64,000 nt of DNA from positions 34,084 to 98,083 of IMG/VR virus record IMGVR_UViG_3300046002_004036; one strand, given 5' to 3'. The DNA comes from a virus. The notes beneath the pieces were generated by a model. That model was not told the DNA's origin and did not search any database. It saw only the letters and a list, made by a program, of their open reading frames with translations. The position numbers were made by a program, and so were the translations under genes. Of the stretch, positions 1 to 64,000 are shown piece by piece. How positions within the stretch are numbered: position 1 is the stretch's first letter; the number at the start of each line of letters is the position of its first letter.

Positions 1-433
1 CAATCTTGGTTTTAAAACCTTTAAAGAAAACGTTCTTAGCCTGTTGAGCATTAATGGCAACGTTAATAATGTCAATAGCATCTCCTGCAGGCTTACCAAA
101 ATATCTAGCAGGATCCTTCAAGCATAATAGTTTATATACTATGTATGCACACGCTACAGTTGATGTAAAGTCTTTTCCAGATCCCTTGCCAAGTTGCAGA
201 ATTACTTCATTCTTTGTATATTTTTTATAGTAACGGTGGCCTTCTTCTGCACCCAAAAGATCAACAAGGTCTTCTTCTCTGTATATTTGGCTCATTGCTT
301 CAACTATGTCGTATTGAACATCTGAAAGTGGTGGCTGATTTAAATATGCTTCACCCTCAACAAATGTTTTAGCATCTACTGGAAGTTCTTCAAAGTTATT
401 ATTTTTTAGTGCCTCAAAAAAATCATTGAACAT
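1..433 (-). CDS. Terminase large subunit, N-terminal part (cut by window edge)
   Basis: This is the N-terminal 144 residues of the DNA-packaging motor ATPase; the C-terminal part and nuclease domain lie to the left of the window. A Walker A-like sequence LGKGSGKD is visible near residue 82, followed by an alpha/beta stretch typical of the terminase ATPase fold (YIVYKLL, then IDIINVAINAQQAKNVFFKGF). The start ATG at 431-433 overlaps the end of the upstream small-subunit-like gene by 11 bases, the usual small-then-large order. The family assignment comes from the motif and neighbour; the catalytic Glu and nuclease residues cannot be seen. Packaging genes sit at the far end of the replication block, not next to the portal. 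Confidence 0.85.
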   Translation of the reverse strand, partial: MFNDFFEALKNNNFEELPVDAKTFVEGEAYLNQPPLSDVQYDIVEAMSQIYREEDLVDLLGAEEGHRYYKKYTKNEVILQLGKGSGKDFTSTVACAYIVYKLLCLKDPARYFGKPAGDAIDIINVAINAQQAKNVFFKGFKTKI

Positions 434-959
434 TGTGGACAACGGTAATCACTTCCCCATCTTTTGCAACAGATGAAAGTCTGTACATAATTAGGTCTCT
501 AATGTCTGGATGAGTGGAAGCAATATCTCTAAGAATACCAACTAAAACTTCTTGTCTTTTTTCAATCTCAACTATTTCTTCTGCAAGTTCTTTGTTTTCA
601 AGAAGGCCTGCTTTTTGTAGCATATCAATTCTTGCTTTTTCAATATCAACAACTAGCTTAATTGCTTGTGTCTTTGCGCTAAGATTATTTACCATAGAGG
701 CTTCATCAATAACTTCATAAGACTTTGTAATTAATTTACTATAGTGAGCATCCATTGCGGCAAGTGCTTCCTTAGCACGAGCACGAATTGCATCATTAGC
801 GGAAGCCATGACTTTCCACTCATTTATAAGTTCTACAACACGAACTCTAGGAATTGCTAATTCTTTAGAAATTCTAGTTGGGTCAGTTCCTTTAAGATAC
901 TCTGAGACAACAGTATTTACCTGATCAAGATGTTTTACTAAATCTTCTTCAGTTGACAT
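423..959 (-). CDS. Terminase small subunit-like DNA-binding protein
   Basis: A 178-residue protein directly upstream of the large terminase subunit. The N-terminal 50 residues look like a helix-turn-helix (TRISKELAIPRVRVVELINEWK), followed by a long charged helical region (about residues 55-150) suited to oligomerisation. This layout matches small terminase subunits, which recognise the packaging site and form a ring on the large subunit. Its end overlaps the large-subunit start, so the two are probably translationally coupled. No close family is recognised by sequence, so the call depends on the fold pattern and position. Confidence 0.7.
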   Translation of the reverse strand: MSTEEDLVKHLDQVNTVVSEYLKGTDPTRISKELAIPRVRVVELINEWKVMASANDAIRARAKEALAAMDAHYSKLITKSYEVIDEASMVNNLSAKTQAIKLVVDIEKARIDMLQKAGLLENKELAEEIVEIEKRQEVLVGILRDIASTHPDIRDLIMYRLSSVAKDGEVITVVHNVQ

Positions 960-1200
960 ATTTTCCCTCTAGCCTGTTAATTTCATCCTTGATATAAAAT
1001 ATTGCCTTTTCAAGATCTTGAATTGTTTTTGATTCATCTTTAAGACCTGCTCGCCAGAGATACTTAAAAGCATTACCAATATTAAAATTGCGATGGCGAG
1101 TAATATCTATACATTCTACGCCTGAAGGATCTGTTGTGTAATGTTGTGGATGATTGACTTGATCAACTGTAATGTTTAAATTATTACTCAATTGGCTCAT
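949..1200 (-). CDS. DUF3310 family protein
   Basis: An 83-residue protein with the DUF3310 signature: VNHPQHY near the N terminus, then GVECIDI, NIGNAFKYLWRAG and a final helix LEKAIFYIKDEI. DUF3310 proteins are common in phages and are often annotated as nucleotide-kinase-like, but the biochemical role is not settled. It overlaps the terminase small-subunit gene by 11 bases, indicating one transcript. Confidence 0.85.
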   Translation of the reverse strand: MSQLSNNLNITVDQVNHPQHYTTDPSGVECIDITRHRNFNIGNAFKYLWRAGLKDESKTIQDLEKAIFYIKDEINRLEGKYVN

Positions 1201-1312
1201 CCTCTTCTAAATCAAATGCCTCTGGCAAAACTTTAAATATTGTAAGAATATAAGTTATTCCTACTGCTCCAGCAATACCAAGACCAATAATGGTTTTTTG
1301 TAACTTGTTCAT
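1184..1312 (-). CDS. Small single-span membrane protein, 42 aa
   Basis: A short gene between the DUF3310 gene and the small HTH gene, overlapping both by a few bases, which supports real translation. The product begins with a Lys-containing start (MNKLQKT), then one hydrophobic span of about 20 residues (IIGLGIAGAVGITYILTIF), and ends in an acidic tail (DLEEDEPIE). A tail-inserted inner-membrane peptide is likely; function unknown. Confidence 0.65.
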   Translation of the reverse strand: MNKLQKTIIGLGIAGAVGITYILTIFKVLPEAFDLEEDEPIE

Positions 1313-1464
1313 CGTTTTGACTTCCTTAATCCAAACTTAGCAAGATAAACGTAGATAGTTTCTACGCTTGCTCCACACTCTTTGGCAATTTCTTCTGGGG
1401 TTTTTTTATCCATAAGATACCTCTTACGCATAAAAACCTCTGATGTATATAGTTTAGCAGCCAT
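1309..1464 (-). CDS. Small helix-turn-helix protein, 51 aa
   Basis: The C-terminal part reads KTPEEIAKECGASVETIYVYLAKFGLRK, a classic sigma/resolvase-type helix-turn-helix. I place the start at the ATG at 1462-1464 (MAAKLYT), because the longer reading would run into the upstream gene ending at 1469 and has no sensible N terminus. Its stop overlaps the next start (ATGA). Probably a DNA-binding regulator or a nuclease-associated HTH; target unknown. Confidence 0.7.
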   Translation of the reverse strand: MAAKLYTSEVFMRKRYLMDKKTPEEIAKECGASVETIYVYLAKFGLRKSKR

Positions 1465-1468
1465 ATTA

Positions 1469-2113
1469 TTATTTGTCAACTTCCGTATTAATAACATCAT
1501 AGTTGTAGGCATTAGAGTCTTCAAGTATCCACTTATCGTAACTCTCAACATCCCATTTGTTTGTATTAATGAGTCTTTGTATTACTAGATCTTTCTTTGT
1601 TACAAATGATGGCTCCTTTAGCCTTACCCGATTATTTGGCTGTATTGCAAAATTTCCATCATCTCTTTGAATGACGTGACCACATTTATGCTGACCTGGA
1701 TTTTCAGAATACCCATCATCTAAAATGTTTGTTTCTGGGTTGTGCCAATCAAGTGTAAATAGGTATGTTCCAGGTACAGTTGTCTTAGATCTATCAAGAT
1801 AGGACATTCTCATGTTACTCAAGTTTTCAAACTTTGTAACTGAAACATATGGACTAAAAGAATTCCAAAGAACAAGATTATGAATTGGCTCTTCTGGTAC
1901 TCCTGGCTTAGTGCAAAAAGCATTAATTGGCATTCTCCACCAGATACCACCGTCTTCCATTAAAAAATGAAATAAGGGACTTCTACTTTTAATACTTGAT
2001 ACACCAAATATAACGCATGGAAAATATTGATCATGGCTATCTTCTTGGTCTCTTAAAAAATTACCACGGACGTAACACTCTATCGGTGGTATGTTTGCAT
2101 TTAACTCAGGCAT
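1469..2113 (-). CDS. Conserved-looking phage protein of unknown function, 214 aa
   Basis: Soluble protein rich in Trp, Asp and Asn (for example GGIWWRMPINAF and YLFTLDWHNPETN), with no signal peptide or membrane span. I recognise no domain. It lies directly downstream of the RuvC-like gene (shared boundary at 2113), so it belongs to the recombination/replication transcript. Confidence 0.6.
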   Translation of the reverse strand: MPELNANIPPIECYVRGNFLRDQEDSHDQYFPCVIFGVSSIKSRSPLFHFLMEDGGIWWRMPINAFCTKPGVPEEPIHNLVLWNSFSPYVSVTKFENLSNMRMSYLDRSKTTVPGTYLFTLDWHNPETNILDDGYSENPGQHKCGHVIQRDDGNFAIQPNNRVRLKEPSFVTKKDLVIQRLINTNKWDVESYDKWILEDSNAYNYDVINTEVDK

Positions 2114-2703
2114 TATTTATCAACTCCTATTGCTTTGTCCCAGTTTTTAATAGCCCAATGACCAATACCGCAAGCATCTGCAACATCATTGTCTGTAATT
2201 GTTCTATCATAAATAGTATTTATAAATTTAATTGTTCTTTGTTTTCGTAGTTCTCTTTCATGAGATTTATACCAAGAAACAGATTTGCCTGGATTTTGTG
2301 CACGGATCAAAAGCTGTTCTTCTTTAGAAATTTTTTTGTTTCCAATATAATTTTGCCATGTGATTGGGGACACCTTTCCAATAACTTTTGTTCCTGATTG
2401 ACCTGCTGCTCCTAAAATTGCCCCTTGAACTAAAGCAAGATCTGCAGCAGTCTTAGGACTGTTCATAAAAACAGTATGCTCAATTATAACTGCTTCAAAT
2501 CCATTATAAAAGTCAAGAAATGCTTTTACTTTTTTACCAGCATCCATTACTTTTTCGTATGTGTTATTTCCCTCAAAGTTAATTTTTCCAATTGCTCCAA
2601 GATTATCTTTAGTGTATAAGGCAAATGCAAGGCTGTTTGTGCTTGCATCAATTGCACATATTGTGTCTGGTTGTACTTGATACCCCCACTTATTCTTGCT
2701 CAT
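2113..2703 (-). CDS. RuvC-like Holliday junction resolvase
   Basis: A 196-residue RNase H-fold nuclease. Visible acidic residues match the RuvC set: IDAST with Asp19 on the first strand, VIIEH with Glu75 after a beta strand, and a C-terminal DNDVADACGIGHWA with two Asp, the usual D..D helix. Such enzymes cut four-way junctions, here probably debranching replicating phage DNA before packaging. I chose the ATG at 2701-2703 rather than the TTG two codons upstream. It overlaps the zinc-finger gene before it. Confidence 0.85.
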   Translation of the reverse strand: MSKNKWGYQVQPDTICAIDASTNSLAFALYTKDNLGAIGKINFEGNNTYEKVMDAGKKVKAFLDFYNGFEAVIIEHTVFMNSPKTAADLALVQGAILGAAGQSGTKVIGKVSPITWQNYIGNKKISKEEQLLIRAQNPGKSVSWYKSHERELRKQRTIKFINTIYDRTITDNDVADACGIGHWAIKNWDKAIGVDK

Positions 2704-2980
2704 AATCAAAAAATCCTTTTATTTGTTTTAACATTTTATCAACTTCTTTTTTGCTTATATTACAATTAGAACAAAATCCAGAGTCGTTATAGATTGAAAG
2801 ATCAACACCACAACCGCCCAAACATTTTCTAATTCTTCCAATTCTTTTTTGTCTGCGAGTAATCTGATAGCGTTCTGCTATTTTTTCTTTTGTAGCGTCG
2901 TCTCTACAAGATTCACTACAGTAAATCTGATAAGAAACTTTTGGTGTGAAATATAAGTCACATCTGCTACAAAGTTTCAC
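2690..2980 (-). CDS. Small zinc-finger protein, 96 aa
   Basis: Two cysteine clusters are seen: CSRCDLYF...YCSESC at the N terminus (resembling HNH-associated or MYM-type fingers) and CLGGCGVDLS...GFCSNC in the middle, separated by a basic helix (RRQKRIGRIRK). This looks like a two-site zinc-binding DNA or RNA adaptor. It overlaps both neighbours, the Cas4-like nuclease gene and the RuvC-like gene, so a recombination-linked role is plausible but not shown. Confidence 0.7.
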   Translation of the reverse strand: MKLCSRCDLYFTPKVSYQIYCSESCRDDATKEKIAERYQITRRQKRIGRIRKCLGGCGVDLSIYNDSGFCSNCNISKKEVDKMLKQIKGFFDYEQE

Positions 2981-3800
2981 TCAATTCCTCCAAAGAAGCT
3001 ATCTTAATTATTCCATCGCCAGCTTCTGCACAAGCTGCTTTTACTGGACATGTCTTACAAATCTTAGAATTTCCACGATAGTTTTTAGTAGGAAGTGTTT
3101 GATCTTCCCAAGCTTTACGAACTTCACGCATCCAATTAAATGCATAGTCAATCCATTGACGATAACCATCATTTACTTCTACAGGAATAATCATTAAGTC
3201 ATGGTTATTTTTGTTTTCATAAACAAGTGCGCCCTTTGATTTTCCAAGTATCTTCATATAAATAAGTAATTGAATAAGGTGTGCACCTTTTGGTTTATTT
3301 GTTTTCTTTCGGTATTCAAATGCTTCACTCATCATTGTCTTAATTTCACCAACAATTTCTTCGCCTTCCCAATTAAACATTACGTCACCGTAACCAAAAA
3401 TTGGTGGATCATTTGCAATAACCTTAAACTCTGTTGTTTTTTCACCTTTATCATTAATATATGGAACTGCAACTCCAGAGGACAACATTGCTCCTTGAAT
3501 TCTTTCATGCCCCATAGTTCCAGCACTCATGTTAGCAACGCCATAGGCATCTGTATAGTCATCAAACACATTACCATTAAATGCTAAGTACCAATAACGT
3601 GGACATTGCCCATGCTGGTATGCAATAGTAGATGGAGCAAATGTTTTCTTTGTTGTCATCTTTGGACCACGAGATACCGTGTATCCAGATCTAATCTTTG
3701 TAATCATGTCTTCAGCATTAAAGATTATATTCTGCCTTGTGATGGCTTCTTTCTTATCTGCCTCTTTTAGCATAACCTGCTTTAGTAAACTTTTTGTCAT
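2967..3800 (-). CDS. Cas4-like PD-(D/E)XK exonuclease
   Basis: A 277-residue RecB/Cas4-type nuclease. The catalytic core shows FGYGDVMF (the first Asp) and EEIVGEIKT (the E-x-K pair). Four cysteines are placed like the Cas4 iron-sulfur ligands: one near residue 66 in the YQHGQCPRYW segment and three near the C terminus in CKTCPVKAAC. Cas4-like exonucleases occur in many actinobacteriophages outside CRISPR loci and act in recombination together with RecA. No CRISPR array or cas1/cas2 is present here. It is preceded by its own extended -10 promoter. Confidence 0.85.
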   Translation of the reverse strand: MTKSLLKQVMLKEADKKEAITRQNIIFNAEDMITKIRSGYTVSRGPKMTTKKTFAPSTIAYQHGQCPRYWYLAFNGNVFDDYTDAYGVANMSAGTMGHERIQGAMLSSGVAVPYINDKGEKTTEFKVIANDPPIFGYGDVMFNWEGEEIVGEIKTMMSEAFEYRKKTNKPKGAHLIQLLIYMKILGKSKGALVYENKNNHDLMIIPVEVNDGYRQWIDYAFNWMREVRKAWEDQTLPTKNYRGNSKICKTCPVKAACAEAGDGIIKIASLEELSETL

Positions 3801-3822
3801 TTTTATTCCCTTTGTTTATATA

Positions 3823-3831
3823 AGTATAGCA
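3823..3831 (-). promoter_or_regulatory. Extended -10 promoter TGCTATACT
   Basis: On the minus strand TGC-TATACT lies 22 bases before the ATG of the Cas4-like gene. The leader between them carries AAAGGGA as ribosome binding site. Confidence 0.65.
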
Positions 3832-3833
3832 GG

Positions 3834-4151
3834 TTAGCGCATTATATACTTGAGTGCTGACACCAAGCTATTAATAGATTCCGCTGCAGTATAGTAAATA
3901 TTTTTCTTTGCTCTATCATTCTTATCAACATTTGCCATCCAAGTTGCTTTAAAAGCCATCTTTGCTGCAATTGCTTGTAACCTTACGATCTCAATACTTG
4001 CTACTTGCGTTGGAATATCTGGCTTAATAATTACCTTAGCAATAAATGTCAGAGCAGCAGTAAGCTCTTCATCTTGCATATAATCTGCAATTTCAGTCAA
4101 ACCGTTTACCATCTCTAGTGTTGTTTTTGCTGGTTCAATTTGTTCAGCCAT
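3834..4151 (-). CDS. Helical phage protein of unknown function, 105 aa
   Basis: A mostly helical, Ala/Ile-rich protein (LTEIADYMQDEELTAALTFIAKVI, then IEIVRLQAIAAKMAFKATWMANV). There is no recognisable domain. It sits between the Cas4-like gene and the small basic gene at 4144, overlapping the latter by 8 bases, so it is co-translated with recombination genes. Confidence 0.65.
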   Translation of the reverse strand: MAEQIEPAKTTLEMVNGLTEIADYMQDEELTAALTFIAKVIIKPDIPTQVASIEIVRLQAIAAKMAFKATWMANVDKNDRAKKNIYYTAAESINSLVSALKYIMR

Positions 4152-4437
4152 TGTCTTGCCCTTCTGTTAGTTGTTCTAATAATTCTACTTCTATTACTGC
4201 TAAACGAACCTTTGAATCTGCTTCCCCAAGTACAATAAAGATTGCTGGATCATTATGATTTTTGATTGCATCCGTTACTGCTTTTGCCCAGATATCTTTA
4301 TTGATTGTTATACCCTTTGGATATTCCTTAAAGTCAACTGTAAAGTTTCTCCATGTAGCATCACCTTTATGTGTACCACGTCCAGAATTCTTGTGCTGTT
4401 TGGCACCAATTCTTTTTGACTCACTTCTTTCGCTCAT
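4144..4437 (-). CDS. Basic small protein, possible Holliday-junction/PD-(D/E)XK-like fold
   Basis: A 97-residue protein starting with a very basic segment (SESKRIGAKQHKNSGRGTHKGD), followed by FTVDFKEY, which resembles the beta strand with D-x-K of small PD-(D/E)XK resolvases such as Hjc, and a C-terminal FIVLGEADSK strand. The family match is a guess from the motif order only, and an alternative is a small DNA-binding protein. It is embedded between RecA and the Cas4-like gene, which supports a recombination role. Confidence 0.45.
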   Translation of the reverse strand: MSERSESKRIGAKQHKNSGRGTHKGDATWRNFTVDFKEYPKGITINKDIWAKAVTDAIKNHNDPAIFIVLGEADSKVRLAVIEVELLEQLTEGQDNG

Positions 4438-4600
4438 AGTCCTTCTTTGTCATAATTAATGGAACTTTTGAAATATGTTTTTTACTGCACATCCAAGTTA
4501 GTTCTGCTGTTTGAATCCACAAACGCAAAGACTTTACGTCTTCTTTACATATTTGGCAATTAAAATCACCATTAAATATTTTAAATCTTTCTTCAGGCAT
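4421..4600 (-). CDS. Small zinc-ribbon-like protein, 59 aa
   Basis: Starts MPEERFKIFNG and holds a CQIC pair, then one more Cys and a His (WMCSKKH) about 20 residues later, as in small treble-clef or zinc-ribbon proteins. It overlaps RecA upstream by 8 bases and the basic protein downstream by 17 bases, which argues that it is expressed. Function unknown. Confidence 0.6.
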   Translation of the reverse strand: MPEERFKIFNGDFNCQICKEDVKSLRLWIQTAELTWMCSKKHISKVPLIMTKKDYERKK

Positions 4601-5606
4601 TCATTAGCTTATTTCTAAGAGATTCCTGAAGATCAAGATCTTCTTTTACACGGTTGATAAAACCTTCACGACCTTGTACCTTTGTTCCATCTTCAAGTTT
4701 ATACCATGCTCCTGTGCGCTCTACAAGTCCCGCAAGTTCTGCGGTATCAACAAGATCTCCAATGCCATCAATACCAACATTATCACCACGAAAATAAAAG
4801 TCATACTCTCCAGACTGAAATCCAGGAGATGTCTTAGAGAATTGTAATTCCCATTTAATTTTGCGACCAATTTTTTCTTCAATAAGTTTATCTCCTACTT
4901 GAATCTTGCCCTTAATAGCTTGATTATCTGATTCAGAGGAAAATAACTTAATAACAACTGAGGAATAAAACTTAGTAGCCTGACCGCCAGAAGGCTGCTG
5001 ACTAGTATACATAGCACTAATATTATTACGAGACTGGCTAATAAGCACAAGCATAGTAGGCTTAACTTTATTATTAGCATAGTTAAGCATTTTCCATGCA
5101 TTGCTAAAGTCTCTAGATTCCGCTCCAATTTGTTTTGTATTTTCAAGTTGCTTAAGTTCATCTGTATCCTTTTCAAAATATATGGCAGGAAGCAAAGATG
5201 TAATACTATCTATAACAATAATATCAACTCCTGCATTCATTAGATTTGTTCCTACATCTACCATTTCATTAATTGTTCTTGCTTGTGAGTAGATTAATTT
5301 TGTTGAGTCTACCCCAAGTTTATCAGCCCATGCTGAATCGTATGACATTTCTGCATCAATCCATGCACAAACCTTTCCTTCTGCTTGCGCTAGAGCAATC
5401 ATCTGAAGGCACATAGAGGACTTTGCAGAAGACTTTGAGCCCCAAACCAGTACTTGTCTACCATAAGGAAGACCGCCCTTTAGAGCACGGTTTAAACCAA
5501 AACTAGGGGTTGCTGCATATTCAACTTTTTGACCAGTAGCGTCTCCTAAACGCTTGCGAATGCGTGGATCTAATTGTGCTAATACTTCTTCCATTGTTAC
5601 TGACAT
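4593..5606 (-). CDS. recA: RecA/UvsX-type recombinase
   Basis: A 337-residue strand-exchange ATPase. After a start region (LDPRIRKRLGD) the core shows a Walker A loop GSKSSAKSS (Lys62), a catalytic-Glu region AEMSYD, Walker B VDIIVIDSITSLLPA, and the L1/L2 region LISQSRNNISAM...SGGQATKFYSS with the invariant Gly-Gly-Gln. The P-loop departs from the canonical bacterial GPESSGKTT by having Ala-Lys-Ser. It forms filaments on single-stranded DNA for repair and recombination of phage DNA. It directly follows the MazG-like gene and is followed by nuclease-like genes. Confidence 0.93.
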   Translation of the reverse strand: MSVTMEEVLAQLDPRIRKRLGDATGQKVEYAATPSFGLNRALKGGLPYGRQVLVWGSKSSAKSSMCLQMIALAQAEGKVCAWIDAEMSYDSAWADKLGVDSTKLIYSQARTINEMVDVGTNLMNAGVDIIVIDSITSLLPAIYFEKDTDELKQLENTKQIGAESRDFSNAWKMLNYANNKVKPTMLVLISQSRNNISAMYTSQQPSGGQATKFYSSVVIKLFSSESDNQAIKGKIQVGDKLIEEKIGRKIKWELQFSKTSPGFQSGEYDFYFRGDNVGIDGIGDLVDTAELAGLVERTGAWYKLEDGTKVQGREGFINRVKEDLDLQESLRNKLMNA

Positions 5607-5935
5607 TAAAATCGTACCCCGTGTTTTTCTGGTCTAGTTTTATTGAAGTCTACTTTTTCTCTCAATGCTTGATCAAGTGATAATCTAGTATACCCTGCTT
5701 CTACTGCTCCTGCATATAGATCTAGAGTACGTATAATAATATCTGCAAACTCTTTTGTTATTTCTTCTTCACCTTTATCTTTTCTAATTGCCTCCATAAC
5801 TTCTGTTACTTCAGAAACAATCATCATGCATTGCTTAGCAATAAAAATATCATCAACTTCTTCAGGCCAAAAACCTTTTTCAACTGCAACCTCATGCAAA
5901 TTAATTGCTAGATTATCAAATAAATTATCATACAT
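5606..5935 (-). CDS. MazG-like nucleoside triphosphate pyrophosphohydrolase
   Basis: A 109-residue all-helical protein with the MazG/all-alpha NTP-PPase motif: SEVTEVMEAIRKD (E-x-x-E), then KEFADIIIRTLDL (E/D-x-x-D) as the metal-binding helices. These enzymes hydrolyse NTPs or dNTPs, or lower alarmone levels, and phage copies are thought to keep the nucleotide pool favourable. Tight spacing between DnaE and RecA (overlap with DnaE of 8 bases, adjacent to RecA). Confidence 0.85.
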   Translation of the reverse strand: MYDNLFDNLAINLHEVAVEKGFWPEEVDDIFIAKQCMMIVSEVTEVMEAIRKDKGEEEITKEFADIIIRTLDLYAGAVEAGYTRLSLDQALREKVDFNKTRPEKHGVRF

Positions 5936-8900
5936 TTACTACATCCTCCAATATAACGGTTCCATCTTTAGTCTTACCCAAAGAAACTTTATATACATTT
6001 CCTTCTTCAATAGTCATATATGCTTTAGAAAATACTGTTGGAAATACAAGAATTGAATGAAGTTCTCTTGCTGCATCTGCTACAACAAGATTAGCCATTT
6101 TTTTACCAGCCTTGGTCATTCTTGGTTTGAATGAAACTACAAATTGTTCTTCACCTTTATACGGTAATTGTTTATAATTTAAAAACTTTACTAATGCATC
6201 TTTTGATTCTTTAATGCTATCAGCTGGTATAGCATTTACAATTCTGTTATCACTGACAAGAATTAAATATGTTCTACCAGTTTCAATTAATGTATTTTCA
6301 TCATCAAAAATTCCTACACTTCCAGTTTTATCAAGAAACTCAACTCTTGACCAACCCTTACCACGTTTAATTGATTTGATCATACCAAGCATAACAAAAG
6401 ATCCAGTCTCTTCATATTCTTCTGCTTCCTGAATATAAGCATAGTAATGTTGAGGCACCGTCATATTAAACTCAGGTAGGTTTAAGTATTCGTATAAATT
6501 TTCTTTGATTTCTTGATCATTGCGTTCACTGTCAGCAAACGTTGCTGCACCAATTACTCTTAGTGCTTGTAATGCACGAGAGTTTACTCCGTTACCTTTT
6601 GTGAATGTAAACTCTTCAAGTTCTTTGTATGAACTAAATGGTCGTGCTGCAATATATCTTTCTGCAATTTTATCAGAAATAAACTTGATAGAACTGAGTC
6701 CAAACCTAATGCCTTTACCTTCAATCTTAAAATCCATATCCGAATCGTTAATGTGAGGTAGCTTAACACTAATGCCCATTCTTTTTGCTTCAATAAGATA
6801 TTCAGTTCTTGCATCTTTATCCTTTTCATTCTTTAATAGTGAATACATAAACTCAAGTGGATAATGATATTTTAGCCAAGCTGTCCAGTATGACAGTGTT
6901 GAGTATGCTACTGCGTGTGACTTATTAAATGAATACCCTGCGTGGGCCTCAAAGTCATGCCATAAATCTAGTGCTTGATTTGGAGAAATGTATTGCGAAG
7001 CACCTTTAACAAACTGGTCTTTAAAAACATCAAATTCTTTAGCATCTTTTTTCTTACCAATAATCTTTCTAACTTTGTCTGCTTCAGACATTGACATACC
7101 ACCAAGTTGTACACATGCTTGCATAACTTGTTCCTGATAAAGAATACATCCATATGTTTCTTCTGTAAATGACTTTAAGATCTGATGCTTATAGTCTGGG
7201 TTTTGACGACCATGCTTGATAGCAATATAATCTTTGCCAATAGTATTCATAGCACCTGGGCGAACCAAAGCGTTTGATGCAGATAATTCTTCAAGATTCT
7301 TTACACGCATTTTAACTAAAAGGTTTGTGTATGGTGCTGCTTCACACTGAAACACACCTTTTGTATATCCATCAGAAAGCATAGTATATACATTAGCATC
7401 TTCCATATCAATCTTTAATGGATCAATTTTTGTTCCTTCACGCTCTTTAATAATATCAATACAATCTTTGAGTACCGTTAAAGTTTTAAGACCTAAAGCG
7501 TCAATCTTAATTAGGCCAATGTTTTCAGCCTCTCCCATATCTACAGCAACAACAGGAATGCGGTCATCGCTGCCAGCAACAGAACGTGTTTCCATTGGGG
7601 CATACCTAAATATAGGGTCCTTACTAGTAACAACACCTGCAGCGTGAATACCAGTGCCCTTAATTCTTCCACGTAATTGTTCACCATACACCTCTACTTC
7701 TGGATATTTATCTCTAAACCATTGTGCACTTTTTGACATGCAGTATTCATCCCAAGTATCAATTTGCTTATTTACTTTATTTGCATCAGCGAGTGGGATA
7801 TTTAAAACACGAGAAACATCTTTAACAATATTTTTATCTTTAAACTGCATGAATGTAGCAATAGATGCAACATGTCGGTATTGACGAACAAGATAATCTT
7901 TTACTTCATCACGGCGATTATCCTGAATATCTGAATCAATATCTGGAAAGTCATTACGGTCAGGGTTAATGAAGCGGAAGAACAAAAGACCGTGCTTAAT
8001 TGGATCAATGTCTGTAATACCTAAAGCATAACAAAGCAAAGATCCTGCTGCAGAACCACGACCTGGGCCAACCATAATGCCTTCTTTTTTTGCCCAGTTA
8101 AGCATGTTACGGACAACTAGAAAGTAAGGACCAAAATTCTTTTCACCAATAATTTTTAATTCTTCATCAAGACGATCAAGATATTCTTTATTATTTTCTA
8201 GACCACGTTGAGATAAACCTTCAATAGCAAAAGTTTTTAATTCCTGCATTGGTTTTTTATATTGAACTGGAAGTAAATCAAGTCCCGACTTAATATCATA
8301 TTCTTCAATTTTGTCTGCAATCTCTAAAGAACTTGTAAACATTTCTTCATCTGTATGACCTTGCTCTGCCATAGCAGATTTCATTTCTTCATAAGACAAA
8401 AGGTGAATGTCAAAAGTTCTAAATGACATTTTACGATCTTCGCCATATAAATAATCTAGACGCTCCATCATGTTGTTAATTTTCTTTGACTTGTCAAATG
8501 TTGATTCTTTTAATACTTTGCCATGCGTATTAAGCAGAAGCATCATTTCTTGAATTTCTTTTTGACTTGTATCTGCATGGTGACAATCGGGGGTAACTAC
8601 TACTTTTACATTAAATGCTTTGGCAAGTGCTACAAGTTCATCATTAATATTCTTTGGATTATGAGGCATCAATTCAATATAAAAGTCATCTTTAAAACGA
8701 TTCTTAAACCATTGAACCTTTTCTTTTGCAAATGCATACTCTTCATTCTCAATAGCTTTTGCAATAAGTCCACCCTGACATGCAGACAATACAATTAATC
8801 CATCTCCGTATTGATCTAATACTTCAAAATCAATTCTTGGTTTTCTATAAAAACCATCTGTCCATGCAATTTCATTTAGTTTATTAAGGTTTTCTAATCC

Positions 8901-9203
8901 TTGTTGATTCTTAGCAAGAAGGACTATATGGAAAAAATTAACATCAAGTGGACCTACCCTTTCGGACTTATCCCTTTTATCATGTCTATCTAATGCCAAA
9001 TAGCCTTCTATGCCAAGAATTGGCTTGATGCCCTTTGCTTTTGCAATTCGGTACAGTTCCCGATGCCCAGATAAGGTTCCGTGATCTGTGATAGCCAATG
9101 CTGGCATACCAAGTTCAACTGCTCGGTCAATATATTCTTCTGGAGTAGCAACACCATCCATTAAGGAATAGTGTGTATGGACATGCAAGCCTACATAATT
9201 CAC
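5928..9203 (-). CDS. dnaE: DNA polymerase III alpha subunit (DnaE-type replicative polymerase)
   Basis: A 1091-residue C-family polymerase. Order: PHP domain from the first residues (HVHTHYSLMDG, then AITDHG); palm and fingers with GPGRGSAAGSL near residue 376, the catalytic pair in FPDIDSD near residue 421, and a third Asp in IKIDALGLKTL near residue 566; helix-hairpin-helix region and an OB fold near residue 930 (GMIKSIKRGKGWSRVEF). It should copy the phage genome with the phage helicase and primase. The start is GTG at 9201-9203, needed to keep the PHP His motif, 8 bases after the SSB stop. Slightly shorter than bacterial DnaE (about 1160). Confidence 0.95.
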   Translation of the reverse strand: MNYVGLHVHTHYSLMDGVATPEEYIDRAVELGMPALAITDHGTLSGHRELYRIAKAKGIKPILGIEGYLALDRHDKRDKSERVGPLDVNFFHIVLLAKNQQGLENLNKLNEIAWTDGFYRKPRIDFEVLDQYGDGLIVLSACQGGLIAKAIENEEYAFAKEKVQWFKNRFKDDFYIELMPHNPKNINDELVALAKAFNVKVVVTPDCHHADTSQKEIQEMMLLLNTHGKVLKESTFDKSKKINNMMERLDYLYGEDRKMSFRTFDIHLLSYEEMKSAMAEQGHTDEEMFTSSLEIADKIEEYDIKSGLDLLPVQYKKPMQELKTFAIEGLSQRGLENNKEYLDRLDEELKIIGEKNFGPYFLVVRNMLNWAKKEGIMVGPGRGSAAGSLLCYALGITDIDPIKHGLLFFRFINPDRNDFPDIDSDIQDNRRDEVKDYLVRQYRHVASIATFMQFKDKNIVKDVSRVLNIPLADANKVNKQIDTWDEYCMSKSAQWFRDKYPEVEVYGEQLRGRIKGTGIHAAGVVTSKDPIFRYAPMETRSVAGSDDRIPVVAVDMGEAENIGLIKIDALGLKTLTVLKDCIDIIKEREGTKIDPLKIDMEDANVYTMLSDGYTKGVFQCEAAPYTNLLVKMRVKNLEELSASNALVRPGAMNTIGKDYIAIKHGRQNPDYKHQILKSFTEETYGCILYQEQVMQACVQLGGMSMSEADKVRKIIGKKKDAKEFDVFKDQFVKGASQYISPNQALDLWHDFEAHAGYSFNKSHAVAYSTLSYWTAWLKYHYPLEFMYSLLKNEKDKDARTEYLIEAKRMGISVKLPHINDSDMDFKIEGKGIRFGLSSIKFISDKIAERYIAARPFSSYKELEEFTFTKGNGVNSRALQALRVIGAATFADSERNDQEIKENLYEYLNLPEFNMTVPQHYYAYIQEAEEYEETGSFVMLGMIKSIKRGKGWSRVEFLDKTGSVGIFDDENTLIETGRTYLILVSDNRIVNAIPADSIKESKDALVKFLNYKQLPYKGEEQFVVSFKPRMTKAGKKMANLVVADAARELHSILVFPTVFSKAYMTIEEGNVYKVSLGKTKDGTVILEDVVNV

Positions 9204-9211
9204 CTAGTGTA

Positions 9212-9865
9212 TTACCAGTCCATGTTTGTGGATGTAGTACCTGGTGTATCAAAGCCTAGATAAAAGGCTTCTTGTTCAGCATAAGGAATTTTGTTGAGTG
9301 CCTTTTCTAGTGGAAATGGCTCTGTTGCTGCCCAATCAAATGGTTCCTTATCTGGACCACCTGGAATAAGTGTGTACGATGTTTCAGTTCCCTGACCATT
9401 GCGCTTTACTTTCCAAGTAAGATTTGAAATACTGCCTGTCTCCAGTGCGTATTCACGAATAGTGTTAAATGCAGATTGCTTGCTAACACCCATTGACCAA
9501 ATAGCCACATATGGTGCTTCAATACCGTCATCTACAAGTACGTTGCAATAAAAACGAAGACGTGCTCTCCAGCCTGCCTTCATGTCCTTGCGGTGCATCT
9601 CTTCTGCCCAGTCACGACCTTCTGTGTCCATTGTATCTACAGCCTTACGCTTATAGTCTTTTGGATTTGTGTGTTCTGAAACAACAAGTGCGAGACCACG
9701 AGCCTCATTGTAATTTGCTGAATCTTCATCAAGTTCTTCAATGAAGCGAATTTTTACTGCTTGTCCGTCAGCCAACTTAAGCCAACGAACTTTTGTTCCT
9801 GTACCTTCATACTTGGGCTTGTCTACCAATGCGTTGATATTTTTTAGTCCCTTTACAATAGCCAT
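9212..9865 (-). CDS. Single-stranded DNA-binding protein (gp32/SSB-like)
   Basis: A 217-residue protein placed immediately before DnaE. A core with KVRWLKLADGQAVKIRFIEEL and ARLRFYCNVLVDDG...YVAIWSMG looks like OB-fold strands rich in aromatics and basics, and the C terminus ends in a short Asn-Met-Asp-Trp tail. This layout is seen in phage SSBs annotated as gp32-like in replication operons. No zinc cysteines as in T4 gp32 are visible, so it is a distant relative at most. An extended -10 promoter lies about 35 bases upstream. Confidence 0.7.
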   Translation of the reverse strand: MAIVKGLKNINALVDKPKYEGTGTKVRWLKLADGQAVKIRFIEELDEDSANYNEARGLALVVSEHTNPKDYKRKAVDTMDTEGRDWAEEMHRKDMKAGWRARLRFYCNVLVDDGIEAPYVAIWSMGVSKQSAFNTIREYALETGSISNLTWKVKRNGQGTETSYTLIPGGPDKEPFDWAATEPFPLEKALNKIPYAEQEAFYLGFDTPGTTSTNMDW

Positions 9866-9896
9866 ATTATTTTTCTCCTATGTGTTTTGTTATGTT

Positions 9897-10823
9897 TTAT
9901 TTTAGCATAGAGATGATTGAATTGTCAAACTGGAATTCCAATTTTTTAATTGCATCATCATCCATATCGCCGATATCTTTATATTTTTTATCTAACTGTA
10001 TTACTGTAACAAGGTGACCTAGTTTTTCAACTAGTTTATCTTTCATGATAGAGCCAGCCTCATCATTATCTGCAACCAGTACAACATTATTGAAGTACTT
10101 TGCTAATAACTTAATCTGCGAAGCAGACACATTAGCACCCAGCGTTGCAACTGCTGGGAAACCTACTTGATCTAGTCTTATAGCATCAAATGATGATTCA
10201 ACTACATAGACTGTTGTTGATGTTTTAACCTTGTGCAAGTTAAACAAAATTTTACTTTTTGGTAGTCCAGGAGTATTTTTAAAATCTTTACCCTCAACTG
10301 TTCTAGCAACAAAACCAATACACATTCCATCAGGTGTTGCCATTGGAATAATTACTGAATCTTGCTTTTCAGAAAATCCTAGATTAAATTTTACCACAGA
10401 ATCTTTTGTAATGCTGCGACCTTCAAAATATCTCATTGCTCTTGGTGACTCAAGCGCTTGATTATTTAATCTTTTAATTAATACTTCGTCATACTGAACA
10501 AAATCAGCGGGTGCGTATAAAGCTTTATCAATTATTGATGAAAGGTTTGACTCTTGTTCTTTGCTTTTAATATATCTTGCTGCTTCAAAGTATGTTCTGT
10601 TTGACATAAACATAATTAACTCTGTTAAATTCTTAGTCACTTGACAGCCAAAACAAAAAAACAAACCAGACTCTTTGGATACTTCTCCTGCAGGTGTTCT
10701 GTTGTTATTGTGATAAGGACAGAATATAATAAAGTCAGATCCAAACTCTGCTTCAATATCAATTCCTGCCCCGTTAAGAACACGGCGGATTTGATCCTCT
10801 GTGTATATATCGTTACTTGCCAT
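9897..10823 (-). CDS. dnaG: DnaG-type DNA primase
   Basis: A 308-residue primase. The CHC2-type zinc ribbon is complete: FCPYH (Cys35, His38) and CFGC (Cys57, Cys60). The TOPRIM domain shows VVESSFDAIRLDQ (the Glu) and VLVADNDEAG (the Asp-x-Asp). It is shorter than bacterial DnaG (about 600) because the C-terminal helicase-interaction domain is reduced. I use the ATG at 10821-10823 (MASNDIYTEDQ) instead of a longer reading, since the extra 40 residues overlap the helicase gene and show no primase features. Lays RNA primers for the DnaE polymerase. Confidence 0.92.
   Translation of the reverse strand: MASNDIYTEDQIRRVLNGAGIDIEAEFGSDFIIFCPYHNNNRTPAGEVSKESGLFFCFGCQVTKNLTELIMFMSNRTYFEAARYIKSKEQESNLSSIIDKALYAPADFVQYDEVLIKRLNNQALESPRAMRYFEGRSITKDSVVKFNLGFSEKQDSVIIPMATPDGMCIGFVARTVEGKDFKNTPGLPKSKILFNLHKVKTSTTVYVVESSFDAIRLDQVGFPAVATLGANVSASQIKLLAKYFNNVVLVADNDEAGSIMKDKLVEKLGHLVTVIQLDKKYKDIGDMDDDAIKKLEFQFDNSIISMLK
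9899..9907 (-). promoter_or_regulatory. Extended -10 promoter TGCTAAAAT
   Basis: Minus-strand TGC-TAAAAT, 33 bases before the SSB ATG, with an AGGAGA ribosome site in between. It overlaps the last codons of the primase gene, so it could boost SSB and polymerase expression within the operon. Confidence 0.6.
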
Positions 10824-12036
10824 CTTCAAAATCCTTATAACGATAATAACCTTTGTCAAAGTCACACTGAACCAGAAAGTCTCCCATAAAACCATTACGG
10901 TTCTTTCTGAAAGCACATTCAATAATGTCGCTATTAGTTGCACGACCCATTGCTAAAACCCAGTCAGCATCATATGCAATCTGCCTAGACCATGCAGTCT
11001 GTGCAAGTGTTGGAACTGTAGATAGATCTTTTACATCGTCTGGTGTAGCAGATGAAATAGCAATAATAGGTACTTCTTCACCAATAGCCATTAGTTTAAG
11101 TTCTCGTGAAAGGTTTTTCATCTTTACCGTTTCATTATCAGCTTTTTGATTTGGATTCATTAGCTGGAGATAATCTACTACAACAAAATCAGGCTTGTAT
11201 TGATCTAGTTTTCCACGAATAATAGATGGTGTTACTTCACCACCTGAGTCATTTGAGATAATATGAAATGGTGGACGACCTTCAATTTTATCTGCATGCC
11301 ATTTTTTCATCATATCAAGTTCTACTTCACCGTTTGACAACTTGCGATGAGACCAAAGACCTTCACCCATAATTGTAAATGCACGATTACGTACTTCTGT
11401 TTCACTCATTTCAAGTGAGATTACAAGGGGTGTCTTACCCTGCTTCCAGGCCTGTACAGCAAAGTAGAGAGCCATCCAAGACTTTCCTATGCCTGGGTAT
11501 GCTAAGAAGACTCCTAGTTGACCTGGCATAATTCCAGAAGGTAGATAATTATCAAACCCTGGCAAACCTGTTTTGATTCCTCTATGACCTAGACGATGCT
11601 GCTCTTTAACTTGTTCAAAGTATGCAATTGCAGAATCAATATCTGTTGCATCAATATCTCTAATTGCTGCTGTATTCTTTTTTAACTGTGATGTTTTTGT
11701 AATTAATTCTTCAAGGGCTTGGCCTCCTTGCCCATTTTGTACTTCTCCTGCTGCAGATCGTAAAATATCTTTAAGGCTATCATTTAAATATTCTGATTGT
11801 AATTCTTCAAGGTGATGCTTTGTTGCACCTATACCCTGGACTGGTTGAAAGTCTCTAAACTTTTCAACTACCAAAGATGTTGGTGGAACAGTGCCATTAT
11901 TTTCTGCATACAATCTAATAAAATTCCACACGTCATTATGTGTGCGAAGCAATGTTTCTACATTTGCCTGTAGCAAAACGTGAAGTTGTTTATCTGCTAG
12001 GACTGCGGAGATTACTTTTGCTTCTGTATTATTCAC
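10813..12036 (-). CDS. dnaB: DnaB-type replicative helicase
   Basis: A 407-residue hexameric RecA-fold helicase. The N-terminal helical domain (about residues 1-110) precedes a linker (HRLGHRGIKTGLPGFDNYLPSG region) and the ATPase core with Walker A AYPGIGKSWMA, LVISLEMSE, Walker B FVVDYLQLM and the arginine-rich C-terminal region FRKNRNG. It overlaps the primase gene by 11 bases, and the next gene upstream overlaps its start by 8 bases. Confidence 0.93.
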   Translation of the reverse strand: MNNTEAKVISAVLADKQLHVLLQANVETLLRTHNDVWNFIRLYAENNGTVPPTSLVVEKFRDFQPVQGIGATKHHLEELQSEYLNDSLKDILRSAAGEVQNGQGGQALEELITKTSQLKKNTAAIRDIDATDIDSAIAYFEQVKEQHRLGHRGIKTGLPGFDNYLPSGIMPGQLGVFLAYPGIGKSWMALYFAVQAWKQGKTPLVISLEMSETEVRNRAFTIMGEGLWSHRKLSNGEVELDMMKKWHADKIEGRPPFHIISNDSGGEVTPSIIRGKLDQYKPDFVVVDYLQLMNPNQKADNETVKMKNLSRELKLMAIGEEVPIIAISSATPDDVKDLSTVPTLAQTAWSRQIAYDADWVLAMGRATNSDIIECAFRKNRNGFMGDFLVQCDFDKGYYRYKDFEDGK

Positions 12037-12337
12037 TCAGCCACTCCTTTGCTTTTTTTCTTAGTTCTGCTCTTTGTTTAATATCTTGTTGTACTTCTAG
12101 TTTACCATTAAGAATTTTTTCTGCATTATATGCAAAGTAATTCCATGTAGGATCTTGTGCAATCTTAAAGTAATACTCTAATAAATCATAGCATTCAGAG
12201 ATACCATAGGATTCAATGAGACCATCTGCTGCCCACTGTTCAACATTTAAATTAATATTAGACTTACGCTCATACCTTTGGGTATAAAATTTGTTATAGC
12301 GACTGAGCAAAGCCATTCTGTCTTTGCGTTCAGCCAT
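12029..12337 (-). CDS. Unknown protein, possible helicase-loader-like factor
   Basis: A 102-residue basic helical protein (MALLSRYNKFYTQRYER, then SYGISECYDLLEYYFKIAQDPTWNYFAYNAEKIL). The aromatic-rich helix with Trp...Phe...Asn resembles C-terminal segments of phage replisome organisers and helicase loaders, and the gene lies directly upstream of the helicase gene with an 8-base overlap. The loader idea is inferred from position; no AAA motif exists. Confidence 0.45.
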   Translation of the reverse strand: MAERKDRMALLSRYNKFYTQRYERKSNINLNVEQWAADGLIESYGISECYDLLEYYFKIAQDPTWNYFAYNAEKILNGKLEVQQDIKQRAELRKKAKEWLSE

Positions 12338-12558
12338 TATCCTTCAGATGCCTCTTCTTGTGCTTCCTTAATCTTTTCTGTAAGCTTGTCTTCAACAAAC
12401 TTATAAACACGATCAAAAGCCTGCTCTGTGGTTTCACCATCACGCTTATTGTCAATAACGCCAAGATCAAGTCTTAGTGATTGAAAATTTCCTAGATTAA
12501 GTGTATATCCTAATGTTACGTTTACTTTAGTTGAATCATTTTCCATTGTCCCACCCAT
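12337..12558 (-). CDS. Unknown acidic small protein, 73 aa
   Basis: Beta-rich N terminus (TKVNVTLGYTLNLGNFQSLRLDLGVID) followed by a helical acidic end (EKIKEAQEEASEG). Either the ATG at 12556-12558 or one four codons later could start translation. Heads the helicase-primase transcript, just after an extended -10 promoter. Function unknown. Confidence 0.6.
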   Translation of the reverse strand: MGGTMENDSTKVNVTLGYTLNLGNFQSLRLDLGVIDNKRDGETTEQAFDRVYKFVEDKLTEKIKEAQEEASEG

Positions 12559-12574
12559 TTTCTTTGTTTTAATA

Positions 12575-12583
12575 ATTGTAGCA
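12575..12583 (-). promoter_or_regulatory. Extended -10 promoter TGCTACAAT
   Basis: Minus-strand TGC-TACAAT, 16 bases before the first ATG of the 73-residue gene. Probably drives the helicase/primase block. Confidence 0.55.
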
Positions 12584-12596
12584 CATAACCAAACCT

Positions 12597-13139
12597 TTAG
12601 ATACTTTCACTCCATGTAGGAATAAATCTACCGTCTTCTGTCTTTGTATATGTAAGTATACCGTCTCCCATGCGCCGTGTCAATTCTTGTGTTGTTGGAG
12701 TCATGTTATTAGTTATTAATTTATCTTTTCTTGGTTGCCCAATATGAATACTTGCTAGTATTGCACGTATCTCTCTTACTTGTGATTCAGAATAGTATGC
12801 TCTGACTTGCCATCCTGTTTCCCCTCCAAATTTTGATCCTGTTGGTTTTGGTATAGTTCCTGCTTTTATTAGCCTTGGCATATATTTACGATGCCTATTG
12901 ACAAGTATTGCTGTTTCTGCTATGGTATATGCTCGTTCTCTGTTCCGCCTGAAATCTGTACGTAGACAAGTTTCAAGTCTATCTTTTGTAATGTTATAAA
13001 AAGAAACCATTCCAGTAGATCTTGAGCTATGGTGAATTCTAACTAAATCATTATTTAAAAACCAAACTTTTTGATTTCCTTTTATTACAGATTCGTTATT
13101 GTATTCATCGCTCTGTATTTTTCGTTTAGCAGTAGCCAT
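12597..13139 (-). CDS. Helix-turn-helix protein (MerR/excisionase-like segment)
   Basis: A 180-residue basic protein. Residues about 88-120 read YTIAETAILVNRHRKYMPRLIKAGTIPKPTG, the winged-HTH pattern of MerR-type or excisionase DNA-binding domains, followed by a wing (WQVRAYYSESQVREIR). It could be a phage transcription regulator acting on the operators at 61-63 kb, but no evidence links them. It overlaps the next gene by 55 bases (13085-13139). Confidence 0.6.
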   Translation of the reverse strand: MATAKRKIQSDEYNNESVIKGNQKVWFLNNDLVRIHHSSRSTGMVSFYNITKDRLETCLRTDFRRNRERAYTIAETAILVNRHRKYMPRLIKAGTIPKPTGSKFGGETGWQVRAYYSESQVREIRAILASIHIGQPRKDKLITNNMTPTTQELTRRMGDGILTYTKTEDGRFIPTWSESI

Positions 13140-13276
13140 CTGCCCTCCCGACTATCTTGCGGTGGATGATAAAATTTTCTTTCTCCACATCGGATACAAT
13201 AAGTTTCAAGATGCATCTGAGAAGTATATTGTCTATCAAGAAACACTCTGCCTTTGCATTTATTACAGCTTATCAA
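13085..13276 (-). CDS. Zinc-ribbon protein, 63 aa
   Basis: Two CxxC knuckles: CNKCKGRVFLDRQ at the N terminus and YCIRCGERKFY about 20 residues later, a standard zinc ribbon. Its 3' part overlaps the HTH gene in another frame and its start overlaps the coiled-coil gene. Function unknown; small zinc ribbons often accompany phage regulators. Confidence 0.65.
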   Translation of the reverse strand: MISCNKCKGRVFLDRQYTSQMHLETYCIRCGERKFYHPPQDSREGRWLLLNEKYRAMNTITNL

Positions 13277-13469
13277 TTTTTTTATTTTCTAAAATAATTT
13301 TTTCTTTTAAGTCATCCGAGTATTCTTTTATTGTTTTTTCTTTTAATTTATTATCGTCTAGCATTTGAGTTATTTCTGCACGAAGAATTGCAATTTGTGT
13401 TTCATAATTTGATACTAACTCACCTATACGTTGCTGTAAGGCGGTAATAATTAATTCGGCTTTTTCCAT
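13263..13469 (-). CDS. Coiled-coil small protein, 68 aa
   Basis: Almost entirely heptad-like helix (EKAELIITALQQRIGELVSNYETQIAILRAEITQML, then KEKTIKEYSDDLKEKIILENKKI). Probably an oligomerising accessory protein; no domain is recognised. Overlaps the zinc ribbon gene by 14 bases. Confidence 0.6.
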   Translation of the reverse strand: MEKAELIITALQQRIGELVSNYETQIAILRAEITQMLDDNKLKEKTIKEYSDDLKEKIILENKKIDKL

Positions 13470-13477
13470 TTAATTTC

Positions 13478-13690
13478 CTATGCTTGTAGTGTAGCTAATT
13501 CAGATAATAGTGCTTCTTTTTTGGAAGTCTCATTATCAATCTGTTGATTTAAATTGTCTACGTTAGCCTGATTAATAGTCTCAACAGCTTGTTCTGCTAT
13601 TAGACTAACATAAAGGTTATAGATATTTGATACAACAGATTTAATATGCTGTGTTACTATATTTGATTTTTCTTCATTAGTTAGTTCCAT
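13478..13690 (-). CDS. Coiled-coil small protein, 70 aa
   Basis: Helical protein (IVTQHIKSVVSNIYNLYVSLIAEQAVETI followed by a Gln/Glu-rich helix NLNQQIDNETSKKEALLSEL). Eight bases from the preceding coiled-coil gene and similar in size and character, which suggests a related pair. Function unknown. Confidence 0.6.
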   Translation of the reverse strand: MELTNEEKSNIVTQHIKSVVSNIYNLYVSLIAEQAVETINQANVDNLNQQIDNETSKKEALLSELATLQA

Positions 13691-13702
13691 TTTATTTCCA
13701 TT

Positions 13703-13975
13703 CTATATAAAGTCAGGGACATCTTGTACTGCGCCCCATTTTCCTAGTGGGCATTCAGCATGTGGAAGTTTTGCCTTTTGAGCCATAAAGCATCCACATT
13801 TTTTGCATTGTCCAGTAGACTTAAGAAATGACGGACATTTTTTGCATAGACTATATCTATCATTAAATGTTTCTTTATCTACGTTTTCAATTTTTGGATT
13901 TAATAGGTCCCACGGCCTTGCTGCATCCCCTGCGCTTTTTTCTTTCCAAAGTTGCCAAGCAGATTTTTCTGTCAT
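13703..13975 (-). CDS. Cysteine-rich zinc protein with CKKC...C-x-C...C pattern
   Basis: A 90-residue protein. The second half has LCKKCPSF, QCKKCGCFM and CPLGKW, six cysteines with a conserved C-terminal Lys-Trp. The same pattern occurs in the small protein at 59800-59997 (ICQSCEFF, RCKKCKCFM, CPIHKW), so the genome carries two members of one family. Such proteins are frequent next to phage tail genes; a zinc-binding structural role is likely but not proven. Adjacent to the tail operon. Confidence 0.7.
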   Translation of the reverse strand: MTEKSAWQLWKEKSAGDAARPWDLLNPKIENVDKETFNDRYSLCKKCPSFLKSTGQCKKCGCFMAQKAKLPHAECPLGKWGAVQDVPDFI

Positions 13976-14193
13976 TATAAGACCTCTGGTTCTGTAAATA
14001 TTCCAGTTTCGGAATCATATTTAGCACCTGTAGCAACTGATAATGGATCATCAATAAATCTTTGTGAAACATCTATAACAATTGGATTACTAGTAAAAAT
14101 AGCAGCTAGTCTTTCATCTGTATGCAAAACATCTGTAACTTCGCCATCTAAAATAAATGCTAACTTTATAGGTGTTTTATCTTGTTCTGTCAT
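13975..14193 (-). CDS. Small phage protein, 72 aa, probably tail-associated
   Basis: Begins MTEQDKTPIKLAFILDGEVTDVLHTDERLAAIF and ends TGAKYDSETGIFTEPE. The final YDSETGIF resembles the GYTYDGTNFIPP ending of the three small proteins at 54-56 kb, a module common in phage tail-fibre regions. Role unknown. It abuts the zinc protein gene exactly (13975) and follows an extended -10 promoter. Confidence 0.55.
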   Translation of the reverse strand: MTEQDKTPIKLAFILDGEVTDVLHTDERLAAIFTSNPIVIDVSQRFIDDPLSVATGAKYDSETGIFTEPEVL

Positions 14194-14219
14194 TATTTTC
14201 TCCTTTCGCTTATCTTTTA

Positions 14220-14228
14220 ATTATATCA
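14220..14228 (-). promoter_or_regulatory. Extended -10 promoter TGATATAAT
   Basis: Minus-strand TGA-TATAAT, 26 bases before the ATG at 14193; the leader carries AAAGGAGA. It separates the tail-tip genes from the small-gene block. Confidence 0.65.
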
Positions 14229-14254
14229 CAAACAACAAACACTTGACAACTAAA

Positions 14255-16825
14255 TTAATTAATTTGAAAATCATCAAATTGAGTTCCGCCACTGCCTGTT
14301 CCTGGCGGTGTTTTTATTATTCCAAAAGCGCTCTGGCCTACAAGCGAAGATTTTGTTGGGTTTGATGCGGTATAAGATTTTGTAGTTATTGTTGAACTTC
14401 TTGCCGTATTAGAATATAATGTTGTAGATATATTATTACCTGAAGTGGATACAGAAATTCCACCAATTGTTGATGGAGATTCTTCATTTGAAAAAATATT
14501 TTCTGTATTAACTGTAGAAACACTAGAACCATCCGCTTTTAATGTATCAAGTCTTGTATTATAAACAGTTACACTAGATGAGCTATTTGAACAATTTGTT
14601 GGTAGCGATCCTCCATATTGTGTATTTGGTCCAACAGTACATCCATAAACTGAAGCATCATATTCTGTTGTAGAAGCAGAACTGTCATAGACTGTTGTAT
14701 TTACGTATGCATCATATACAATAGTTGAACCTGGATAATCGTATACGGTTGTATTTGTAGAAACAGAACTGTCATAAACGGTTGTATTTACGTATGCATC
14801 ATATATAATAGTTGAACTTGTAGAGTCGTATATAGTTGTATTTACAGTTGCATCATATACAAGAAATCCATTTACGAATCTTGTTTTGCAGTTATTTCCA
14901 GCACTTCCTAGACCGTTATTTGGGCAACTACTTGAAGTTCTTGTTTTGCAATTGCTTCCAGCACTTCCCGATCCATTGTCTGGGCAGGAGCTTGTAGTTC
15001 TTGATTTACAGTTACTAAATAAGTTTCCTGATCCATTATTTGGGCAAGTACTTGAGGTTCTTGACTTACAGTTGCTTCCAGCACTTCCCGATCCATTGTC
15101 TGGGCAAGAAGTAGAACTCACAGTTCTTGACTTACAGTTGCTTCCAGCACTTCCCGATCCATTGTCTGGGCAAGTACCTACAGTTCTTTGTTTACAATAG
15201 CTCAATAAATTTCCTGAGCTATTGTCTGGGCAAGTACTTACAGTTCTTGTTTTGCAATTGCTTCCAGCACTTCCAGAGCTGTTATCTGGGCAACTGGTAA
15301 CAATTCTTGTTTTACAGTTAGTTCCTAAGCTTCCTGTATTGTTATCTGGGCAAGTAGGAATAGTTGCAGTTGTATAATATACATATTTAGTTACAGCAGA
15401 TGAAGTTTTATTAACTCTTGAAGCCCACCAAGACCCAGCATCTGTTGACCAAAATGTTAGTCCAAGGCCTTCCGAGCCAGAAGGAAAACTAGCAGAAACA
15501 ACTGCATCGGTAGTTCCATCTAAAATAACTGATTGTTGCGGATATGTAGTTGGAGTTGATCCCGAAACAGTACTTGTAATAGATGCTACAGAACCGTTAA
15601 CGCTCCAAAGAGAACCGTTAGAGCTAAGGCTATATATATAGGAATTTGGACTCATAGCAGAATTAATAATTGGAGTCATTGTACCTAATCCCCCAGATAC
15701 CGTTCTTGTATAATTATCTATTACTTGACCAATTTTTGCATCAATTGATGAACTGTAGTAGTAGTAAAATGTTGTTCCATCAAGTGCAAGAACTTCGTCA
15801 ATATAGTAAAAATAATATTTTGGGGCAGTAGCATCATTTTGATTTACATTATATGGAGAAGAACCTGCATTAGATATAGATGAACTGGTTAATCCACTTG
15901 TTAGTGGGGTAGAAAAAATTGTTCTTCCAATGTATGAAGTTTTAGATTGAAATGTTCCAGATTGATAAGTACCAGATGTTCCAGTTATTGCTGCAAATGC
16001 GTACCCAGTTCCACTAATAGATGGGGAAGTTAATTGAGTTGGAACAGGTGAGGCATTTGTAGTAATTGTTAAAGTATTTGAATCATTACCTTGATAGCCT
16101 CTATATGTAGCATTTATACCAGTAATTGGAATTACTTTAAAATCATAAGATGTGCTGGATAAAAGACTAGATATTGTTGCTGTAGTTCCAGATTCTACTG
16201 AAGAAAATGAAAAAGTGGCATCTGAAGATAATTTGTAATAAACTAAATAATTAGCAGCATTTGCCGCGGCGGTAGAAGTCCAATTAATACTAACTGAGTT
16301 ATATGTGTGGCTTGTTTCTACAATTGTTATATTTTCTGGCCCATATATAGTTGTATTGCCAGAAGTTGATGATGCGGAGGTGGAATAAGTTGAATTAGTA
16401 GCAGTTACAACATACCTATATATATTAGTAGCATTTGGAGATACGTCAGTTAAATTATTTTGTAATAAATATGTATTTGTATTACTTGATCCAGAAGATG
16501 GATTAGTTGCGGATCCAGATGCTATTTGTGTCCAATTTGTTCCGCTATCTGTACTTTTATCAAATCTATATGTCATTCCAGTTGAATTAATCCAATAATA
16601 GTTTGTTCCAGTTAATGTTTTAGCATATGTTATTCCATCAGTAGATTGTGATATTGTTACCGTATTTTGAATTGATGGGGTTAAAGAAGAAGAAAATATT
16701 AATTTCCAAGATCCCGAAACTTTTAAATATGCAGAAGAAAGATTTTTCCAGACATCAGAATTTTTTAAATATACAGATGCTACATTTCTCCAGTCCCCAT
16801 CACTCCCCTTTAGTTTTATTGTCAT
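14255..16825 (-). CDS. Large repeat-rich tail protein with fibronectin-like domains and Cys repeats
   Basis: An 856-residue virion protein. The N terminus (LKGSDGDWRNVASVYLKNSDVWKNLSSAYLK) is a short repeat often found in actinophage tail-tip proteins. Residues about 45-240 form fibronectin type III-like repeats (SVSINWTSTAAANAANYLVYYK). Residues about 488-652 hold eight tandem copies of a CPDNGSGSAGSNCKTRT-type unit, two Cys each, and residues about 652-729 hold a T-x-x-YD-rich segment (TTVYDSS, TIVYDAY). The acidic/Gly end GTQFDDFQIN resembles tail-tip receptor-side proteins. Likely an exposed host-contact or extension protein, assigned from composition and position. Confidence 0.75.
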   Translation of the reverse strand: MTIKLKGSDGDWRNVASVYLKNSDVWKNLSSAYLKVSGSWKLIFSSSLTPSIQNTVTISQSTDGITYAKTLTGTNYYWINSTGMTYRFDKSTDSGTNWTQIASGSATNPSSGSSNTNTYLLQNNLTDVSPNATNIYRYVVTATNSTYSTSASSTSGNTTIYGPENITIVETSHTYNSVSINWTSTAAANAANYLVYYKLSSDATFSFSSVESGTTATISSLLSSTSYDFKVIPITGINATYRGYQGNDSNTLTITTNASPVPTQLTSPSISGTGYAFAAITGTSGTYQSGTFQSKTSYIGRTIFSTPLTSGLTSSSISNAGSSPYNVNQNDATAPKYYFYYIDEVLALDGTTFYYYYSSSIDAKIGQVIDNYTRTVSGGLGTMTPIINSAMSPNSYIYSLSSNGSLWSVNGSVASITSTVSGSTPTTYPQQSVILDGTTDAVVSASFPSGSEGLGLTFWSTDAGSWWASRVNKTSSAVTKYVYYTTATIPTCPDNNTGSLGTNCKTRIVTSCPDNSSGSAGSNCKTRTVSTCPDNSSGNLLSYCKQRTVGTCPDNGSGSAGSNCKSRTVSSTSCPDNGSGSAGSNCKSRTSSTCPNNGSGNLFSNCKSRTTSSCPDNGSGSAGSNCKTRTSSSCPNNGLGSAGNNCKTRFVNGFLVYDATVNTTIYDSTSSTIIYDAYVNTTVYDSSVSTNTTVYDYPGSTIVYDAYVNTTVYDSSASTTEYDASVYGCTVGPNTQYGGSLPTNCSNSSSSVTVYNTRLDTLKADGSSVSTVNTENIFSNEESPSTIGGISVSTSGNNISTTLYSNTARSSTITTKSYTASNPTKSSLVGQSAFGIIKTPPGTGSGGTQFDDFQIN

Positions 16826-16834
16826 ATTATTACC

Positions 16835-19231
16835 TTAAGGGGTATACACCAATAAGACTGAGCCATTGCCTGCATCTGGAAAAGCCGTAGGATTGCTTCC
16901 AAATGCAGATGTTGTAATAGTGTACATATTTCTTAATCCACCTGATCTATAGTCTTCAGCACTACCACTATATGATCCAGATATTTGTGCATTTTTTGCA
17001 ATTTCAACTTGGCGACCTTCTTGCCCTAAAGAAAGTCTATAGATAAACGTTGATCCAGTTGCTGACTCATCACCTGCAATATCATATCTTTTAAAATCTG
17101 TATACATTAGGTATTGCGAAAGGTTATCATCATAGATTAAAAAGTCAGATCCTGTGTTACTTTGAATTGAATAGTTTCCTACTTTTATTCTTCCAGTGCC
17201 AGTTGAAATAATTCCTGCTTCATCAATAGTCCAACCATTTGTAAGGGTTCCTAGATAACCACCTCCTGCTTTTATATCTCCAGTAATCTCTGCATCTGTT
17301 GCAAATACTTTACCTGCTACTGTTACTCTAAACTTGTTTGCTGTATCATTTGGGCCTGTTCCGTTACCCGCCCAAAATACAGAATGAGTTACATCATTTC
17401 CTGGGCTATTAATGCCAGCCTTGTATGTGCTAATAGATGAATTTGAAACTGCAATGTATCCATTAGTTGAGTCTATTTCTATATTACCTTTTCCAGATAT
17501 TGACGTTTTAAAAATACTACTTGATGATACGTCCCAGCCTCCGATATTTGCAGAGGCGGTAGTTAGTTTTCCATTGCTTGCATCAATTGTTGTAATACCT
17601 GATACAGAAGATGAGTTAAATGTTAAACCTGAAGAGTTTAATATGTACCCAGCACCTGAAAGGCTGCCCGAAACTATAGTTCCTGAATATAAAGATCCTC
17701 CAGAAATTATTCCAACATTGCCAGCAAAGTATCCACTTCTTGCAGTTATGTCTCCATCAATTGTAAATGTAGATCCATCCCAAGAAATATAGTTTGTCGT
17801 GCTTCCGCCTACTTTTAATGATGCTGATTGTGCTGAGTCTATATACCAATAGTTATGTGTATTAAATACTAAACCTCTTTTACCAGTATCTACTCCATAT
17901 CCAAATTTAAATGTTCCAGTATCGGTTCCACTTACTCCTGCTTGAAAATATCCTGTAGTTGATACATTTGTTCCTATAAACGGTGTTCCGCTAATTGCAA
18001 CATTTGAGCCAGCAATGTAAGAAGTAGAATCGTTATTGTATTCATCGTATGTAGCAACTGCAAATTCATATGTTAGTCCTACTCCTAAACCAGATAACCT
18101 GTATGCCGTTCCAGTACCTGGTGAGTCGGCATATGAGTAGGATGATACAGGACTTGTTACTGGTCTATATCTTATTCTGTATCCACGAATACCGCCAGTT
18201 GTGACGGCAGCCCAAGAAATATCTGCATAACCATTAAACCCAATTGTTCCAGTAGTATCTAATCCGCCTGTTGTTGTAACTGTTGCTACATCTGCTGGTC
18301 CTGTTGTATCTGCTACAACTGGGTTTGTTGGAGTAATTTTGTATGCAGTTGAAAATGGTGTTGCAAGTCCCGCATCTGAATAAAACCTTGCCTTAACCCA
18401 ACGTGCATTAAAGTTTGAAGTAATAATATTTGCGGGATTAACTGTTCCAAAATATGATCTAAGATAAGTAACTCCTGTTGGAGCAGTAGAACTTGTTGAC
18501 TCATATTCTACAATTTCAATTGAGTTATATCGTGCTTCAGTTGGTGTGGTATAGGCAACGCTATAACCAGCATTGATTGCTGTTACAGTAATTGTTGGGG
18601 TTGGTAGGTCTAAGGTATAGGTAGGAATAGATGCAACACACGCTGTGCTACTTTTATTATAAAATGGATCTATTGATAAAACGCAGATGGCTGTAAATAC
18701 TGTTCTTTGGATTCCAAACATTGATTCGTTTAGTGCTTTTGTTACTGTAAGGGTTTGTGCGGTTTGAGTTCTATTTACTAAAAATGATTGAAGGGGTGTT
18801 TGCTTTGTTACTCCATCTGCGGTTAGTTCAACTATAAATTCAGATACCGTTGAATTTAATGAGTCCAAATAATCCCAGTTAAAACCAATTACTAGATCAT
18901 CTCCAGACCAAGATGCAGTAACACTTGATACTGCAGTTGGCGTAACTGCTCCATAACCAGTTTTATAACCTGGATTTCCATTAGATGGTGGAACATACTG
19001 TTTTTCTTTTGTTCCCGAAGGGTTTGCAGATCCTTTTACTCCTGTAGGATTAGAAGTGTTGGTTCCCCCAGAAGCTATCAGCTTTCCGTCAAAACCAACA
19101 ATATCAATTTCTGCACCTTGACGTGATTTTGTTTGTGAAACTTTATTCCAAGCAACTCTAGGGTCATCAGCACTTATTGGTACCGTGGGATTTTTTGCAA
19201 CGCTTTTGCCACTTTTATATTTTGAGTTCAT
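16835..19231 (-). CDS. Large tail protein with fibronectin type III and beta-structured C terminus
   Basis: A 798-residue tail protein. Fibronectin-like stretches occur at about residues 105-300 and again at 320-400 (ISWAAVTTGGIRGYRIRYRPVTSP). The second half is a Gly/Ser/Thr-rich beta region (GDITARSGYFAGNVGIISGGSLYSG; GKVFATDAEITGDIKAGGGYLG), the pattern of phage central fibre or tip proteins. Basic N terminus (MNSKYKSGKSVAKN). It lies 10 bases upstream of the Cys-repeat protein and likely co-assembles with it. Confidence 0.7.
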   Translation of the reverse strand: MNSKYKSGKSVAKNPTVPISADDPRVAWNKVSQTKSRQGAEIDIVGFDGKLIASGGTNTSNPTGVKGSANPSGTKEKQYVPPSNGNPGYKTGYGAVTPTAVSSVTASWSGDDLVIGFNWDYLDSLNSTVSEFIVELTADGVTKQTPLQSFLVNRTQTAQTLTVTKALNESMFGIQRTVFTAICVLSIDPFYNKSSTACVASIPTYTLDLPTPTITVTAINAGYSVAYTTPTEARYNSIEIVEYESTSSTAPTGVTYLRSYFGTVNPANIITSNFNARWVKARFYSDAGLATPFSTAYKITPTNPVVADTTGPADVATVTTTGGLDTTGTIGFNGYADISWAAVTTGGIRGYRIRYRPVTSPVSSYSYADSPGTGTAYRLSGLGVGLTYEFAVATYDEYNNDSTSYIAGSNVAISGTPFIGTNVSTTGYFQAGVSGTDTGTFKFGYGVDTGKRGLVFNTHNYWYIDSAQSASLKVGGSTTNYISWDGSTFTIDGDITARSGYFAGNVGIISGGSLYSGTIVSGSLSGAGYILNSSGLTFNSSSVSGITTIDASNGKLTTASANIGGWDVSSSSIFKTSISGKGNIEIDSTNGYIAVSNSSISTYKAGINSPGNDVTHSVFWAGNGTGPNDTANKFRVTVAGKVFATDAEITGDIKAGGGYLGTLTNGWTIDEAGIISTGTGRIKVGNYSIQSNTGSDFLIYDDNLSQYLMYTDFKRYDIAGDESATGSTFIYRLSLGQEGRQVEIAKNAQISGSYSGSAEDYRSGGLRNMYTITTSAFGSNPTAFPDAGNGSVLLVYTP

Positions 19232-19243
19232 GGCTGTTCCTAA

Positions 19244-19762
19244 TTATTTTGGACCTGTTGCTTGCCAATTTAAATAAAAATATCCAGTCAAAGGATCAGG
19301 ATCTTCGCTTGTGCTAGTTGCCCTTGTTACTCTAAAACTAAACTGTGAATCAGTTACGTGAAAAATATTAAAAATAATATTATGATTTGTATCGTCAAGT
19401 GCTCCAAATGATGAATGTCCAAATCGCATTGTTCCAGTTACAATAGGTTTGGCACTAAAGGCTGTTGTTCCAGATACTGCGTCTATAAAAGATATGTCTC
19501 CATAAAATATTTGATCTCCTGTGTTGCTAGATGCAGTTGTGGTATCAATTTTAGTTGTGCCATAAAGCATTTTTTGTGGTCCTGGATTATATTCATGAAC
19601 TACATCATTATCGCCATTCCAGTCTACGGTACCCGAACCCTGCACACCAAAATTATTTGTAATAGAGCTAATACTATCGCTATGCTGATTAACAACATTA
19701 ATGACTTGCTGCCATGCACCAAGGTCTATAATATTTGGATCTGATATTTTTACATAAGGCAT
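19244..19762 (-). CDS. Putative minor tail protein, 172 aa
   Basis: Beta-rich soluble protein (TMRFGHSSFGALDDTNHNIIFNIFHVTDSQFSFRVTRAT) with a short N-terminal segment (YVKISDPNIIDLGAWQQVINVVNQHSDSISSI) that looks like an attachment helix shared by several tail-tip proteins. Located between two large tail proteins, so a tip or fibre component is likely. No family recognised. Confidence 0.55.
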   Translation of the reverse strand: MPYVKISDPNIIDLGAWQQVINVVNQHSDSISSITNNFGVQGSGTVDWNGDNDVVHEYNPGPQKMLYGTTKIDTTTASSNTGDQIFYGDISFIDAVSGTTAFSAKPIVTGTMRFGHSSFGALDDTNHNIIFNIFHVTDSQFSFRVTRATSTSEDPDPLTGYFYLNWQATGPK

Positions 19763-19783
19763 TCTTGTTCTCCTATTTTATCA

Positions 19784-19792
19784 ATTATACCA
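19784..19792 (-). promoter_or_regulatory. Extended -10 promoter TGGTATAAT
   Basis: Minus-strand TATGG-TATAAT, 21 bases upstream of the ATG at 19762, followed by an AGGAGA site. A secondary start for the tail-tip genes. Confidence 0.65.
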
Positions 19793-19809
19793 TAGCAGAA
19801 TGTTGTCAT

Positions 19810-22800
19810 TTATTGTATCCTTTTAAGTCCCAGCCTTGTTTCAAGGCCTTGATTAAATGAGTGAGATACAGAATGAACAAAATATTTTTGCTGGCTTATA
19901 CCATTTAGAGAATAAGTAAGAGTAATTATGTCTCCAACTTGGATTAAAGGATTACCAAATATACTAAGGTTGGCATCTTTTGAAAAACCTTCAATTCCCA
20001 TTTGTACCAGCTTAAGCATTCTTTGTGCTGCTTGCTTTGACTGTATCCATTCTGAGTCTAGTTGTGCTACTTCTGAGCTATTAGATTGATCAATCAATAC
20101 CTCCAAAATTTCAGGGTCAGAAGGAGCAACAATTTCATGTGTCCAGAGATTTAAGTTAATTGTAAATTGATCAAGGTCATCTGCCTCTTTATGTAAAAAT
20201 ACCATGTTTGATGAATTATTAGCAATTACCATCTTTGCTCTAAATCCTGTGTTAATTGGGGTTGAGTAAGAAAGTGAATATTCATCAATTAACTTTTTTT
20301 GATAATTAGTCTGATCTTCTTTTTCATTTCCTGGAAAATAATACCACATATATTCAACTGGTAACACATCTACTGAAACTGCTGCAGGAGTTGTATATTG
20401 AACATCGTAATAGTTAATTCCAGCTACTTCAGGGCTTGTCTGCATTAAATAAGTAATTGAATTTGAGTATAGTGGTTGACCTTGGACTAAACCATTTAAA
20501 AATTCTCTATCTTGGTAAAAATAACTAACGCTTCTTTCTGTTAATGCTTTTTCTGTTGCATGAATTTCTCTAAGGGCGGCAGGAGAAACTCTTGTTCCCT
20601 GATCAAAATATTCAGGTTCTGGGTGTAGATCTGGAACCATTGTAGGATACATTGATGCATGAAAGCCAAACTTAGTTCCTGTTTGAATGTCATCATCAAA
20701 GTATGGTTTTTGTCTCATACCAGTTAAACCATTTACTTCAGTTGATTTCCAGCCAGAACCTCCAGGATTTGTTGTTACATCATAATCATCTGTTTTAGAT
20801 TCTTGCCATCCAACTATTTCTACGTTGTTTAAAAATATTGATAAAATTATTTTGTTGTTTCCTACGGTACCGCTTTCTCCATCTGAACCATCTGAAGAAG
20901 TTATTGCAACTTTTAAATTAAATGGGTTATCTGTTACATAAGAGTATTCATATTCTTTACCAACCAAAGTTTTTTTAATTATCTTTGAAAAATTATTTAC
21001 GATACTGTTACACTCTCCAGTAACCTCTGACCAAAACATTACACCAGTTGTTACATTTTTTGCTAATAATACATACTTGTATTTTGGTGGATCGTAAAGA
21101 TCTCCTGGTGATTTTGGATTTTCTTGGTTATACCTTACAAGCTCAATAAAATAAGCTTCTGCAGAAGATGTTGTACTTGCCATGTTAAAGAATAGACCAG
21201 CAGAAGCCACAGACTGATCTGGCATATCAAACTTTACAGAATAGGTGTGATAACCTATATCTGTTTCAGTTGTTGGATATATGAGAAGTTTATTATTTAT
21301 ACCAATATCATATATGGTTTCACTAACGTTTATTTTTGAAATGCTTGGCAAAGTACTTTCATTATCATTGTCATCTATTATTGATGTATATCCTGAAGAT
21401 GTTGCTAATGCAAGGGTTGAATCATTAAATCGTTTTTCAGAAAGACTCTTGCTGGCTAAAGTAGTAATTCTTGTATGTGCTGCTGGCACTGTTCCATATA
21501 GTCCACGCTGAACATTTGTAATATTTCCAGTAGGAGTTACTATAACTTCATAGTCAAACGGAACTGTTGCCTCTCCGCCAGAGACATAAGTGCCTGCTGC
21601 TGGATCAATAATTGAAAAAGAAGTATTTGTTCTGCTAGAAATAATTCCATTTATGTTATATGTTTTAGGATTAACTGCAGTGACAATCACTTTTTGTCCT
21701 ACCTTAAAAGTATTTGCTGCCGTATAAACTACTGCGCTTCCGCTTCTAGCAACATTTGTAACAGTTGCATAAGAAGTTTTTAGCCCAACATTATTTTGTT
21801 TAATAAAATTGTTTATTTCCGATTGAAGTTCCGTATCATTTTTTATTGAAACTGTAATTGGACTTTCTCCAAACTTTCCAATCTCATATTCTTTATAAAG
21901 AAATGAAACAATTTCATTTTCAATAAAAGCATAACCACTTGCATCACGATTAAAAGTATGAAAAATGTCTTGAAGATCATTAACATTTATGTTAAACATA
22001 TTTGAATTTTTTTCCATGTTGCTATTTATATAGTTAAACCCAACAGAGTCTATGCTTTGTTGCTGCCATACAACATCATTAGATGTTGCATAAACAAAAG
22101 ATGGAGAATTTTTAACCATTGGGTTTGTAACATTTTGTAAAGAAGGAGATTGTTTAACTTTAGGAATTTGATATCTTAAAGAAATTTTTCCTGGCTTTGC
22201 TTTATTAGAGATAGAAAATCCACCTTGTTTAATGTTAAAGTCTGAGACTGTTAGATTAGATGTGCTTGAAGATAAAATATTATGCAAACTTAAAAATTTC
22301 ATAATTCCATATTCATCAATATATGCTCCAATTTGATAAGCAACAAATATCTTATTAAGTGTGTCTACAATAGTTGAGTCTTTTGAGTTGCAGTAAAAGT
22401 ATGCTAGATCCATTGGATTAGCTTTATTGTTACAAACGTTGTAAAGAGAGTCATAGTCGTAATCTGTAAAACCAGCCAAATCAAGAATATTAGTGATTAC
22501 ATCAAATACGTTTTTTAAGTTAACTACATAATCAGGAACTGGGGTTGATTGGAGATATCTTGAGATATCAAAAGACTGAATAGAAACTGTATCTATATCT
22601 GATTCATCCCAAGAGTCTGAATAAAATACCCCTGCTGGAACATAGGCTGTTGTAGATGTTACGGTATTTGTAGATAAATCAGAGTACTCAAAAAGATTAA
22701 AATTAACATAAAACTTAATATTTTTTCTAAGAATACTTGAAAGCAATGTAGAGGCACTATCGCTTTGACTAGAAAAAACATTAACTATTTCATTATTATA

Positions 22801-24165
22801 TAAAAGTGGTATTGCTGAAAGTGTTATGTTACAACTGTTTGTGTTCATTGAGGAAATAGGCAATAGATTATTTTGTCCGTCTAAGGATTTATCTATTGAT
22901 ATATTTTCAACAAAACTTGATAAATCTACTTCAAGTCTTGGAGAAACCTCAACAAGTTGCATCTTGACTAAATCACTAGTTAAATTAGCATTGTCATAAG
23001 AAGAAAATTCGGATCTGGTTGTTTTTGATATTTGTGATACAGATAATGATGTTAATGACATTGTTTGGCTTATAGACCCAGAACTTGTAAAACTAGGCAT
23101 AGAAGACCACTTTGTTTTTGTCCATTCCGAGCCTGTGTAGTATAGAGTCAATAGACCTGTGGTAAAACTATCTGCGTTAGCTGGCATAGATATGGTTTCA
23201 CTGCCGTCAACACTAATAAAAGAATTATTTACTTTTATTTTTATTGAAGGTATTGTTACTAGTGTATTAAACTTAACAATAATTTTGTTAGTAAGAATAC
23301 CCTTTTCATATTTTGCCGTTATCATATTACTTGTACCATCTGAAACAAAATATTTATAAGCAGAAATGTCTGTTGGTAAAGCACTCTTTAGTGCTGGTAC
23401 TGGGGAAGATGCTAGAAAAAATGACGGCATTTGCGTTATAGAACTTATTGGAGAATATACAGCAGATGTATAACCAGTTATTGTAGGTGAGGTAATTTTT
23501 CTATAATTAGAAGGAAATAAACAATTTATATTTCCAGATGGTACGTATGACTCACCTGGTCTAAAGTATGAGAAAACGCTATCGGTTGGCCAAAAAGATC
23601 CATACTTATAGTCCTCATAAGAGGTTTTGTATACTTCTGGTACCGTAAAATATACTATTGGATTATCAGTTATACCACTTAAAACATTAAAATTAACTCT
23701 ATAAGTAAATGAAGATATAGTATCTCCTGATGCTTGCGATGTTCCAATGTATGTGGTAATTTTAGTCCACCCAAGAGAACTAACTTCTTCTTGGGTTGAT
23801 CCGTATTGACTACTTGTTCCTTCGGCAAAAGCAGTAGCCATAATTGGCATAGAGTTATTTGTTTTTACATAGGTAATTATTTTATATGCTTTACCGCCAT
23901 TAGCAGTAACAGAATATTGTAAAAAACCTTGTCCACTTGACATTGTAAATTTTTTAGTTGTAAAGTTAGGTTTTGATTCACCTGTGGTTGCAGAAGCTAG
24001 GGTACCCGTAGAAGAAGGCGATGTTAAGCTCATTGCTGTAATATCACCTGCAATAGTTACATAAGGTGGATTAAATAAGTTATGATTCCACTCAGCAGAA
24101 ACTACGGGGACTAAACCAATTGAATCAGAATCATTAAAGATTGCAGAGTTAATGTTATCTAACAC
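19810..24165 (-). CDS. Very large minor tail protein (tail tip/hub)
   Basis: A 1451-residue protein three positions after the tape measure. Early part: carbohydrate-module-like strands (YVTIAGDITAMSLTSPSSTG, ITTYIGTSQASGD). Middle: a region with QLVEVSPRLEVDLSSFVENISIDKSLDGQNNLLPISSMNTNSCNITLSAIPLL, the segment typical of actinophage minor tail hub proteins. C-terminal end: IFGNPLIQVGDIITLTYSLNGISQQKYFVHSVSHSFNQGLETRLGLKRIQ, the beta-barrel motif of tail hub (gpD/gp27-like) domains. Probably the baseplate hub with host-binding modules fused at the front. Confidence 0.7.
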   Translation of the reverse strand: MLDNINSAIFNDSDSIGLVPVVSAEWNHNLFNPPYVTIAGDITAMSLTSPSSTGTLASATTGESKPNFTTKKFTMSSGQGFLQYSVTANGGKAYKIITYVKTNNSMPIMATAFAEGTSSQYGSTQEEVSSLGWTKITTYIGTSQASGDTISSFTYRVNFNVLSGITDNPIVYFTVPEVYKTSYEDYKYGSFWPTDSVFSYFRPGESYVPSGNINCLFPSNYRKITSPTITGYTSAVYSPISSITQMPSFFLASSPVPALKSALPTDISAYKYFVSDGTSNMITAKYEKGILTNKIIVKFNTLVTIPSIKIKVNNSFISVDGSETISMPANADSFTTGLLTLYYTGSEWTKTKWSSMPSFTSSGSISQTMSLTSLSVSQISKTTRSEFSSYDNANLTSDLVKMQLVEVSPRLEVDLSSFVENISIDKSLDGQNNLLPISSMNTNSCNITLSAIPLLYNNEIVNVFSSQSDSASTLLSSILRKNIKFYVNFNLFEYSDLSTNTVTSTTAYVPAGVFYSDSWDESDIDTVSIQSFDISRYLQSTPVPDYVVNLKNVFDVITNILDLAGFTDYDYDSLYNVCNNKANPMDLAYFYCNSKDSTIVDTLNKIFVAYQIGAYIDEYGIMKFLSLHNILSSSTSNLTVSDFNIKQGGFSISNKAKPGKISLRYQIPKVKQSPSLQNVTNPMVKNSPSFVYATSNDVVWQQQSIDSVGFNYINSNMEKNSNMFNINVNDLQDIFHTFNRDASGYAFIENEIVSFLYKEYEIGKFGESPITVSIKNDTELQSEINNFIKQNNVGLKTSYATVTNVARSGSAVVYTAANTFKVGQKVIVTAVNPKTYNINGIISSRTNTSFSIIDPAAGTYVSGGEATVPFDYEVIVTPTGNITNVQRGLYGTVPAAHTRITTLASKSLSEKRFNDSTLALATSSGYTSIIDDNDNESTLPSISKINVSETIYDIGINNKLLIYPTTETDIGYHTYSVKFDMPDQSVASAGLFFNMASTTSSAEAYFIELVRYNQENPKSPGDLYDPPKYKYVLLAKNVTTGVMFWSEVTGECNSIVNNFSKIIKKTLVGKEYEYSYVTDNPFNLKVAITSSDGSDGESGTVGNNKIILSIFLNNVEIVGWQESKTDDYDVTTNPGGSGWKSTEVNGLTGMRQKPYFDDDIQTGTKFGFHASMYPTMVPDLHPEPEYFDQGTRVSPAALREIHATEKALTERSVSYFYQDREFLNGLVQGQPLYSNSITYLMQTSPEVAGINYYDVQYTTPAAVSVDVLPVEYMWYYFPGNEKEDQTNYQKKLIDEYSLSYSTPINTGFRAKMVIANNSSNMVFLHKEADDLDQFTINLNLWTHEIVAPSDPEILEVLIDQSNSSEVAQLDSEWIQSKQAAQRMLKLVQMGIEGFSKDANLSIFGNPLIQVGDIITLTYSLNGISQQKYFVHSVSHSFNQGLETRLGLKRIQ

Positions 24166-24671
24166 TAGATCTCCGTAAATTCAATACTTATATCTACATA
24201 GTCTGCTACTGAGGTTCTTTTTGAAAGAGTCTTTGAAAATGAGGTTATAAAAACACTATATGTTCTAGATCCCGTTGCATTTGTCGTAGATGTTTCTGTG
24301 TACGCCGTTTTAAAATTAGTGCCAGATTCGTCTGGAATTGCACCTAGAGCAGGGTCTGCATTAAGTTTAGATTCAATAACCTTAACATATATTGGGATCC
24401 CAGCGTTAGCATTATAAAATGATTCCATCCAAGCAGCGCCTTTATTGCCGTCTGCTGTCTCTGCTGTCTTTGTAGGCAAAAATGTCCAAGAAGTTGAAAT
24501 GTTATGTTTTTTAGCAACTACATATTTTCTCATAGCACCATTGGCCATACGAGATGATGACTCAATTAGATCCACGTCTATCTGGATAGGTTCTCTATTA
24601 TGGTCTGTTAGTTTGTACCAAGTTGATCCATTTAAGGATACCTGTATACCTGCTTGAATTTTATATACCAT
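24165..24671 (-). CDS. Tail protein, probable distal tail or tube-like component
   Basis: A 168-residue beta-rich protein beginning YKIQAGIQVSLNGSTWYKLTDHNREPIQID and ending SVADYVDISIEFTEI. It sits between tape measure and hub, the place of the distal tail protein in siphophages, sharing boundary bases with both neighbours. The C-terminal strand resembles tail-tube folds. Family identity is inferred from position. Confidence 0.55.
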   Translation of the reverse strand: MVYKIQAGIQVSLNGSTWYKLTDHNREPIQIDVDLIESSSRMANGAMRKYVVAKKHNISTSWTFLPTKTAETADGNKGAAWMESFYNANAGIPIYVKVIESKLNADPALGAIPDESGTNFKTAYTETSTTNATGSRTYSVFITSFSKTLSKRTSVADYVDISIEFTEI

Positions 24672-27600
24672 TACATCATCACCGCATTTGATTTATTATT
24701 TTTTGAGGTTTCAAGTTTAAGTTTTCTAATTACTTGGTTTGCTATTTCACTTGGATTTGAACTTCCACCATTTATAGTCATATCAATATTATACACTGCT
24801 CCACCCATTGAAGTGCTTGAATTTGATGTACCAACCTTTTGATTGTTAATTGCATCCATAAATCCAACACCATAGTTTTTAACTGAATCTGCTTTTACTA
24901 TATATTCTCCATTAGATACACGAAGTTGTGGTAGTCCACCACTTGCAAATCTAGCAGCGATTGAGTCTGATGTTCCCGTGCCTGGACCTTTAATAAGACC
25001 ACCCATGTAGTTGCCTTTTGCTTTTGCTTTATTTAATGCTGTTTCTGCATTAGTAACTCTTGCTCCAGCAGTTAATTCTGAGATTCTATTTTCTAGATCT
25101 GTTATTTTTTTATCAAGTGCAATAGATGCTGTTTCTTTATTAAATTCTGCTCTTTGGAATGATTTTTGTTGATCAATTATTGCAGCACCAATATAGTTAC
25201 CTGAAATTTTTGCTTGAACTGCCTCTTGTTGCAATTGCATTAATTTTTGTTGATACTCATATTCACGTTTTACTTCGTCGGCAGATTCTTTAGATGCATC
25301 TCTAATTTTCTTTTTTTGCACAAGCTCTTGTTGAAGTCTAGCAATTGTAAGCTTTGCTTGTTTAGAAAGCACATCAGTATTTGTTCCACCAGCGCTGCCG
25401 CCGTCTTCAATACCGCCAAACATCTCTGCTAAAGTTTTTTGAGTTTGATCATACAATTCTTTAAAATCTTTTGATTTTGCGTATGCTTCAATTTGTTTAG
25501 CTAGGCTAGTTTTTCTCATTAAATTGTTTTTTTCAGCAAATGATCTAACTGCTGGAATACGAATATTGCCTTTTTCGTCACGCTCTATAGGTGTTGTTTG
25601 CATTACAGCATTTGCTAACATTATTTGTCCAGCACTTAATTTTGCCGCTAGTCCTGCAGATTTGTAGACTTCTTTAATTTGATTAAGTCTATCAATAGCA
25701 TCTTTATTTCCACTATTATTTATTGCAGTACTAAGTGCAATAACTCCAATTTTTGCATTAAGCGAAGAAGCATTTACTCCGTCTATTCTTTGTTTCATTT
25801 GATCAAAAGTAAGTGATCCATTACTAGTAATACTAAATATATTTAACAATTGATCTGCAAATGCTTTTTGTACTGCAGTTAATTCTTTATATGATTTTGC
25901 AAATTCTCCTGCAACATTTACATTATATAAAAATGAATCACCATTTTTTTGAATTAAAGTATCAAGTTTGTTTAAACTTTTAGTTGTAGCTGTTTGAGCA
26001 TCAACAACATCTTTAGAAACAGACTGCCAAACCGCTCCAAAATCTTTTGTTCTGTTCGCAGCGGCAAGTAAAACTTGTACATATTGTTGTGCATTTTTTG
26101 GATCAAGTCCACCAGTTGCAATTGCTGAAGTAACTTGTGATCTAATTGAACCTGTAACACTTTGTAGATCAGACTTATTAGATGATATATTTTTAATAAA
26201 TTTTGATATTGGGTCATCTTCTGGAAGTGCTTTAATAGAAGCAACCATATTTTGAATTTCTGGAGAAAGAAAACCTAAAGAATCTTTAAGGGTTTTTGAA
26301 GAATCGGTAATACTAGTTATTTTTAAACTAGTGTCTAAAGCAGTATCGCCAAACATTTTAATAACTTCTGTACTTGCTGTAAAAGTTGCTTTTACTGTAG
26401 CATCATGTTCTTTTTCTTTTGATATAAGTGTAACTAGTGCAGAAGAAACTAATCCTATTGCAGCCCCTGCTGCAGTACCCCAGGGACCAAAAAGCATACC
26501 CATATTAGCACCAGTCATGGTAGATTGAATAACTCCTTTACCAGCAAAGTCTGGCATGGATCCAAGTGCCATGTTTGCACCAAGGAGGCCAAGACCTCCA
26601 CCAAGTCCTCCAACCCTACCCATTCCTCCACGCATTCTTCCTGCTACTGAAGTGTTTTGTGCTTGTGGTCTAGGGATTACTGATAATTCTTGTGTTCCCG
26701 CAGGAATTATAGGACCAATTGGGGCAGGGCCTTGTCCTCTTGTTGCACGTCGTGCTCCAGTTCTGGTTCCATTTACTGCTGTTGAACTTAATTGTTCTGC
26801 TTGTGTCTTAACATTCTTTTTACGCTTTTTCATTCCAACTTCAAGGCCACGAGCAATGTCTTCACCAATTGGAATTGTTTTTTTAGAAGGAGATGCAGTA
26901 CCTGCTGCTTTAGCTGCAGATTTAATTGCGCCATTTGAAATTTCTGCTGCTTGCCCGTTCATAACTTGTGCAGCTTTTGATACAGATCCTGAAGCCATTG
27001 GATTAGCTTGCAAAGATGCAATGTCTGTCATCTGTGGTTTAAATACGTGACCCATCTGTAAATCTGCTGCAGAGTTTCCAGTCATTCTTTCATATAGAGT
27101 TTTAACTCCAGGTCTGATTGCTGTGTAAGACCTTGTTCCAAATAGTTTAGTTTGAAAAGCTCCTCTTCTTCCACGAGATGGGTTTGTTTCTCCAGGTTTT
27201 CTTGCCTCTGTAGGAATTGTTCCATATACATCTGGATCTAATCCAAAAGTTTTTCTTACAACTCCTCGTTCTGCCTCAGATGCTATCTGGTTAACTTCTT
27301 TTTCTACCGTTTGTCCTGCATTTGTCCAAGCGCTAGCAAATCTTTCATTACTATCTTTTATGTCTTTATATGTTGTATCAAGATCTAAGTTTAATTTATC
27401 AACAAAAGACTTAGTAAGGTTTTCGTATTCTTTTGCAATAGGATCAAATTTTCCTACACGTATATTTGATTGTGTTGGAGCAATTCCTCTTGACTCACCA
27501 ATTCTTGCTATTAGGTTTGATAAAACAGAAGGGACGTCTGTTGCTCCTGCTTTTTGTTTCATATTTTCTGTTTTGTTTTGTAGTCTCATTGCAAATTCTG

Positions 27601-29767
27601 GAAATATTGGAATTTTTCCATTTGCAAAACCTGGAATATTTCCAGCAACTAGTCCTGCAACCATTCCTGGATATTTTTTTACACTTGCTGCTGGTATTAC
27701 TGCTTCACCATTTGAAACCATTGCTGGAATAGAATCTGAAGTACCATTTCCTGGACCAGTGATAATTCCACCATTTGCAAGTTTTCTTGGAATTCTCATC
27801 ATTCCAGGATTGATCGCTGCAAACCTTGCTCCTGCTGCTGCTGCTGATTGATATGCAGCAATAAGTTTATTTAATTCTGCAGTCTCAACTGTAAATTGTT
27901 GTGTGAGTCTTGCATGTGACTGATTAAGTGAATGTGCTGCGGCAGCTGCTTCTAGTTGCTCGGTTGTCATGTACTGTGTTTGTTCACCAAGATTTTTTGA
28001 TTGCCCTGTTAAATTTTGATAACCAGTACGAAGTGTTAAGAATAATTTCATTATATTTGCAACACCGTTTGCAAGTAAACCAAAAGTCATAAGTAGTATT
28101 GGTCCAAGACCACCAATAACAGTTACCATTACGGTAATTGCTTTTTTAGTTCCATCGGAAAGATCTGCAAATCTGCTTGCAATTTTTGAAACAAAGTCAA
28201 GAACAGGAGTTACTGCTTCTAGAAATGCTTGTCCTACTGGAATTATTGCAGCCTTAAGATCTTCAACAGATTTTTTAAATTTATTCATTGATGAATTGGC
28301 TGTAATGCCTAATTCTTTATTTGATAAAGATGCAAGTTCTTGTACCGATGATCCTGCTAAATCTAAAACTCTAGAAGCTTGTGTTCCATCTTTAGTTACG
28401 TTTTGAAATAATGTAGACAAACGAGCAAACTGAAATTTACCAAACATCTGTTCAATGGCTCTGGCCCTCTGTAAAGGTGCAAGAGTATCAAGTGCTTGAG
28501 CAAAACCAATTACAGTAGCTTTTAGATCGCCTTTGTTATTTTCTACAATACCATTAATATCAATGCCCAGTCCCTGAAACATTGCTCTTGCTTTTGTACT
28601 TGGATTAATTAATGATGCAAGGCCAGACTTAAGTGCGTTAGCTCCTTCTGATGCATTTACTCCGCCTTCTTTCATAGCAGTGAGGAAGAATGCTAAATCT
28701 TTTACATCTCCACCAAGTTGCTGAATAATTGGTGCAACTTTTGGAATTGCAATTGTTACGTCGTCAAGAGATAAAACAGTCTGGTTTTCTACTGCGTTAA
28801 GAAAATCAATGCTATTGGCAAGATTGGCACTTGAAGTTCCAAATGCATTTTGTAAAGAAATTGTAGTTTGAAGAGCCTGTTGATTATCAATTTGTCCAAG
28901 GACCGATAGTCTTGTTGCTTCTGTTGTCTGGCGTTGTAGATCTAGCCCTTTAAAGCCTGCTGCAGCCGCATCAGCGGCCAAACCAACAGTATCTGCAACT
29001 GCTATACCATATTTAGTAAACTCGCTTGCAAGGGCCTGTACGTCTGCTAGAGCTTGTTGTGTTTCTTCTTGTGGAGTAAATAAATCTCCATATACCTTTT
29101 TAAATTTAAGTGCTTGTGCTTCCATCTTCATAAAGGCTTGGGATGCAGCAGAGCCAACAGCCATAAGTGGCAGGGTAAAACCAACCATTAACTGACGTCC
29201 AGCCCACTGTGTATTTTTACCAAAGTTTAATAGATTAGTTGAACCTTGCTTCATTAGCTGATTAAACAGTGCTTGTTTCTGTGCAGCAATTTGAGTCTGT
29301 GTTGCAAAGTTACCCATATCTAACTGATTAGGAATAATAGCAATAGCTTTCATTACTCCAGAAGCATCTCTGCCCATCTTAATGTATTGGGTTTGAAGTT
29401 TCTTTACCCGATCTTCTGCTACCTTGCCAATTGTGTCATACTCTGATTTAAATAATCTACCAAATGTTTTTGTAGATGCTCCAGCATAACGGAAATATTC
29501 TCGCATTGAGAACTTGTTCTTTTCAAGAGAGCTAGTAAAAGACTCTGATGTTGTTTTTACATTGCGGAGTTCTGCAGAAAAAGATCCAATAGCATTTACG
29601 CTACTAAGAAAATTTCTCTGCAGATCCCTTTGTGCAAGTGCTGCTGCTGAACTTGATTTAGCTATTGAAGAGTGAAACTGAGATATCTGACGTTGTAGGT
29701 CCTTAAGTTGGCCCAATGCTTTGGACGTGTCAATATTTACGCCAATATTAGCATTTACATCAGCCAT
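24671..29767 (-). CDS. Tail tape measure protein
   Basis: A 1698-residue protein, the longest in the window. N-terminal helices (LGQLKDLQRQISQFHSSIAKSSSAAALAQRDLQ), then the conserved tape-measure core (TNLLNFGKNTQWAGRQLMVGFTLPLMAVGSAASQAFMKMEAQALKF and SLDDVTIAIPKVAPIIQQLGGDVKDLAFFLTAM), hydrophobic spans near residues 540-570, and two copies of a GPG-x-GTSDSIPA-x-x-S-NGE motif that recur in tape measures. It sets tail length and is ejected into the host. By the usual length rule the tail would be roughly 250 nm (estimate at 1.5 angstroms per residue). Confidence 0.93.
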   Translation of the reverse strand: MADVNANIGVNIDTSKALGQLKDLQRQISQFHSSIAKSSSAAALAQRDLQRNFLSSVNAIGSFSAELRNVKTTSESFTSSLEKNKFSMREYFRYAGASTKTFGRLFKSEYDTIGKVAEDRVKKLQTQYIKMGRDASGVMKAIAIIPNQLDMGNFATQTQIAAQKQALFNQLMKQGSTNLLNFGKNTQWAGRQLMVGFTLPLMAVGSAASQAFMKMEAQALKFKKVYGDLFTPQEETQQALADVQALASEFTKYGIAVADTVGLAADAAAAGFKGLDLQRQTTEATRLSVLGQIDNQQALQTTISLQNAFGTSSANLANSIDFLNAVENQTVLSLDDVTIAIPKVAPIIQQLGGDVKDLAFFLTAMKEGGVNASEGANALKSGLASLINPSTKARAMFQGLGIDINGIVENNKGDLKATVIGFAQALDTLAPLQRARAIEQMFGKFQFARLSTLFQNVTKDGTQASRVLDLAGSSVQELASLSNKELGITANSSMNKFKKSVEDLKAAIIPVGQAFLEAVTPVLDFVSKIASRFADLSDGTKKAITVMVTVIGGLGPILLMTFGLLANGVANIMKLFLTLRTGYQNLTGQSKNLGEQTQYMTTEQLEAAAAAHSLNQSHARLTQQFTVETAELNKLIAAYQSAAAAGARFAAINPGMMRIPRKLANGGIITGPGNGTSDSIPAMVSNGEAVIPAASVKKYPGMVAGLVAGNIPGFANGKIPIFPEFAMRLQNKTENMKQKAGATDVPSVLSNLIARIGESRGIAPTQSNIRVGKFDPIAKEYENLTKSFVDKLNLDLDTTYKDIKDSNERFASAWTNAGQTVEKEVNQIASEAERGVVRKTFGLDPDVYGTIPTEARKPGETNPSRGRRGAFQTKLFGTRSYTAIRPGVKTLYERMTGNSAADLQMGHVFKPQMTDIASLQANPMASGSVSKAAQVMNGQAAEISNGAIKSAAKAAGTASPSKKTIPIGEDIARGLEVGMKKRKKNVKTQAEQLSSTAVNGTRTGARRATRGQGPAPIGPIIPAGTQELSVIPRPQAQNTSVAGRMRGGMGRVGGLGGGLGLLGANMALGSMPDFAGKGVIQSTMTGANMGMLFGPWGTAAGAAIGLVSSALVTLISKEKEHDATVKATFTASTEVIKMFGDTALDTSLKITSITDSSKTLKDSLGFLSPEIQNMVASIKALPEDDPISKFIKNISSNKSDLQSVTGSIRSQVTSAIATGGLDPKNAQQYVQVLLAAANRTKDFGAVWQSVSKDVVDAQTATTKSLNKLDTLIQKNGDSFLYNVNVAGEFAKSYKELTAVQKAFADQLLNIFSITSNGSLTFDQMKQRIDGVNASSLNAKIGVIALSTAINNSGNKDAIDRLNQIKEVYKSAGLAAKLSAGQIMLANAVMQTTPIERDEKGNIRIPAVRSFAEKNNLMRKTSLAKQIEAYAKSKDFKELYDQTQKTLAEMFGGIEDGGSAGGTNTDVLSKQAKLTIARLQQELVQKKKIRDASKESADEVKREYEYQQKLMQLQQEAVQAKISGNYIGAAIIDQQKSFQRAEFNKETASIALDKKITDLENRISELTAGARVTNAETALNKAKAKGNYMGGLIKGPGTGTSDSIAARFASGGLPQLRVSNGEYIVKADSVKNYGVGFMDAINNQKVGTSNSSTSMGGAVYNIDMTINGGSSNPSEIANQVIRKLKLETSKNNKSNAVMM

Positions 29768-29789
29768 GCATCACCTCTTTTAAGTTTTA

Positions 29790-30110
29790 TTATTCAAATG
29801 CAAGAGTGTTTGCTACAGATCCAAGTTCAATTCCTGATGCTGCTTCAACAATCTTATAGACCGTAGGAAGATCAAGAATTTCTTCAAGTGCTTCCAAGTC
29901 TTTTGCCAATTCTGGCTTGTACTGCTGCATAGCAATTTGAACACACTCAACAAGAAGAGTCATTGACTTTTCATTGTTATCCGCCACCGCTGCTACTCCT
30001 TCAAACTTCTTCATGAACGGGCGAAGCAAAGAAATTTTAAGAGGTCTAACCTCAATCTTTGTCCCATCAATGAGAGTAAGTTCGTTCCCCTCGTGTACTT
30101 TTGTTGCCAT
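29790..30110 (-). CDS. Tail assembly chaperone, short paralogue
   Basis: A 106-residue protein (ELTLIDGTKIEVRPLKISLLRPFMKKFEGV...YKIVEAASGIELGS) that closely follows the first half of the upstream 234-residue protein (IKLIDGREIEAMPLKIKYLREFMDAFQLV...YEVLDIAGGIKI). In siphophages a short chaperone (gpG) and a frameshifted long form (gpGT) are needed before the tape measure. Here the short form is a separate gene directly before the tape measure with its own promoter and ribosome site. No overlapping extension frame is present. Confidence 0.8.
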   Translation of the reverse strand: MATKVHEGNELTLIDGTKIEVRPLKISLLRPFMKKFEGVAAVADNNEKSMTLLVECVQIAMQQYKPELAKDLEALEEILDLPTVYKIVEAASGIELGSVANTLAFE

Positions 30111-30136
30111 TCGTTCCTCCTATGTAGGCTTAGTCA

Positions 30137-30145
30137 ATTATAGCA
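30137..30145 (-). promoter_or_regulatory. Extended -10 promoter TGCTATAAT
   Basis: Minus-strand TATGC-TATAAT, 26 bases before the short chaperone ATG, with a strong AGGAGGA ribosome site. Provides a separate dose of the short chaperone and tape measure. Confidence 0.65.
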
Positions 30146-30842
30146 TAACGGAGGGGTCTCTAGCGTCTTCATAATCAAGACCCATGTTAATTCCAAAACC
30201 TGCAGATGATGCTTTAGGTCCTTGAAAAGATAGAATATCATTTGAATCATTTGTTTGACCTTGGCTAAATACTCTAGCCTTCATGTCTTCCCATTGCTTT
30301 TGTCCTTTATCTTGTTCTCCTTCAAGGTCAACTCCTTGAATGGCTGCCAAGAATTTCTTTTCCTCATAATCTAATTCTCTTTTGCTTTCTATGGTTGCCA
30401 GTAGTTCGGGCATAGAAAGAGATATTTCTAGTTCACGATAGTCTTTCCATATGCCCAATAAAAAAACTTCGGACTCTAATTTAGCAAGATCAAATGTATC
30501 CCAAGTTACTCCATTTTCTACTGCTTGATCTTTTACTGCTTCTTCTGATTTATTGTTTATTTTTATACCGCCTGCAATATCTAAAACCTCATATATGTTT
30601 GGAAGGTCAAGGTTGTCCTCAAGGTCTTCAGTACTTCTAGATATAGAAGGATAATATTGTTTCATGGCTATTCTTGCACATTCTGCTAATAAGCCAATTG
30701 CTTCATCATCATTTTTAGCAGTACGAACTAACTGAAAAGCATCCATAAACTCACGAAGGTATTTTATCTTTAAAGGCATTGCCTCAATTTCTCTACCATC
30801 AATGAGTTTAATTATTTTGTTATTATATATTTTTGTAGCCAT
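30138..30842 (-). CDS. Tail assembly chaperone, long paralogue
   Basis: A 234-residue protein. Residues 1-100 are the chaperone domain shared with the short gene downstream; residues 105-234 (TWDTFDLAKLESEVFLLGIWKDYRELEISLSMPELLATIESKRELDYEEKKFLAAI) are the type of extension normally reached by programmed frameshift, here fused in the same frame. The start at 30840-30842 (MATKIYN) is used because the -10 box ends only 8 bases upstream, making the mRNA leaderless, and because it aligns with MATKVHE of the paralogue. Confidence 0.78.
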   Translation of the reverse strand: MATKIYNNKIIKLIDGREIEAMPLKIKYLREFMDAFQLVRTAKNDDEAIGLLAECARIAMKQYYPSISRSTEDLEDNLDLPNIYEVLDIAGGIKINNKSEEAVKDQAVENGVTWDTFDLAKLESEVFLLGIWKDYRELEISLSMPELLATIESKRELDYEEKKFLAAIQGVDLEGEQDKGQKQWEDMKARVFSQGQTNDSNDILSFQGPKASSAGFGINMGLDYEDARDPSVML

Positions 30843-30850
30843 AGAATTCA

Positions 30851-30859
30851 ATTTTATCA
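30851..30859 (-). promoter_or_regulatory. Extended -10 promoter TGATAAAAT, leaderless start
   Basis: Minus-strand TGA-TAAAAT with only 8 bases to the ATG at 30842, so the message should begin at or near the start codon. Confidence 0.55.
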
Positions 30860-30871
30860 TATAGAAACAAC

Positions 30872-30895
30872 AAAACCCACTATTTTCATAGTGGG
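30872..30895 (-). terminator. Rho-independent terminator after the tail tube gene
   Basis: Perfect 8-bp stem CCCACTAT/ATAGTGGG (30876-30883 with 30888-30895), 4-base loop. On the minus strand it is followed by a TTTTG run. It ends the highly expressed tail-tube message before the chaperone gene. Confidence 0.85.
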
Positions 30896-30919
30896 CTAAG
30901 TCGTATAATTTATGTTAAA

Positions 30920-31561
30920 TTATGATGCTGGTGTCCAGGTACGATCTACGATCTTACCATATGAACCAGAAACATCTTCTGGAAGTAGACGGAATGAAAC
31001 TTCAAACATTGAAGCCTCATCACGCTTTGCAGATACTGTAACATTTTCAATTGAAAGTGCACGGTATGCAACATAGACTCGCTCTACATAAGCAGAGTTA
31101 TCGCAATCGCCTGTGCCAGGACCAACAGCAACAATTCCACGCTCTACTGGACATTCGCCAATAGTGCCTGCAGAAAGGTTGAGAGTACGGCCAGCTGATT
31201 GTGACTTTGTGCCTGAAAGATTTGAGTCTGAGTATGCCAAAGACAATAGAAGATTTTCTAGTGTAGCTTCAGCAAAAGCAGTAGCTAGATTAACTTGCAT
31301 TCCCTGCTTGTAAAGTTTTGCAACGTCAAGAACCTGATCTACTGCAACCTCACCAAAATCTGGTTGGAATTGTAGCTCAAGACCATTCATTGTGTATCCG
31401 ACATTTGTGTAATCTGCATCATCTGAGAGGGTAGTCTTATATGATTCTGATCCTACAAGTGGGGTATCTGTAAATACGTCTGCGTCAAGTGTTGTATCTG
31501 CTATAAAAAGAGCAGCTGCACCAACGATAATGTTGGTAGATGTACCACGACTATATGCCAT
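30920..31561 (-). CDS. Major tail (tube) protein
   Basis: A 213-residue protein (GTSTNIIVGAAALFIADTTLDADVFTDTPLVG...MNGLELQFQPDFGEVAVDQVLDVAKLYKQG). Long beta strands, the final strand EVSFRLLPEDVSGSYG and its position upstream of the chaperones match siphophage tube proteins, which stack as hexamers. It has a long leader with an AGAGGTG ribosome site, an extended -10 promoter and a strong terminator, consistent with high expression. Confidence 0.85.
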   Translation of the reverse strand: MAYSRGTSTNIIVGAAALFIADTTLDADVFTDTPLVGSESYKTTLSDDADYTNVGYTMNGLELQFQPDFGEVAVDQVLDVAKLYKQGMQVNLATAFAEATLENLLLSLAYSDSNLSGTKSQSAGRTLNLSAGTIGECPVERGIVAVGPGTGDCDNSAYVERVYVAYRALSIENVTVSAKRDEASMFEVSFRLLPEDVSGSYGKIVDRTWTPAS

Positions 31562-31624
31562 ATTTTCACCTCTTTTTTCTAAATAGGTTTATTAAGTTGT
31601 TTGGCGCTTGTTTCCTCAAAATTA

Positions 31625-31633
31625 ATTATAACA
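31625..31633 (-). promoter_or_regulatory. Extended -10 promoter TGTTATAAT for tail tube gene
   Basis: Minus-strand TGT-TATAAT, 63 bases before the tail tube ATG, giving a relatively long leader. Confidence 0.65.
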
Positions 31634-31639
31634 GCATTT

Positions 31640-32173
31640 TTAAGTATATAGGGAATCTTTTGTATGATAATCATACTCAATAATTAGTTTACCCCGCCAG
31701 TTAAACTTGACAGATCCTAGCTCAACTAGGTCCCTAGTCTCATCTACTTGGAAAACCTTAAAACGATGAAAAAATACATTTATAGGAGGTATTTTATCGG
31801 GATTTTGAATAAGCCATAGATTAACATCTTCTGCGGCTGCATCTTCTCTATCTAGGGCTTCTGCAATTATTCTTGCTATATTGAATCCCTGAGCATCATC
31901 CGAAGAGTGAATGGTATAAACCAATTGCTCTCTTTTATGTCTATACATTGTGTCTTGTCTATATCTAGCTAATCTATCATATGCTATTAAAAATGCATCT
32001 CCAGTTACAGTGATTTCTCCAAATAGGTCATCTAGGTTGGTGGACTGTACTGGAACTATTGGATCTATTCCCTCAATACCCGTAACTATTCCAAAATCTT
32101 TTAACTGAGCAATAATATATTTATTGATAAAAAGAGGTGGAAACCCTGTTTCAGTGGCTGCGTTAAAAGTCAT
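31640..32173 (-). CDS. Tail terminator/completion-like protein
   Basis: A 177-residue protein directly upstream of the tail tube gene (LFINKYIIAQLKDFGIVTGIEGIDPIVPVQSTNLDDLF...VKFNWRGKLIIEYDYHTKD). Size, place and the small alpha/beta composition fit the tail terminator family that caps the tube. Assigned by gene order, no signature seen. Confidence 0.55.
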   Translation of the reverse strand: MTFNAATETGFPPLFINKYIIAQLKDFGIVTGIEGIDPIVPVQSTNLDDLFGEITVTGDAFLIAYDRLARYRQDTMYRHKREQLVYTIHSSDDAQGFNIARIIAEALDREDAAAEDVNLWLIQNPDKIPPINVFFHRFKVFQVDETRDLVELGSVKFNWRGKLIIEYDYHTKDSLYT

Positions 32174-32177
32174 GGTT

Positions 32178-32855
32178 CTATTCTACTCCCATATGTGCAT
32201 TTGCTATCCATTTAAATCCAGTGTTAACTCCAACAGCCTTACCAGACTTTGATCCTTTTTTAATGTTTTGTTTATAAAGAATTGGATTATTTATGTAAGA
32301 CTTTAATCCCGATGATGCTAAAAATGATTGTCTAAAATAAACGTTAAAAAATTCATCAACGGCACGTTCAAAGGATCCTGAAACGTAGTCTCCTCCAGGA
32401 TTGTCAATAGTAATATCATTGCTTGTAAAAACGGTTTCTCCGTTAGATTCAAATACTAAAACTTTTGATTTCTTGGGAGATATTTTTACTGGTATACCAT
32501 CTTCCATTATTTTTGCTTTATTATAAAAAGGTGTTGATGATCCCTGAGACAAGGAACTTGACTGTTTAAATGTTGACATAAAGGATAATCCTAAATTGCT
32601 TACAGTATAATCAAAGTCAAAAAGTCTAGCATTAGGACTTCCAGTTTTATACCATTCATAAATATGATGAAGTGCTTTTGGGTTTGATCTTGCTTCAGCA
32701 TCAACGTATTGTTTTAATACTAAAATTGTGCTTTTACCAAGATTTTTTAAAAAAACACTTTTGCCCTTTTGAGCACCATCTAAAAACCCAATAGAATAAT
32801 TTGCTATATTTAAAATAGATTTTTCAAATTCTTTAGCATTAAGAGAAACTCTCAT
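32178..32855 (-). CDS. Head-tail joining protein (HK97 gp10-like position)
   Basis: A 225-residue, basic, partly helical protein (FEKSILNIANYSIGFLDGAQKGKSVFLKNLGKSTILVLKQYVDAEARSN). The N-terminal helix and its location between head-closure and tail-terminator genes match minor neck proteins of the gp10 type. Function inferred from position. Confidence 0.5.
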   Translation of the reverse strand: MRVSLNAKEFEKSILNIANYSIGFLDGAQKGKSVFLKNLGKSTILVLKQYVDAEARSNPKALHHIYEWYKTGSPNARLFDFDYTVSNLGLSFMSTFKQSSSLSQGSSTPFYNKAKIMEDGIPVKISPKKSKVLVFESNGETVFTSNDITIDNPGGDYVSGSFERAVDEFFNVYFRQSFLASSGLKSYINNPILYKQNIKKGSKSGKAVGVNTGFKWIANAHMGVE

Positions 32856-33304
32856 TAGTCACCAACTGTCTGATTTTCTGATCTACGCCACATCATGTAA
32901 TAGTATTCAATGCTTTGTAAGCCACCAATAAAAGGTTCTATTGTGGCGAGTTCATAGATTGTTCCTCTGCCATTTCTTGGTCCCGCAGTTTCTCTATATA
33001 CAAGGTTATCTTGTGGAAGCCTTATATTTGTTATTAATACGTTTGTTATAGCATTATTATCATTTTTAGAAGAAGTTCTAATATCAGTTTTAGATCTTGC
33101 TACTAATTTTCCATCCGTCTGAAGAAATATTGCAGGACTCATTTCTTCCTGAGTTCTTTTTGTAATTGGCTGGGCATTGCATGTAATTGTTTTATCAAAT
33201 ACCCAATCTTTTATTGCCTTGCCATATTCATTTTGTTTAATTATTGCATAATAAACATCAGCAAGCATTGGGTACATAAAGTCTGGTTTATCACAATTCA
33301 TCAC
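32855..33304 (-). CDS. Head closure-like protein
   Basis: A 149-residue protein (YPMLADVYYAIIKQNEYGKAIKDWVFDKTITCNAQPITKRTQEEMSP...GGLQSIEYYYMMWRRS). Short beta-barrel-like pattern and position between the adaptor and the gp10-like gene suggest the stopper of the head-tail connector. Overlaps the upstream gene by four bases. Confidence 0.5.
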   Translation of the reverse strand: MMNCDKPDFMYPMLADVYYAIIKQNEYGKAIKDWVFDKTITCNAQPITKRTQEEMSPAIFLQTDGKLVARSKTDIRTSSKNDNNAITNVLITNIRLPQDNLVYRETAGPRNGRGTIYELATIEPFIGGLQSIEYYYMMWRRSENQTVGD

Positions 33305-34278
33305 AGCATCCCAGGTGTACGCAAATTTGTAATGTATTTATCAAGAATAATATCAACTAGAATGTTTCCAGTTCCAAAGAACTTAGATGAGTCATATTTT
33401 AGTTTAAATTGATCTGTTTCATATTCACTAACATAAGATTTGTAGTGATCCATTCTTCCGCACTTAAGGTCATCAATCATCATTCCTACTGCATCACGTA
33501 CATCATTTGGAATAACTTTATACCCTGAATCATAATCAATTATATAATCAAAACCTTCTGGAAATGAAACTGCTGTATTTTTTGTGTTTGTCCACATGTT
33601 GTCATAATTTTCATATGGTGCATATGTATAAAATGAGTCTGACCCTGCATCTCTATACTTAAGTGGTTTTCTTTCTGCACGATCTTTTGATTCATAGTAA
33701 GATGAGTCTGTAGGAATTTTAACAATTGCAGTTCTATCTTTTGTAACTGCATAATCAAATCCATTTAGAGCTGGTCCATCTACTGTATCTGTAATGTCAT
33801 ACACAAGTTGCCCATTTTCATAAACTTGATTAATCTTATAAATTGTTCCCCAAACAGGGATATAATCAGTTCCTTGACCAACAACCTCAAGAATTTTCTT
33901 TTCAAATGTAAAGCCTCGGTTAATTAATGAATCAACAATTGCTCTAGCAATACGTTCATTATATGTTGCTTCTGCAATTTCTGTTGCAGTTGTGCCTAGT
34001 GTATTTGGATCAACATATGGTCTAATAATACTAAGAATGTCTTGAACAAGAATATCTTCTTCGGAATCTTCAAATATTTGTACCGAGTAATCGTGATCAT
34101 AAGTAATAAAATCACCCGTCAAAGTAAAAGTAATCTGAGAGTTTGCATCAGATGTGATTGTTTCAGATACCTCAATTGTTTTAGGGGCATTTTCAATAGT
34201 AAACAGGTAGTCTGTATCTGGTAAAGGAACGTCATACTTAATCTCAATAGGGTATGGTGGGAGTCTTAGAATTATCAT
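33301..34278 (-). CDS. Head-tail connector/adaptor-like protein
   Basis: A 325-residue protein with no recognised signature. It is placed after the capsid gene and before head closure. It contains beta strands (VSETITSDANSQITFTLTGDFITYDHDYSVQIFED) and a C-terminal helix pair (VRDAVGMMIDDLKCGRMDHYKSYVSEYETDQFKL) that could be the adaptor helices that bind the portal. The first half may be an added domain, since classical adaptors are about 100-150 residues. Confidence 0.5.
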   Translation of the reverse strand: MIILRLPPYPIEIKYDVPLPDTDYLFTIENAPKTIEVSETITSDANSQITFTLTGDFITYDHDYSVQIFEDSEEDILVQDILSIIRPYVDPNTLGTTATEIAEATYNERIARAIVDSLINRGFTFEKKILEVVGQGTDYIPVWGTIYKINQVYENGQLVYDITDTVDGPALNGFDYAVTKDRTAIVKIPTDSSYYESKDRAERKPLKYRDAGSDSFYTYAPYENYDNMWTNTKNTAVSFPEGFDYIIDYDSGYKVIPNDVRDAVGMMIDDLKCGRMDHYKSYVSEYETDQFKLKYDSSKFFGTGNILVDIILDKYITNLRTPGML

Positions 34279-34280
34279 AA

Positions 34281-34622
34281 TTATTTACCGTAGTACTTTG
34301 CCACTTCTTGAGGTGTCGCTGTGCGAACCTTGTTGTGGGTAAGCCACTTTTCGGAAACCTCCTTGGTTACAATGTTATAGCCTTTTATGATTTCTCCAAC
34401 ACCATTCCAGAAAATATTACGTTCTGAAAAGAGTGCTACTTTTTCATTAATTAGCTTTTCTGCTTTTGGGTTTACTGTTGACTCTTGTTTTGGAGTCCAA
34501 CTAGAAATTACTTCAAGCATGTGAACTTTTGTTGTTACCCCAAACAAATCAATGTTATTTTTCTTTGCATAAGACTTTATTTCCATAACAGTCTTTTTAG
34601 ATAAATCTTCAATAATAGACAT
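34281..34622 (-). CDS. Small head-region protein with SAP-like helices
   Basis: A 113-residue protein. The N terminus (MEIKSYAKKNNIDLFGVTTKVHMLEVISSW) resembles a SAP/Rho-N helix-extended loop-helix, a nucleic-acid-binding unit, followed by a helical C-terminal part (VSEKWLTHNKVRTATPQEVAKYYGK). Between capsid and adaptor genes. May be a head-associated DNA-binding or connector protein; not proven. Confidence 0.5.
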   Translation of the reverse strand: MSIIEDLSKKTVMEIKSYAKKNNIDLFGVTTKVHMLEVISSWTPKQESTVNPKAEKLINEKVALFSERNIFWNGVGEIIKGYNIVTKEVSEKWLTHNKVRTATPQEVAKYYGK

Positions 34623-34638
34623 TAATTCCTCCTATGTT

Positions 34639-34647
34639 ATTATACCA
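34639..34647 (-). promoter_or_regulatory. Extended -10 promoter TGGTATAAT
   Basis: Minus-strand TGG-TATAAT, 16 bases before the ATG at 34622, with an AGGAGGA ribosome site directly behind it. Confidence 0.65.
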
Positions 34648-34650
34648 GAA

Positions 34651-34887
34651 TTAGCGTCGTCTTCCTCTACCAAAATTATTTTGCATTGGTAAACGAATTC
34701 CATTTGGTGTTCCCGATGGATTTACAGCATTAGGTCCCGATGTTTCTCCAAGAGTTGCTCCTGAAGCTCCAAGTGTATTAACTTGTAGACCACTAGATCC
34801 CATAATAATAACACCTGGATTTCCTAATGTAACAATTGCTCCTTCGCCATTGTGACTATGATCAATTGGTTCACCTGGATAAGACAT
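34651..34887 (-). CDS. Capsid N-terminal-domain paralogue, possible decoration protein, 78 aa
   Basis: A Gly-rich 78-residue protein (YPGEPIDHSHNGEGAIVTLGNPGVIIMGSSGL...GPNAVNPSGTPNGIRLP) ending in FGRGRRR. The same order of motifs (YPG, SHGHDGSGA, IVSGREG, GANAVNPVGTPGGILLP) forms the first 70 residues of the capsid protein, whose coding region lies just upstream. Most likely a duplicated capsid N-terminal arm now encoded alone, as a decoration or scaffold-like piece. Basic tail suggests nucleic-acid contact. Confidence 0.65.
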   Translation of the reverse strand: MSYPGEPIDHSHNGEGAIVTLGNPGVIIMGSSGLQVNTLGASGATLGETSGPNAVNPSGTPNGIRLPMQNNFGRGRRR

Positions 34888-34912
34888 TTTATTCTCCCTA
34901 TAAATGACTGAA

Positions 34913-34936
34913 GGGAACGGCTTTTACACCGTTCCC
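34913..34936 (-). terminator. Hairpin downstream of capsid gene
   Basis: Perfect 8-bp stem GGGAACGG/CCGTTCCC around an 8-base loop, 20 bases after the capsid stop codon. Minus-strand sequence after it is only weakly T-rich, so it may be a partial terminator or mRNA-stabilising hairpin that favours capsid message. Confidence 0.6.
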
Positions 34937-34956
34937 CAAGTCAATCGTTTTAGCGA

Positions 34957-36069
34957 TTATGAGTTATTTGCTGCTGTTGCGTATGCAACTGCGTCAAGTT
35001 CTTCCCATTGTAGACCAAAGCGGACGAATACTGTGTATTCAATTGTGTCCTTCTTTGGTTGGTAGAAACGGTTTACAGTGATATCACGTTGGAATCCCCA
35101 TACACGGTTCTGTGGGAATGTAAGATCTACATATCCTGCAGGGTAGTAAGGAACTTCTTGGACTTCAACACCGAGAACACGAGTTGTACGTGCTCCACCA
35201 AATGTCTGAGCATTGCCATCAAGGTATGCTTGACGGTTTGCAGGTGTACCTGCTGGCTTACCAGCAAATGCTTCTGCGATTGCATCAGCCAATGTACCAT
35301 TATTTTTAATGATACCCTGGAATGCGTCTGTACCAGCATAGAACTTAAGATTGTTCTTGATTGCACGATACTTACGTGGCATTGCGAGGATAATGTTTTG
35401 CATAACCTCTGTTGTCCATGCGTTGTCAGCAACAGTTACCATTGACTCGTGTGAGTCTCCGCCCTGTACTTTTTCAACAAAGCCTTCCATGATTGAAAGG
35501 AATGATCCTGTTGCACCGTCACCGTTGATCGCAAGATCTTCAATGTCGTTTGCAAAAGCATTTGTCATCAAACGTACGAGATGGTCTTCAAGAGCGCCGC
35601 CTTCTACGTTATCTTCTAGTGCTTCTGTTGATACTTCCCAGTCAAGACGAATCTTCTTTGTAGTCAATTCAACCTTTGAGAAAGTTGCGCCTGCATTTGT
35701 AAATGTAGGGTCTGCTTGTGCTGCTGCACGAATTACACGCTCACCAACGTTAACTTTTTCAAGTTCCATTGTATTTGCTCGCATTGTAACTCTACGTCCA
35801 TCTTTAGCGAGAACTGTAGCATCCCACACATAATCAATGAAGCGACGTGCTTGTTCAGGCAATAGGATTCCACCTGGTGTGCCGACAGGGTTAACTGCGT
35901 TTGCACCTGATGTTCCGTAATTTGCTCCAGCAATATTTCCTAGAATGCCTTCACGACCACTTACGATGGTTGCGGGAGCACCGTCTGAACCTGATGCTAC
36001 TGCACCTGATCCATCATGACCATGACTAGTTGTAGTTCCTGGATAGTTTTTTACGATATCTTCTGACAT
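34957..36069 (-). CDS. Major capsid protein (HK97 fold)
   Basis: A 370-residue capsid protein. The N-terminal arm (residues 1-75) is Gly/Ser-rich (SHGHDGSGAVASG). The HK97-type core has the E-loop and P-domain pattern (GAGATFSKVELTTKKIRLDWEVSTEALEDNVEGGALEDHLVRLMTNAFANDIEDLAINGDG), the A-domain (FYAGTDAFQGIIKNNG) and the C-terminal strand RDITVNRFYQPKKDTIEYTVFVRFGLQWEE. ATG at 36067-36069 (MSEDIVK) is preferred over an upstream GTG because AGGAGGTGAACA lies correctly before it. Confidence 0.93.
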   Translation of the reverse strand: MSEDIVKNYPGTTTSHGHDGSGAVASGSDGAPATIVSGREGILGNIAGANYGTSGANAVNPVGTPGGILLPEQARRFIDYVWDATVLAKDGRRVTMRANTMELEKVNVGERVIRAAAQADPTFTNAGATFSKVELTTKKIRLDWEVSTEALEDNVEGGALEDHLVRLMTNAFANDIEDLAINGDGATGSFLSIMEGFVEKVQGGDSHESMVTVADNAWTTEVMQNIILAMPRKYRAIKNNLKFYAGTDAFQGIIKNNGTLADAIAEAFAGKPAGTPANRQAYLDGNAQTFGGARTTRVLGVEVQEVPYYPAGYVDLTFPQNRVWGFQRDITVNRFYQPKKDTIEYTVFVRFGLQWEELDAVAYATAANNS

Positions 36070-36097
36070 ATTGTTCACCTCCTAGTGATTTTTTATG

Positions 36098-36649
36098 TTA
36101 GTTATATAGGTCGGAGAATTTGAGGAAACGTCCGCCCCATAGGGATTTTTGAATTGGACTTTCATCCATTTCCTGCACGATCTCGCCAAGATCGCCAGAC
36201 TTGCGGAAAGCGGTGTCCTTTTCTACGGAATCAACTCTCTTTCCAATTTCGTTAAAAGTACCCTTGATCTGATTTACATCAGTTGTTGTGGCATCAAGAG
36301 ACTTCTTTATATTAGCAACTTCATCACTAAGTGACTTAAGTGTTGCTGTTAGATCGCCAAAGGCATTAGTAACAGATTCCTTGATGTCTGTAATTGCATC
36401 AGCAATTACTTGATCAGCCTTTGCAGCATCTTCTGCTGCTGGTGCTTCTGGATTCTGAATTGCATCTTCTACTGAAGATGTAGCACTATCATCAGCAATT
36501 GAGTCAGACTTTTCTGCTTCAGCAACTGGTGCTTCTGCTTCTGTGACTGCTTCTACTGCTTCTATTGGTTGTGCCTCTGGAGTGACCTCTACTGATACTG
36601 CTTCTGCTTCTGCAACTGGTGCATCCACTGTTAGTGTATCTTCTGACAT
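36098..36649 (-). CDS. Scaffolding protein from internal in-frame start
   Basis: Within the protease gene an in-frame ATG at 36647-36649 (MSEDTLT) is preceded by a perfect AAAGGAGG 8 bases upstream (36658-36665). Translation from it would yield a 183-residue scaffold without the protease, as lambda C/Nu3 does. The internal start has the same MSED opening as the capsid gene, which argues for a real start. Provides extra scaffold over protease. Confidence 0.75.
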   Translation of the reverse strand: MSEDTLTVDAPVAEAEAVSVEVTPEAQPIEAVEAVTEAEAPVAEAEKSDSIADDSATSSVEDAIQNPEAPAAEDAAKADQVIADAITDIKESVTNAFGDLTATLKSLSDEVANIKKSLDATTTDVNQIKGTFNEIGKRVDSVEKDTAFRKSGDLGEIVQEMDESPIQKSLWGGRFLKFSDLYN

Positions 36650-37408
36650 AGGGTTTACCTCCTTTGTAATCTTAGATGTATTAATGCCTTTAGCACTATC
36701 AACTAAGAACTTTATCATGTTTGCTTTATCTGAGTCATTTTTTTCTACAAAACCAATGTTTTTCATTTCGTTACCGTTTACTGGGCTAACGTATGTCTCT
36801 TCATCAGAAGTTAGAACAATGCCTGTTTCTTCATCATAAAAAACATTTTCTACAACTACATCGGCAAACTCACCTTTAATAACATCTACACCGTCAACTT
36901 TTTCAACTGACATAATACTTGCAAATTGATTTGCTGGTGAATCTACTAAAGATAGTTCTACTAGATCATAGTCTTTAATAATTCTAATTGCTTTATCAAG
37001 TTCTTCATTATATGCATCATCCCACTTATTCATTCGTCCCCCGATTGAAAAACCAGTGTATGTTCCATCAAGAACTTTTTCCCATGCGTCCTGTGCACCT
37101 TTGGAAATGTATGTAGAAACATAAACTCCCTTATAAAATTTCTTTGTTTCTGGATCAAAATATTTTTCTTCTTTAAAGTTAAGCATTTTTCCAACTGCTG
37201 AGGGCTGATGCATTTCACGTATGTTTCCACGGAATTTTGCAAAAGCACTCATAGATGCTTCTGTTGTAACAATGTCATATTGTTTATCAACATTGTCAAG
37301 AGATGCAAAACCAGAGACAATTCTTTTCTCAATGTCTACTTTTCCAAAGGGCATTGAAAGGCGAAGGCTGTCGCCGTCAGTGGTCCAAAAAGCTTTATTT
37401 ATGTCCAT
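36098..37408 (-). CDS. Prohead protease fused in frame to scaffolding domain
   Basis: A 436-residue protein. Residues 1-230 are a serine-type prohead protease: EMHQPSAVGKM (His67), YTGFSIGGR (Ser121) and VELSLVDSPANQ (Glu151) match the catalytic order. Residues about 250-436 are acidic, Ala/Glu-rich and then coiled-coil (NAFGDLTATLKSLSDEVANIKKSLDATTTDVNQ), the composition of a scaffold. A strong internal ribosome site and ATG divide the two. Start at 37406-37408 (MDINKAF) is chosen because the -10 box ends 10 bases before it; a longer start would lie inside the promoter. Confidence 0.85.
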   Translation of the reverse strand: MDINKAFWTTDGDSLRLSMPFGKVDIEKRIVSGFASLDNVDKQYDIVTTEASMSAFAKFRGNIREMHQPSAVGKMLNFKEEKYFDPETKKFYKGVYVSTYISKGAQDAWEKVLDGTYTGFSIGGRMNKWDDAYNEELDKAIRIIKDYDLVELSLVDSPANQFASIMSVEKVDGVDVIKGEFADVVVENVFYDEETGIVLTSDEETYVSPVNGNEMKNIGFVEKNDSDKANMIKFLVDSAKGINTSKITKEVNPMSEDTLTVDAPVAEAEAVSVEVTPEAQPIEAVEAVTEAEAPVAEAEKSDSIADDSATSSVEDAIQNPEAPAAEDAAKADQVIADAITDIKESVTNAFGDLTATLKSLSDEVANIKKSLDATTTDVNQIKGTFNEIGKRVDSVEKDTAFRKSGDLGEIVQEMDESPIQKSLWGGRFLKFSDLYN

Positions 37409-37418
37409 ATCGTATTCC

Positions 37419-37427
37419 ATTATACCA
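37419..37427 (-). promoter_or_regulatory. Extended -10 promoter TGGTATAAT, leaderless start for protease/scaffold
   Basis: Minus-strand TTTGG-TATAAT. Ten bases separate it from the ATG at 37408 and no ribosome site is present, so a leaderless protease mRNA is expected. Confidence 0.6.
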
Positions 37428-37449
37428 AATATTTATAGAGTTTTCTCAA

Positions 37450-39084
37450 TTATTGAGATGCTCTACCTTCACCCTTCGGATTGCGTCCAGATACAGTTGC
37501 AGAGCTATCAGATTGGTTATTTGTTCGTTCAGAATCTCTAGAACGATTCCCATTTGCTCTTGAATCTGCAGCCTGTCTTGGACTAAGTTCAAGTGGAGTA
37601 TCACCGTGATCTGCTTGAGGAAGGTCTAAGATTTCACGTGCTTCATTAGGAAGCATAATTTGATTCTTTACATAACGCTCAAGAATTTGTGACTGTGCAA
37701 TCTCATCTGTAAGTGTAAGTTCATTAAACTTAAACTGAAGAATGTCTGTTTTTTCTTTAATAATTTTGCTAATTACTTTTTCAAGATGCTGTTGTTCTGG
37801 ACGAGAAACCTGCTCTTTAAATGTACGATCTTGAGCAAGAGCTGCAGCAATAGCACCTGAGTCTGAACCACCAAGTTTAGAAATTGGAACTTGATGAGCA
37901 ATTAAAATATCGTCACGATTTTGCTTTCGGTACTCTTTAAATGAACCATCCTGAATACCATTTTCAATTGGCTTCATTTCAAACTCAACTTTAGAATGAT
38001 CAGTATCTCCAGGAAGAGGAATGTAAAGTGTTCTATGTGATTGTGACTTCATTCCTGTTTGCAAGAATCTAAACATTTTATCTTCAGCGTCTGCAGATAA
38101 CTTTGCACCCTTAAGAGTTATAACATATCTTGGTACCGCTTTATTTTCAAAATAATCAATATTATATTGTGATGCAAGCTGATCACCAATTAATGATGGA
38201 AGGGCTGCAATAATATCAGGTACACCGTAATAAGTATTTAAAGGTGAATAATCTTTAAAGTGAATAATTTCATTTGGACGATTATCTTCTGTTAGTGGGT
38301 TTTGATTATTTGCAGCAAAGTTACGGAAGTAAACAACTTTTGGTCCAATGATTTGAACAAAACCATCACGAAGGCGACGGACACGAACTGTTGTTGAAGG
38401 AATATGTCCAACATATCCAATCTCTCCAGTTATGGTTCTTCCAATTTCCATGTAACCATTTCCAGTTGCTTGAAGATCTGTATAAATTTTTTCCATTGTT
38501 CGTGTAAAACTATCATCATCGTTTAATGATTCAAGCCAATCACGTATTTCTAATTTAGCTCTTTCAATACGATTACGAGCACGAAGAGTTGCACCTGTAT
38601 CTGAATTGTTTTCAAGACTCATCATTGTTCTATCTGTGACATCAAAACGATATCCAAGACCAACAACATTTTCTACCTTTGCGTCAATTGCGGCATGATT
38701 AGCAAAAGATGTATCATAAAAATTAGCAAGTTCATACATATTATAAGGCGGAGTAATTACATCAAATAAGCCATAGCCATTGCGGTAAACCAAACCAGGA
38801 TTAATTGCTTTAGATCCAGAATCTTTGATGCCTTTTGGATCAGCATTTGCTGAACTCAAATATGAATCACTAAGCAAATTAATATTTGCATTTGTAGCAA
38901 GATAACCTTCTTGGGTTACTGCTTTATTTACTTGTCTTGTAACACGGCGTTTAAAGTTTTCTTCAATTCCCGTCAAAGATTTTAATTCGTCCCAAGATTT
39001 ATTAAATGGATCACTATTTTTAAACTGACTTTCTGGTTTATCTGTTGTTCCAAGTCTTGCTTCTAGGTAATCACTGTTACTCAT
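37450..39084 (-). CDS. Portal protein
   Basis: A 544-residue portal. Typical stretches: NGYGLFDVITPPYNMYELANFYDTSFANHAAIDAKVENVVGLGYRF (wing), TGNGYMEIGRTITGEIGYVGHIPSTTVRVRR, EIIHFKDYSPLNTYYGVPDIIAALPSLIGDQLASQYNIDYFENKAVPRYVITLKGA (stem/clip), and DILIAHQVPISKLGGSDSGAIAAALAQDRTFKEQVSRPEQ. C-terminal Ser/Asn/Arg-rich tail. Start is the ATG at 39082-39084 (MSNSDYLEARLGTT), which overlaps the upstream stop codon. Confidence 0.93.
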   Translation of the reverse strand: MSNSDYLEARLGTTDKPESQFKNSDPFNKSWDELKSLTGIEENFKRRVTRQVNKAVTQEGYLATNANINLLSDSYLSSANADPKGIKDSGSKAINPGLVYRNGYGLFDVITPPYNMYELANFYDTSFANHAAIDAKVENVVGLGYRFDVTDRTMMSLENNSDTGATLRARNRIERAKLEIRDWLESLNDDDSFTRTMEKIYTDLQATGNGYMEIGRTITGEIGYVGHIPSTTVRVRRLRDGFVQIIGPKVVYFRNFAANNQNPLTEDNRPNEIIHFKDYSPLNTYYGVPDIIAALPSLIGDQLASQYNIDYFENKAVPRYVITLKGAKLSADAEDKMFRFLQTGMKSQSHRTLYIPLPGDTDHSKVEFEMKPIENGIQDGSFKEYRKQNRDDILIAHQVPISKLGGSDSGAIAAALAQDRTFKEQVSRPEQQHLEKVISKIIKEKTDILQFKFNELTLTDEIAQSQILERYVKNQIMLPNEAREILDLPQADHGDTPLELSPRQAADSRANGNRSRDSERTNNQSDSSATVSGRNPKGEGRASQ

Positions 39085-39472
39085 CAAATGCACCCTTTCC
39101 TGCTTTATTAAGAGTTTGCTGGGCTGCATGCCACGCACCTAAATCGTTCATTGAAGGGATTAGTCCAGACTTCATACGATCTATTTGTTCAGAGTGTTCC
39201 TCTTCTGAAATACGAGTAAGGCCTGGAACAAATACTGCTTCTCCATCGCCTTCATCTCCATAGTGCTTTGCTGCTGCTTTAAGTTCTGCAATTTTTGCTA
39301 TATCATTACGCATTGACTCAATGTTGAGTACGTTGCCTTCTCCGTCAGTAAACCATTTTCCAGTTGACTTTTTATACACATATAGACCCCAGTTATATTT
39401 TTTTTCTATAACCTGTCTGCGTACATTTTTGACAATTGGTTGGCCAGTTTCGGGGTTGATTAAAGAATCCAT
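39077..39472 (-). CDS. Protein of unknown function before the portal, 131 aa
   Basis: Soluble alpha/beta protein (KKYNWGLYVYKKSTGKWFTDGEGNVLN, then an acidic helix GDEGDGEAVFVPGL and a helical C terminus). Lies directly upstream of the portal gene, overlapping it by 8 bases; often a small protein precedes the portal in actinophages. Start MDSLINPETG at 39470-39472 is chosen because the -10 box ends 7 bases upstream. Confidence 0.6.
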   Translation of the reverse strand: MDSLINPETGQPIVKNVRRQVIEKKYNWGLYVYKKSTGKWFTDGEGNVLNIESMRNDIAKIAELKAAAKHYGDEGDGEAVFVPGLTRISEEEHSEQIDRMKSGLIPSMNDLGAWHAAQQTLNKAGKGAFDE

Positions 39473-39479
39473 AACCATC

Positions 39480-39488
39480 AGTATACCA
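39480..39488 (-). promoter_or_regulatory. Extended -10 promoter TGGTATACT, leaderless start
   Basis: Minus-strand TATGG-TATACT; 7 bases before the ATG at 39472, no ribosome binding site. Drives the head module. Confidence 0.6.
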
Positions 39489-39524
39489 TATTCCTAAGAG
39501 ATAAGTACTTAAATAACCAGTATT

Positions 39525-41558
39525 TTAGTACAACTTGATTTCACAAGCATCTGTAGAACAATATTTCTCAGACTCAGCATCAAGGTTATCTTTACCATCA
39601 TAAATAGCAGACCAGTCAATTTTGCCAATTGTTCCTACATATGCATTATATTGTTCTCTTGTAATCTCCGTATATGGTTGCTGTGGATAGGTTTTATTCC
39701 CCATTGGAAGGAATGAAACAGCCTTTAGCTGGCCCTCATACATATTAAGGGCTGGAGCAATAAATTTTGTTTCTTCTTCTTTGTCAAATGAAAGTGTCAC
39801 AGAGACACCATTATCTGACCAGTACTTCTGAGCAGTTGCTGCCAAACCAATTTTCTCAAACAAACTAACCTGCTTTTCTGCACGTTTGTGTCCAGATGCA
39901 ACTGGGAAATATACTACCTGTGTATTTGCTGATACAAGGTCTGGTTCAACTTTATACCCCGCTGCTTTGAATAGGTGAAGCATTGGATCTTGGTCTCCAA
40001 AGCGAATAGCTCTAAGATAGAACTCTCCACCAGGACCCCAGTGAACTCCAGGGGTAGCACCAGAGAGAAGTGAAACAGATCCTGATGGCTTAACTGTAGT
40101 TACACGAACTGACTCACGAACACACAACCATTCTGAATATGAATGATCATATTTACGGATTGTATTATATCCTTCATCCATCCATTCACGAATAACAGGA
40201 AGACCATATTCATCAGCAAAAGAAGCAATGCCTGTAAGAGATGTGCCAATACGACGATTGCGTTGCATAATACCATTTGTCTGTTGCCAATGTGTAGGCA
40301 TTAAAGTTACAGTTTTTCCATAAAGATAAGCAAACTTTAATGTCTTTAAAAAGTCTTCTTTAGATTCATGGCGATTAAGATGAACTTCAACCAATGTACA
40401 TAGTTCATAACTTTCTAGTGGCTGTTCAGCACAAGGATTAAAACCCATGATTCTAGAATCTTTATAGTCTGGTGCATCTGCAAGACGACCATAACTACGT
40501 GCAACATCTAACCAAATAAAACCTGGTTCTCCATTATCTGCAATTAAATCTACATAGTCTTCATACTTTGTTCCAACTTCAGCAGCAATAGAGTTATTAC
40601 TCATCCATGCCCACCCTGGTTTCTTTGGATCATATGAATTTCTTTCTGCAAATACCTCGGGATTTTTAAGATTAATAAAATCTTGATCTTCTGGTGTACC
40701 AAGTGCAAGGGTAGCAGAACGACGAACATTTCCAGAAACAACACATGTACCAATAAGATTTACAATATCTACAATAGCACGGCTATCAAAGGCATCCCCT
40801 GCTCTAGAACCGATTACATTACGAATACGTGTATGGAGATCAATAAGTGGTGCTGGACCGCTTGCTACCCCGCCAAAGCCCTTAATAGGGGCACCTAGAG
40901 GACGAATGAGGTCATAGGTAAACTCTTGAATAGACTGGTTTGCACGAAGGAATGAATTAATAAGTAATCTAACAGACTCAACCCATCCTTCACGAGTATC
41001 TGGGATTTCATAAATAGATGCTGGCTCTGTTGGAGCATAGATAGACATTTGCTTGTCTTGACCAAGGGTATCAAACCCTACACCAATACCTAACATTAAT
41101 GCATCCATTACCCAAGCAAAAAGAGCACCTGGATCATTACGATCAATGTCACGAGTAGAGACCATTGCACAATTTTGAAGGGATGCTGAGTTACGCTTCT
41201 CCATAGTCATAGGAGTTCCAAATGCCCAGAGACCACGGCCTGGAGGAGTCCACTTTAATTCAAACATTCTTTGAAAGGCTTCTTGGGCAGACTTCTGTGC
41301 CTTGTTATCATTCCAAGGTAGGCGATTATCTTTAGCATGGTTTTTTTGAACTGAATACATACCCTCAATTACACGACGACATACTTCATGCCAGCGTTCT
41401 TTTGTCCCGTCTTCTTTAACACGAGAATATGTACGAATAAATGTTACCTCTCCCAGAGAGTTAGATCCTGCATCTGAGAATCCAAATGGCGCTGGGATGG
41501 TTTGATATTTATTTACAAATTCTTCTGATAGACGAAAAGAGAATACGCTTTCTGACAT
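39525..41558 (-). CDS. nrdJ: Adenosylcobalamin-dependent (class II) ribonucleotide reductase
   Basis: A 677-residue enzyme converting ribonucleotides to deoxyribonucleotides with a B12 cofactor. Seen: NCAMVSTRDIDR near residue 129 (first active-site Cys), LGIGVGFDTLGQDK, the catalytic loop NPCAEQPLESYELC near residue 376 (Cys and Glu), and a C-terminal CSTDACEI thiol pair. The NPCAEQ loop and length resemble the monomeric RTPR subfamily, which commonly reduces triphosphates. Own promoter and terminator separate it from neighbours, so it is expressed independently. Host must supply adenosylcobalamin. Confidence 0.92.
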   Translation of the reverse strand: MSESVFSFRLSEEFVNKYQTIPAPFGFSDAGSNSLGEVTFIRTYSRVKEDGTKERWHEVCRRVIEGMYSVQKNHAKDNRLPWNDNKAQKSAQEAFQRMFELKWTPPGRGLWAFGTPMTMEKRNSASLQNCAMVSTRDIDRNDPGALFAWVMDALMLGIGVGFDTLGQDKQMSIYAPTEPASIYEIPDTREGWVESVRLLINSFLRANQSIQEFTYDLIRPLGAPIKGFGGVASGPAPLIDLHTRIRNVIGSRAGDAFDSRAIVDIVNLIGTCVVSGNVRRSATLALGTPEDQDFINLKNPEVFAERNSYDPKKPGWAWMSNNSIAAEVGTKYEDYVDLIADNGEPGFIWLDVARSYGRLADAPDYKDSRIMGFNPCAEQPLESYELCTLVEVHLNRHESKEDFLKTLKFAYLYGKTVTLMPTHWQQTNGIMQRNRRIGTSLTGIASFADEYGLPVIREWMDEGYNTIRKYDHSYSEWLCVRESVRVTTVKPSGSVSLLSGATPGVHWGPGGEFYLRAIRFGDQDPMLHLFKAAGYKVEPDLVSANTQVVYFPVASGHKRAEKQVSLFEKIGLAATAQKYWSDNGVSVTLSFDKEEETKFIAPALNMYEGQLKAVSFLPMGNKTYPQQPYTEITREQYNAYVGTIGKIDWSAIYDGKDNLDAESEKYCSTDACEIKLY

Positions 41559-41587
41559 TTATATACCTTTCAAAGTAAAATTAGACG

Positions 41588-41614
41588 AGTACTTCATGTT
41601 TTCTGAAGTAGTAC
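41588..41614 (-). repeat. Inverted repeat in the reductase leader
   Basis: Imperfect inverted repeat GTACTTCA / TGAAGTA with GTAC at the outer end, lying between the -10 box and the reductase start. Could be an operator or mRNA hairpin controlling nrdJ. Confidence 0.45.
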
Positions 41615-41617
41615 CTA

Positions 41618-41626
41618 AGTATAACA
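41618..41626 (-). promoter_or_regulatory. Extended -10 promoter TGTTATACT for reductase
   Basis: Minus-strand TGT-TATACT about 60 bases before the ATG at 41558. The reductase has an AAAGGT ribosome site. Confidence 0.65.
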
Positions 41627-41633
41627 CAGTTTA

Positions 41634-41663
41634 AAAAGAAAAACACGCTCACTAAGAGCGTGT
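41634..41663 (-). terminator. Rho-independent terminator upstream of reductase
   Basis: Perfect 8-bp stem ACACGCTC/GAGCGTGT, 5-base loop, followed on the minus strand by a TTTTTCTTTTT run. Ends the fibre/lectin operon. Confidence 0.85.
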
Positions 41664-41716
41664 AAATCTTTACTTTAGAGTTAGTACTTTTTGTAAATTA
41701 AAGTGCTACTAACTAT

Positions 41717-42283
41717 TTATACATAACGAATTGCGCGAACTGGGAAAGCACCAGTTCCTTTATCAGAGTAGTCCTGAGTGCCATCTACCATACTTTGTAT
41801 ATGAGCATCTGACGTAAATTGCTCACTAGATGCCCAATAATAGGTTTGAGCAGCGGTTCCGCTTGTTGGAAAACCACCGACAACTGTTTTTTGTAAGTAA
41901 AGTTGAGCAAGTTCTAATCTTGAAGGTAAGAACCAATCCGTTTTACCGCCACCAGTATAGGAGCGGCATCTAGTTGCGGCTTTATTGGCGGTACTGTTCT
42001 GCGCCACTATCGCAATTGAGTTGGTCAATCCTGCACCGATAGCGGTGGAAGTGCCTACAAGAGTATTTCCATTTCCAGACCAATTGAGTTGTTGTGTAAG
42101 ATTAAATGCTGGGGAAGTAGAAGAATTTGCTGCTTCCATATATCTTCCCCAGGATAAAGTGCTTCCAGCATCATAGAATATTTTACCTCCGCCAGGACCA
42201 GTATCGCCTATAGAATAAACAATAGGGGCAGATAAAGATCCTGCACCTGAAAAAGATCCGACTCCGCTGAACGTATTTGGCAT
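41717..42283 (-). CDS. DUF1566 lectin-like virion protein, copy 1
   Basis: A 188-residue protein of the DUF1566 / Lcl C-terminal type: DTGPGGGKIFYDAGSTLSWGRYMEA, RCRSYTGGGKTDWFLPSRLELAQLY and YYWASSEQF with a final AFPVRAIRYV strand. The C-type-lectin-like fold binds sugars or surfaces, and phage copies are usually fibre tips. Same N terminus (MPNTFSGVGSFSGAGSL) as the second copy at 42603, so they probably form related spikes. Confidence 0.8.
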   Translation of the reverse strand: MPNTFSGVGSFSGAGSLSAPIVYSIGDTGPGGGKIFYDAGSTLSWGRYMEAANSSTSPAFNLTQQLNWSGNGNTLVGTSTAIGAGLTNSIAIVAQNSTANKAATRCRSYTGGGKTDWFLPSRLELAQLYLQKTVVGGFPTSGTAAQTYYWASSEQFTSDAHIQSMVDGTQDYSDKGTGAFPVRAIRYV

Positions 42284-42284
42284 A

Positions 42285-42590
42285 TTATTCTACTAGTTCT
42301 TGCCAATTAAGATCTTCTTCTACCCACATATACATTTTACCATCTGTTGGATATGAAGTAGGTGGTTCATATGATGCAGTTTCTAAATTTAATGTCCAAG
42401 ATGGGAATTGCTGAACTCCATAGCACTCTAAGGTTTGTCTTGCAATTAATTCTGATTCCGCCCAAATCCATCCTTCAACGGGATAAGAGTAGGTATCCTT
42501 TTGATCTATCCATAATTCAAAGTTATCATTGATAACTCTATCGGCTGACCAAATTAGAAAGCCGTTGTCATTTTTATAAAATCCTTGCAT
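42285..42590 (-). CDS. Small fibre-region protein, possible fibre assembly protein
   Basis: A 101-residue Trp-rich protein (YKNDNGFLIWSADRVINDNFELWIDQKDTYSYPVEGWIWAESE...MYMWVEEDLNWQELVE). Lies between the two lectin-like copies, 12 bases from the second. Tail-fibre assembly chaperones are often found at such places. Alternative: a virion subunit. Confidence 0.5.
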   Translation of the reverse strand: MQGFYKNDNGFLIWSADRVINDNFELWIDQKDTYSYPVEGWIWAESELIARQTLECYGVQQFPSWTLNLETASYEPPTSYPTDGKMYMWVEEDLNWQELVE

Positions 42591-42602
42591 TATATTTCTC
42601 CC

Positions 42603-43148
42603 TTATTCTACGTAACGAATTGGTCTAATATACCAGGTTCCACTTTTTGCAGTAGAAGCTTCGCCGCTGCTATAGCGACCATAAGCATTTGTTGCACTGC
42701 TCTCAGTTGAGGACCAATAGTATGCATTACCAGCCACTGGTGAATACGAAGCCCTATTAGCAATAAATGGAGTTAATTCATCTCTTGATGGTAAGAACCA
42801 ATCAGTAAATCCATTAACCTCATATGCGTCACAATATGTTCCTGCTTTACTTGCTGTATTGTTTTGTGCAACTATGGCTAAAGTATTTGTATATCCTGTG
42901 CCAATTGCTGAAGATGTTCCAACTAAAGTATTAGTGTTACCTGACCATGTTCCTGTTGTATCACTAAAATTTGAAGCACCAGCAGGAGCTGGAGCACATT
43001 CTAAATACTGACCCCAAGATAGTGTGCTTCCAGCGTCATAAAAAATCTTTCCTCCTGCAGGACCAGTTTGACCAATAGTATAAACTGCTTTATTTTTTAA
43101 ACTACCGACACCTGAGAAAGATCCTTGACCACTATAAGTACTTGGCAT
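42603..43148 (-). CDS. DUF1566 lectin-like virion protein, copy 2
   Basis: A 181-residue paralogue of the protein at 41717: QTGPAGGKIFYDAGSTLSWGQYLEC, YCDAYEVNGFTDWFLPSRDELTPF, YYWSSTESS, TWYIRPIRYVE. The core residues of the DUF1566 fold are conserved, while surface-loop segments differ, the pattern of host-range variants. It follows directly the large fibre gene upstream. Confidence 0.8.
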   Translation of the reverse strand: MPSTYSGQGSFSGVGSLKNKAVYTIGQTGPAGGKIFYDAGSTLSWGQYLECAPAPAGASNFSDTTGTWSGNTNTLVGTSSAIGTGYTNTLAIVAQNNTASKAGTYCDAYEVNGFTDWFLPSRDELTPFIANRASYSPVAGNAYYWSSTESSATNAYGRYSSGEASTAKSGTWYIRPIRYVE

Positions 43149-43154
43149 GTTGCA

Positions 43155-44903
43155 TTACCAGGCACTCATTATATTCATAAGAGAAATATCTTGTTCATAT
43201 CCACTTGCATCAAGTGATGCATGTATTGGTGATGTAATTTTTGTTGCAGATGCTACTCCAAGTGTAGGAGCAGTCATTGTTGGGCTAGTTAAAGTTTTAT
43301 TTGTAAGAGTCTGTGTATTTCCAGCAGTTGTAATTATATTATCTGCAGACAAAGTTCCAACATATGCGTTACTGCCTCCAGCTGGAACAATTCTAACGTT
43401 TGTGTCTCCACTTACTAAGAAATCACCAGTTCCGCTAATTGTGGATGTTCCTGAAAGTGTTGCACCTGATAATGTTAGTCCCGCAATTGTTGTGACGGTA
43501 GCTCCTGAAGCAATTGATGTTGATCCAAGTGTTGGTGCTGAATATCCTGATACTGTACCCCAAGAAGTTGAAGTTCCATCTGTAGTAAGGTACTTACCTG
43601 AGTTGCTAGTTTGTGAAGCAACTAAATCAGTTCCGTTATATTTTAATGTCTTACCTGAAGCAAGATTAATATGCTCTGATGAAGTCCAAGCATCTGTAGC
43701 GTCTACCCAGTTAAAAGTTTTATCAGTTGCCCCCTTGAGTGTGAGGCCACCACCGTCGGCAGTTGTATCAGTTGGGGTATCAACATCACCAAGGATAATA
43801 TTCTTATCATCCACTGCAAGAGTAGTAGAGTTAATTGTTGTGGTTGTGCCATTAATTGTTAGGTCCCCTGAAAGTGTAAGGGATGTACCAGTTGCAGCAC
43901 CAATGTTTGGTGTTACAAGTGTTGGGGTATCAGCAAAAACAAGTGTTCCACTACCATTGTGATCAGAGATTACTGATTGAAGTTCTGATGAAGAAGTTGC
44001 TGCAAAAGCATCCAACTTATTGTTTGTAAGAGCAACAGTACCTGTAGCATCTGGGAAAGTTACTGTACGGTCACCAGTTGGATCTGCAACTGTAAGTGTT
44101 GTCTCAAATTCATTTGCTGTTGTACCTTCAAGAACGATTGAACCATCTGAAAGCGTAAGTCCTGAAACTACTGGACTTGTCAAAGTTTTGTTTGTTAAAG
44201 TTTCTGTTTTGCTTTCAGTTGATTTGGCATCTAATTGAGTTTGTATTGCTGAAGTAACACCATTAAGGTATCCGATTTCTGTATCTGTAACATCTGTAAC
44301 ACGAGCCTGAATTGTTGTAGTATCTACATCAAATTTACTTGTTCCAGCATTCCAGCTAATTCCATTACCTGCAAGTGTAGACTGATCTACTTCTGCTCCA
44401 CCAATTTCTGAATCTACATATTCTTGTGTTGCTACTGTTCCTGTTTCATCAGGAAATGTTATAGTACGATCTGCTGTGGGTTCTCCTGCTGAAAGGGTAA
44501 GTTCGTGAGCATCTGCTGTTGAACCTTCCATTACGATTGTTGAAGTAAATATACCAATGTCTGTAATGTCTGAAAGGTTTCCTGTTGTAATAACAGTTCC
44601 TGTAACATTTGGAATAGTAATTGTACGATCTGCTGTAGGATCTGTTATTTGAAGTGTTGTTTCAAATCCATCTGCCGTTGCACCCTCAAATGTAATACTT
44701 GAGCCAAAGGCAGGGTTTACTGTTGAATTAGCATCAATAAAGTAATCAAGGGTTAGCCAGTGATTTGTGCCATCACCAATTTTAAACTTGTTTGTATCGG
44801 TCTCATATCCAATTTCGCCAGGTTCAAGAATGGGGCCATTTCCTGAATTTGTTGAAATCCATTGAGCCGCAGTACCTCTGCGCTGTTGCATTCTTGTTGC
44901 CAT
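43155..44903 (-). CDS. Tail fibre with repeated TADRTITFPDxTGT units
   Basis: A 582-residue fibre. The N terminus (MATRMQQRRGTAAQWISTNS...EPGEIGYETDTNKFKIGDGTNHWLTLDYF) is the trimeric attachment domain seen in many fibres. Then at least three copies of a unit such as VMEGSTADAHELTL...EPTADRTITFPDETGTV (residues 60-275), followed by collar and beta-helix regions. C terminus EQDISLMNIMSAW. Likely host-contacting fibre whose sugar-binding partners are the lectin-like proteins next to it. Confidence 0.75.
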   Translation of the reverse strand: MATRMQQRRGTAAQWISTNSGNGPILEPGEIGYETDTNKFKIGDGTNHWLTLDYFIDANSTVNPAFGSSITFEGATADGFETTLQITDPTADRTITIPNVTGTVITTGNLSDITDIGIFTSTIVMEGSTADAHELTLSAGEPTADRTITFPDETGTVATQEYVDSEIGGAEVDQSTLAGNGISWNAGTSKFDVDTTTIQARVTDVTDTEIGYLNGVTSAIQTQLDAKSTESKTETLTNKTLTSPVVSGLTLSDGSIVLEGTTANEFETTLTVADPTGDRTVTFPDATGTVALTNNKLDAFAATSSSELQSVISDHNGSGTLVFADTPTLVTPNIGAATGTSLTLSGDLTINGTTTTINSTTLAVDDKNIILGDVDTPTDTTADGGGLTLKGATDKTFNWVDATDAWTSSEHINLASGKTLKYNGTDLVASQTSNSGKYLTTDGTSTSWGTVSGYSAPTLGSTSIASGATVTTIAGLTLSGATLSGTSTISGTGDFLVSGDTNVRIVPAGGSNAYVGTLSADNIITTAGNTQTLTNKTLTSPTMTAPTLGVASATKITSPIHASLDASGYEQDISLMNIMSAW

Positions 44904-44930
44904 TTATAGCCTCCTGTGGTGTATGTTAAT

Positions 44931-44939
44931 ATTATATCA
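44931..44939 (-). promoter_or_regulatory. Extended -10 promoter TGATATAAT for fibre operon
   Basis: Minus-strand TGA-TATAAT, 27 bases before the ATG at 44903, with an AGGAGGCT ribosome site. Confidence 0.65.
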
Positions 44940-44944
44940 GATAA

Positions 44945-45406
44945 TTAGTTGAAATTATCTAATGGACTTCCGCCATCATAGCTGTTTGTCCAGTACTCTG
45001 AATCATAGAATCCTGCAATTTCAGCTGATGTAAAAATTGAATCATAGAAGCCTGCATCTTGGAATACTGAAACAATAAGTCCAGTTCCGTCAATTGCAGT
45101 ATCGTGAATGTGTTGTCTAAGATCGGCGGTATCGGAGAAAGTAGCAATCATAATCCATTCAGCAGCATCTGTTGAATAAATAGATAAATGTTGTGTTACA
45201 GTGTCAAACCATAATTGACCATCTACTGGACTTACTGGCTCTGTTGACTCTGTTGGTACGATTGGAGCTTTAGTGTCTACATATAGCTTTGTAGCGGCAT
45301 GTGTATTTTCAGTAGGTGTATCTACTGTTACAGTACCGCCAAAAGATCCACCAAGGGCAACGATTAACCCATTTTTTACTTTAAAATCTTTATCAGTCGT
45401 TGCCAC
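44945..45406 (-). CDS. Short fibre-like protein, 153 aa
   Basis: N terminus MATTDKDFKVKNGLIVALGGSFGGTV matches the start of the next fibre (MATVNKNFRIKNGLVV), an attachment motif. Middle: LYVDTKAPIVPTESTEPVSPVDGQLWFDTVTQHLSIYS (a typical fibre module). The C terminus has a double FYDS repeat (DAGFYDSIFTSAEIAGFYDSEYW). Probably a short fibre or adaptor. Confidence 0.6.
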   Translation of the reverse strand: MATTDKDFKVKNGLIVALGGSFGGTVTVDTPTENTHAATKLYVDTKAPIVPTESTEPVSPVDGQLWFDTVTQHLSIYSTDAAEWIMIATFSDTADLRQHIHDTAIDGTGLIVSVFQDAGFYDSIFTSAEIAGFYDSEYWTNSYDGGSPLDNFN

Positions 45407-45421
45407 TTGGTTTCTCCTTTA

Positions 45422-47107
45422 TTAGTAGTTTGAACTATTAAGTAGTGTTGCTACTGTAACAACTTCACATGCTACTGCTGCTGTTGCAATTAGTTGATAA
45501 GTATTATCAACATAGTCTGCAGAGAATGAAGCAAGATTGTTTGCATGTGTGCAAATTGTTCCATATTCAGTAATTGCAATATTATTGTTTCCATCTGTTG
45601 TAAGAAGAATTTCTGTAATTTGTGAATGTTTAGTTCCAGAAACAGGTCCAGCTACAGTAACAATATATTTTGCTGAATCATAGTTACTAAAGGAATGAAC
45701 ATTTGCAGTTGAAGCAGTTCCAAATACTGTAAAGTTTGCTTCTTCTTGACGGACACCATTAAGTAAAATAGAGACTGTTGTAACACTTGCTGGGTAAATA
45801 ACTTCATCTTGAATTGCACTAGTTGCACGAACATTTGAGAAGTAAAGATTTGTGCTTCCTTCTGTTAAGTCATCTGTGTCAAGACCTGCTACAACCGCAT
45901 CGGTTGCACGAGCATTTGAGAAGTAAAGGTTAGTGCTTCCTTCAGATAGATCATCTGTATCAAGACCTGCTACAACTGCGTCAGTTGCACGAACATTTGA
46001 GAAGTAAAGATTTGTACCTTCGGCAATATCATCTGTATCAAGACCTGCAAGTGCTGTTGCAATTGAGTTTGCTGCCTCATAGTTATTAGCAAGTCCATCT
46101 GCATAATTTTGTGCATTTGTTTGTGCAGTTGCAGCAGAACCATTAGCATCATACCAACCGTCTACTGTAGTGCGATCAACAGAAATATCATCAGAGCCAT
46201 CAAATGCAAGACCTGAACCAAGTGTTGCTGCAATGGTGTCTGCAGTAATATCAATACCTTGACCTACAGTTAATGTATTTTGCTTCTGTGAAAGGCTATT
46301 TGCCATATCAGTTGCATAGTTTGGATTTTCTGCAATTGCATTAGCTAATTCAGCAAGAGTATTAAGAAGTTCAGGTGCTGAATCAACAAGTGCTGCCACA
46401 GAGTTATCTGTGTATTCACTAGCATATGCTTGAGTTGCAAGTATATCTGATCCCCAGAAAATGTATTCACCTGCACCTGGTGTAATAACAACGTTACCAT
46501 CACCATTAATTTCAAAGTCGCCTGCACCAGTGAAGGTAATTGCATCGCTAAATGATTTGTTTGAAAGTGTTTGTGTATCTGATGTTCCAACTACGTTACC
46601 AGTTACTCCGTGAATATTTGAAGTAAGGCCTTCGTGTGTTGAAAGGTCTGCTGCTACATCTCCTGCTGCACCAAGTACATCATATGATCCTGCGGTTGCA
46701 TCCTGTGCACGAACATTTGAGAAGTAAAGATTTGTGCTTCCTTCAGTCAAATCATCTGTATCAAGACCTGCTACAACTGCGTCAGTTGCACGAGCATTTG
46801 AGAAATAGAGATTTGTAGTTCCTTCAGCTAGATCATCTGTATCGTGGTTTGAAATATCTGATACTTGACCAGTTACATCACCAATTAAGTCTGCTGTAAT
46901 TACGTTAGCAGCAAAACTTGCATTTGTATCACGAAGAACTACTGCATTTGCGTTTGCTTCTGGTGTTGCTGATCCACCAATAAGACTAATGATGTAATCT
47001 TGGTCTGCCTGTACTTTAGTAAGAATGTCGTAGCCATTAACGGTAGCTGTTGAACCTTCAACTACAAGTCCATTCTTAATTCTGAAGTTTTTATTTACTG
47101 TTGCCAT
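45422..47107 (-). CDS. Tail fibre with DTDDLSEGSTNLYFSNxRA repeats
   Basis: A 561-residue fibre. Attachment N terminus, then five copies of a LYFSN-R-A-centred unit (LDTDDLTEGSTNLYFSN), often with TDAVVAG, in two blocks around residues 90-130 and 340-420, separated by a beta-structured segment. C-terminal domain (HSQITEILLTTDGNNNIAITEYGTICT) resembles the C terminus of the next gene. The repeats are close at DNA level too, so copy number could change by recombination. Confidence 0.7.
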   Translation of the reverse strand: MATVNKNFRIKNGLVVEGSTATVNGYDILTKVQADQDYIISLIGGSATPEANANAVVLRDTNASFAANVITADLIGDVTGQVSDISNHDTDDLAEGTTNLYFSNARATDAVVAGLDTDDLTEGSTNLYFSNVRAQDATAGSYDVLGAAGDVAADLSTHEGLTSNIHGVTGNVVGTSDTQTLSNKSFSDAITFTGAGDFEINGDGNVVITPGAGEYIFWGSDILATQAYASEYTDNSVAALVDSAPELLNTLAELANAIAENPNYATDMANSLSQKQNTLTVGQGIDITADTIAATLGSGLAFDGSDDISVDRTTVDGWYDANGSAATAQTNAQNYADGLANNYEAANSIATALAGLDTDDIAEGTNLYFSNVRATDAVVAGLDTDDLSEGSTNLYFSNARATDAVVAGLDTDDLTEGSTNLYFSNVRATSAIQDEVIYPASVTTVSILLNGVRQEEANFTVFGTASTANVHSFSNYDSAKYIVTVAGPVSGTKHSQITEILLTTDGNNNIAITEYGTICTHANNLASFSADYVDNTYQLIATAAVACEVVTVATLLNSSNY

Positions 47108-47122
47108 TTTTTATCTCCTTAG

Positions 47123-47569
47123 TTATGCCTTCAAACCAATACGTGCATAACGTACGGTTATAGGTGTTATTCCTGGTGCTGGTGTAACAGTTATAGCAAC
47201 TGTATTTCCAGCTCTGGAGACGCTAATGGTGCCAATATTCCCATCGTTGTCTATTATTCCATATTCACTAACTGATACGTCTGTACCGTCATTTAATATG
47301 TTTAATTCTGTAGCGTAATATTTATTATCGCCACCAGAAGTCTTTGATATTGAAATTAAGTACTTTACTAAGCGCCATTCAGTAGCATTATAATTATTTA
47401 TAACGGTTGCACTTTCAATTCCATCAATTGTACTTTCATTATTGCCTGCTGTACCAAGATCTGTACTTTGTGCAGAAAGGGTATCAATTAAGTCTTCATA
47501 ATTTGCCTGTGAAGGACGATCTCCCGTTTGGAATAAGGCCTTTACGCTTGAAAGTGATATTTTCGCCAT
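47123..47569 (-). CDS. Small fibre-like protein, 148 aa
   Basis: Helical attachment N terminus (KISLSSVKALFQTGDRPSQANYEDLIDTLSAQ) and a C-terminal beta domain (LISISKTSGGDNKYYATELNILNDGTDVSVSEYGII...PITVRYARIGLKA) related to the end of the adjacent fibre. Start at 47569 agrees with a -10 box that ends 6 bases before it, so this gene's mRNA should be leaderless. Confidence 0.6.
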   Translation of the reverse strand: MAKISLSSVKALFQTGDRPSQANYEDLIDTLSAQSTDLGTAGNNESTIDGIESATVINNYNATEWRLVKYLISISKTSGGDNKYYATELNILNDGTDVSVSEYGIIDNDGNIGTISVSRAGNTVAITVTPAPGITPITVRYARIGLKA

Positions 47570-47575
47570 AGTTGT

Positions 47576-47584
47576 ATTATATCA
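47576..47584 (-). promoter_or_regulatory. Extended -10 promoter TGATATAAT, leaderless start
   Basis: Minus-strand TATGA-TATAAT with 6 bases to the ATG at 47569; no ribosome site. Starts the fibre operon after the sugar-modification cluster. Confidence 0.6.
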
Positions 47585-47628
47585 TACGTTTATATTAGTA
47601 CTGATTGGCATACCCTAAAGATAACTTT

Positions 47629-48942
47629 TTAATCAGTCTTTTCTGTCTTAGGTATTGCCAAATGATTTCCATTGCCATCTATACATGATATTGTGTATCC
47701 AAAATCTTCTAAGTCTTTAAAAATGTCTGAAATCTTGGTCGCATCAAATATTTTTAATGTTTCAACAGGAGGTTTTTGTGAGTTGTGCTTAAACATAATA
47801 GATGGCTTAAACTTTTCAATAGTTTCTTTTGCACCTTTAATTACTAGGTGTTCTTTACCTTCTAGGTCAATTTTGATATAATCGCAGGACTCTAGGTTTA
47901 GACTATCTATGGCTATTTCTTGTTCCGATTCCCCAAAAGAATTACCATAAAGAGTGATATCCGATAAATTGTTTGCTAACACGTTTTTACTAAGCAATTC
48001 AAATAATTTTTCCTGGGGTTCAAAACAGTGAATTTTTACATTTGAGTTAATACTCTTATAAACAACGGTGTGCGAGCCAGCGTGGGCTCCAATATCTAAA
48101 ATAGTTGAAGAATTTTTTATAATGTCTGATAGGTGGTTTTCAATTAGATCTTGTTCATATATTTTATTAATAGATAAAAACTTAGTAAAGTCTAGATCGT
48201 TTTTATGGTAAGAGATGTATCCACAATCTGTTGTTTTTTCTTGTACCTCTGAGTTTTTAGATTTCCAAAACTCTGTTATTTGATTATAAGATCTTGTGTG
48301 GCTTTGTAAAATGTGGTCTTGATTTATTGATGAGTTTAATTTTAGGTTAGTAACAAATAATGGCGTAGAGTATGTTTTTGCTGTATAATAAATAAGAAAG
48401 TCTGCGACAGATTTTTTATCTAAATAAAAATTAAACTTATCATCTGGATAGTGTTTCTTAATTAATTTTTCAGCATACTCTCTTTTGATTAAATATGCAC
48501 CTGCAGACCAATCATTAATTTCTTTTAAATGAGTATTTGTGTTTATATTTATGTTATGTATTATACACATTTGTAATATATCGTATTTTTTATTTATATT
48601 TTTTAAAAACTCAGACCAATTAAAGTCCCAATATTGAACAGTTTCAAAACTTACATCATCTTCCATAATTATTGCATAGTCAGAATCAGAAGTTTCAAGC
48701 CAAGTTTTTATTGCTGTCAGGTGGGACATGGCTGCACCGAGTTCTGGCTTTGTTAATGTTAATGCATCAAACTTAATTACATCTGATTCCATGTTATGGG
48801 TGTTACCATCAATTGCATCAATAAATGTAAAATCTTTTATGCCGTGACTTTTAAATTGTTTTAGCATAAAATCTTTACGATCTTTACGATCTTTAAGGTT
48901 GATTACGTATATTGGTCCAAAGGACTCTAATTTATTATTCAA
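47629..48942 (-). CDS. GT25 glycosyltransferase fused to FkbM methyltransferase
   Basis: A 437-residue two-domain enzyme. Residues 1-220 are a glycosyltransferase family 25 domain (IYVINLKDRKDRKDFMLKQF, then AAMSHLTAIKTWLETSDSDYAIIMEDDVSF with the EDD metal site). Residues about 270-437 are an FkbM-type SAM methyltransferase (TILDIGAHAGSHTVVYKSINSNVKIHCFEPQEKLFELLSKN, DYIKIDLEGKEHLVIKG). It may add and cap a sugar on virion or cell-surface glycans. The fusion of the two activities in one chain is unusual. Confidence 0.85.
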   Translation of the reverse strand: MNNKLESFGPIYVINLKDRKDRKDFMLKQFKSHGIKDFTFIDAIDGNTHNMESDVIKFDALTLTKPELGAAMSHLTAIKTWLETSDSDYAIIMEDDVSFETVQYWDFNWSEFLKNINKKYDILQMCIIHNININTNTHLKEINDWSAGAYLIKREYAEKLIKKHYPDDKFNFYLDKKSVADFLIYYTAKTYSTPLFVTNLKLNSSINQDHILQSHTRSYNQITEFWKSKNSEVQEKTTDCGYISYHKNDLDFTKFLSINKIYEQDLIENHLSDIIKNSSTILDIGAHAGSHTVVYKSINSNVKIHCFEPQEKLFELLSKNVLANNLSDITLYGNSFGESEQEIAIDSLNLESCDYIKIDLEGKEHLVIKGAKETIEKFKPSIMFKHNSQKPPVETLKIFDATKISDIFKDLEDFGYTISCIDGNGNHLAIPKTEKTD

Positions 48943-49648
48943 ACCAATATGTCCCAGCGTGGGTTACTTTTACATAAGGGGCTAAATAGATTGTGCCGCC
49001 AAAATTCTTCCATAACTGACAAAACTGATAATCTTCAGATAATAGTCTTTCAGACTCTGGGTTAATTCCAGTGTTCCAAAAATCGTAAACTGGATCTCCT
49101 TTTTGAATGGATCCCATTCCAGATTGATCAACTCTATATTGACCAACATGTGGTTTTAAAAAATCAAAAACTTTTCTTTTAATTGCAACAAGTCCAGTTC
49201 CAACATAAACAACCTCTACTTTGTTATTTGGATTTTTTGCAAGAATTTGTTTTTGTTCTTTACTTATGTTTACATTATATATTGAGGAATGTTTTGCTAA
49301 GTTTGTTTTTCCATCTACCGCTGCTTGTGCAACTTTTTCCCAATTAATACCTTTCATGGGAACTGCAGCACCAATAATGTCAACTTCTTCTTCCACCATT
49401 TTACACACGCCTTTTGGATCAAAACCTTCGTCGGCATCAATAAAAATAAGATATTCAGAGTTAGTTCTTAAAAATATTTCAGTCAAAGTATTTCTTGCTC
49501 GTGTAATTAATGATTCATTATATAGGTCATGGTATAAAACCTCATGTCCGCGGGACCTAAGCAAATTTATTAACTCCATCATACTTTTCATAAAAATACC
49601 ATGGCAGACACCACCATACATAGGAGTTGCTATACTAATTCTAGCCAA
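48935..49648 (-). CDS. Glycosyltransferase-like protein (GT-A type)
   Basis: A 237-residue protein (MARISIATPMYGGVCHGIFMKSMMELINLLRSRGHEVLYHD...SEYLIFIDADEGFDPKGVCKMVEE). DAD is the metal-binding motif; the remainder (DIIGAAVPMKGINWEKV, GTGLVAIKRKVFDFL, LLSEDYQFCQLWKNFGG) follows GT-A folds found in phages and surface-glycan loci. Overlaps the GT25-FkbM gene by 8 bases. Confidence 0.75.
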   Translation of the reverse strand: MARISIATPMYGGVCHGIFMKSMMELINLLRSRGHEVLYHDLYNESLITRARNTLTEIFLRTNSEYLIFIDADEGFDPKGVCKMVEEEVDIIGAAVPMKGINWEKVAQAAVDGKTNLAKHSSIYNVNISKEQKQILAKNPNNKVEVVYVGTGLVAIKRKVFDFLKPHVGQYRVDQSGMGSIQKGDPVYDFWNTGINPESERLLSEDYQFCQLWKNFGGTIYLAPYVKVTHAGTYWFE

Positions 49649-50377
49649 TTAGATTACCCCCTTTATGTTATCTAGATTTTTAAAAGACTCAACTTTATTA
49701 TACCACTTCAAAGAATTTGTTTTTATTAACATTGGCATATATTTGTCCCACAATTCTTTTCTTTCAACATATGGGCTAGTTTTAAATCTAGAGTAGTCTG
49801 ATCCAGTAGTCTTTGTGTGTTTCATAATAAGTTTATCTATTACAGCTATTTTATTTTTTGGTGCCCCTAACAAAGCGTTCCATACGTGTTCCATCCCCCA
49901 CATAGACTCTGTTGCTCCAAAAGTATGAGACAAATATAACATAACTTCTTTTTTAAATGATGGCGCCATGACTTCAACAAAATTAGTAAACCTTATATCT
50001 GAATCTGGTTTATTTGCAGTAATTGGAAGATTTACATTATTTACAACTGATGGCTGTGCTATCCATAAATCATATTTTTCCATTATTAAAAACATCTCTT
50101 CTATATCTTTTATATCAATGTCTAAATCATCGTCGGGTAGCCAAATGTATCCATACTGCTGTATTTTTTCAAAATTGTCTGTTATTATTTCTTTTAGAAA
50201 TTCATATTTTGATTTTGTTTTAATGTTAAGAAAATAAGTTGATTGTGATTTATATTTTTTTAAATTTGTTTCATTGTTTCCATAATATATTAAAAATAAA
50301 TCAACACTGTCAGACCCAACCCATTTTTCATGTAATGAATTATCTCCAACTGCAGATATAATTAAGTTTTTATTCAT
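49649..50377 (-). CDS. DUF707-like putative glycosyltransferase
   Basis: A 242-residue protein. The signature IWLPDDDLDIDIKDIEEMFLIMEKYDLWIAQPSV matches DUF707-type nucleotide-sugar transferases, with DDD as the metal site. Then FVEVMAPSFKKEVMLYLSHTFGATESMWGMEHVWNALLG. Start set at 50375-50377 (MNKNLII), where the ATG overlaps the preceding stop; a longer form begins with TTG in the neighbour. Substrate unknown. Confidence 0.7.
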   Translation of the reverse strand: MNKNLIISAVGDNSLHEKWVGSDSVDLFLIYYGNNETNLKKYKSQSTYFLNIKTKSKYEFLKEIITDNFEKIQQYGYIWLPDDDLDIDIKDIEEMFLIMEKYDLWIAQPSVVNNVNLPITANKPDSDIRFTNFVEVMAPSFKKEVMLYLSHTFGATESMWGMEHVWNALLGAPKNKIAVIDKLIMKHTKTTGSDYSRFKTSPYVERKELWDKYMPMLIKTNSLKWYNKVESFKNLDNIKGVI

Positions 50378-51470
50378 TCTTAGTATCAAAACTTTCCGTA
50401 AAATTTAATGCACTTTCTATTACTTGGTGCATATCGTAATATTTGTATTCGGCAAGTCTTCCACCAAAATAAACATTTGTCTCAAGTTTTGAAAGTTCTA
50501 AGTATTTATTGTAAAGATCTTGATTTTGTTTATCATTAATTGGATAATAAGGTTCATCTCCTTTATTCCATTCAACGGGGTATTCTTTTGTTATAATTGT
50601 TTTATTAGAATTATTTTTATAAAAATGTTTATGTTCTATAATTCTTGTGTATGGCACACTTTCTTCTGTATAGTTAACAACAGAATGACCTTGATAGTTA
50701 TCTATGTCTAAAGTCTCATGCTCAAATTCTAATGGACGATATTCCAAGTCGCCAAACTTGTAATCATAAAATTTATCTATCTGCCCTGTAAATATAATAT
50801 TTTGTGCAAGGCTTTTTAAAGATTCTTTATTCTCAAAAAAATCTGTATTAAGTTTTATGTCTATTCCATCAAGCATCTTTTCAAATATTTTTGTAAAACC
50901 CTCAGTTGGCATTCCTTGATAATCATCAAAAAAGTAATTATTGTCATATGTGTATCTTACTGGAAGTCGTTTAATAATACTAGAAGGTAAATCTTTAGGG
51001 TCTTTTAACCATTGTTTTTTTGTATATCCCTTGATTAATTTTTCATAAATTTCTTCTCCTATATTTGCAATTGCTTGCTCTTCAAGGTTTTGAGGCTCTC
51101 CAATAAATTTTTGAGAATCAATAATATCTTTTGCTTCTTTTGGAGTATTAACGCCCCAGAGTTTGTTAAAAGTCCACATATTAAAAGGTAAAGAATATAG
51201 TTCATCCTGATATTTAGCAATTACATGATGCCTATAGTTATTAAATGTTGTGAATCTATTAATGTATTCCCAGACTTTTTTATTAGAGGTATGAAAAATA
51301 TGAGCTCCATATTTACTTACATGTATTCCTTCAATTTCTTCTGTATAACAATTGCCACCAATATGATCTCTTTTTTCTACAACTAAGCATTTATATCCTT
51401 TATCTGTAAGTTCTCTAGCACATACAGAACCATAAAAGCCTGCTCCAATAATTAAAAAATCATATTTCAT
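50370..51470 (-). CDS. glf: UDP-galactopyranose mutase
   Basis: A 366-residue flavoenzyme that interconverts UDP-galactopyranose and UDP-galactofuranose. N terminus FLIIGAGFYGSVCARELTDKG is the FAD/Rossmann motif (GxGxxG), then VVEKRDHIGGNCYTEEIEGIHVSKYGAHIFHTSNKKVWEYIN and EQAIANIGEEIYEKLIKGYTKKQWLKDPKDLPSSIIKRLPVRYTYDNNYFFDDYQGMPTEGFT are conserved UGM stretches. Supplies galactofuranose for the local transferases; galactofuranose is part of mycolata cell walls. Size matches the family (about 370-400). Confidence 0.95.
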   Translation of the reverse strand: MKYDFLIIGAGFYGSVCARELTDKGYKCLVVEKRDHIGGNCYTEEIEGIHVSKYGAHIFHTSNKKVWEYINRFTTFNNYRHHVIAKYQDELYSLPFNMWTFNKLWGVNTPKEAKDIIDSQKFIGEPQNLEEQAIANIGEEIYEKLIKGYTKKQWLKDPKDLPSSIIKRLPVRYTYDNNYFFDDYQGMPTEGFTKIFEKMLDGIDIKLNTDFFENKESLKSLAQNIIFTGQIDKFYDYKFGDLEYRPLEFEHETLDIDNYQGHSVVNYTEESVPYTRIIEHKHFYKNNSNKTIITKEYPVEWNKGDEPYYPINDKQNQDLYNKYLELSKLETNVYFGGRLAEYKYYDMHQVIESALNFTESFDTKNE

Positions 51471-51471
51471 A

Positions 51472-52065
51472 TTAACTCTTTCTTGTTACTTTAAACGCAA
51501 CTTGCTCATTATGGATCTGATTATTATTGCTAGAGTATGCTATAGGCTCATATTCCCAGGAGTACGTATCTAAAAATTCTGAAAAAGCTTTAAACTCATG
51601 ATCCTGCCATGTTTCATAATTAAAAAATTCATCAAACAAAAAAACACAAGTCTCTCCTAGGTAAGGCTCTATAGAGTCTAAAACATATTTTGTAGATGAA
51701 TACAGGTCTGCATCAAAATGAACAAAAGATATATTTAACTCCTCATTTAAAAAATCTAACAGTGTTTCTTGAAATAATCCAACTATGATTGTTGCCTTAT
51801 CTATTTTTGGAATTTTATTTGTAGCAAAAAGTCCTTTTTCAAAATTTGGTCGCCAGTCTTCTGGAAGCCCAAGAAAACTATCAAACCCATACGATTTATC
51901 TGGAAAATGTTTTGAAATTATACCCAATGTTCTTCCTGAAAAAACCCCAAACTCTAAAGCAATACCATCTTTTTTTGCTTTATCTAAAGCACATTTTAAA
52001 GTATTATCTTTATGGTTTGTTTTTTCTGCTTTAAAATAAACACTATCTATAATTTCATTGTTCAT
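51472..52065 (-). CDS. TylF/macrocin-type SAM methyltransferase
   Basis: A 197-residue protein with a class I SAM pattern: IALEFGVFSGRTLGIISKHFPDKSYGFDSFLGLPEDW (motif I and following acidic residue), ISFVHFDADLYSSTKYVLDSIEPYL and CVFLFDEFFNYETWQDHEFKAF. Resembles sugar O-methyltransferases of the TylF family. Two bases from the UGM gene, so it belongs to the same sugar-modification operon. Confidence 0.82.
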   Translation of the reverse strand: MNNEIIDSVYFKAEKTNHKDNTLKCALDKAKKDGIALEFGVFSGRTLGIISKHFPDKSYGFDSFLGLPEDWRPNFEKGLFATNKIPKIDKATIIVGLFQETLLDFLNEELNISFVHFDADLYSSTKYVLDSIEPYLGETCVFLFDEFFNYETWQDHEFKAFSEFLDTYSWEYEPIAYSSNNNQIHNEQVAFKVTRKS

Positions 52066-52073
52066 TTTTTCCC

Positions 52074-52298
52074 CTAAATAATATAATTTGAAAAACCAAT
52101 AATCTGAATGCCAATTCCTGGGGGATTTGAAGCAGAATATCCTTCAATTCCTATAGTAGTAAATCTAACTCTAAATGGAAGTATTGAATTAATTACCGTC
52201 AAAGGAGCAGAATAACTTATTTGTGTTATTGGATGATTTATGGCTTTAGGAACAGTAGTTCTATTTCTGTAATCATCAATAATTACAGCAGTTGCCAT
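52074..52298 (-). CDS. Small unknown protein, 74 aa
   Basis: Beta-rich protein (HPITQISYSAPLTVINSILPFRVRFTTIGIEGYSASNPPGIGIQIIGF). It begins exactly at the end of the upstream 134-residue gene and 9 bases before the methyltransferase gene. Likely a virion component of the fibre region; no domain recognised. Confidence 0.55.
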   Translation of the reverse strand: MATAVIIDDYRNRTTVPKAINHPITQISYSAPLTVINSILPFRVRFTTIGIEGYSASNPPGIGIQIIGFSNYII

Positions 52299-52702
52299 TA
52301 GTCAGTTACATCCTCAATAATTATCATTTTACCCTGGCAAACTGTCCAGACTCTATCCATGTCGCTTAGTTCAACATCAAATACGTCTCCAGTTTGTAGT
52401 TGTTCTGTTTGTACAGAAGTTAAAGAAACTGTAAACTCACCAACTTCATCATTCTCTGTTGCTACGGGAACAATTGTAAAAATAGTTCCAGCAGAATCTT
52501 GTGTAAAATCTCCTGCTGTATCTGGGCGGCGGAATTCACAAAGAATATCCCAATCGGCAATTACAAGAGGATCTTTATTATCATCTGTTGTATAAACTCT
52601 AAATGCAGCAGTATCGCCTCTAACTACCGTCCAACTAACAATTGGTGGTCTTAAACCAACATCATACGCATCTTTTATTTCTTGCCCTCTATAATTAGCC
52701 AT
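52298..52702 (-). CDS. WTVVRGD-type phage protein, copy 1
   Basis: A 134-residue beta-rich protein with WTVVRGDTAAFRV after about 25 residues and a C-terminal WTVCQGKMIIIEDVTD. The same opening (WTVVRGDSASFTV) is found in the protein at 58031, so these are paralogues; similar modules lie in phage tail/fibre regions. The start at 52702 is 9 bases from the -10 box, which suggests a leaderless message. Confidence 0.65.
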   Translation of the reverse strand: MANYRGQEIKDAYDVGLRPPIVSWTVVRGDTAAFRVYTTDDNKDPLVIADWDILCEFRRPDTAGDFTQDSAGTIFTIVPVATENDEVGEFTVSLTSVQTEQLQTGDVFDVELSDMDRVWTVCQGKMIIIEDVTD

Positions 52703-52711
52703 AGTTCTTTT

Positions 52712-52720
52712 ATTATATCA
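52712..52720 (-). promoter_or_regulatory. Extended -10 promoter TGATATAAT, leaderless start
   Basis: Minus-strand TATGA-TATAAT with 9 bases to the ATG at 52702 and no ribosome site. It is divergent from the lysozyme promoter on the plus strand. Confidence 0.6.
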
Positions 52721-52762
52721 TATATGTAGTCATTTATTTTGTTATCAAAAAGTTATAAATAT

Positions 52763-52779
52763 AACGGACAAAACGGACA
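52763..52779. repeat. Direct repeat AACGGACA upstream of lysozyme promoter
   Basis: Two copies of AACGGACA separated by one base (52763-52770, 52772-52779), about 15 bases upstream of the lysozyme -35 box. Possible activator site in the divergent promoter region. Confidence 0.45.
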
Positions 52780-52787
52780 TTAATGTT

Positions 52788-52816
52788 GTACTGGATAGTA
52801 GATTGTGTTATACTAG
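52788..52816 (+). promoter_or_regulatory. Sigma70-type promoter for lysozyme gene
   Basis: TTGTAC at 52788-52793, 17-base spacer, TATACT at 52811-52816. The only full -35/-10 promoter in the structural region, and on the plus strand. Confidence 0.7.
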
Positions 52817-52819
52817 ATT

Positions 52820-52840
52820 ATGAGACCAATTAGGTCTCAT
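52820..52840 (+). promoter_or_regulatory. Hairpin leader in lysozyme mRNA
   Basis: Perfect 8-bp inverted repeat ATGAGACC/GGTCTCAT with a 5-base loop starting at the expected transcript start. Probably a 5' stabilising hairpin or operator. Confidence 0.6.
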
Positions 52841-52863
52841 TCGTTTCTTAGGAGGTAAAAACT

Positions 52864-53409
52864 ATGAGAGAAACAAAAGTGTGGTTTGGGGTATTGTTAT
52901 TGGTGTTTACATCTGCTATTTTTTCAAATAATGCAAATGCTACTACCAAGAATAATTTACTAAATGAAGTAGCCTTGAAGCAATCTACCGCCCCTAAAGC
53001 GGTTTTTTTAGTTTCTAGGGTAAAAATGTTAAAGAAGTATGAAAATGCAGCAACTCTTTCAGACAAAGATTTGGTGCTAGTTTTAAAGGCAGTAGGGTTT
53101 AAAGGACTGGACTTGCAAGAGGCCTGGGCTATAGCAAAAAAGGAATCTAATGGACAACCTATTAGATTTAATGGCAATACAAAAACAGGAGATAGTTCTT
53201 ATGGGCTATTTCAAATTAATATGATTAGTGATCTAGGTCCAGAGCGTCGTGATAAGTTTAACCTTAAAACAAATTCTGATTTATTGAATCCCGTCATAAA
53301 CGCAAAAATTGCATACCATATGAGCGATGGTGGTAAGAACTGGTCTGCTTGGAAAGGCATAACAGCCAAAACCAAGATGTGGATGAAGAAGTTCCCACAC
53401 AACATTTAA
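52864..53409 (+). CDS. Secreted lysozyme/transglycosylase-like lysin
   Basis: A 181-residue protein, the only plus-strand gene left of 59 kb. Residues 1-26 are a signal peptide (basic start, hydrophobic core, Ala-Asn-Ala-type cleavage). Residues 85-180 are a lysozyme/SLT-like fold with Glu94 in AKKESNGQP as the likely catalytic residue, SYGLFQINM as the substrate-cleft motif and WSAWKG at the end. It cleaves peptidoglycan, either at entry or at exit. It has its own promoter, AGGAGG site (8 bases before ATG) and terminator. Size is small for a modular endolysin. Confidence 0.8.
   Translation: MRETKVWFGVLLLVFTSAIFSNNANATTKNNLLNEVALKQSTAPKAVFLVSRVKMLKKYENAATLSDKDLVLVLKAVGFKGLDLQEAWAIAKKESNGQPIRFNGNTKTGDSSYGLFQINMISDLGPERRDKFNLKTNSDLLNPVINAKIAYHMSDGGKNWSAWKGITAKTKMWMKKFPHNI
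52987..53109 (+). terminator. Terminator-like hairpin inside the lysozyme gene
   Basis: ACCGC/GCGGT stem (52987-52991 and 52999-53003), 7-base loop, followed by a 7-base T tract ending at 53009, about 125 bases into the coding region. It may act as an attenuator, or be only a codon accident. Confidence 0.4.
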
Positions 53410-53419
53410 ACAAAATAAA

Positions 53420-53457
53420 ACCCCCCTTGGCTATATGCCTTGGGGGGTATTTTTTTA
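53420..53457. terminator. Bidirectional terminator between convergent genes
   Basis: Stem ACCCCCC/GGGGGGT with an inner GGC/GCC, followed by TATTTTTTT on the plus strand and by TTTTATTTTG on the minus strand. Ends both the lysozyme gene and the minus-strand operon from 53770. Confidence 0.9.
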
Positions 53458-53467
53458 TCTATGAAGA

Positions 53468-53770
53468 TTATGCGATTTCAACACCTGAGATGTGAAATGA
53501 TACTGTTACTGCTGATGCAAAACCAGCAATAATCTTAGTTGTAGCAAGTACCTGCTTTAGGTCAAAAAATGCTGTTGTATTTGCTGCAATTGCAACTGTC
53601 TTTAGCATATCAACACCGTCAAGTGTAATAGTAAATGTTGCTGCTGTTGCTGCTGAGTTTGCAACTACAATGTTTGTAACAACTGTAGTAGTTGATGATG
53701 GTACTGTGTATAGTGTTGCTGATGATGTTGCTGCTGCTGTACGAGCAAGAGCCTTAGTTGTTGTAGCCAT
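53468..53770 (-). CDS. Small beta-structured virion protein, 100 aa
   Basis: Ala/Thr-rich (ATSSATLYTVPSSTTTVVTNIVVANSAATAATFTITLDGVDMLKTVAIAANTTAFFDLKQVL). Such short beta-sandwich proteins occur as phage fibre or tip subunits. Placed at the end of the glycine-rich cassette operon and before the bidirectional terminator. Confidence 0.65.
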   Translation of the reverse strand: MATTTKALARTAAATSSATLYTVPSSTTTVVTNIVVANSAATAATFTITLDGVDMLKTVAIAANTTAFFDLKQVLATTKIIAGFASAVTVSFHISGVEIA

Positions 53771-53831
53771 TTATTTCTACTTTCTTTTAATAGTCGCGTC
53801 CCCGCTTTTATCGTGGATCACCTATAGTGCA

Positions 53832-53837
53832 ATTATA
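53832..53837 (-). promoter_or_regulatory. Possible -10 box TATAAT before the 100-residue gene
   Basis: Minus-strand CTG-TATAAT about 60 bases before the ATG at 53770; the TG is immediately adjacent rather than one base apart, so it is weaker than the other promoters. Confidence 0.4.
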
Positions 53838-53844
53838 CAGTATT

Positions 53845-54036
53845 TTATTCTTCTGTTGGTGTTATATCTGGTGCTATGAAATTAGTGCCGTCATAGGACC
53901 AGCCAATGCCTGCGGGGTTTTCATCTGTATATTCAATAACGTTATAAATATTTATCTCATTAAAAATTTCAACTGAACTTGCAACTATAATGTTTGTTAC
54001 TTTATTGTCTGAATCAATCATTGCATATTTTTTCAT
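53845..54036 (-). CDS. DENPAG-type small protein, copy 3
   Basis: A 63-residue protein: start MKKYAMIDSDNKVTNIIVAS and conserved end IEYTDENPAGIGWSYDGTNFIAPDITP. The same end is in the proteins at 54933 and 55949. Each is directly downstream of a glycine-rich protein, in a three-fold repeated gene pair. Probably a capping or attachment subunit for the neighbouring fibre; role unknown. Confidence 0.65.
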   Translation of the reverse strand: MKKYAMIDSDNKVTNIIVASSVEIFNEINIYNVIEYTDENPAGIGWSYDGTNFIAPDITPTEE

Positions 54037-54045
54037 TTTTAACTC

Positions 54046-54933
54046 CTAGTAATAAAGGTAGAGAATACCTGCGCCACCAGAACCAGCCGTCACTCCACTA
54101 TATCCACCGCCGCCGCCACCGCCACCTAATCCACCTGTTCTTCCACTTGCAATTGCTGCATAACCACCGCCGCCAGCGCCATTGACTCCAGTTGCTCCAG
54201 CAAATTTGCCTGTGCCACCAACGGTTCCAGCATATCCAGCACCACCACCAATCCATTGTCCATTTCCACCATTGCCATGAGAACCACCGCCACCACCAAC
54301 AAGACCAGTTCCTCCAAGACCATTGCTCACGTTGTAAGCATTTCCATTTGAAGCTGTAAGGTATCCATATCCAGCTCCTCCGCCTCCAGTCCAAGCACCG
54401 TTGTTAGGTGCGCCTGATCCAGAGGAAGAACCTTCTGGAATAGAAGTAATATAAAACCCTAAAGAAGCACCTCCTGCTCCACCGCCCTGTCCTCCAGACC
54501 AGTTAGTTCCTTGACCTCCGCCTCCGCCTGCGGCAGTTCCAGTTGAACTTGGAGCACTGCCTGCTGCACCGCTAGCAGTACCAGAATTTATCCCGCCTCG
54601 TCCCCCAGCGCCACCGCCTCTAGCAACAAGACTACTAAAAATGCTATTTCCTCCGTTAGAAGTTGCAGTTCCACCTGCGCCGATGACTACATAGGCAGAA
54701 GGAAATACAAGACCTTGAACTAAAGAAGCACCTCCACCGCCACCTCCTGATGTAACGCCAGCACCTGAATCATAACCTTGGCCACCTCCACCGCCACCGC
54801 CGACAAGAATAGCGTAAACTTGTGTAATATTTGAAGGAATAGTAACTACTCCAGTAGACGTAATTGTTTGTTGAAGAGTTAATTGAGTTGGATTAAATCC
54901 AGAGGATGCTTCAGGGAATACTGATTGACCCAT
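54046..54933 (-). CDS. Glycine-rich fibre-like protein, copy 3
   Basis: A 295-residue protein with start MGQSVFPEASSG (shared with copy 2), a beta segment (VVTIPSNITQVYAILVGGGGGG) and then very Gly-rich sheet-like sequence (GGGGGGASLV, GGGGGQGTNW, GGGGAGYGY). Glycine-rich proteins of this type (GIL/GGG) form polyglycine sandwich tips in some phages (for example the T4-like gp38 adhesin). Role as a fibre tip is inferred. Confidence 0.7.
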   Translation of the reverse strand: MGQSVFPEASSGFNPTQLTLQQTITSTGVVTIPSNITQVYAILVGGGGGGGQGYDSGAGVTSGGGGGGASLVQGLVFPSAYVVIGAGGTATSNGGNSIFSSLVARGGGAGGRGGINSGTASGAAGSAPSSTGTAAGGGGGQGTNWSGGQGGGAGGASLGFYITSIPEGSSSGSGAPNNGAWTGGGGAGYGYLTASNGNAYNVSNGLGGTGLVGGGGGSHGNGGNGQWIGGGAGYAGTVGGTGKFAGATGVNGAGGGGYAAIASGRTGGLGGGGGGGGYSGVTAGSGGAGILYLYY

Positions 54934-55118
54934 TATTTATTCTCCTCTATTGTAGGTGGTATAAAATTAGTACCGTCATAGGTGTAACCAATGTATGCTG
55001 GATTTTCGTCTGTATATTCAACACAGGTTTGCCTTGTTGCTTCTTGTGCTATTTCTAAATTATTGCAAACAATAACATTAATTACTGTATCTCCATTAAG
55101 AACTGCAAAGTATGCCAT
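54933..55118 (-). CDS. DENPAY-type small protein, copy 2
   Basis: A 61-residue protein (MAYFAVLNGDTVINVIVCNNLEIAQEATRQTCVEYTDENPAYIGYTYDGTNFIPPTIEENK) closely matching copy 1 at 55949 in its second half. It shares one base with the following glycine-rich gene. Part of the repeated gene pair. Confidence 0.7.
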   Translation of the reverse strand: MAYFAVLNGDTVINVIVCNNLEIAQEATRQTCVEYTDENPAYIGYTYDGTNFIPPTIEENK

Positions 55119-55133
55119 TTATATTTTCCTTTC

Positions 55134-55946
55134 TTACCAGTAAACAAGCACACAGCCGTTACCGCCTGAGCCACCTGTTTCAGAATCAGCACGGACTACA
55201 CCTGCACCACCAGCACCGATTGTTACTGATGTAAAAGTTGCTGGAACCCAACCCATAATAATGGCACCTGCGCCACCACCGTGACCGCCACCGCCGTTGT
55301 TTGGCACTAAAGCAGTACTCCAAGTTCCCGCACCACCACCGCCACCACCAGAACCGCCGTTAATTCCAGTAGATAGTGCAAGTATTCCTGAACCGCCTCT
55401 GCCAGTACTTGTGTAAGTTGTACCATTGAAAAATGCAGCACCGCCAGTGCCTGCTCCAAGGTTTCCAGCGCTGTTATTTCCACCGCTTGTACCTGCGCCT
55501 CCACCTGGACCATATTGACCAGCGCCACCATTTTTGCCTGCAGTGGTAGCATTACCTCCACCGCCACCGCCTCCAGATGTGCCAAATGAAGAACCAGCAA
55601 CATTTGCGCCGCCTCCACCCGCGCCAAATGCATATAAATATTGAGAAGCAGTTGTGCTACTGCCATTATTACCAGAACCTAAAAGACCGCCTCCACCTTG
55701 AGCAAATAAACCAGCAGCGTAAGTCATTCCCCCAAAACTAGTTGGTGTTGTTGAGTTGTAAGTTCCACCACCTTGTCCTCCGCCTACAAGAACAACAAAT
55801 ACATTACTTACAGGAAATGTAATTCCTGTTGTAGTAGATGTATAAGTACGTTGCAAAGTTACGCCAGAAGGCACTTGCGTAGGCAATTGTGCGCCACTGC
55901 TTGCACTTGTTGCACTTGTTGCTTCAGGAAATACTGATTGACCCAT
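55134..55946 (-). CDS. Glycine-rich fibre-like protein, copy 2
   Basis: A 270-residue protein with start MGQSVFPEATSAT and Gly-rich sheets (VGGGQGGGTYN, GGGGANVAG, GGGGGGNATTAG, GGGGGGAGTW). Same layout as copies 1 and 3, with the C-terminal strand VTIGAGGAGVVRADSETGG. Diverged loops suggest host-range variation. Confidence 0.7.
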   Translation of the reverse strand: MGQSVFPEATSATSASSGAQLPTQVPSGVTLQRTYTSTTTGITFPVSNVFVVLVGGGQGGGTYNSTTPTSFGGMTYAAGLFAQGGGGLLGSGNNGSSTTASQYLYAFGAGGGGANVAGSSFGTSGGGGGGGNATTAGKNGGAGQYGPGGGAGTSGGNNSAGNLGAGTGGAAFFNGTTYTSTGRGGSGILALSTGINGGSGGGGGGAGTWSTALVPNNGGGGHGGGAGAIIMGWVPATFTSVTIGAGGAGVVRADSETGGSGGNGCVLVYW

Positions 55947-55948
55947 GA

Positions 55949-56128
55949 TTATTTCTCCTCTATTGTAGGTGGTATAAAATTAGTGCCGTCATAAGTGTAG
56001 CCAATACCAGCGGGGTTTTCATCTGTATATTCAACACAGGTTAGTCCAGTTACTTCTTGAGCAATTGTTTGTGTTTCAGCAAGAATGGTATTGATTACTA
56101 TTCCATTTTCAATTACTGCATAATTCAT
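55949..56128 (-). CDS. DENPAG-type small protein, copy 1
   Basis: A 59-residue protein: start MNYAVIENGIVINTILAETQT, end CVEYTDENPAGIGYTYDGTNFIPPTIEEK. It is too short to stand out in a normal ORF search but is clearly the paralogue of the genes at 54933 and 53845, and its SD and spacing to both neighbours fit the operon. Confidence 0.7.
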   Translation of the reverse strand: MNYAVIENGIVINTILAETQTIAQEVTGLTCVEYTDENPAGIGYTYDGTNFIPPTIEEK

Positions 56129-56137
56129 TTTATCTCC

Positions 56138-57082
56138 TTAGAATCGTAATACATAAACAACACCAGCGGTACCATTTCCGCCTGCGTTGCTACCAGATTG
56201 ACTAGCATTTGCACCTTGTCCGCCTCTACCTGCTCCACCTGCAAAACCAGAAGTTACAGAAGCACCAGCACTTGCTCCACGTGTGCCACCACCGCCTCCA
56301 CCAGTAGTTGCATTTATTACCCAAGGAGCAGTCAATGTATTAGCAATACCAGGTCCTCCACTTGCAGATCCAGATGCACCGCCTCCACCTTGTCCTCCTG
56401 TAGTGTTAATTGTTCCTCCAGTAGCAGTTCCACCCGTGTAAGTAGCACCGCCACCCGCACTTAAAGAACCAAATGTAGTAGTTCCTCCTGAAGTTCCGTT
56501 GCTGCCGCCATTGTTTCCAAAGTTAGGTGCTCCTGCTCCACCTGTTCCAAAAGATCCAATAGTTACAGAAATTGATCCCGTTAGTTGTACAAGTCCGTAA
56601 CAAATAGAACCACCACCTCCACCATTACCTCCACTTGCAAAAGTAGTATTGTTCCACCCGCCTCCGCCGCCACCGCCTCCGCCGCCAACACACACAACAT
56701 AACCAATTCCAGTTCCTGTATAAGTACCTGATGATGTAATTATATCAAGAGTTCCAGTAACTGAAGATACGGGGTTTCCAGTAAGTGTTGCAGAAATTAC
56801 AATAGACGAACCAGTATTAACATAATAGCCAATTCTTGTTGCTGCAGTTGCAAGATTGAAAGTAACTGTTCCAGATGCTGTTGTTGCACTTCCAATATAA
56901 GTTGTTCCATTCCAAAAATCAACAACCGCAATTGATCCAGACGCACAAGTAATTGTATAGGTACCTGCTGCAAAGGCATTCGTTCCATTGTACATAGTGT
57001 TTGCACTTGTTGCGGTAAAGGTTTGTGCAATTGTTGAAGCCGCTGCTGCACTAGCAGCTATTGGGAAGACTGTATTTGCCAT
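56138..57082 (-). CDS. Glycine-rich fibre-like protein, copy 1
   Basis: A 314-residue protein, longest of the three. First 115 residues (MANTVFPIAASAAAASTIAQTFTATSANTMYNGTNAFAAG...) form a beta domain not present in the other two; residues 130-314 are Gly-rich (GGGGGGGGGWNN, GGNGGGGGS, GGGGGGTRGASAGAS). The C terminus AGVVYVLRF resembles the GILYLYY end of copy 3. Position at the head of the cassette array. Confidence 0.7.
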   Translation of the reverse strand: MANTVFPIAASAAAASTIAQTFTATSANTMYNGTNAFAAGTYTITCASGSIAVVDFWNGTTYIGSATTASGTVTFNLATAATRIGYYVNTGSSIVISATLTGNPVSSVTGTLDIITSSGTYTGTGIGYVVCVGGGGGGGGGGWNNTTFASGGNGGGGGSICYGLVQLTGSISVTIGSFGTGGAGAPNFGNNGGSNGTSGGTTTFGSLSAGGGATYTGGTATGGTINTTGGQGGGGASGSASGGPGIANTLTAPWVINATTGGGGGGTRGASAGASVTSGFAGGAGRGGQGANASQSGSNAGGNGTAGVVYVLRF

Positions 57083-57093
57083 TGTTATTTCTC

Positions 57094-57159
57094 CTATATT
57101 GTTGGATATTTGAATATGTCAAGGTCAGCTGCTTCCACTGGAAAATCTCTGCGACCCAT
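57094..57159 (-). CDS. Mini-gene of 21 aa between promoter and cassette array
   Basis: A short reading frame (MGRRDFPVEAADLDIFKYPTI) with an AAAGGAC site and its own extended -10 promoter, ending 12 bases before the 57082 gene. Could be a leader peptide or a small phage protein; it is supported only by the promoter and ribosome site. Confidence 0.4.
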   Translation of the reverse strand: MGRRDFPVEAADLDIFKYPTI

Positions 57160-57202
57160 TAGTTAGTCCTTTGTTAAAATAAAGCGGTAGCCTTATAAAC
57201 AC

Positions 57203-57211
57203 ATTATAACA
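57203..57211 (-). promoter_or_regulatory. Extended -10 promoter TGTTATAAT for glycine-rich array
   Basis: Minus-strand TATGT-TATAAT at 57203-57211, about 43 bases before the 21-codon mini-gene. It starts the transcript of the repeated cassette array. Confidence 0.65.
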
Positions 57212-57215
57212 TATA

Positions 57216-57944
57216 TTAAGATACAGAGATATAGACAGATTTAATCATTGCTTCACATGGATTATCTGTTCTTATTTGTGGTATTGCTCCAAAAGATTGT
57301 ATTTTTTGATCCTCAACAAAAACGGTCTGCTCAATAGAAAAATCATAGTCATACTGGTATTTTAAGTTTCCTACATAGGACAATGGAGATATAGAATCAT
57401 TGTCTAAAAATGTTTTAAACCAAACCTCAGTATTTGTTGTATATGTGGTCAAGGATACGTTATAACGAATTGTTACTATTGCTCCAACATTTAAGGTTTT
57501 AAAGTTTAACTTCTGTGTAGATTTGTTCCATAAAGAAACATTGCCTTTAGGTAAATAAGCCTCTTGTGTATTACTTGATGTGCTATTTAGTAAAAGGTTA
57601 ACCCAACCATCTTCACCTTCATTAATTCCAGTTCTTTCTTGTTTAGGATATTTATTTTCATAATATCCCCAACCAATCATCTGTTCAGAAGGAGATGCTA
57701 AACTTTTACCATTAATTCCATTTTTACCATCTTTGCCATCTATACCTGGATCGCCTTTATCGCCTTTTAATCCTTGTATACCCTGTAAACCTTGTGGGCC
57801 TATTTCTCCTTTAGGACCTCGCTCACCTGTGGGCCCAGGTACTGGAAGAAATAAAAATTGACCATCACTGTCTTGAGACTGTTCTACTTTAGTAGCGTAT
57901 GTAGATTTTTTAATTGGCGAGTCCATACTTTTGGATACAGCCAT
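57216..57944 (-). CDS. Collagen-like fibre protein
   Basis: A 242-residue protein. Residues about 37-80 hold some fourteen Gly-X-Y triplets ([32 protein letters not shown]), forming a trimeric collagen-like stem, preceded by a short N-terminal attachment region and followed by a beta-structured head ([39 protein letters not shown]). Such a domain order is common in phage tail fibres. Confidence 0.8.
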
Positions 57945-57950
57945 AAGGTG

Positions 57951-58034
57951 TTACTTCTTTACTTTAAATATTGTCCCGTTTATCTTAATGATAGGTGGGA
58001 GTTTAATGTTTGTGTCATTAATTTTAATTATCAT
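57951..58034 (-). CDS. Mini-protein of 27 aa
   Basis: A basic hydrophobic peptide (MIIKINDTNIKLPPIIKING then TIFKVKK). It overlaps the upstream gene's stop by one base pair set and is 7 bases before the collagen-like gene. Phage tail operons often include such tiny proteins; not experimentally supported. Confidence 0.45.
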   Translation of the reverse strand: MIIKINDTNIKLPPIIKINGTIFKVKK

Positions 58035-58426
58035 AAAACACTCACAGGTGTAATATCTCCAAGAACACAAATTGTTCCAATTACTGGAGTCCAAGTTATT
58101 GTTGTATTTCCGTCTGGAACTGTTGCTTGTAAATCAAAAGAAAGTTCTGATACTACTGATTTATATTTTGTTCCCCAATTTGCTGTAGTTTCTGCTGGAG
58201 CTGTAACTGTCACAACGCTATTAGCTACTGTTACTGGAAGGTCATCTAAAACGTCTGATGTTGGATCATAAGCTGTTGCAGAGTATGTCCAGCCATCTGT
58301 ATCAAATTCTGTAACTTCGTCATTTTCAAGAAGGGATACTGTAAATGAGGCAGAATCACCACGAACCACAGTCCATTGTATATTTGCTGGGGTGGCCCCA
58401 AATTTTTCTATTGTAGGTGAGCACAT
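58031..58426 (-). CDS. WTVVRGD-type phage protein, copy 2
   Basis: A 131-residue beta-rich protein: WTVVRGDSASFTVSLLENDEVTEFDTDGWTYSATAYDP is the paralogue of the opening of the gene at 52298, and the end GTICVLGDITPVSVL resembles CQGKMIIIEDVTD. Leaderless start: the -10 box ends 7 bases before the ATG at 58426. Confidence 0.65.
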   Translation of the reverse strand: MCSPTIEKFGATPANIQWTVVRGDSASFTVSLLENDEVTEFDTDGWTYSATAYDPTSDVLDDLPVTVANSVVTVTAPAETTANWGTKYKSVVSELSFDLQATVPDGNTTITWTPVIGTICVLGDITPVSVL

Positions 58427-58433
58427 ATCATTG

Positions 58434-58442
58434 ATTATACCA
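58434..58442 (-). promoter_or_regulatory. Extended -10 promoter TGGTATAAT, leaderless start
   Basis: Minus-strand TATGG-TATAAT with 7 bases to the ATG at 58426; no ribosome site before the start. Confidence 0.6.
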
Positions 58443-58458
58443 TAATAAATAGGATTGA

Positions 58459-58498
58459 CTCCTAGGGGCAGTGGGGTGGGTAGAGAGCAACCTAGGAG
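58459..58498. repeat. Inverted repeat CTCCTAGG...CCTAGGAG upstream of the late operon
   Basis: Eight-base stem with a 24-base G-rich loop, in the 280-base non-coding stretch 58427-58705. Either an mRNA-stem-loop of the transcript from the holin region or a regulator site. The rest of this stretch is AT-rich (for example TATACTTAAAATATATAAAGAAAAG at 58631) without a clear gene. Confidence 0.5.
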
Positions 58499-58705
58499 CC
58501 AACCATTATGATTATAACATTATATTATAAATTAACCAGGGTATATGAATTTTAATTGTTATCAAATTGTTATATTAGTAATAGTACCAAATGTCCACTT
58601 TATACCAATAGGCCAGAGTATTGATAGTGTATACTTAAAATATATAAAGAAAAGAATAACTAACTAGTAAGGTTTTTAAGATATCTTATATATTATATAT
58701 AGTAG

Positions 58706-58990
58706 TTATTTAGAGCGAGAAACATATTCAAGCAATATCTCATACATATGATCTAGTTTATCACTAGTTGCTTTTCTCAATTGCTTTGCTTCTTCTTGTT
58801 CCGCTTTAATTGCCCTAATTTCATCACGCATGCTGGTTCCGCCGTTAGTTTTGGTTTCGGCACGAATATCGCAAACCGCTTCGTGTATAGGCTTGATCTG
58901 GACTTTAATATACCAACGAATTCCGCTAAGTAAAATTCCCCCGATTGAGAGTAATGTAAGGACAAATCCTGCCCATTCGGTTGCGGTCAT
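58706..58990 (-). CDS. Holin-like membrane protein (DUF2746-like)
   Basis: A 94-residue protein: one membrane span near residues 7-27 (AGFVLTLLSIGGILLSGIRWYI), a short charged segment, then a helical coiled-coil (MRDEIRAIKAEQEEAKQLRKATSDKLDHMYEILLEYV). This span plus coiled-coil layout is that of the small holin-like DUF2746 proteins of actinophages, which sit in the lysis cassette. Here, lysozyme is 5 kb away. Leaderless start with a -10 box 9 bases upstream. Confidence 0.65.
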   Translation of the reverse strand: MTATEWAGFVLTLLSIGGILLSGIRWYIKVQIKPIHEAVCDIRAETKTNGGTSMRDEIRAIKAEQEEAKQLRKATSDKLDHMYEILLEYVSRSK

Positions 58991-58999
58991 AATAAGATA

Positions 59000-59008
59000 A
59001 TTATATCA
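59000..59008 (-). promoter_or_regulatory. Extended -10 promoter TGATATAAT, leaderless holin start
   Basis: Minus-strand ATGATATAAT with 9 bases before the ATG at 58990. It is divergent to the plus-strand genes from 59180. Confidence 0.6.
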
Positions 59009-59144
59009 TTATATAATATTAAAAAATACAAGTTCGCACGATATAAGTCTTCGCCAATTTTTAAATTCGCCGAAATAGAGGGTATTAAACCACCTATGTA
59101 CAAACCCTGCATTACACATGCAAATATGTACAATATACGGTGTA

Positions 59145-59173
59145 TGGACATATAAACCTTTCTACGCTACAAT
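59145..59173 (+). promoter_or_regulatory. Promoter TGGACA-17-TACAAT, leaderless start
   Basis: TGGACA at 59145-59150 and TACAAT at 59168-59173, separated by 17 bases; only 6 bases separate the -10 from the ATG at 59180, so the message is probably leaderless. The upstream non-coding stretch 59009-59144 shows nothing else clear. Confidence 0.65.
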
Positions 59174-59179
59174 TGGATA

Positions 59180-59800
59180 ATGGTAGATAGCATCAAAGAT
59201 ATTCTGAAAATATTTTTAATTGAGAAGTTACGGCTTCATCACATGTTATACCGACTGCCTGCGATATCTGAATTCCTGGAAGAATTAATTGCTGAGGTTT
59301 TGCAGGAAAACGGATACCCAAATGACTGGAAGCCAAATCGCTCACATACTGTATCTAAAGACCTCACGTTGCTCGGTTCAAAAGACCTAACGCTAAATGA
59401 GGGAAAGTCTTTTTCAATTAAGTCTGGTATTTATGATCCAAAAAAGAAAACCCTAAAATTTTCGGGGAGTAGATTAGGAAAACACGACACAATAGAATCT
59501 ATGGTAGAAGCAATAGAAGATACTCATGCAGATTTCTACATATGCCTTGCAAAAGCCCCAGAAGACTGGTCTAATATACCAGGAAAGGCAGATCCTAAGT
59601 GTTATTACCTATTTGTATTTGAAGCCTCTAAATTAGACTATAATGGCCAATGGGGTGTGAAAGAATCTAAGAAAGGTGGTTTTAAATACGTGATAGATAA
59701 ACCAGGCTTTCATGCTAAAATATCTGCGTCAATGTCATATCAACTCTGGACTACCGTGGATTGTTCTATTATAGGCGATCCAGAGAGAATTGTTGTTTAA
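59180..59800 (+). CDS. Putative restriction-endonuclease-like (PD-(D/E)XK) protein
   Basis: A 206-residue protein. After a helical N terminus (LIEKLRLHHMLYRLPAISEFLEELIAEVLQENGY) comes DLTLLGSKDLTLNEGKSFSIKSGIYD; an acidic residue, then Ser-x-Lys on a strand resembles the PD-(D/E)XK catalytic core of type II enzymes, followed by a helical region (KHDTIESMVEAIEDTHADFYICLAKA). No methyltransferase neighbours it. Alternatives are a homing endonuclease-like or an anti-host nuclease. Function is a guess from the motif. Confidence 0.5.
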   Translation: MVDSIKDILKIFLIEKLRLHHMLYRLPAISEFLEELIAEVLQENGYPNDWKPNRSHTVSKDLTLLGSKDLTLNEGKSFSIKSGIYDPKKKTLKFSGSRLGKHDTIESMVEAIEDTHADFYICLAKAPEDWSNIPGKADPKCYYLFVFEASKLDYNGQWGVKESKKGGFKYVIDKPGFHAKISASMSYQLWTTVDCSIIGDPERIVV

Positions 59801-59997
59801 TGTCAGATGATGTTTCTTTTGGTGATTGGTTAAAACCTTCTACGCCTAGAGCTAGTGAGGAATTGTCTCAATACCGTTTGAAAATATGTCAAAGCTGTGA
59901 ATTTTTTTCTAAGTCATCCCGCTGCAAAAAGTGTAAATGCTTTATGAAACTTAAAACCGAGCTAGCCGATGCTAGATGTCCTATCCATAAATGGTAA
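59800..59997 (+). CDS. Cysteine-rich zinc protein, second family member
   Basis: A 65-residue protein (MSDDVSFGDWLKPSTPRASEE) with ICQSCEFF, RCKKCKCFM and ARCPIHKW, aligning with the protein at 13703. The start ATG at 59800 overlaps the upstream stop (TAATG), so the pair is translationally coupled. The family is common near phage regulatory genes; exact role unknown. Confidence 0.65.
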   Translation: MSDDVSFGDWLKPSTPRASEELSQYRLKICQSCEFFSKSSRCKKCKCFMKLKTELADARCPIHKW

Positions 59998-60014
59998 ATA
60001 ACTTTTTGTTATTT
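59996..60014. terminator. Small palindrome between convergent genes
   Basis: AAATAAC-TTTTT-GTTATTT inverted repeat directly after the zinc protein gene. Could be a weak bidirectional terminator with the convergent 49-residue gene. Confidence 0.45.
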
Positions 60015-60162
60015 AACAGTTACAAACCTCATCGCCACAAACACAGCTAGATTCTATAGGGGTTTTACATGTACAGCTATCTCCACATGTATCAGATAGT
60101 AGTTTAAGTTCTAGGTTTTCTTGATCTGTACCCTGCATTTTATTAAATTCTGATATATCCAT
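60013..60162 (-). CDS. Cysteine-rich 49 aa protein (metallothionein-like)
   Basis: MDISEFNKMQGTDQENLELK then a Cys-rich tail with seven cysteines in 24 residues: TCGDSCTCKTPIESSCVCGDEVCNC (Cys26, 30, 32, 40, 42, 47, 49). The C-x-C pairs resemble metallothioneins. Leaderless: a TATACT box (60169-60174) ends 6 bases before the ATG. Could sequester metal or bind zinc in a small regulator; the function is unknown. Confidence 0.6.
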   Translation of the reverse strand: MDISEFNKMQGTDQENLELKLLSDTCGDSCTCKTPIESSCVCGDEVCNC

Positions 60163-60168
60163 GGTTTT

Positions 60169-60174
60169 AGTATA
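60169..60174 (-). promoter_or_regulatory. -10 box TATACT for Cys-rich gene
   Basis: Minus-strand TATACT, 6 bases before the ATG at 60162, with no clear -35. The inverted repeat AGCAAA/TTTGCT lies just upstream near 60188-60203. Confidence 0.45.
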
Positions 60175-60230
60175 CCGCAAAATCTGAAGCAAACTCGCTT
60201 TGCTCGTTTTCTGAAAAATTATTTAAAATA

Positions 60231-60255
60231 GGGTTTTGGGGTTTGGGGAAATAGG
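60231..60255 (+). other. Guanine-rich tract, possible G-quadruplex
   Basis: GGG-TTTT-GGGG-TTT-GGGG-AAATA-GG on the plus strand: three full G-tracts and a fourth of two. It lies in the non-coding stretch 60163-60347, which otherwise is AT-rich. Confidence 0.45.
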
Positions 60256-60327
60256 TTTGACAGAAATCTGAATATTTTTATCAGATGTACGATACATGAT
60301 TTATAATATAAATACTATAAATAATAG

Positions 60328-60359
60328 TGAGCACACATAGGATCTACCTATGCCTCACC
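60328..60359 (-). terminator. Hairpin terminator of small-gene operon
   Basis: GTGAG/CTCAC outer and CATAGG/CCTATG inner stems overlapping the stop codon of the 57-residue gene. On the minus strand it ends with an AT-rich TATTATTTATAG run. Terminates the operon from 60846. Confidence 0.6.
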
Positions 60360-60521
60360 TTGTAACCACCCGTCAATGCCTAATATATCGCATGTAACAC
60401 GCACACGTAACGATTTATCTATGTGCTTGGGATATAGTGCAATGAAATCATGCACCTCATCTGTAGTGTTTAGATTGAGTAGGCTTGTTGTGCCTGACAT
60501 GCTTGTTAGTAATACTTTCAT
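60348..60521 (-). CDS. Small protein of unknown function, 57 aa
   Basis: MKVLLTSMSGTTSLLNLNTTDEVHDFIALYPKHIDK and DILGIDGWLQGEA. Last gene in the small minus-strand operon, with GAAAGGTAG before its ATG and its start overlapping the preceding stop (ATGA). Function unknown. Confidence 0.6.
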   Translation of the reverse strand: MKVLLTSMSGTTSLLNLNTTDEVHDFIALYPKHIDKSLRVRVTCDILGIDGWLQGEA

Positions 60522-60670
60522 TTAGTATCTACCTTTCTAATATGGTAAGTAAATCCCTTACCTAGTTTTTCTAATTCTTTCATAACGCTAAGGATTTCCT
60601 CTGCGTTGTTAGCAGTACTGTCTACAGATAGCAATTCGCTACCCTGCCATATTGAGTAAGTAATAATCAT
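60518..60670 (-). CDS. Small protein of unknown function, 50 aa
   Basis: MIITYSIWQGSELLSVDSTANNAEEILSVMKELEKLGKG and ending HIRKVDTK; a beta strand then a helical part. It overlaps neighbours by 4 bases on both sides, which is strong support for expression. Function unknown. Confidence 0.6.
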   Translation of the reverse strand: MIITYSIWQGSELLSVDSTANNAEEILSVMKELEKLGKGFTYHIRKVDTK

Positions 60671-60846
60671 TTAGAGATACTCCAATCTGACCACCAAGAC
60701 AATCTGTCTGGGTCTTCTATCCAAAATCTTTCAATATTGTTTTCACATGTCTCGCAGAATGTATATTCTACATCTGCTACCTCTGAGATAGAGGCTAGGT
60801 GAGGTGCATGCTCTTTGCATGCTGTGATTGTAGTTAGTGTAGTCAT
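60667..60846 (-). CDS. Small zinc-knuckle protein, 59 aa
   Basis: MTTLTTITACKEHAPHLAS then YTFCETCENNIERFWIEDPDRLSWWSDWSISK. A Cys-His and a CxxC suggest a zinc site; Trp-rich end. ATG at 60844-60846 with AAAGGTGG site is preferred to an earlier one three codons upstream. First gene of the operon. Confidence 0.6.
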   Translation of the reverse strand: MTTLTTITACKEHAPHLASISEVADVEYTFCETCENNIERFWIEDPDRLSWWSDWSISK

Positions 60847-60958
60847 ATTGACCACCTTTCGTTTATTCGTTACCCTTGTGGTAACTATTTCCTTGACCTA
60901 GGTTATTTGCCTACTTAGTAGGGCTCACTAGGATTTCTTATTTAGTTGTTATAGTAGA

Positions 60959-60987
60959 ATACTACCATAGATACCCTGAAAAGTCAA
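60959..60987 (-). promoter_or_regulatory. Promoter TTGACT-17-TAGTAT for small minus-strand operon
   Basis: Minus-strand TTGACT (60982-60987), 17-base spacer, TAGTAT (60959-60964). Drives the genes from 60846. The GGCGTGTCG block sits directly upstream of its -35 box. The transcript leader 60847-60958 contains a GAGCCCTACT/AGTAGGCAAATAA hairpin related to the plus-strand leaders. Confidence 0.75.
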
Positions 60988-60989
60988 GG

Positions 60990-60999
60990 CGACACGCCG
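60990..60999. repeat. GGCGTGTCG block copy 1
   Basis: On the minus strand CGGCGTGTCG directly upstream of the TTGACT box. Related copies: 61200-61209, 61908-61917, 63039-63048 and 63086-63095. Confidence 0.65.
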
Positions 61000-61008
61000 T
61001 TGGCGTGG

Positions 61009-61024
61009 TGTGATTCTAGTCACA
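61009..61024. promoter_or_regulatory. Operator palindrome 1 (TGTGA-N6-TCACA)
   Basis: TGTGATTCTAGTCACA, a perfect TGTGA-N6-TCACA palindrome. It overlaps the stop codon of the 31-residue gene at 61016, upstream of the small minus-strand operon promoter. Confidence 0.7.
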
Positions 61025-61111
61025 TACCTTCTTGGATAGTAGGGATATTGCTAGGTCTAGGCTAGCCTTGCGCTGAGCCTCTACCATACTCTTGTATTCT
61101 TCAAGTGTCAT
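61016..61111 (-). CDS. 31 aa peptide gene
   Basis: MTLEEYKSMVEAQRKASLDLAISLLSKKVCD. Amphipathic helix-like, with an AGAAAGG site and a strong promoter (61162-61190). It is the first gene of the minus transcript from the origin region, and the small operon follows only after a hairpin and a second promoter. Function unknown. Confidence 0.55.
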   Translation of the reverse strand: MTLEEYKSMVEAQRKASLDLAISLLSKKVCD

Positions 61112-61128
61112 TGTATGACCTTTCTTTA

Positions 61129-61145
61129 TTGATAACCTTTATCAA
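61129..61145 (-). promoter_or_regulatory. Hairpin TTGATAA/TTATCAA in leader of 31 aa gene
   Basis: Perfect 7-bp inverted repeat with a 3-base loop, between the promoter and the ribosome site. Possible 5' mRNA structure. Confidence 0.5.
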
Positions 61146-61161
61146 TTTTTCTTATACTGCA

Positions 61162-61190
61162 AGTATAGCATAGAGATTGCTAAAAGTCAA
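61162..61190 (-). promoter_or_regulatory. Promoter TTGACT-17-TATACT, minus strand from origin region
   Basis: Minus-strand TTGACT at 61185-61190, spacer of 17, TATACT at 61162-61167, followed by TGCAGTATAAG. The same TATACTT-n3-GTATAA extension follows the plus-strand promoters at 61359 and 61943. Confidence 0.8.
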
Positions 61191-61199
61191 GTCCTGAGA

Positions 61200-61209
61200 C
61201 GGCGTGTCG
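61200..61209. repeat. GGCGTGTCG block copy 2
   Basis: CGGCGTGTCG, 10 bases from the minus promoter and adjacent to operator 2. Confidence 0.6.
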
Positions 61210-61211
61210 TG

Positions 61212-61227
61212 TGTGATATACACCACA
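61212..61227. promoter_or_regulatory. Operator palindrome 2 (TGTGA-N6-CCACA)
   Basis: TGTGATATACACCACA, one half-site mismatch from TGTGA-N6-TCACA, with TA in the middle as in GlxR sites. Next to GCCCGGC (61230-61236). Confidence 0.6.
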
Positions 61228-61238
61228 TGGCCCGGCAG

Positions 61239-61288
61239 TTATCCACATGATACACATCACACTAACAATTGAGCGTGAGTTATCCACA
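61239..61288. other. Two DnaA boxes, putative replication origin
   Basis: TTATCCACA occurs exactly at 61239-61247 and 61280-61288, in the same orientation, 41 bases apart, each followed by the same ATGA. This equals the consensus DnaA box. The stretch is non-coding (61112-61506 contains no protein gene), divergent transcripts start on both sides, and an AT-rich promoter region flanks it. Origin function is inferred. Confidence 0.7.
61246..61261. promoter_or_regulatory. Operator palindrome 3, overlapping DnaA box 1
   Basis: CATGATACACATCACA, half-site variant of TGTGA-N6-TCACA. Its first bases are the end of the DnaA box, so one protein could block the other. Confidence 0.55.
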
Positions 61289-61302
61289 TGATGTACCTCA
61301 CA
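61287..61302. promoter_or_regulatory. Operator palindrome 4, overlapping DnaA box 2
   Basis: CATGATGTACCTCACA, arranged relative to DnaA box 2 as operator 3 is to box 1 (both boxes are followed by ATGA). Confidence 0.55.
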
Positions 61303-61358
61303 TTGTAAAATGTCCATATTGACCTACTTACTGGGTAGTAGATGTCAGACCCCCCTGT

Positions 61359-61376
61359 TATACTTACAGTATAAGA
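61359..61376 (+). promoter_or_regulatory. -10 box TATACT with TATACTTACAGTATAAG extension
   Basis: TATACT at 61359-61364 begins a TATACTTACAGTATAAG sequence, the same as at 61162 (minus) and 61943. No convincing -35 at 17 bases, so it may depend on an activator at operator 4. Confidence 0.55.
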
Positions 61377-61401
61377 AAAAGTAAATAAAGAAAAATCTTA
61401 G

Positions 61402-61464
61402 TTGAGCCTATTGAGCCTAGCAAATAATCCGAAAGGTGAGCCTAGCAAATAAATAGCAAATAAT
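61402..61464 (+). repeat. Leader repeats GAGCCTAGCAAATAA, set 1
   Basis: TTGAGCCTA, then TTGAGCCTAGCAAATAA (61411-61427), GTGAGCCTAGCAAATAA (61436-61452) and TAGCAAATAAT (61454-61464). A possible leader frame TTG...TAA at 61411-61452 reads LSLANNPKGEPSK. It is in the 5' leader of the transcript reaching 61507. Confidence 0.6.
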
Positions 61465-61506
61465 ACTAAGCAAGGAAAAAGAATATCTCTTGAAAGGAGA
61501 ATATAA

Positions 61507-61716
61507 ATGTCAATAGAAATTTTTGAAATGAATGAAAATGGTGCTGGTTGGGTATCATTAGAAAATGCTACATCTTCAACCAAAATTGATTTAGAGTGGG
61601 CAATTGCAAACAATGCAGATGTTCAAATGCAATGTTTCAAATGTCATACACCAATCCCAAAAGGTAATGTATGCATAAATCACAAGAATGTAAAAGGAGG
61701 AATTTACTTTGACTAA
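61507..61716 (+). CDS. Small zinc-finger-like protein, 69 aa
   Basis: MSIEIFEMNENGAGWVSLENATSSTKIDLEWAIANNADVQ, then CFKCHTPIPKGNVCINHKN, a possible zinc site (Cys, Cys, Cys, His). ATG follows GAAAGGAGAATATAA. First gene of the plus-strand early operon. Confidence 0.65.
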   Translation: MSIEIFEMNENGAGWVSLENATSSTKIDLEWAIANNADVQMQCFKCHTPIPKGNVCINHKNVKGGIYFD

Positions 61717-61855
61717 AAAAAATGTAATAATTAGTTTTGTTACTGAAGCAGATACAGATCTGCAAGCAGTATTCAATCTAAATAAAATTTTGAATAAACT
61801 TTCTGATAATGAATTAGAAAAGTTCAATGCGTTTGAAGTTTTAGATGTAGAGTAA
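61709..61855 (+). CDS. Small protein of unknown function, 48 aa
   Basis: Begins with TTG in an AAAGGAGG context at 8-base spacing, overlapping the preceding stop. MTKKNVIISFVTEADTDLQAVFNLNKILNKLSDNELEKFNAFEVLDVE. Helical, charged; function unknown. The TTG start is chosen because no ATG fits. Confidence 0.55.
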   Translation: MTKKNVIISFVTEADTDLQAVFNLNKILNKLSDNELEKFNAFEVLDVE

Positions 61856-61871
61856 TCTCTACACTAAGACC

Positions 61872-61878
61872 GCCCGGC
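61872..61878. repeat. GCCCGGC block copy 2
   Basis: GCCCGGC, with copies at 61230-61236 and 63026-63032, each near an operator palindrome in the same order. Confidence 0.5.
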
Positions 61879-61882
61879 GCGG

Positions 61883-61898
61883 CGTGATGCATATCACA
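61883..61898. promoter_or_regulatory. Operator palindrome 5 (CGTGA-N6-TCACA)
   Basis: CGTGATGCATATCACA, one mismatch from consensus; followed after 9 bases by CGGCGTGTCG and the promoter at 61920. Confidence 0.65.
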
Positions 61899-61907
61899 TA
61901 AAATATA

Positions 61908-61917
61908 CGGCGTGTCG
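61908..61917. repeat. GGCGTGTCG block copy 3
   Basis: CGGCGTGTCG immediately upstream of the TTGACT -35 box, as for the minus-strand promoter at 60982. Confidence 0.65.
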
Positions 61918-61919
61918 TC

Positions 61920-61948
61920 TTGACTTTTTGATATTTCTATGTTATACT
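61920..61948 (+). promoter_or_regulatory. Promoter TTGACT-17-TATACT
   Basis: TTGACT 61920-61925, 17-base spacer, TATACT 61943-61948, then CTCGTATAAAG. The clearest sigma70-type promoter in the right arm. Drives the leader at 61992. Confidence 0.82.
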
Positions 61949-61991
61949 TCTCGTATAAAGAAAATTGAATAGTGACAAAAAGAAGCAGGTC

Positions 61992-62039
61992 ATGAGCCTA
62001 GCGAATAAGCCTCTACCAGAGGATGAGCCTAGCAAATAA
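61992..62039 (+). CDS. Leader peptide frame with GAGCCTAGCAAATAA repeats, set 2
   Basis: ATG at 61992 opens a 15-residue frame (MSLANKPLPEDEPSK) with repeats GAGCCTAGCGAATAA and GAGCCTAGCAAATAA at each end. Another ATG at 62023 reads MSLANK. It resembles set 1 at 61411 (LSLANNPKGEPSK). It may be a real leader peptide or an RNA motif that reads as one. Confidence 0.5.
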   Translation: MSLANKPLPEDEPSK

Positions 62040-62054
62040 GTGACCAATATCACA
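62039..62054. promoter_or_regulatory. Operator palindrome 6 (AGTGA-N6-TCACA)
   Basis: AGTGACCAATATCACA, one mismatch, starting at the end of the leader-peptide frame. Confidence 0.6.
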
Positions 62055-62072
62055 AAGAAAGTTTCTCAACAC

Positions 62073-62087
62073 ACCCCTAAAAGGGGT
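62073..62087 (+). terminator. Hairpin ACCCCT/AGGGGT before 62109 promoter
   Basis: Six-base stem with a three-base loop, ending the short leader transcript. No T tract follows, so it may be an attenuator. Confidence 0.45.
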
Positions 62088-62108
62088 CAATATGTCAGTG
62101 GTCTATGT

Positions 62109-62126
62109 TAGACTTACAGTATAAAC
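62109..62126 (+). promoter_or_regulatory. -10 box TAGACT with TAGACTTACAGTATAAA extension
   Basis: TAGACT at 62109-62114 followed by TACAGTATAAAC, sharing the extension of the other early promoters. No good -35; GTCAAT at 62086-62091 is the only candidate. Confidence 0.5.
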
Positions 62127-62145
62127 AAAAAGAAAGGAGTCACTA

Positions 62146-62343
62146 ATGACTCACTATAAAGAAATCCGAAAGGATATAGCCCTAGAGTATGGGCTAGCGA
62201 GTGCAGGATATGCACCTCGTAAATATGCATTGACAGTTCGCCAATGTCAAATACTCAATAATAAATACGGCTATGAAAAAGCCTCAATGATAGTAAAACG
62301 CTATCGCTCAATGTTTCTAACTAAGAAAGTTGGTACTAACTAA
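62146..62343 (+). CDS. Small basic protein, 65 aa
   Basis: MTHYKEIRKDIALEYGLASAGYAPRKYALTVRQCQILNNKYGYEKASMIVKRYRSMFLTKK. The repeat-like helical pattern and basic composition suggest nucleic-acid binding. An AAAGGAG site precedes it; first gene of the operon. Confidence 0.65.
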   Translation: MTHYKEIRKDIALEYGLASAGYAPRKYALTVRQCQILNNKYGYEKASMIVKRYRSMFLTKKVGTN

Positions 62344-62519
62344 TGGTACAAGTAAAACTAACCTCATTCAATGGTAATGTGAAACGCTTAGAGTTTCTCA
62401 CTTCATACCTTGCAAATAATTACATAAAGGCGCTACCTAATGCGCTACCTAAAACAGTAACGCTTCAAGTAGAATGCGACGCTCTAACACTTTCAGGTTT
62501 CGTGAGAGGAACAAAATAA
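62343..62519 (+). CDS. Small protein of unknown function, 58 aa
   Basis: MVQVKLTSFNGNVKRLEFLTSYLANNYIKALPNALPKTV then LQVECDALTLSGFVRGTK. Start overlaps the preceding stop (TAATG), and its own stop overlaps the next start. Beta-rich; unknown role. Confidence 0.65.
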   Translation: MVQVKLTSFNGNVKRLEFLTSYLANNYIKALPNALPKTVTLQVECDALTLSGFVRGTK

Positions 62520-62680
62520 TGAAAACTAACTTTGAACTAATTGCAGAGATTCAATCTCTAGCAGAAAAGCACTATGGAAAAAACGATAGTGCATTCCTAT
62601 GGGGTTGCTCATCTCCACTTCTAACAATTCATAACCTTGAACTAATTCTCTCAATTCTAAAAGATAAGGAAACTAACTAA
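62519..62680 (+). CDS. Small protein of unknown function, 53 aa
   Basis: MKTNFELIAEIQSLAEKHYGKNDSAFLWGCSSPLLTIHNLELILSILKDKETN. The coupled ATG at 62519 is preferred over a start 15 codons upstream. Mostly helical; function unknown. Confidence 0.65.
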   Translation: MKTNFELIAEIQSLAEKHYGKNDSAFLWGCSSPLLTIHNLELILSILKDKETN

Positions 62681-62922
62681 TGAATAAACAACAACAAATT
62701 GACGAGGCTATTGCTTCCGCTGAATCACTATTCAACACTCCTGAATCCATAGAGTTTGCAAAGCGCATGGAATTTGAGGACTATCTCAATGACTCATATG
62801 GACGCATTGAAATATGTGGACAGATATTCTTCCCTTCCGATGTTCTGCGAGAATGTGACCCTGTTGCGTTTCGTGTTTATCAAAGCGATTTTGAATCAAT
62901 GAATGAGGAAAACAATGAATAA
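62680..62922 (+). CDS. Small acidic protein, 80 aa
   Basis: MNKQQQIDEAIASAESLFNTPESIEFAKRMEFEDYLNDS, then GRIEICGQIFFPSDVLRECDPVAFRVYQSDFES. Resembles short phage proteins of unknown function found in small-gene operons. Start overlaps preceding stop. Confidence 0.65.
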   Translation: MNKQQQIDEAIASAESLFNTPESIEFAKRMEFEDYLNDSYGRIEICGQIFFPSDVLRECDPVAFRVYQSDFESMNEENNE

Positions 62923-63016
62923 TTTTTATCAAACATTTTTTGTAAGTGGTAATGCACTTTTTTGGTTCTCAATGATTTGTTTTATTTCTGGATTTTATTT
63001 ACACACTAAAGAATGA
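62915..63016 (+). CDS. Small single-span membrane protein, 33 aa
   Basis: MNNFYQTFFVSGNALFWFSMICFISGFYLHTKE: almost entirely one hydrophobic segment. It overlaps the upstream gene by 8 bases, which supports translation. Last gene before the next regulatory cassette. Confidence 0.55.
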   Translation: MNNFYQTFFVSGNALFWFSMICFISGFYLHTKE

Positions 63017-63025
63017 TCACGTGGG

Positions 63026-63042
63026 GCCCGGCGCTCTCGGGC
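63026..63042 (+). terminator. GC-rich hairpin GCCCG/CGGGC
   Basis: Five-base perfect stem with a 7-base loop, 10 bases after the membrane protein stop. It contains the GCCCGGC block and runs into the GGCGTGTCG block. No T tract follows; possibly a terminator of the operon or a protein-binding element. Confidence 0.45.
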
Positions 63043-63048
63043 GTGTCG
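63039..63048. repeat. GGCGTGTCG block copy 4
   Basis: GGGCGTGTCG, 3 bases before operator palindrome 7. Confidence 0.55.
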
Positions 63049-63050
63049 CA

Positions 63051-63066
63051 TGTGATAAGAAACACA
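63051..63066. promoter_or_regulatory. Operator palindrome 7 (TGTGA-N6-ACACA)
   Basis: TGTGATAAGAAACACA, one mismatch; followed by TAAATAATT, as operator 5 is followed by TAAAATATA. Confidence 0.55.
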
Positions 63067-63085
63067 TAAATAATTTCCCCAATTA

Positions 63086-63126
63086 CGGCGTGTTGATTTG
63101 ATTTCCTGGGATTTATGTGGTAAGAT
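63086..63126 (+). promoter_or_regulatory. GGCGTGTTG block and promoter TTGATT-17-TAAGAT
   Basis: CGGCGTGTTG at 63086-63095, then TTGATT 63098-63103, spacer of 17, TAAGAT 63121-63126, and ATCTTATACAATT downstream. Copy 5 of the block. Produces a short leader before operator 8. Confidence 0.7.
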
Positions 63127-63159
63127 TATCTTATACAATTGAATAAATAGTAAAAATGA

Positions 63160-63175
63160 TGTGACTAACCTCACA
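63160..63175. promoter_or_regulatory. Operator palindrome 8 (TGTGA-N6-TCACA)
   Basis: TGTGACTAACCTCACA, a perfect consensus match, between two promoters. Confidence 0.7.
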
Positions 63176-63186
63176 CTCGTTGAGCG

Positions 63187-63205
63187 TCTCAAAGGTTGAG
63201 ATTTT
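63187..63205 (+). terminator. Attenuator-like hairpin TCTCAA/TTGAGA + T tract
   Basis: Six-base stem with AGG loop followed by TTTT. It would stop the short transcript from the 63121 promoter, ahead of the next promoter at 63217. Confidence 0.6.
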
Positions 63206-63216
63206 ATCGCTAGGAT

Positions 63217-63245
63217 TTGATTTCTAGCCCTAAAAATGCTAAAAT
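63217..63245 (+). promoter_or_regulatory. Promoter TTGATT-17-TAAAAT
   Basis: TTGATT 63217-63222, 17-base spacer, TAAAAT 63240-63245, then AGTAATATAAACAAAAAG. Drives the genes from 63280. Confidence 0.72.
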
Positions 63246-63279
63246 AGTAATATAAACAAAAAGAAAAGAAGGTGACAAA

Positions 63280-63495
63280 ATGTCAGCCAATGTCTACAAT
63301 GTCCAATCCCTACTAATAGGAAAACAATATATCTCTCGCACCTTGCGTGGAGAAATTGTATCAGCAGAGGTACACCCTAAAGCCGTATGGTATGAGGGTT
63401 GCGAAACTTATCTCGTAGAGGTTGCACCTAATAGCGGTTACAATAATTTCGGTAGCCGTACTTATCGCACCGTTGCAGTAAAGACAGGTCAATAA
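63280..63495 (+). CDS. Small protein of unknown function, 71 aa
   Basis: MSANVYNVQSLLIGKQYISRTLRGEIVSAEVHPKAVWYEGCETYLVEVAPNSGYNNFGSRTYRTVAVKTGQ. Beta-rich, resembles an SH3/OB-like small domain. Ribosome site AAGAAGG precedes the ATG. Confidence 0.65.
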   Translation: MSANVYNVQSLLIGKQYISRTLRGEIVSAEVHPKAVWYEGCETYLVEVAPNSGYNNFGSRTYRTVAVKTGQ

Positions 63496-63578
63496 TGAGT
63501 AAGTGTGTTAGGTGTTATAGGTACTACCTAAAAAATAATTTCGCCCTATGTAATAAGTGTTTAGATAAGGATAACTAA
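63495..63578 (+). CDS. Mini zinc-ribbon peptide, 27 aa
   Basis: MSKCVRCYRYYLKNNFALCNKCLDKDN: two CxxC pairs, the smallest possible zinc ribbon. Start overlaps the preceding stop (TAATG). Confidence 0.55.
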   Translation: MSKCVRCYRYYLKNNFALCNKCLDKDN

Positions 63579-63580
63579 TA

Positions 63581-63733
63581 ATGGGAAATCTATTTGATGA
63601 AATTGGTGAAGTTGCTGGCATGTGGATTTGCGATGAGTGCGATACTATCGCCTATGTGTCAGTGGGCACTGATACAATAAATGTAACACAATGTCAATGC
63701 GTACAACTATTCAGAACACCTGAAAACAACTAA
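63581..63733 (+). CDS. Small zinc-binding protein, 50 aa
   Basis: MGNLFDEIGEVAGMWICDECDTIAYVSVGTDTINVTQCQCVQLFRTPENN. CDEC and CQC cysteine pairs suggest a zinc site. Three bases from the preceding gene. Confidence 0.6.
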   Translation: MGNLFDEIGEVAGMWICDECDTIAYVSVGTDTINVTQCQCVQLFRTPENN

Positions 63734-63750
63734 CAGAAAAGGAACAGAAA

Positions 63751-63957
63751 ATGGTAAAAGTAGAACACAATCTAAAATTCATAACAGAGGTTGATGAGAA
63801 TCACCCTATTGGAATTCGCTTACTCTCACTACCTGATGAAATGCAAATCGTAATGCTTGAAGGTATGCTAAAAGAATTGCTTGCACCACGCATTCAGCCA
63901 ATAATTGATGAAATCAATGAAAACGGCTCTTATGCAATTCTAAAGGTTGCCGACTAA
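63751..63957 (+). CDS. Small protein of unknown function, 68 aa
   Basis: MVKVEHNLKFITEVDENHPIGIRLLSLPDEMQIVMLEGMLKELLAPRIQPIIDEINENGSYAILKVAD. Mostly helical with an amphipathic middle. An AAAGGA site precedes it. Confidence 0.65.
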   Translation: MVKVEHNLKFITEVDENHPIGIRLLSLPDEMQIVMLEGMLKELLAPRIQPIIDEINENGSYAILKVAD

Positions 63958-64000
63958 TGATGACACGCAAAGACTATGTAGCCGTTGCAGAGATTCTTTC
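63957..64000 (+). CDS. Start of a further small gene, cut by window edge
   Basis: The ATG overlaps the preceding stop (TAATGATG) and reads MMTRKDYVAVAEILS before the window ends. The RKDYVAVAEIL opening is common to short phage proteins of unknown function. Confidence 0.5.
   Translation, partial: MMTRKDYVAVAEIL

Follow-up and report, generated by a model that had tools for sequence, protein, structure and literature searches.

Analysis of the window, which comprises the last 64 kb (34,084-98,083) of a 98,083-bp virus record, revealed a control region in which CRP/GlxR-type palindromes lie at whole helical turns upstream of sigma-A-like promoters. The sites, their motif and their phasing are conserved in related phages, and phage CRP, sigma or cyclase genes were not detectable in the 16 to 19 records searched. 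Based on these features, the phage operon cluster is probably activated by the CRP/GlxR regulator of the host together with host sigma-A, through a class I mechanism.

Operators and promoters of the control region

The sequence-only reading had described, in region 60990-63245, eight near-palindromes with a fixed six-nucleotide centre (N6), two of them perfect TGTGA-N6-TCACA. All eight were located at the claimed coordinates, the others having one or two mismatches (Table 1). The region contained 2, 6, and 9 N6 sites at no more than 0, 1, and 2 mismatches, respectively, compared to 0.005, 0.11, and 1.3 in dinucleotide shuffles of the same region, and these counts were equalled by none of 2,000 shuffles at any mismatch level. 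Over the whole 64 kb, 24 sites with up to two mismatches were found versus 42 expected by chance; since this total is below chance, the signal resides in the clustering and quality of the sites. The N6 sites with at most one mismatch were all intergenic. A ninth N6 site, absent from the earlier list, is located at 62773 inside a coding frame. Outside the region, the sole other perfect copy was found at record position 81-96, upstream of another rightward gene.

Six of the eight window operators precede a -35 hexamer at a distance of 21, 31, or 41 bp, which places them on one face of the helix. These fixed distances were missed in the earlier reading, as were the leftward promoters D and A-, which are newly recognised here. 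The core promoters are sigma-A-like, some of them with a TG-extended -10, and promoter B2 precedes the gene at 62146-62343. The two weak operators, 61246 and 61287, are out of phase (2/8), which counts against the host-CRP model; the latter is separated from a nominal -35 by 33 bp and misses the common phase by 2 bp. A DnaA-box-like TTATCCACA overlaps both weak operators.

Table 1. Operators, promoters and associated elements of the control region (window coordinates; mismatches refer to TGTGA-N6-TCACA).
Feature	Position	Strand	Details
Leftward promoter D	60959..60987	-	-35 TTGACT 60987-60982, 17 bp, -10 TAGTAT 60964-60959
GGCGTGTCG at promoter D	60998-60990	-	2 bp ahead of -35
Operator D (TGTGACTAGAATCACA on - strand)	61009..61024	-	CRP/GlxR-type, perfect; 21 bp upstream of -35
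Leftward promoter A-	61162..61190	-	-35 TTGACT, 17 bp, TG-extended -10 TATACT (61162-61167)
Inverted copy of GGCGTGTCG element at promoter A-	61201-61209
Operator of promoter A-	61212..61227	-	1 mismatch; 21 bp upstream of -35
DnaA-box-like TTATCCACA	61239-61247		overlaps weak operator 61246
Weak operator	61246..61261	+	2 mismatches; without own in-phase promoter
Weak operator above promoter A+	61287..61302	+	2 mismatches
Rightward promoter A+		+	spacer element ATGTCAG 61342-61348; -10 TATACT 61359-61364
Operator of promoter B	61883..61898	+	1 mismatch; 21 bp upstream of -35
GGCGTGTCG of promoter B	61909-61917	+
Rightward promoter B	61909..61948	+	-35 TTGACT 61920-61925, 17 bp, -10 TATACT 61943-61948
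Operator of promoter B2	62039..62054	+	1 mismatch; 31 bp upstream of -35 region
Rightward promoter B2	62086..62114	+	weak -35 GTCAAT; -10 TAGACT 62109-62114
Spacer element ATGTCAG of promoter B2	62092-62098	+
GGCGTGTCG	63040-63048		just upstream of C1 operator
Operator of promoter C1	63051..63066	+	1 mismatch; 31 bp upstream of -35
GGCGTGTTG of promoter C1	63087-63095	+
Rightward promoter C1	63087..63126	+	-35 TTGATT 63098-63103, 17 bp, -10 TAAGAT 63121-63126
Operator of promoter C2	63160..63175	+	perfect; 41 bp upstream of -35
TCTCA-N5-TGAGA inverted repeat	63187-63201		between C2 operator and -35
Rightward promoter C2	63217..63245	+	-35 TTGATT 63217-63222, 17 bp, TG-extended -10 TAAAAT 63240-63245
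Gene of 71-aa protein	63280..63495	+	no assigned function; downstream of C1/C2; anchor for relatives

Conservation, helical phasing and further promoter elements

Relatives were collected via the 71-aa protein encoded downstream of C1 and C2, which yielded 54 viral contigs (557 kb); as an alignment query, the same protein matched at least 549 viral contigs. No close named phage relative was found by DNA or by this protein. The expectation that related phages would conserve the palindromes and their N6 spacing was borne out, as the 54 relatives contained 241 perfect copies of TGTGA-N6-TCACA and only 0-1 for each of the other gaps from 2 to 12. A further 180 sites had one mismatch, and 388 of the 421 perfect and one-mismatch sites were intergenic. 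Perfect copies numbered 3-8 per record in all 19 of the larger records tested, while the reversed control pattern gave 0 copies in 19 records tested. The LacI-type palindrome TGTGA-N4-TCACA was rejected, with one perfect copy versus 241 for N6; many of its one-mismatch matches overlap N6 sites. Among 188 non-redundant sites, the positions outside selection favoured T5, T7-A8, and A10, giving TGTGATnTAnATCACA, which in sequence is the CRP/GlxR consensus, central spacer positions included. Phylogenetic footprinting of the sequence preceding the 71-aa gene, aligned across 12 phages, revealed that both C operators are retained: the second (63160) matches the palindrome perfectly in 11 of these 12 sequences, the window among them, and the first (63051) is conserved and more degenerate. 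In the same alignment, ACGGCGTGT is invariant directly ahead of the -35.

The distance from operator to -10 in the relatives peaked at 28, 38, 48, and 58, with a 10-bp phasing supported by a Rayleigh p of about 1e-8 (n = 61 non-redundant promoters). When the flanks were shuffled, 8.6 promoters were obtained compared to the 61 observed, and the in-phase share was 32% as compared to 72%. A scan of IMG/VR that did not depend on the protein gave 93 operator-promoter matches, concentrated at 21, 31, and 41 bp. The phasing p was about 2e-10 over all 93 matches and 0.02 once redundancy was removed (n = 54, some of them chance matches in unrelated contigs). The preferred operator centre is at about -54.5, -64.5, -74.5, and -84.5, as reckoned from the -10 and not from mapped starts. 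Class I CRP sites of Escherichia coli are centred at -61.5, -71.5, and -82.5, and the preferred phage position is approximately 3 bp further upstream, a point against the host-CRP model.

Further elements accompany the operators. The block GGCGTGTCG occurred in 422 copies in 1.12 Mb, compared to 2 in shuffles; 86% of the copies were within 90 bp of an operator and 151 lay exactly 2 bp ahead of a -35-like tetramer. GGCGTGT(C)G is a second, strongly conserved element adjoining the -35. The sequence-only reading had named two blocks shared by the non-coding regions, GGCGTGT(C/T)G and GCCCGGC; the former is highly enriched in relatives, whereas the latter was rejected as a general cassette block (24 copies in relatives versus 31 in shuffles), and alignment revealed that it forms half of a GCCCG...CGGGC inverted repeat present in some relatives only. 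Also recurrent were ATGTCCG boxes (421 vs. 79), ATGTCAG immediately following the -35 (719 vs. 146), with 22 of 27 GTCAG copies sharing one offset, and the TCTCA-N-TGAGA repeat (104 vs. 7). The WhiA motif is GACAC (PMC3781837). Its complement GTGTC sits inside GGCGTGTCG, the conserved block being longer and GTGTC alone hardly enriched overall, so that a WhiA/WhiB connection of this block is a weak lead.

Candidate binding proteins, host and rival explanations

Profile searches, which could overlook a very diverged phage CRP, detected no HTH_Crp_2 domain in 19 phage records and no cNMP_binding domain in 16 phage records of up to 116 kb. A phage sigma factor and a phage source of cAMP were also considered and rejected, neither sigma-70 region 2 nor a class III cyclase having been found in these 16 records. 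A WhiB match was found in 16 of 16 records tested, and in 15 of them it was over the cut-off. WhiB-like proteins occur solely in Actinobacteria and their phages (PMC6282962; PMC10202952), and their presence in all these records points to an actinobacterial host for the phage family. The phage polymerase (DnaE) is nearest to those of Streptomyces phages (53% identity). One full match to genome contigs came from a Flavobacteriia MAG (52% identity); since the phages carry WhiB, it was attributed to binning contamination and discarded as a host clue. The other genome-contig match covered 16 residues only.

It had been suggested that the phage either borrows a CRP/GlxR-type regulator of its host or has a repressor of its own. 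The host option is favoured by the CRP-like motif, the phased sigma-A-type promoters and the failure to find a phage CRP-type regulator, and we infer that host CRP is the binder. Phages commonly have regulators of their own, and most of the small genes near the sites have no assigned function, so a phage-encoded protein with CRP-like recognition, unrelated or highly diverged, might bind the sites and activate or repress. This is unlikely, however, given the absence of the CRP HTH and cyclic-nucleotide domains from 16-19 records and a full consensus that is that of CRP, central positions too. The HTH protein of 12597, previously put forward as a candidate, did not hold up as a likely binder: it is 30% identical to gp183 of Streptomyces phage BillNye, which keeps this homologue without an operator cluster. 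BillNye, a member of the Stanwilliamsviridae, is similar to the present phages in its replication module (DnaE 53%, HTH protein 30%) and differs in having no operator cluster (one perfect and three one-mismatch sites) and a higher GC content (53%).

Host CRP might also bind and silence the phage genes. In phage T1, host cAMP-CRP represses pir, dam, and recE, with a bearing on lysogeny (PMC6737242), and some of the promoters described here are already near-consensus at -35 and -10. Nevertheless, the operators are located upstream of the core promoter and not over it, their whole-turn spacing is the geometry of activation, and a number of promoters have weak -35 hexamers, which leaves repression with a low probability and argues for activation. 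The T1 Pir circuit and the present phages would share the action of host CRP on phage promoters (predicted here). They differ in the geometry of the latter, which is suggestive of activation, and in the involvement of an entire operon cluster. The overlap of DnaA-box-like TTATCCACA with two operators could indicate structural sites for partition, replication or packaging that share the intergenic regions by coincidence, a very improbable explanation in view of the helical phasing to promoters, the enrichment of promoters beside the sites and the conservation of tandem operator-promoter pairs. As for chance or a low-complexity artefact, the whole-window count at up to two mismatches is indeed not above chance, yet the sites are gap-specific, clustered and conserved in relatives, and the probability of this explanation is negligible.

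Proposed mechanism and significance

In the preferred model of activation by host CRP, the palindromes would be bound by a CRP/FNR-family activator of the actinobacterial host, a Crp/GlxR orthologue, probably in its cAMP-bound form. A dimer placed at 21, 31, or 41 bp (whole turns) upstream of the -35 would be on the face of RNA polymerase and would recruit the host sigma-A holoenzyme in a class I manner, via the C-terminal domain of the alpha subunit. Every short operon of small phage genes would carry a single promoter of this type or a pair of them. The GGCGTGTCG block abutting the -35, at the position taken by class II activators or sigma-4-bound WhiB-type proteins, is probably where a second factor acts. 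The outcome would be a phage regulon with an output dependent on the cAMP/carbon state of the host. The genes are presumed to be early, in view of their position, their promoters of host type and the failure to find a phage sigma factor. At the promoters of E. coli CRP, GlxR and the CRP of Mycobacterium tuberculosis are able to take the place of the native protein (PMC5449483), which makes a class I contact plausible in actinobacteria.

More tentatively, the arrangement may represent a family-wide combinatorial promoter code, in which the first genes of infection would be conditional on host cAMP/carbon status and on the second factor, which might be the WhiB-type protein encoded by the phage itself. 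The parts of the code would be the operator for host CRP, spaced by whole helical turns, the GGCGTGTCG block at the -35 and a TG-extended -10, together with TGTCCG boxes or the TCTCA-TGAGA repeat between operator and -35, and TGTCAG in the spacer.

GlxR recognises TGTGA-N6-TCACA and activates ldhA (PMC7999487). The actinobacterial regulons of Corynebacterium glutamicum GlxR and mycobacterial CRP share this operator consensus with the phages, whereas here the predicted sites are on phage genomes, clustered before phage operons and at a fixed helical spacing. Class I promoters of the E. coli lac type are alike in having a CRP site upstream of the -35, with activation expected from one face. The spacing in the phages exceeds that of lac by about 3 bp, and the phages, in contrast to E. 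coli class I promoters, have several operators per region as well as extra conserved elements, both in the spacer and in the interval from operator to -35. Vibrio phage ICP1 has seven perfect TGTGA-N6-TCACA within 5.1-10.1 kb of its 126 kb; these left-end sites are among small leftward genes, while the phage and its host, V. cholerae, are unrelated. The open-licence literature yielded nothing relevant on CRP sites in ICP1 promoters and no precedent for family-wide, helically phased CRP-type phage promoters. The use of host CRP by a phage is already known in principle; the family-wide, phased, multi-element design appears to be new.

The virus family is broad, with at least 549 public contigs, and its hundreds of natural promoters could reveal what effect the position of CRP has on actinobacterial RNA polymerase. 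The operators also offer a simple sequence marker of the strategy; the same scan picked out ICP1, a well-studied phage. As judged from the promoter sequences, entry into the viral gene programme is probably coupled to the carbon or energy state of the host, and this would, if true, directly link the nutritional state of actinobacteria to the onset of virus gene expression.

Clustered CRP-type palindromes in other viruses

In Vibrio phage ICP1 (NC_015157.1), seven of the eight perfect TGTGA-N6-TCACA sites fall inside 5.1-10.1 kb, where they are set among small leftward genes (region about 4.3-10.6 kb). When one mismatch or none was allowed, 14 N6 sites were counted in 13 kb, as compared to 0-1 for palindromes with other spacer lengths. 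Use of CRP by this lytic phage is possibly an independent case. Clustering was also observed in the viral contig IMGVR_UViG_3300032282_005530 (GC 0.40), in which about 4 kb (7763-11961) holds 11 sites that are either perfect or deviate at a single position; this contig is unrelated to the window phage, and no proteins common to the two were found.

Other features of the window phage

The HTH-like protein and its homologue gp183 of Streptomyces phage BillNye both adjoin helicase and primase genes. The copies of TGTGGATAA, a DnaA-box-like sequence, are clustered in an AT-rich stretch, which represents a possible replication origin.

Features of the window phage and its record
Feature	Numbering	Position	Strand	Remark
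TGTGGATAA, four copies	record (outside window)	3490-3600		
WhiB-like gene	record (outside window)	21271-21444	-	matches in every family record tested
Conserved HTH-like protein	window	12597-13139		phrog_9440
Protein with Major tropism determinant N-terminal domain	window	43155-44903		
Glycosyltransferase family 25 and FkbM methyltransferase domains	window	47629-48942		single chain

A candidate partner for the promoter block

The predicted WhiB-like protein is a candidate partner for the GGCGTGTCG block, the conserved element adjoining the -35 of the phage promoters.

Follow-up and report, generated by a model that had tools for sequence, protein, structure and literature searches.

Replication origins that combine iterons with DnaA boxes exist in plasmids such as F or P1. 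In bacteriophage lambda, the promoter pR and ori-lambda are both stimulated by host DnaA (PMC8203912, PMC3985674). In Corynebacterium glutamicum, the regulator GlxR recognises TGTGANNTANNTCACA and is mostly an activator (PMC4254451). The locus described here lies at 61.2 kb of the window, a stretch of 64,000 nucleotides comprising bases 34084–98083 of a 98,083-bp IMG/VR phage record. It resembles lambda pR and ori-lambda in that host DnaA is predicted, from the sequence, to act as a transcription factor on a phage promoter and origin region via DnaA boxes; in contrast to lambda, each box here is joined to a CRP-like site that lies upstream of the promoter. To our knowledge, lambda has no composite of a DnaA box and a CRP site. 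The site consensus TGTGANNTANNTCACA is common to this locus and to the GlxR-activated promoters of Corynebacterium. Compared with the CRP/GlxR-activated promoters of Actinobacteria, however, the promoters are those of a phage, a DnaA box takes the place of the left half-site at the composites, and the regulator is putative. The presence of DnaA boxes in a non-coding region also recalls the F/P1-type origins.

The surroundings of the boxes contain no convincing ORF; the sole overlap is with a 45-aa minus-strand ORF (61180–61317). Small genes run leftward on one side of the box region and rightward on the other, with promoter-like sites on both sides, in agreement with the earlier note, which had described a non-coding region with divergent promoters. 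The rest of the record, outside the window, was examined as L001 and L002, and the relatives used for comparison are metagenomic contigs throughout. The central features, in window coordinates, are as follows.

61239..61247, plus strand: putative DnaA box 1, TTATCCACA, exact match; position kept in relatives
61239..61261, plus strand: composite 1, putative DnaA box and degenerate CRP/GlxR-like site (CATGATACACATCACA, 61246–61261) with 2 bp in common
61269..61276, plus strand: TTGAGCGT element between the composites; all 58 paired loci have its core, and the element occurs in both orientations among relatives
61280..61288, plus strand: putative DnaA box 2, TTATCCACA, exact match; kept in relatives
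61280..61302, plus strand: composite 2, putative DnaA box and degenerate CRP/GlxR-like site (CATGATGTACCTCACA, 61287–61302) with 2 bp in common
61309..61315, plus strand: AATGTCC element between composite 2 and the promoter; position conserved in relatives

The earlier note reported two copies of TTATCCACA in one orientation, 41 bases apart, and exact matching bears this out: the window contains these two copies only (61239 and 61280, plus strand, 41 nt start to start). Two exact copies per window were also obtained in 22 of 100 shuffles, so that the count by itself is not significant; the significance of the pair lies in its conservation, spacing and placement. Each box was said to be followed by ATGA, but the following bases are TGA, the A being the last base of the box itself. 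The observation that each box runs into a half-palindrome stands, since its last two bases are common to a 16-bp site resembling TGTGA-N6-TCACA. The left half of this site is degenerate (CATGA), with TGA retained and the outer TG gone, while the central TA is retained in 97% and 94% in composites. The two 25-bp repeats, AGTTATCCACATGATACACATCACA and AGTTATCCACATGATGTACCTCACA, are 88% identical. The assignment of TTATCCACA as the DnaA-box consensus is likewise upheld: the match is exact, the copies are not randomly spread over the record, and they are conserved in relatives. The pair thus very probably consists of true DnaA boxes, each interlocked with a regulator site, within a region of divergent promoters.

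At least 120 viral-contig stretches contain the exact composite, TTATCCACA-TGA-N6-TCACA, most of them in a common flanking context. Among the matches listed, 95 loci are distinct and come with 800 bp of surrounding sequence; 58 of these 95 carry a composite pair, 41 or 42 nt apart. A scan of GTDB species genomes for the composite gave 20 matches scattered over unrelated taxa, which we estimate to be near the chance level. The composite appears to be widespread in freshwater actinobacterial phages, with the box pair conserved in many. Variants of box 1 in relatives include TTATGCACA and TTATACACA, at some loci the place of the composite is taken by DnaA boxes in inverted or tandem order, and boxes adjoin CRP-like sites at two or three separate promoters per genome. 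One relative, L228 (G007 1–3500), has two composite pairs about 1.1 kb apart. Upstream of the promoters that have full CRP-like sites, one box or more is present in 103 cases and two or more in 48 (mean for permuted words, 0.18). When promoters were fetched by their −10 region alone, 16 of the 79 new to the set had an exact TTATCCACA upstream (permuted words, mean 0.16). The boxes are in this way tied to promoters, as in a DnaA-regulated phage promoter of the lambda pR type. A blastn search of the module against annotated phages gave no match, and papers dealing with GlxR in phages or with actinophage DnaA boxes offered nothing specific.

The composites belong to a larger series of predicted sites and promoters in the window.

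60959..60987, minus strand: second leftward promoter, TTGACT-N17-TAGTAT
61009..61024, minus strand: CRP/GlxR-like site TGTGACTAGAATCACA, zero mismatches, 52.5 bp upstream of the −10
61162..61190, minus strand: leftward promoter closest to the composites, TTGACT-N17-TATACT
61199..61209, minus strand: CGACACGCCGT element between CRP-like site and −35; further exact copies at 60990–61000 (plus) and 61907–61917 (minus)
61212..61227, minus strand: CRP/GlxR-like site TGTGGTGTATATCACA, centre 52.5 bp upstream of the leftward −10
61343..61364, plus strand: rightward promoter TGTCAG...TG-T-TATACT, extended −10 without −35; this promoter class recurs in relatives
61883..61898, plus strand: CRP/GlxR-like site CGTGATGCATATCACA, 52.5 bp upstream of the −10
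61920..61948, plus strand: rightward promoter TTGACT-N17-TATACT
62039..62054, plus strand: CRP/GlxR-like site AGTGACCAATATCACA, 62.5 bp upstream of the −10 at 62109
62093..62114, plus strand: rightward promoter TGTCAG...TG-T-TAGACT
63051..63066, plus strand: CRP/GlxR-like site TGTGATAAGAAACACA, 62.5 bp upstream of the extended −10 at 63121
63160..63175, plus strand: CRP/GlxR-like site TGTGACTAACCTCACA, zero mismatches, 72.5 bp upstream of the extended −10 at 63240

The sites that had been read as operators match TGTGA-N6-TCACA, the actinobacterial GlxR/Crp consensus, and conform to TGTGANNTANNTCACA, the GlxR consensus of Corynebacterium glutamicum. Every CRP-like site in the window is paired with a single extended −10, except the outer composite, which is 105.5 bp away. 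The distances from site centre to −10 are 52.5 bp (three times), 62.5 bp (twice), 72.5 bp and, for composite 2, 64.5 bp. In relatives, clustered at 60% identity beforehand, 36 of the 72 full-site clusters of promoters share one 10-bp phase (p about 1e-17). Sites are thus in helical phase with the promoter, as at CRP/GlxR-activated promoters, both in the window and among 74 promoter clusters. A background for CRP-like sites taken from portal loci was set aside because these loci are homologous. The 10-bp phasing points to activator sites at which a regulator would touch RNA polymerase. It speaks against repressor operators, a reading that was dropped. The comb of positions (−64.5, −74.5 and −84.5 if the −10 starts at −12) lies about 3 bp off the E. 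coli class I positions, and this offset counts against the reading as CRP-type activator sites.

Three further sequence features were noted at these promoters. CGACACGCCGT occurs at three of them (window 60990, 61199 and 61907), between CRP-like site and −35. TGTCAGACCCCCC stands where a −35 would be, before the extended −10, at window 61343 and in relatives, and is a common promoter signature in these phages. Repeats of TGAGCCTAGCAAATAA at window 61412, 61437, 61993 and 62024 lie in the leaders downstream of two promoters; in relatives they also adjoin CRP-like sites, and they possibly represent a leader peptide or a protein site.

No match to the DnaA C-terminal domain was found in 22 phage records and none to a Crp-type HTH in 21, and no phage O-like initiator was identified here. 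Because the phage records encode no recognisable DnaA or Crp, both DnaA and the CRP-type protein would be those of the host. WhiB is encoded in 15 of 22 records and the phage DNA polymerase is 53% identical to that of Streptomyces phages, which together point to actinobacterial hosts; we infer such a host for this phage. The minus-strand gene at L002:4888-5883 (331 aa) matches a PHROG named phosphate transporter subunit and is possibly an auxiliary metabolic gene.

We consider it probable that the region is a control region for divergent small-gene operons, governed by host DnaA and a CRP-type protein, and that it is not the main origin. It would sit between two divergent small-gene operons of a large actinobacterial phage, presumably expressed early. 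Every promoter would have a CRP/GlxR-type activator site approximately 52–73 bp upstream of its −10, in 10-bp steps, and the promoter at 61343 would have two such sites, 41 bp apart and fused to DnaA boxes. Host DnaA on the boxes, with a host CRP/GlxR-type protein alongside, would then determine the output of the 61343 promoter and perhaps of the leftward one too, thereby tying phage gene expression to host replication and cAMP state. From the arrangement of the sites we infer binding by both proteins and net activation. The earlier note envisaged competition at the composites; since the sites, being in helical phase with the promoters, have the appearance of activator sites, cooperation is as possible, and the left half-site, with its TGA kept and outer TG lost, would fit either.

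Second to promoter control ranks the reading, rather unlikely in our judgement, that the phage initiates replication at the composites, either as its sole origin or as one of two. DnaA on the paired boxes would then help to open the DNA, and the neighbouring promoter would activate the origin by its transcription, as happens at lambda ori. The consensus boxes do lie within a non-coding strand-switch region, and in most long records the composite is found at one place only, which is what an origin would also give and which counts against the promoter reading. Several composite-bearing records, possibly fragments, have no second box cluster. The cumulative GC-skew minimum, at record 91.9 kb, is near the strand switch, but skew tracks the coding strand and so does not separate the two candidate sites. 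A search for further DnaA boxes over the whole record, which the earlier note had proposed, gave seven exact copies that are not randomly spread: the window pair, four at record 3497–3593 and one at 21127. Record 2812–3620, outside the window, holds the four boxes within 97 bp together with 17 GGTTTG repeats (0.8 expected). Relatives repeat this arrangement, with boxes 12 nt apart, a ATATTTTTTAGAT stretch and AGTGGAG repeats, and those with such a cluster also carry the composite. Compared with the F/P1-type origins, window 61.2 kb is without iterons or an AT-rich opening element: it has two exact boxes instead of a cluster of at least three, the composites are its sole close direct repeats, and its core has an AT content of 55%, compared with 63% in the genome. 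Boxes also occur at several promoters per genome. The proposal of a main origin at window 61.2 kb is thus not sustained, and the cluster of iterons and DnaA boxes at record 2812–3620 is likely to be the main origin of this phage.

The reading of the boxes as sites for DnaA remains the best. It is improbable that the 9-mers are sites of another protein, of phage or host, that shares the DnaA word, and that the locus is a two-protein promoter element without DnaA. In favour of this, many small genes of the phage have no assignment, and several further conserved elements here are without a known factor; however, the word agrees exactly with the DnaA consensus, TTATGCACA and TTATACACA are among its natural variants, and the boxes are arranged in tandem, inverted or singly at different promoters. 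It is very unlikely that the boxes serve as a decoy array, titrating host DnaA so that host initiation is blocked when phage copies build up: seven exact boxes in each genome, times the number of phage copies, could hold a large amount of DnaA, but titration does not need box positions that are fixed relative to CRP-like sites and promoters.

Returning to promoter control by DnaA and a CRP-type protein, we suggest, tentatively, that a widespread group of freshwater actinobacterial phages may have evolved a composite that puts a host DnaA box in the place of one half of a CRP/GlxR site, whereby a single promoter would sense both the level of the host's replication initiator and its cAMP state. 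If this is true, these phages would place a key promoter under two master regulators of the host simultaneously, and this would offer a model, open to testing, of the way in which infection is adjusted to the growth state of the host. The origin call for this phage would be corrected, and the composite pair, the phased CRP-like promoters and the iteron cluster would serve as signatures by which control regions and origins could be found in many genomes of uncultured phages.
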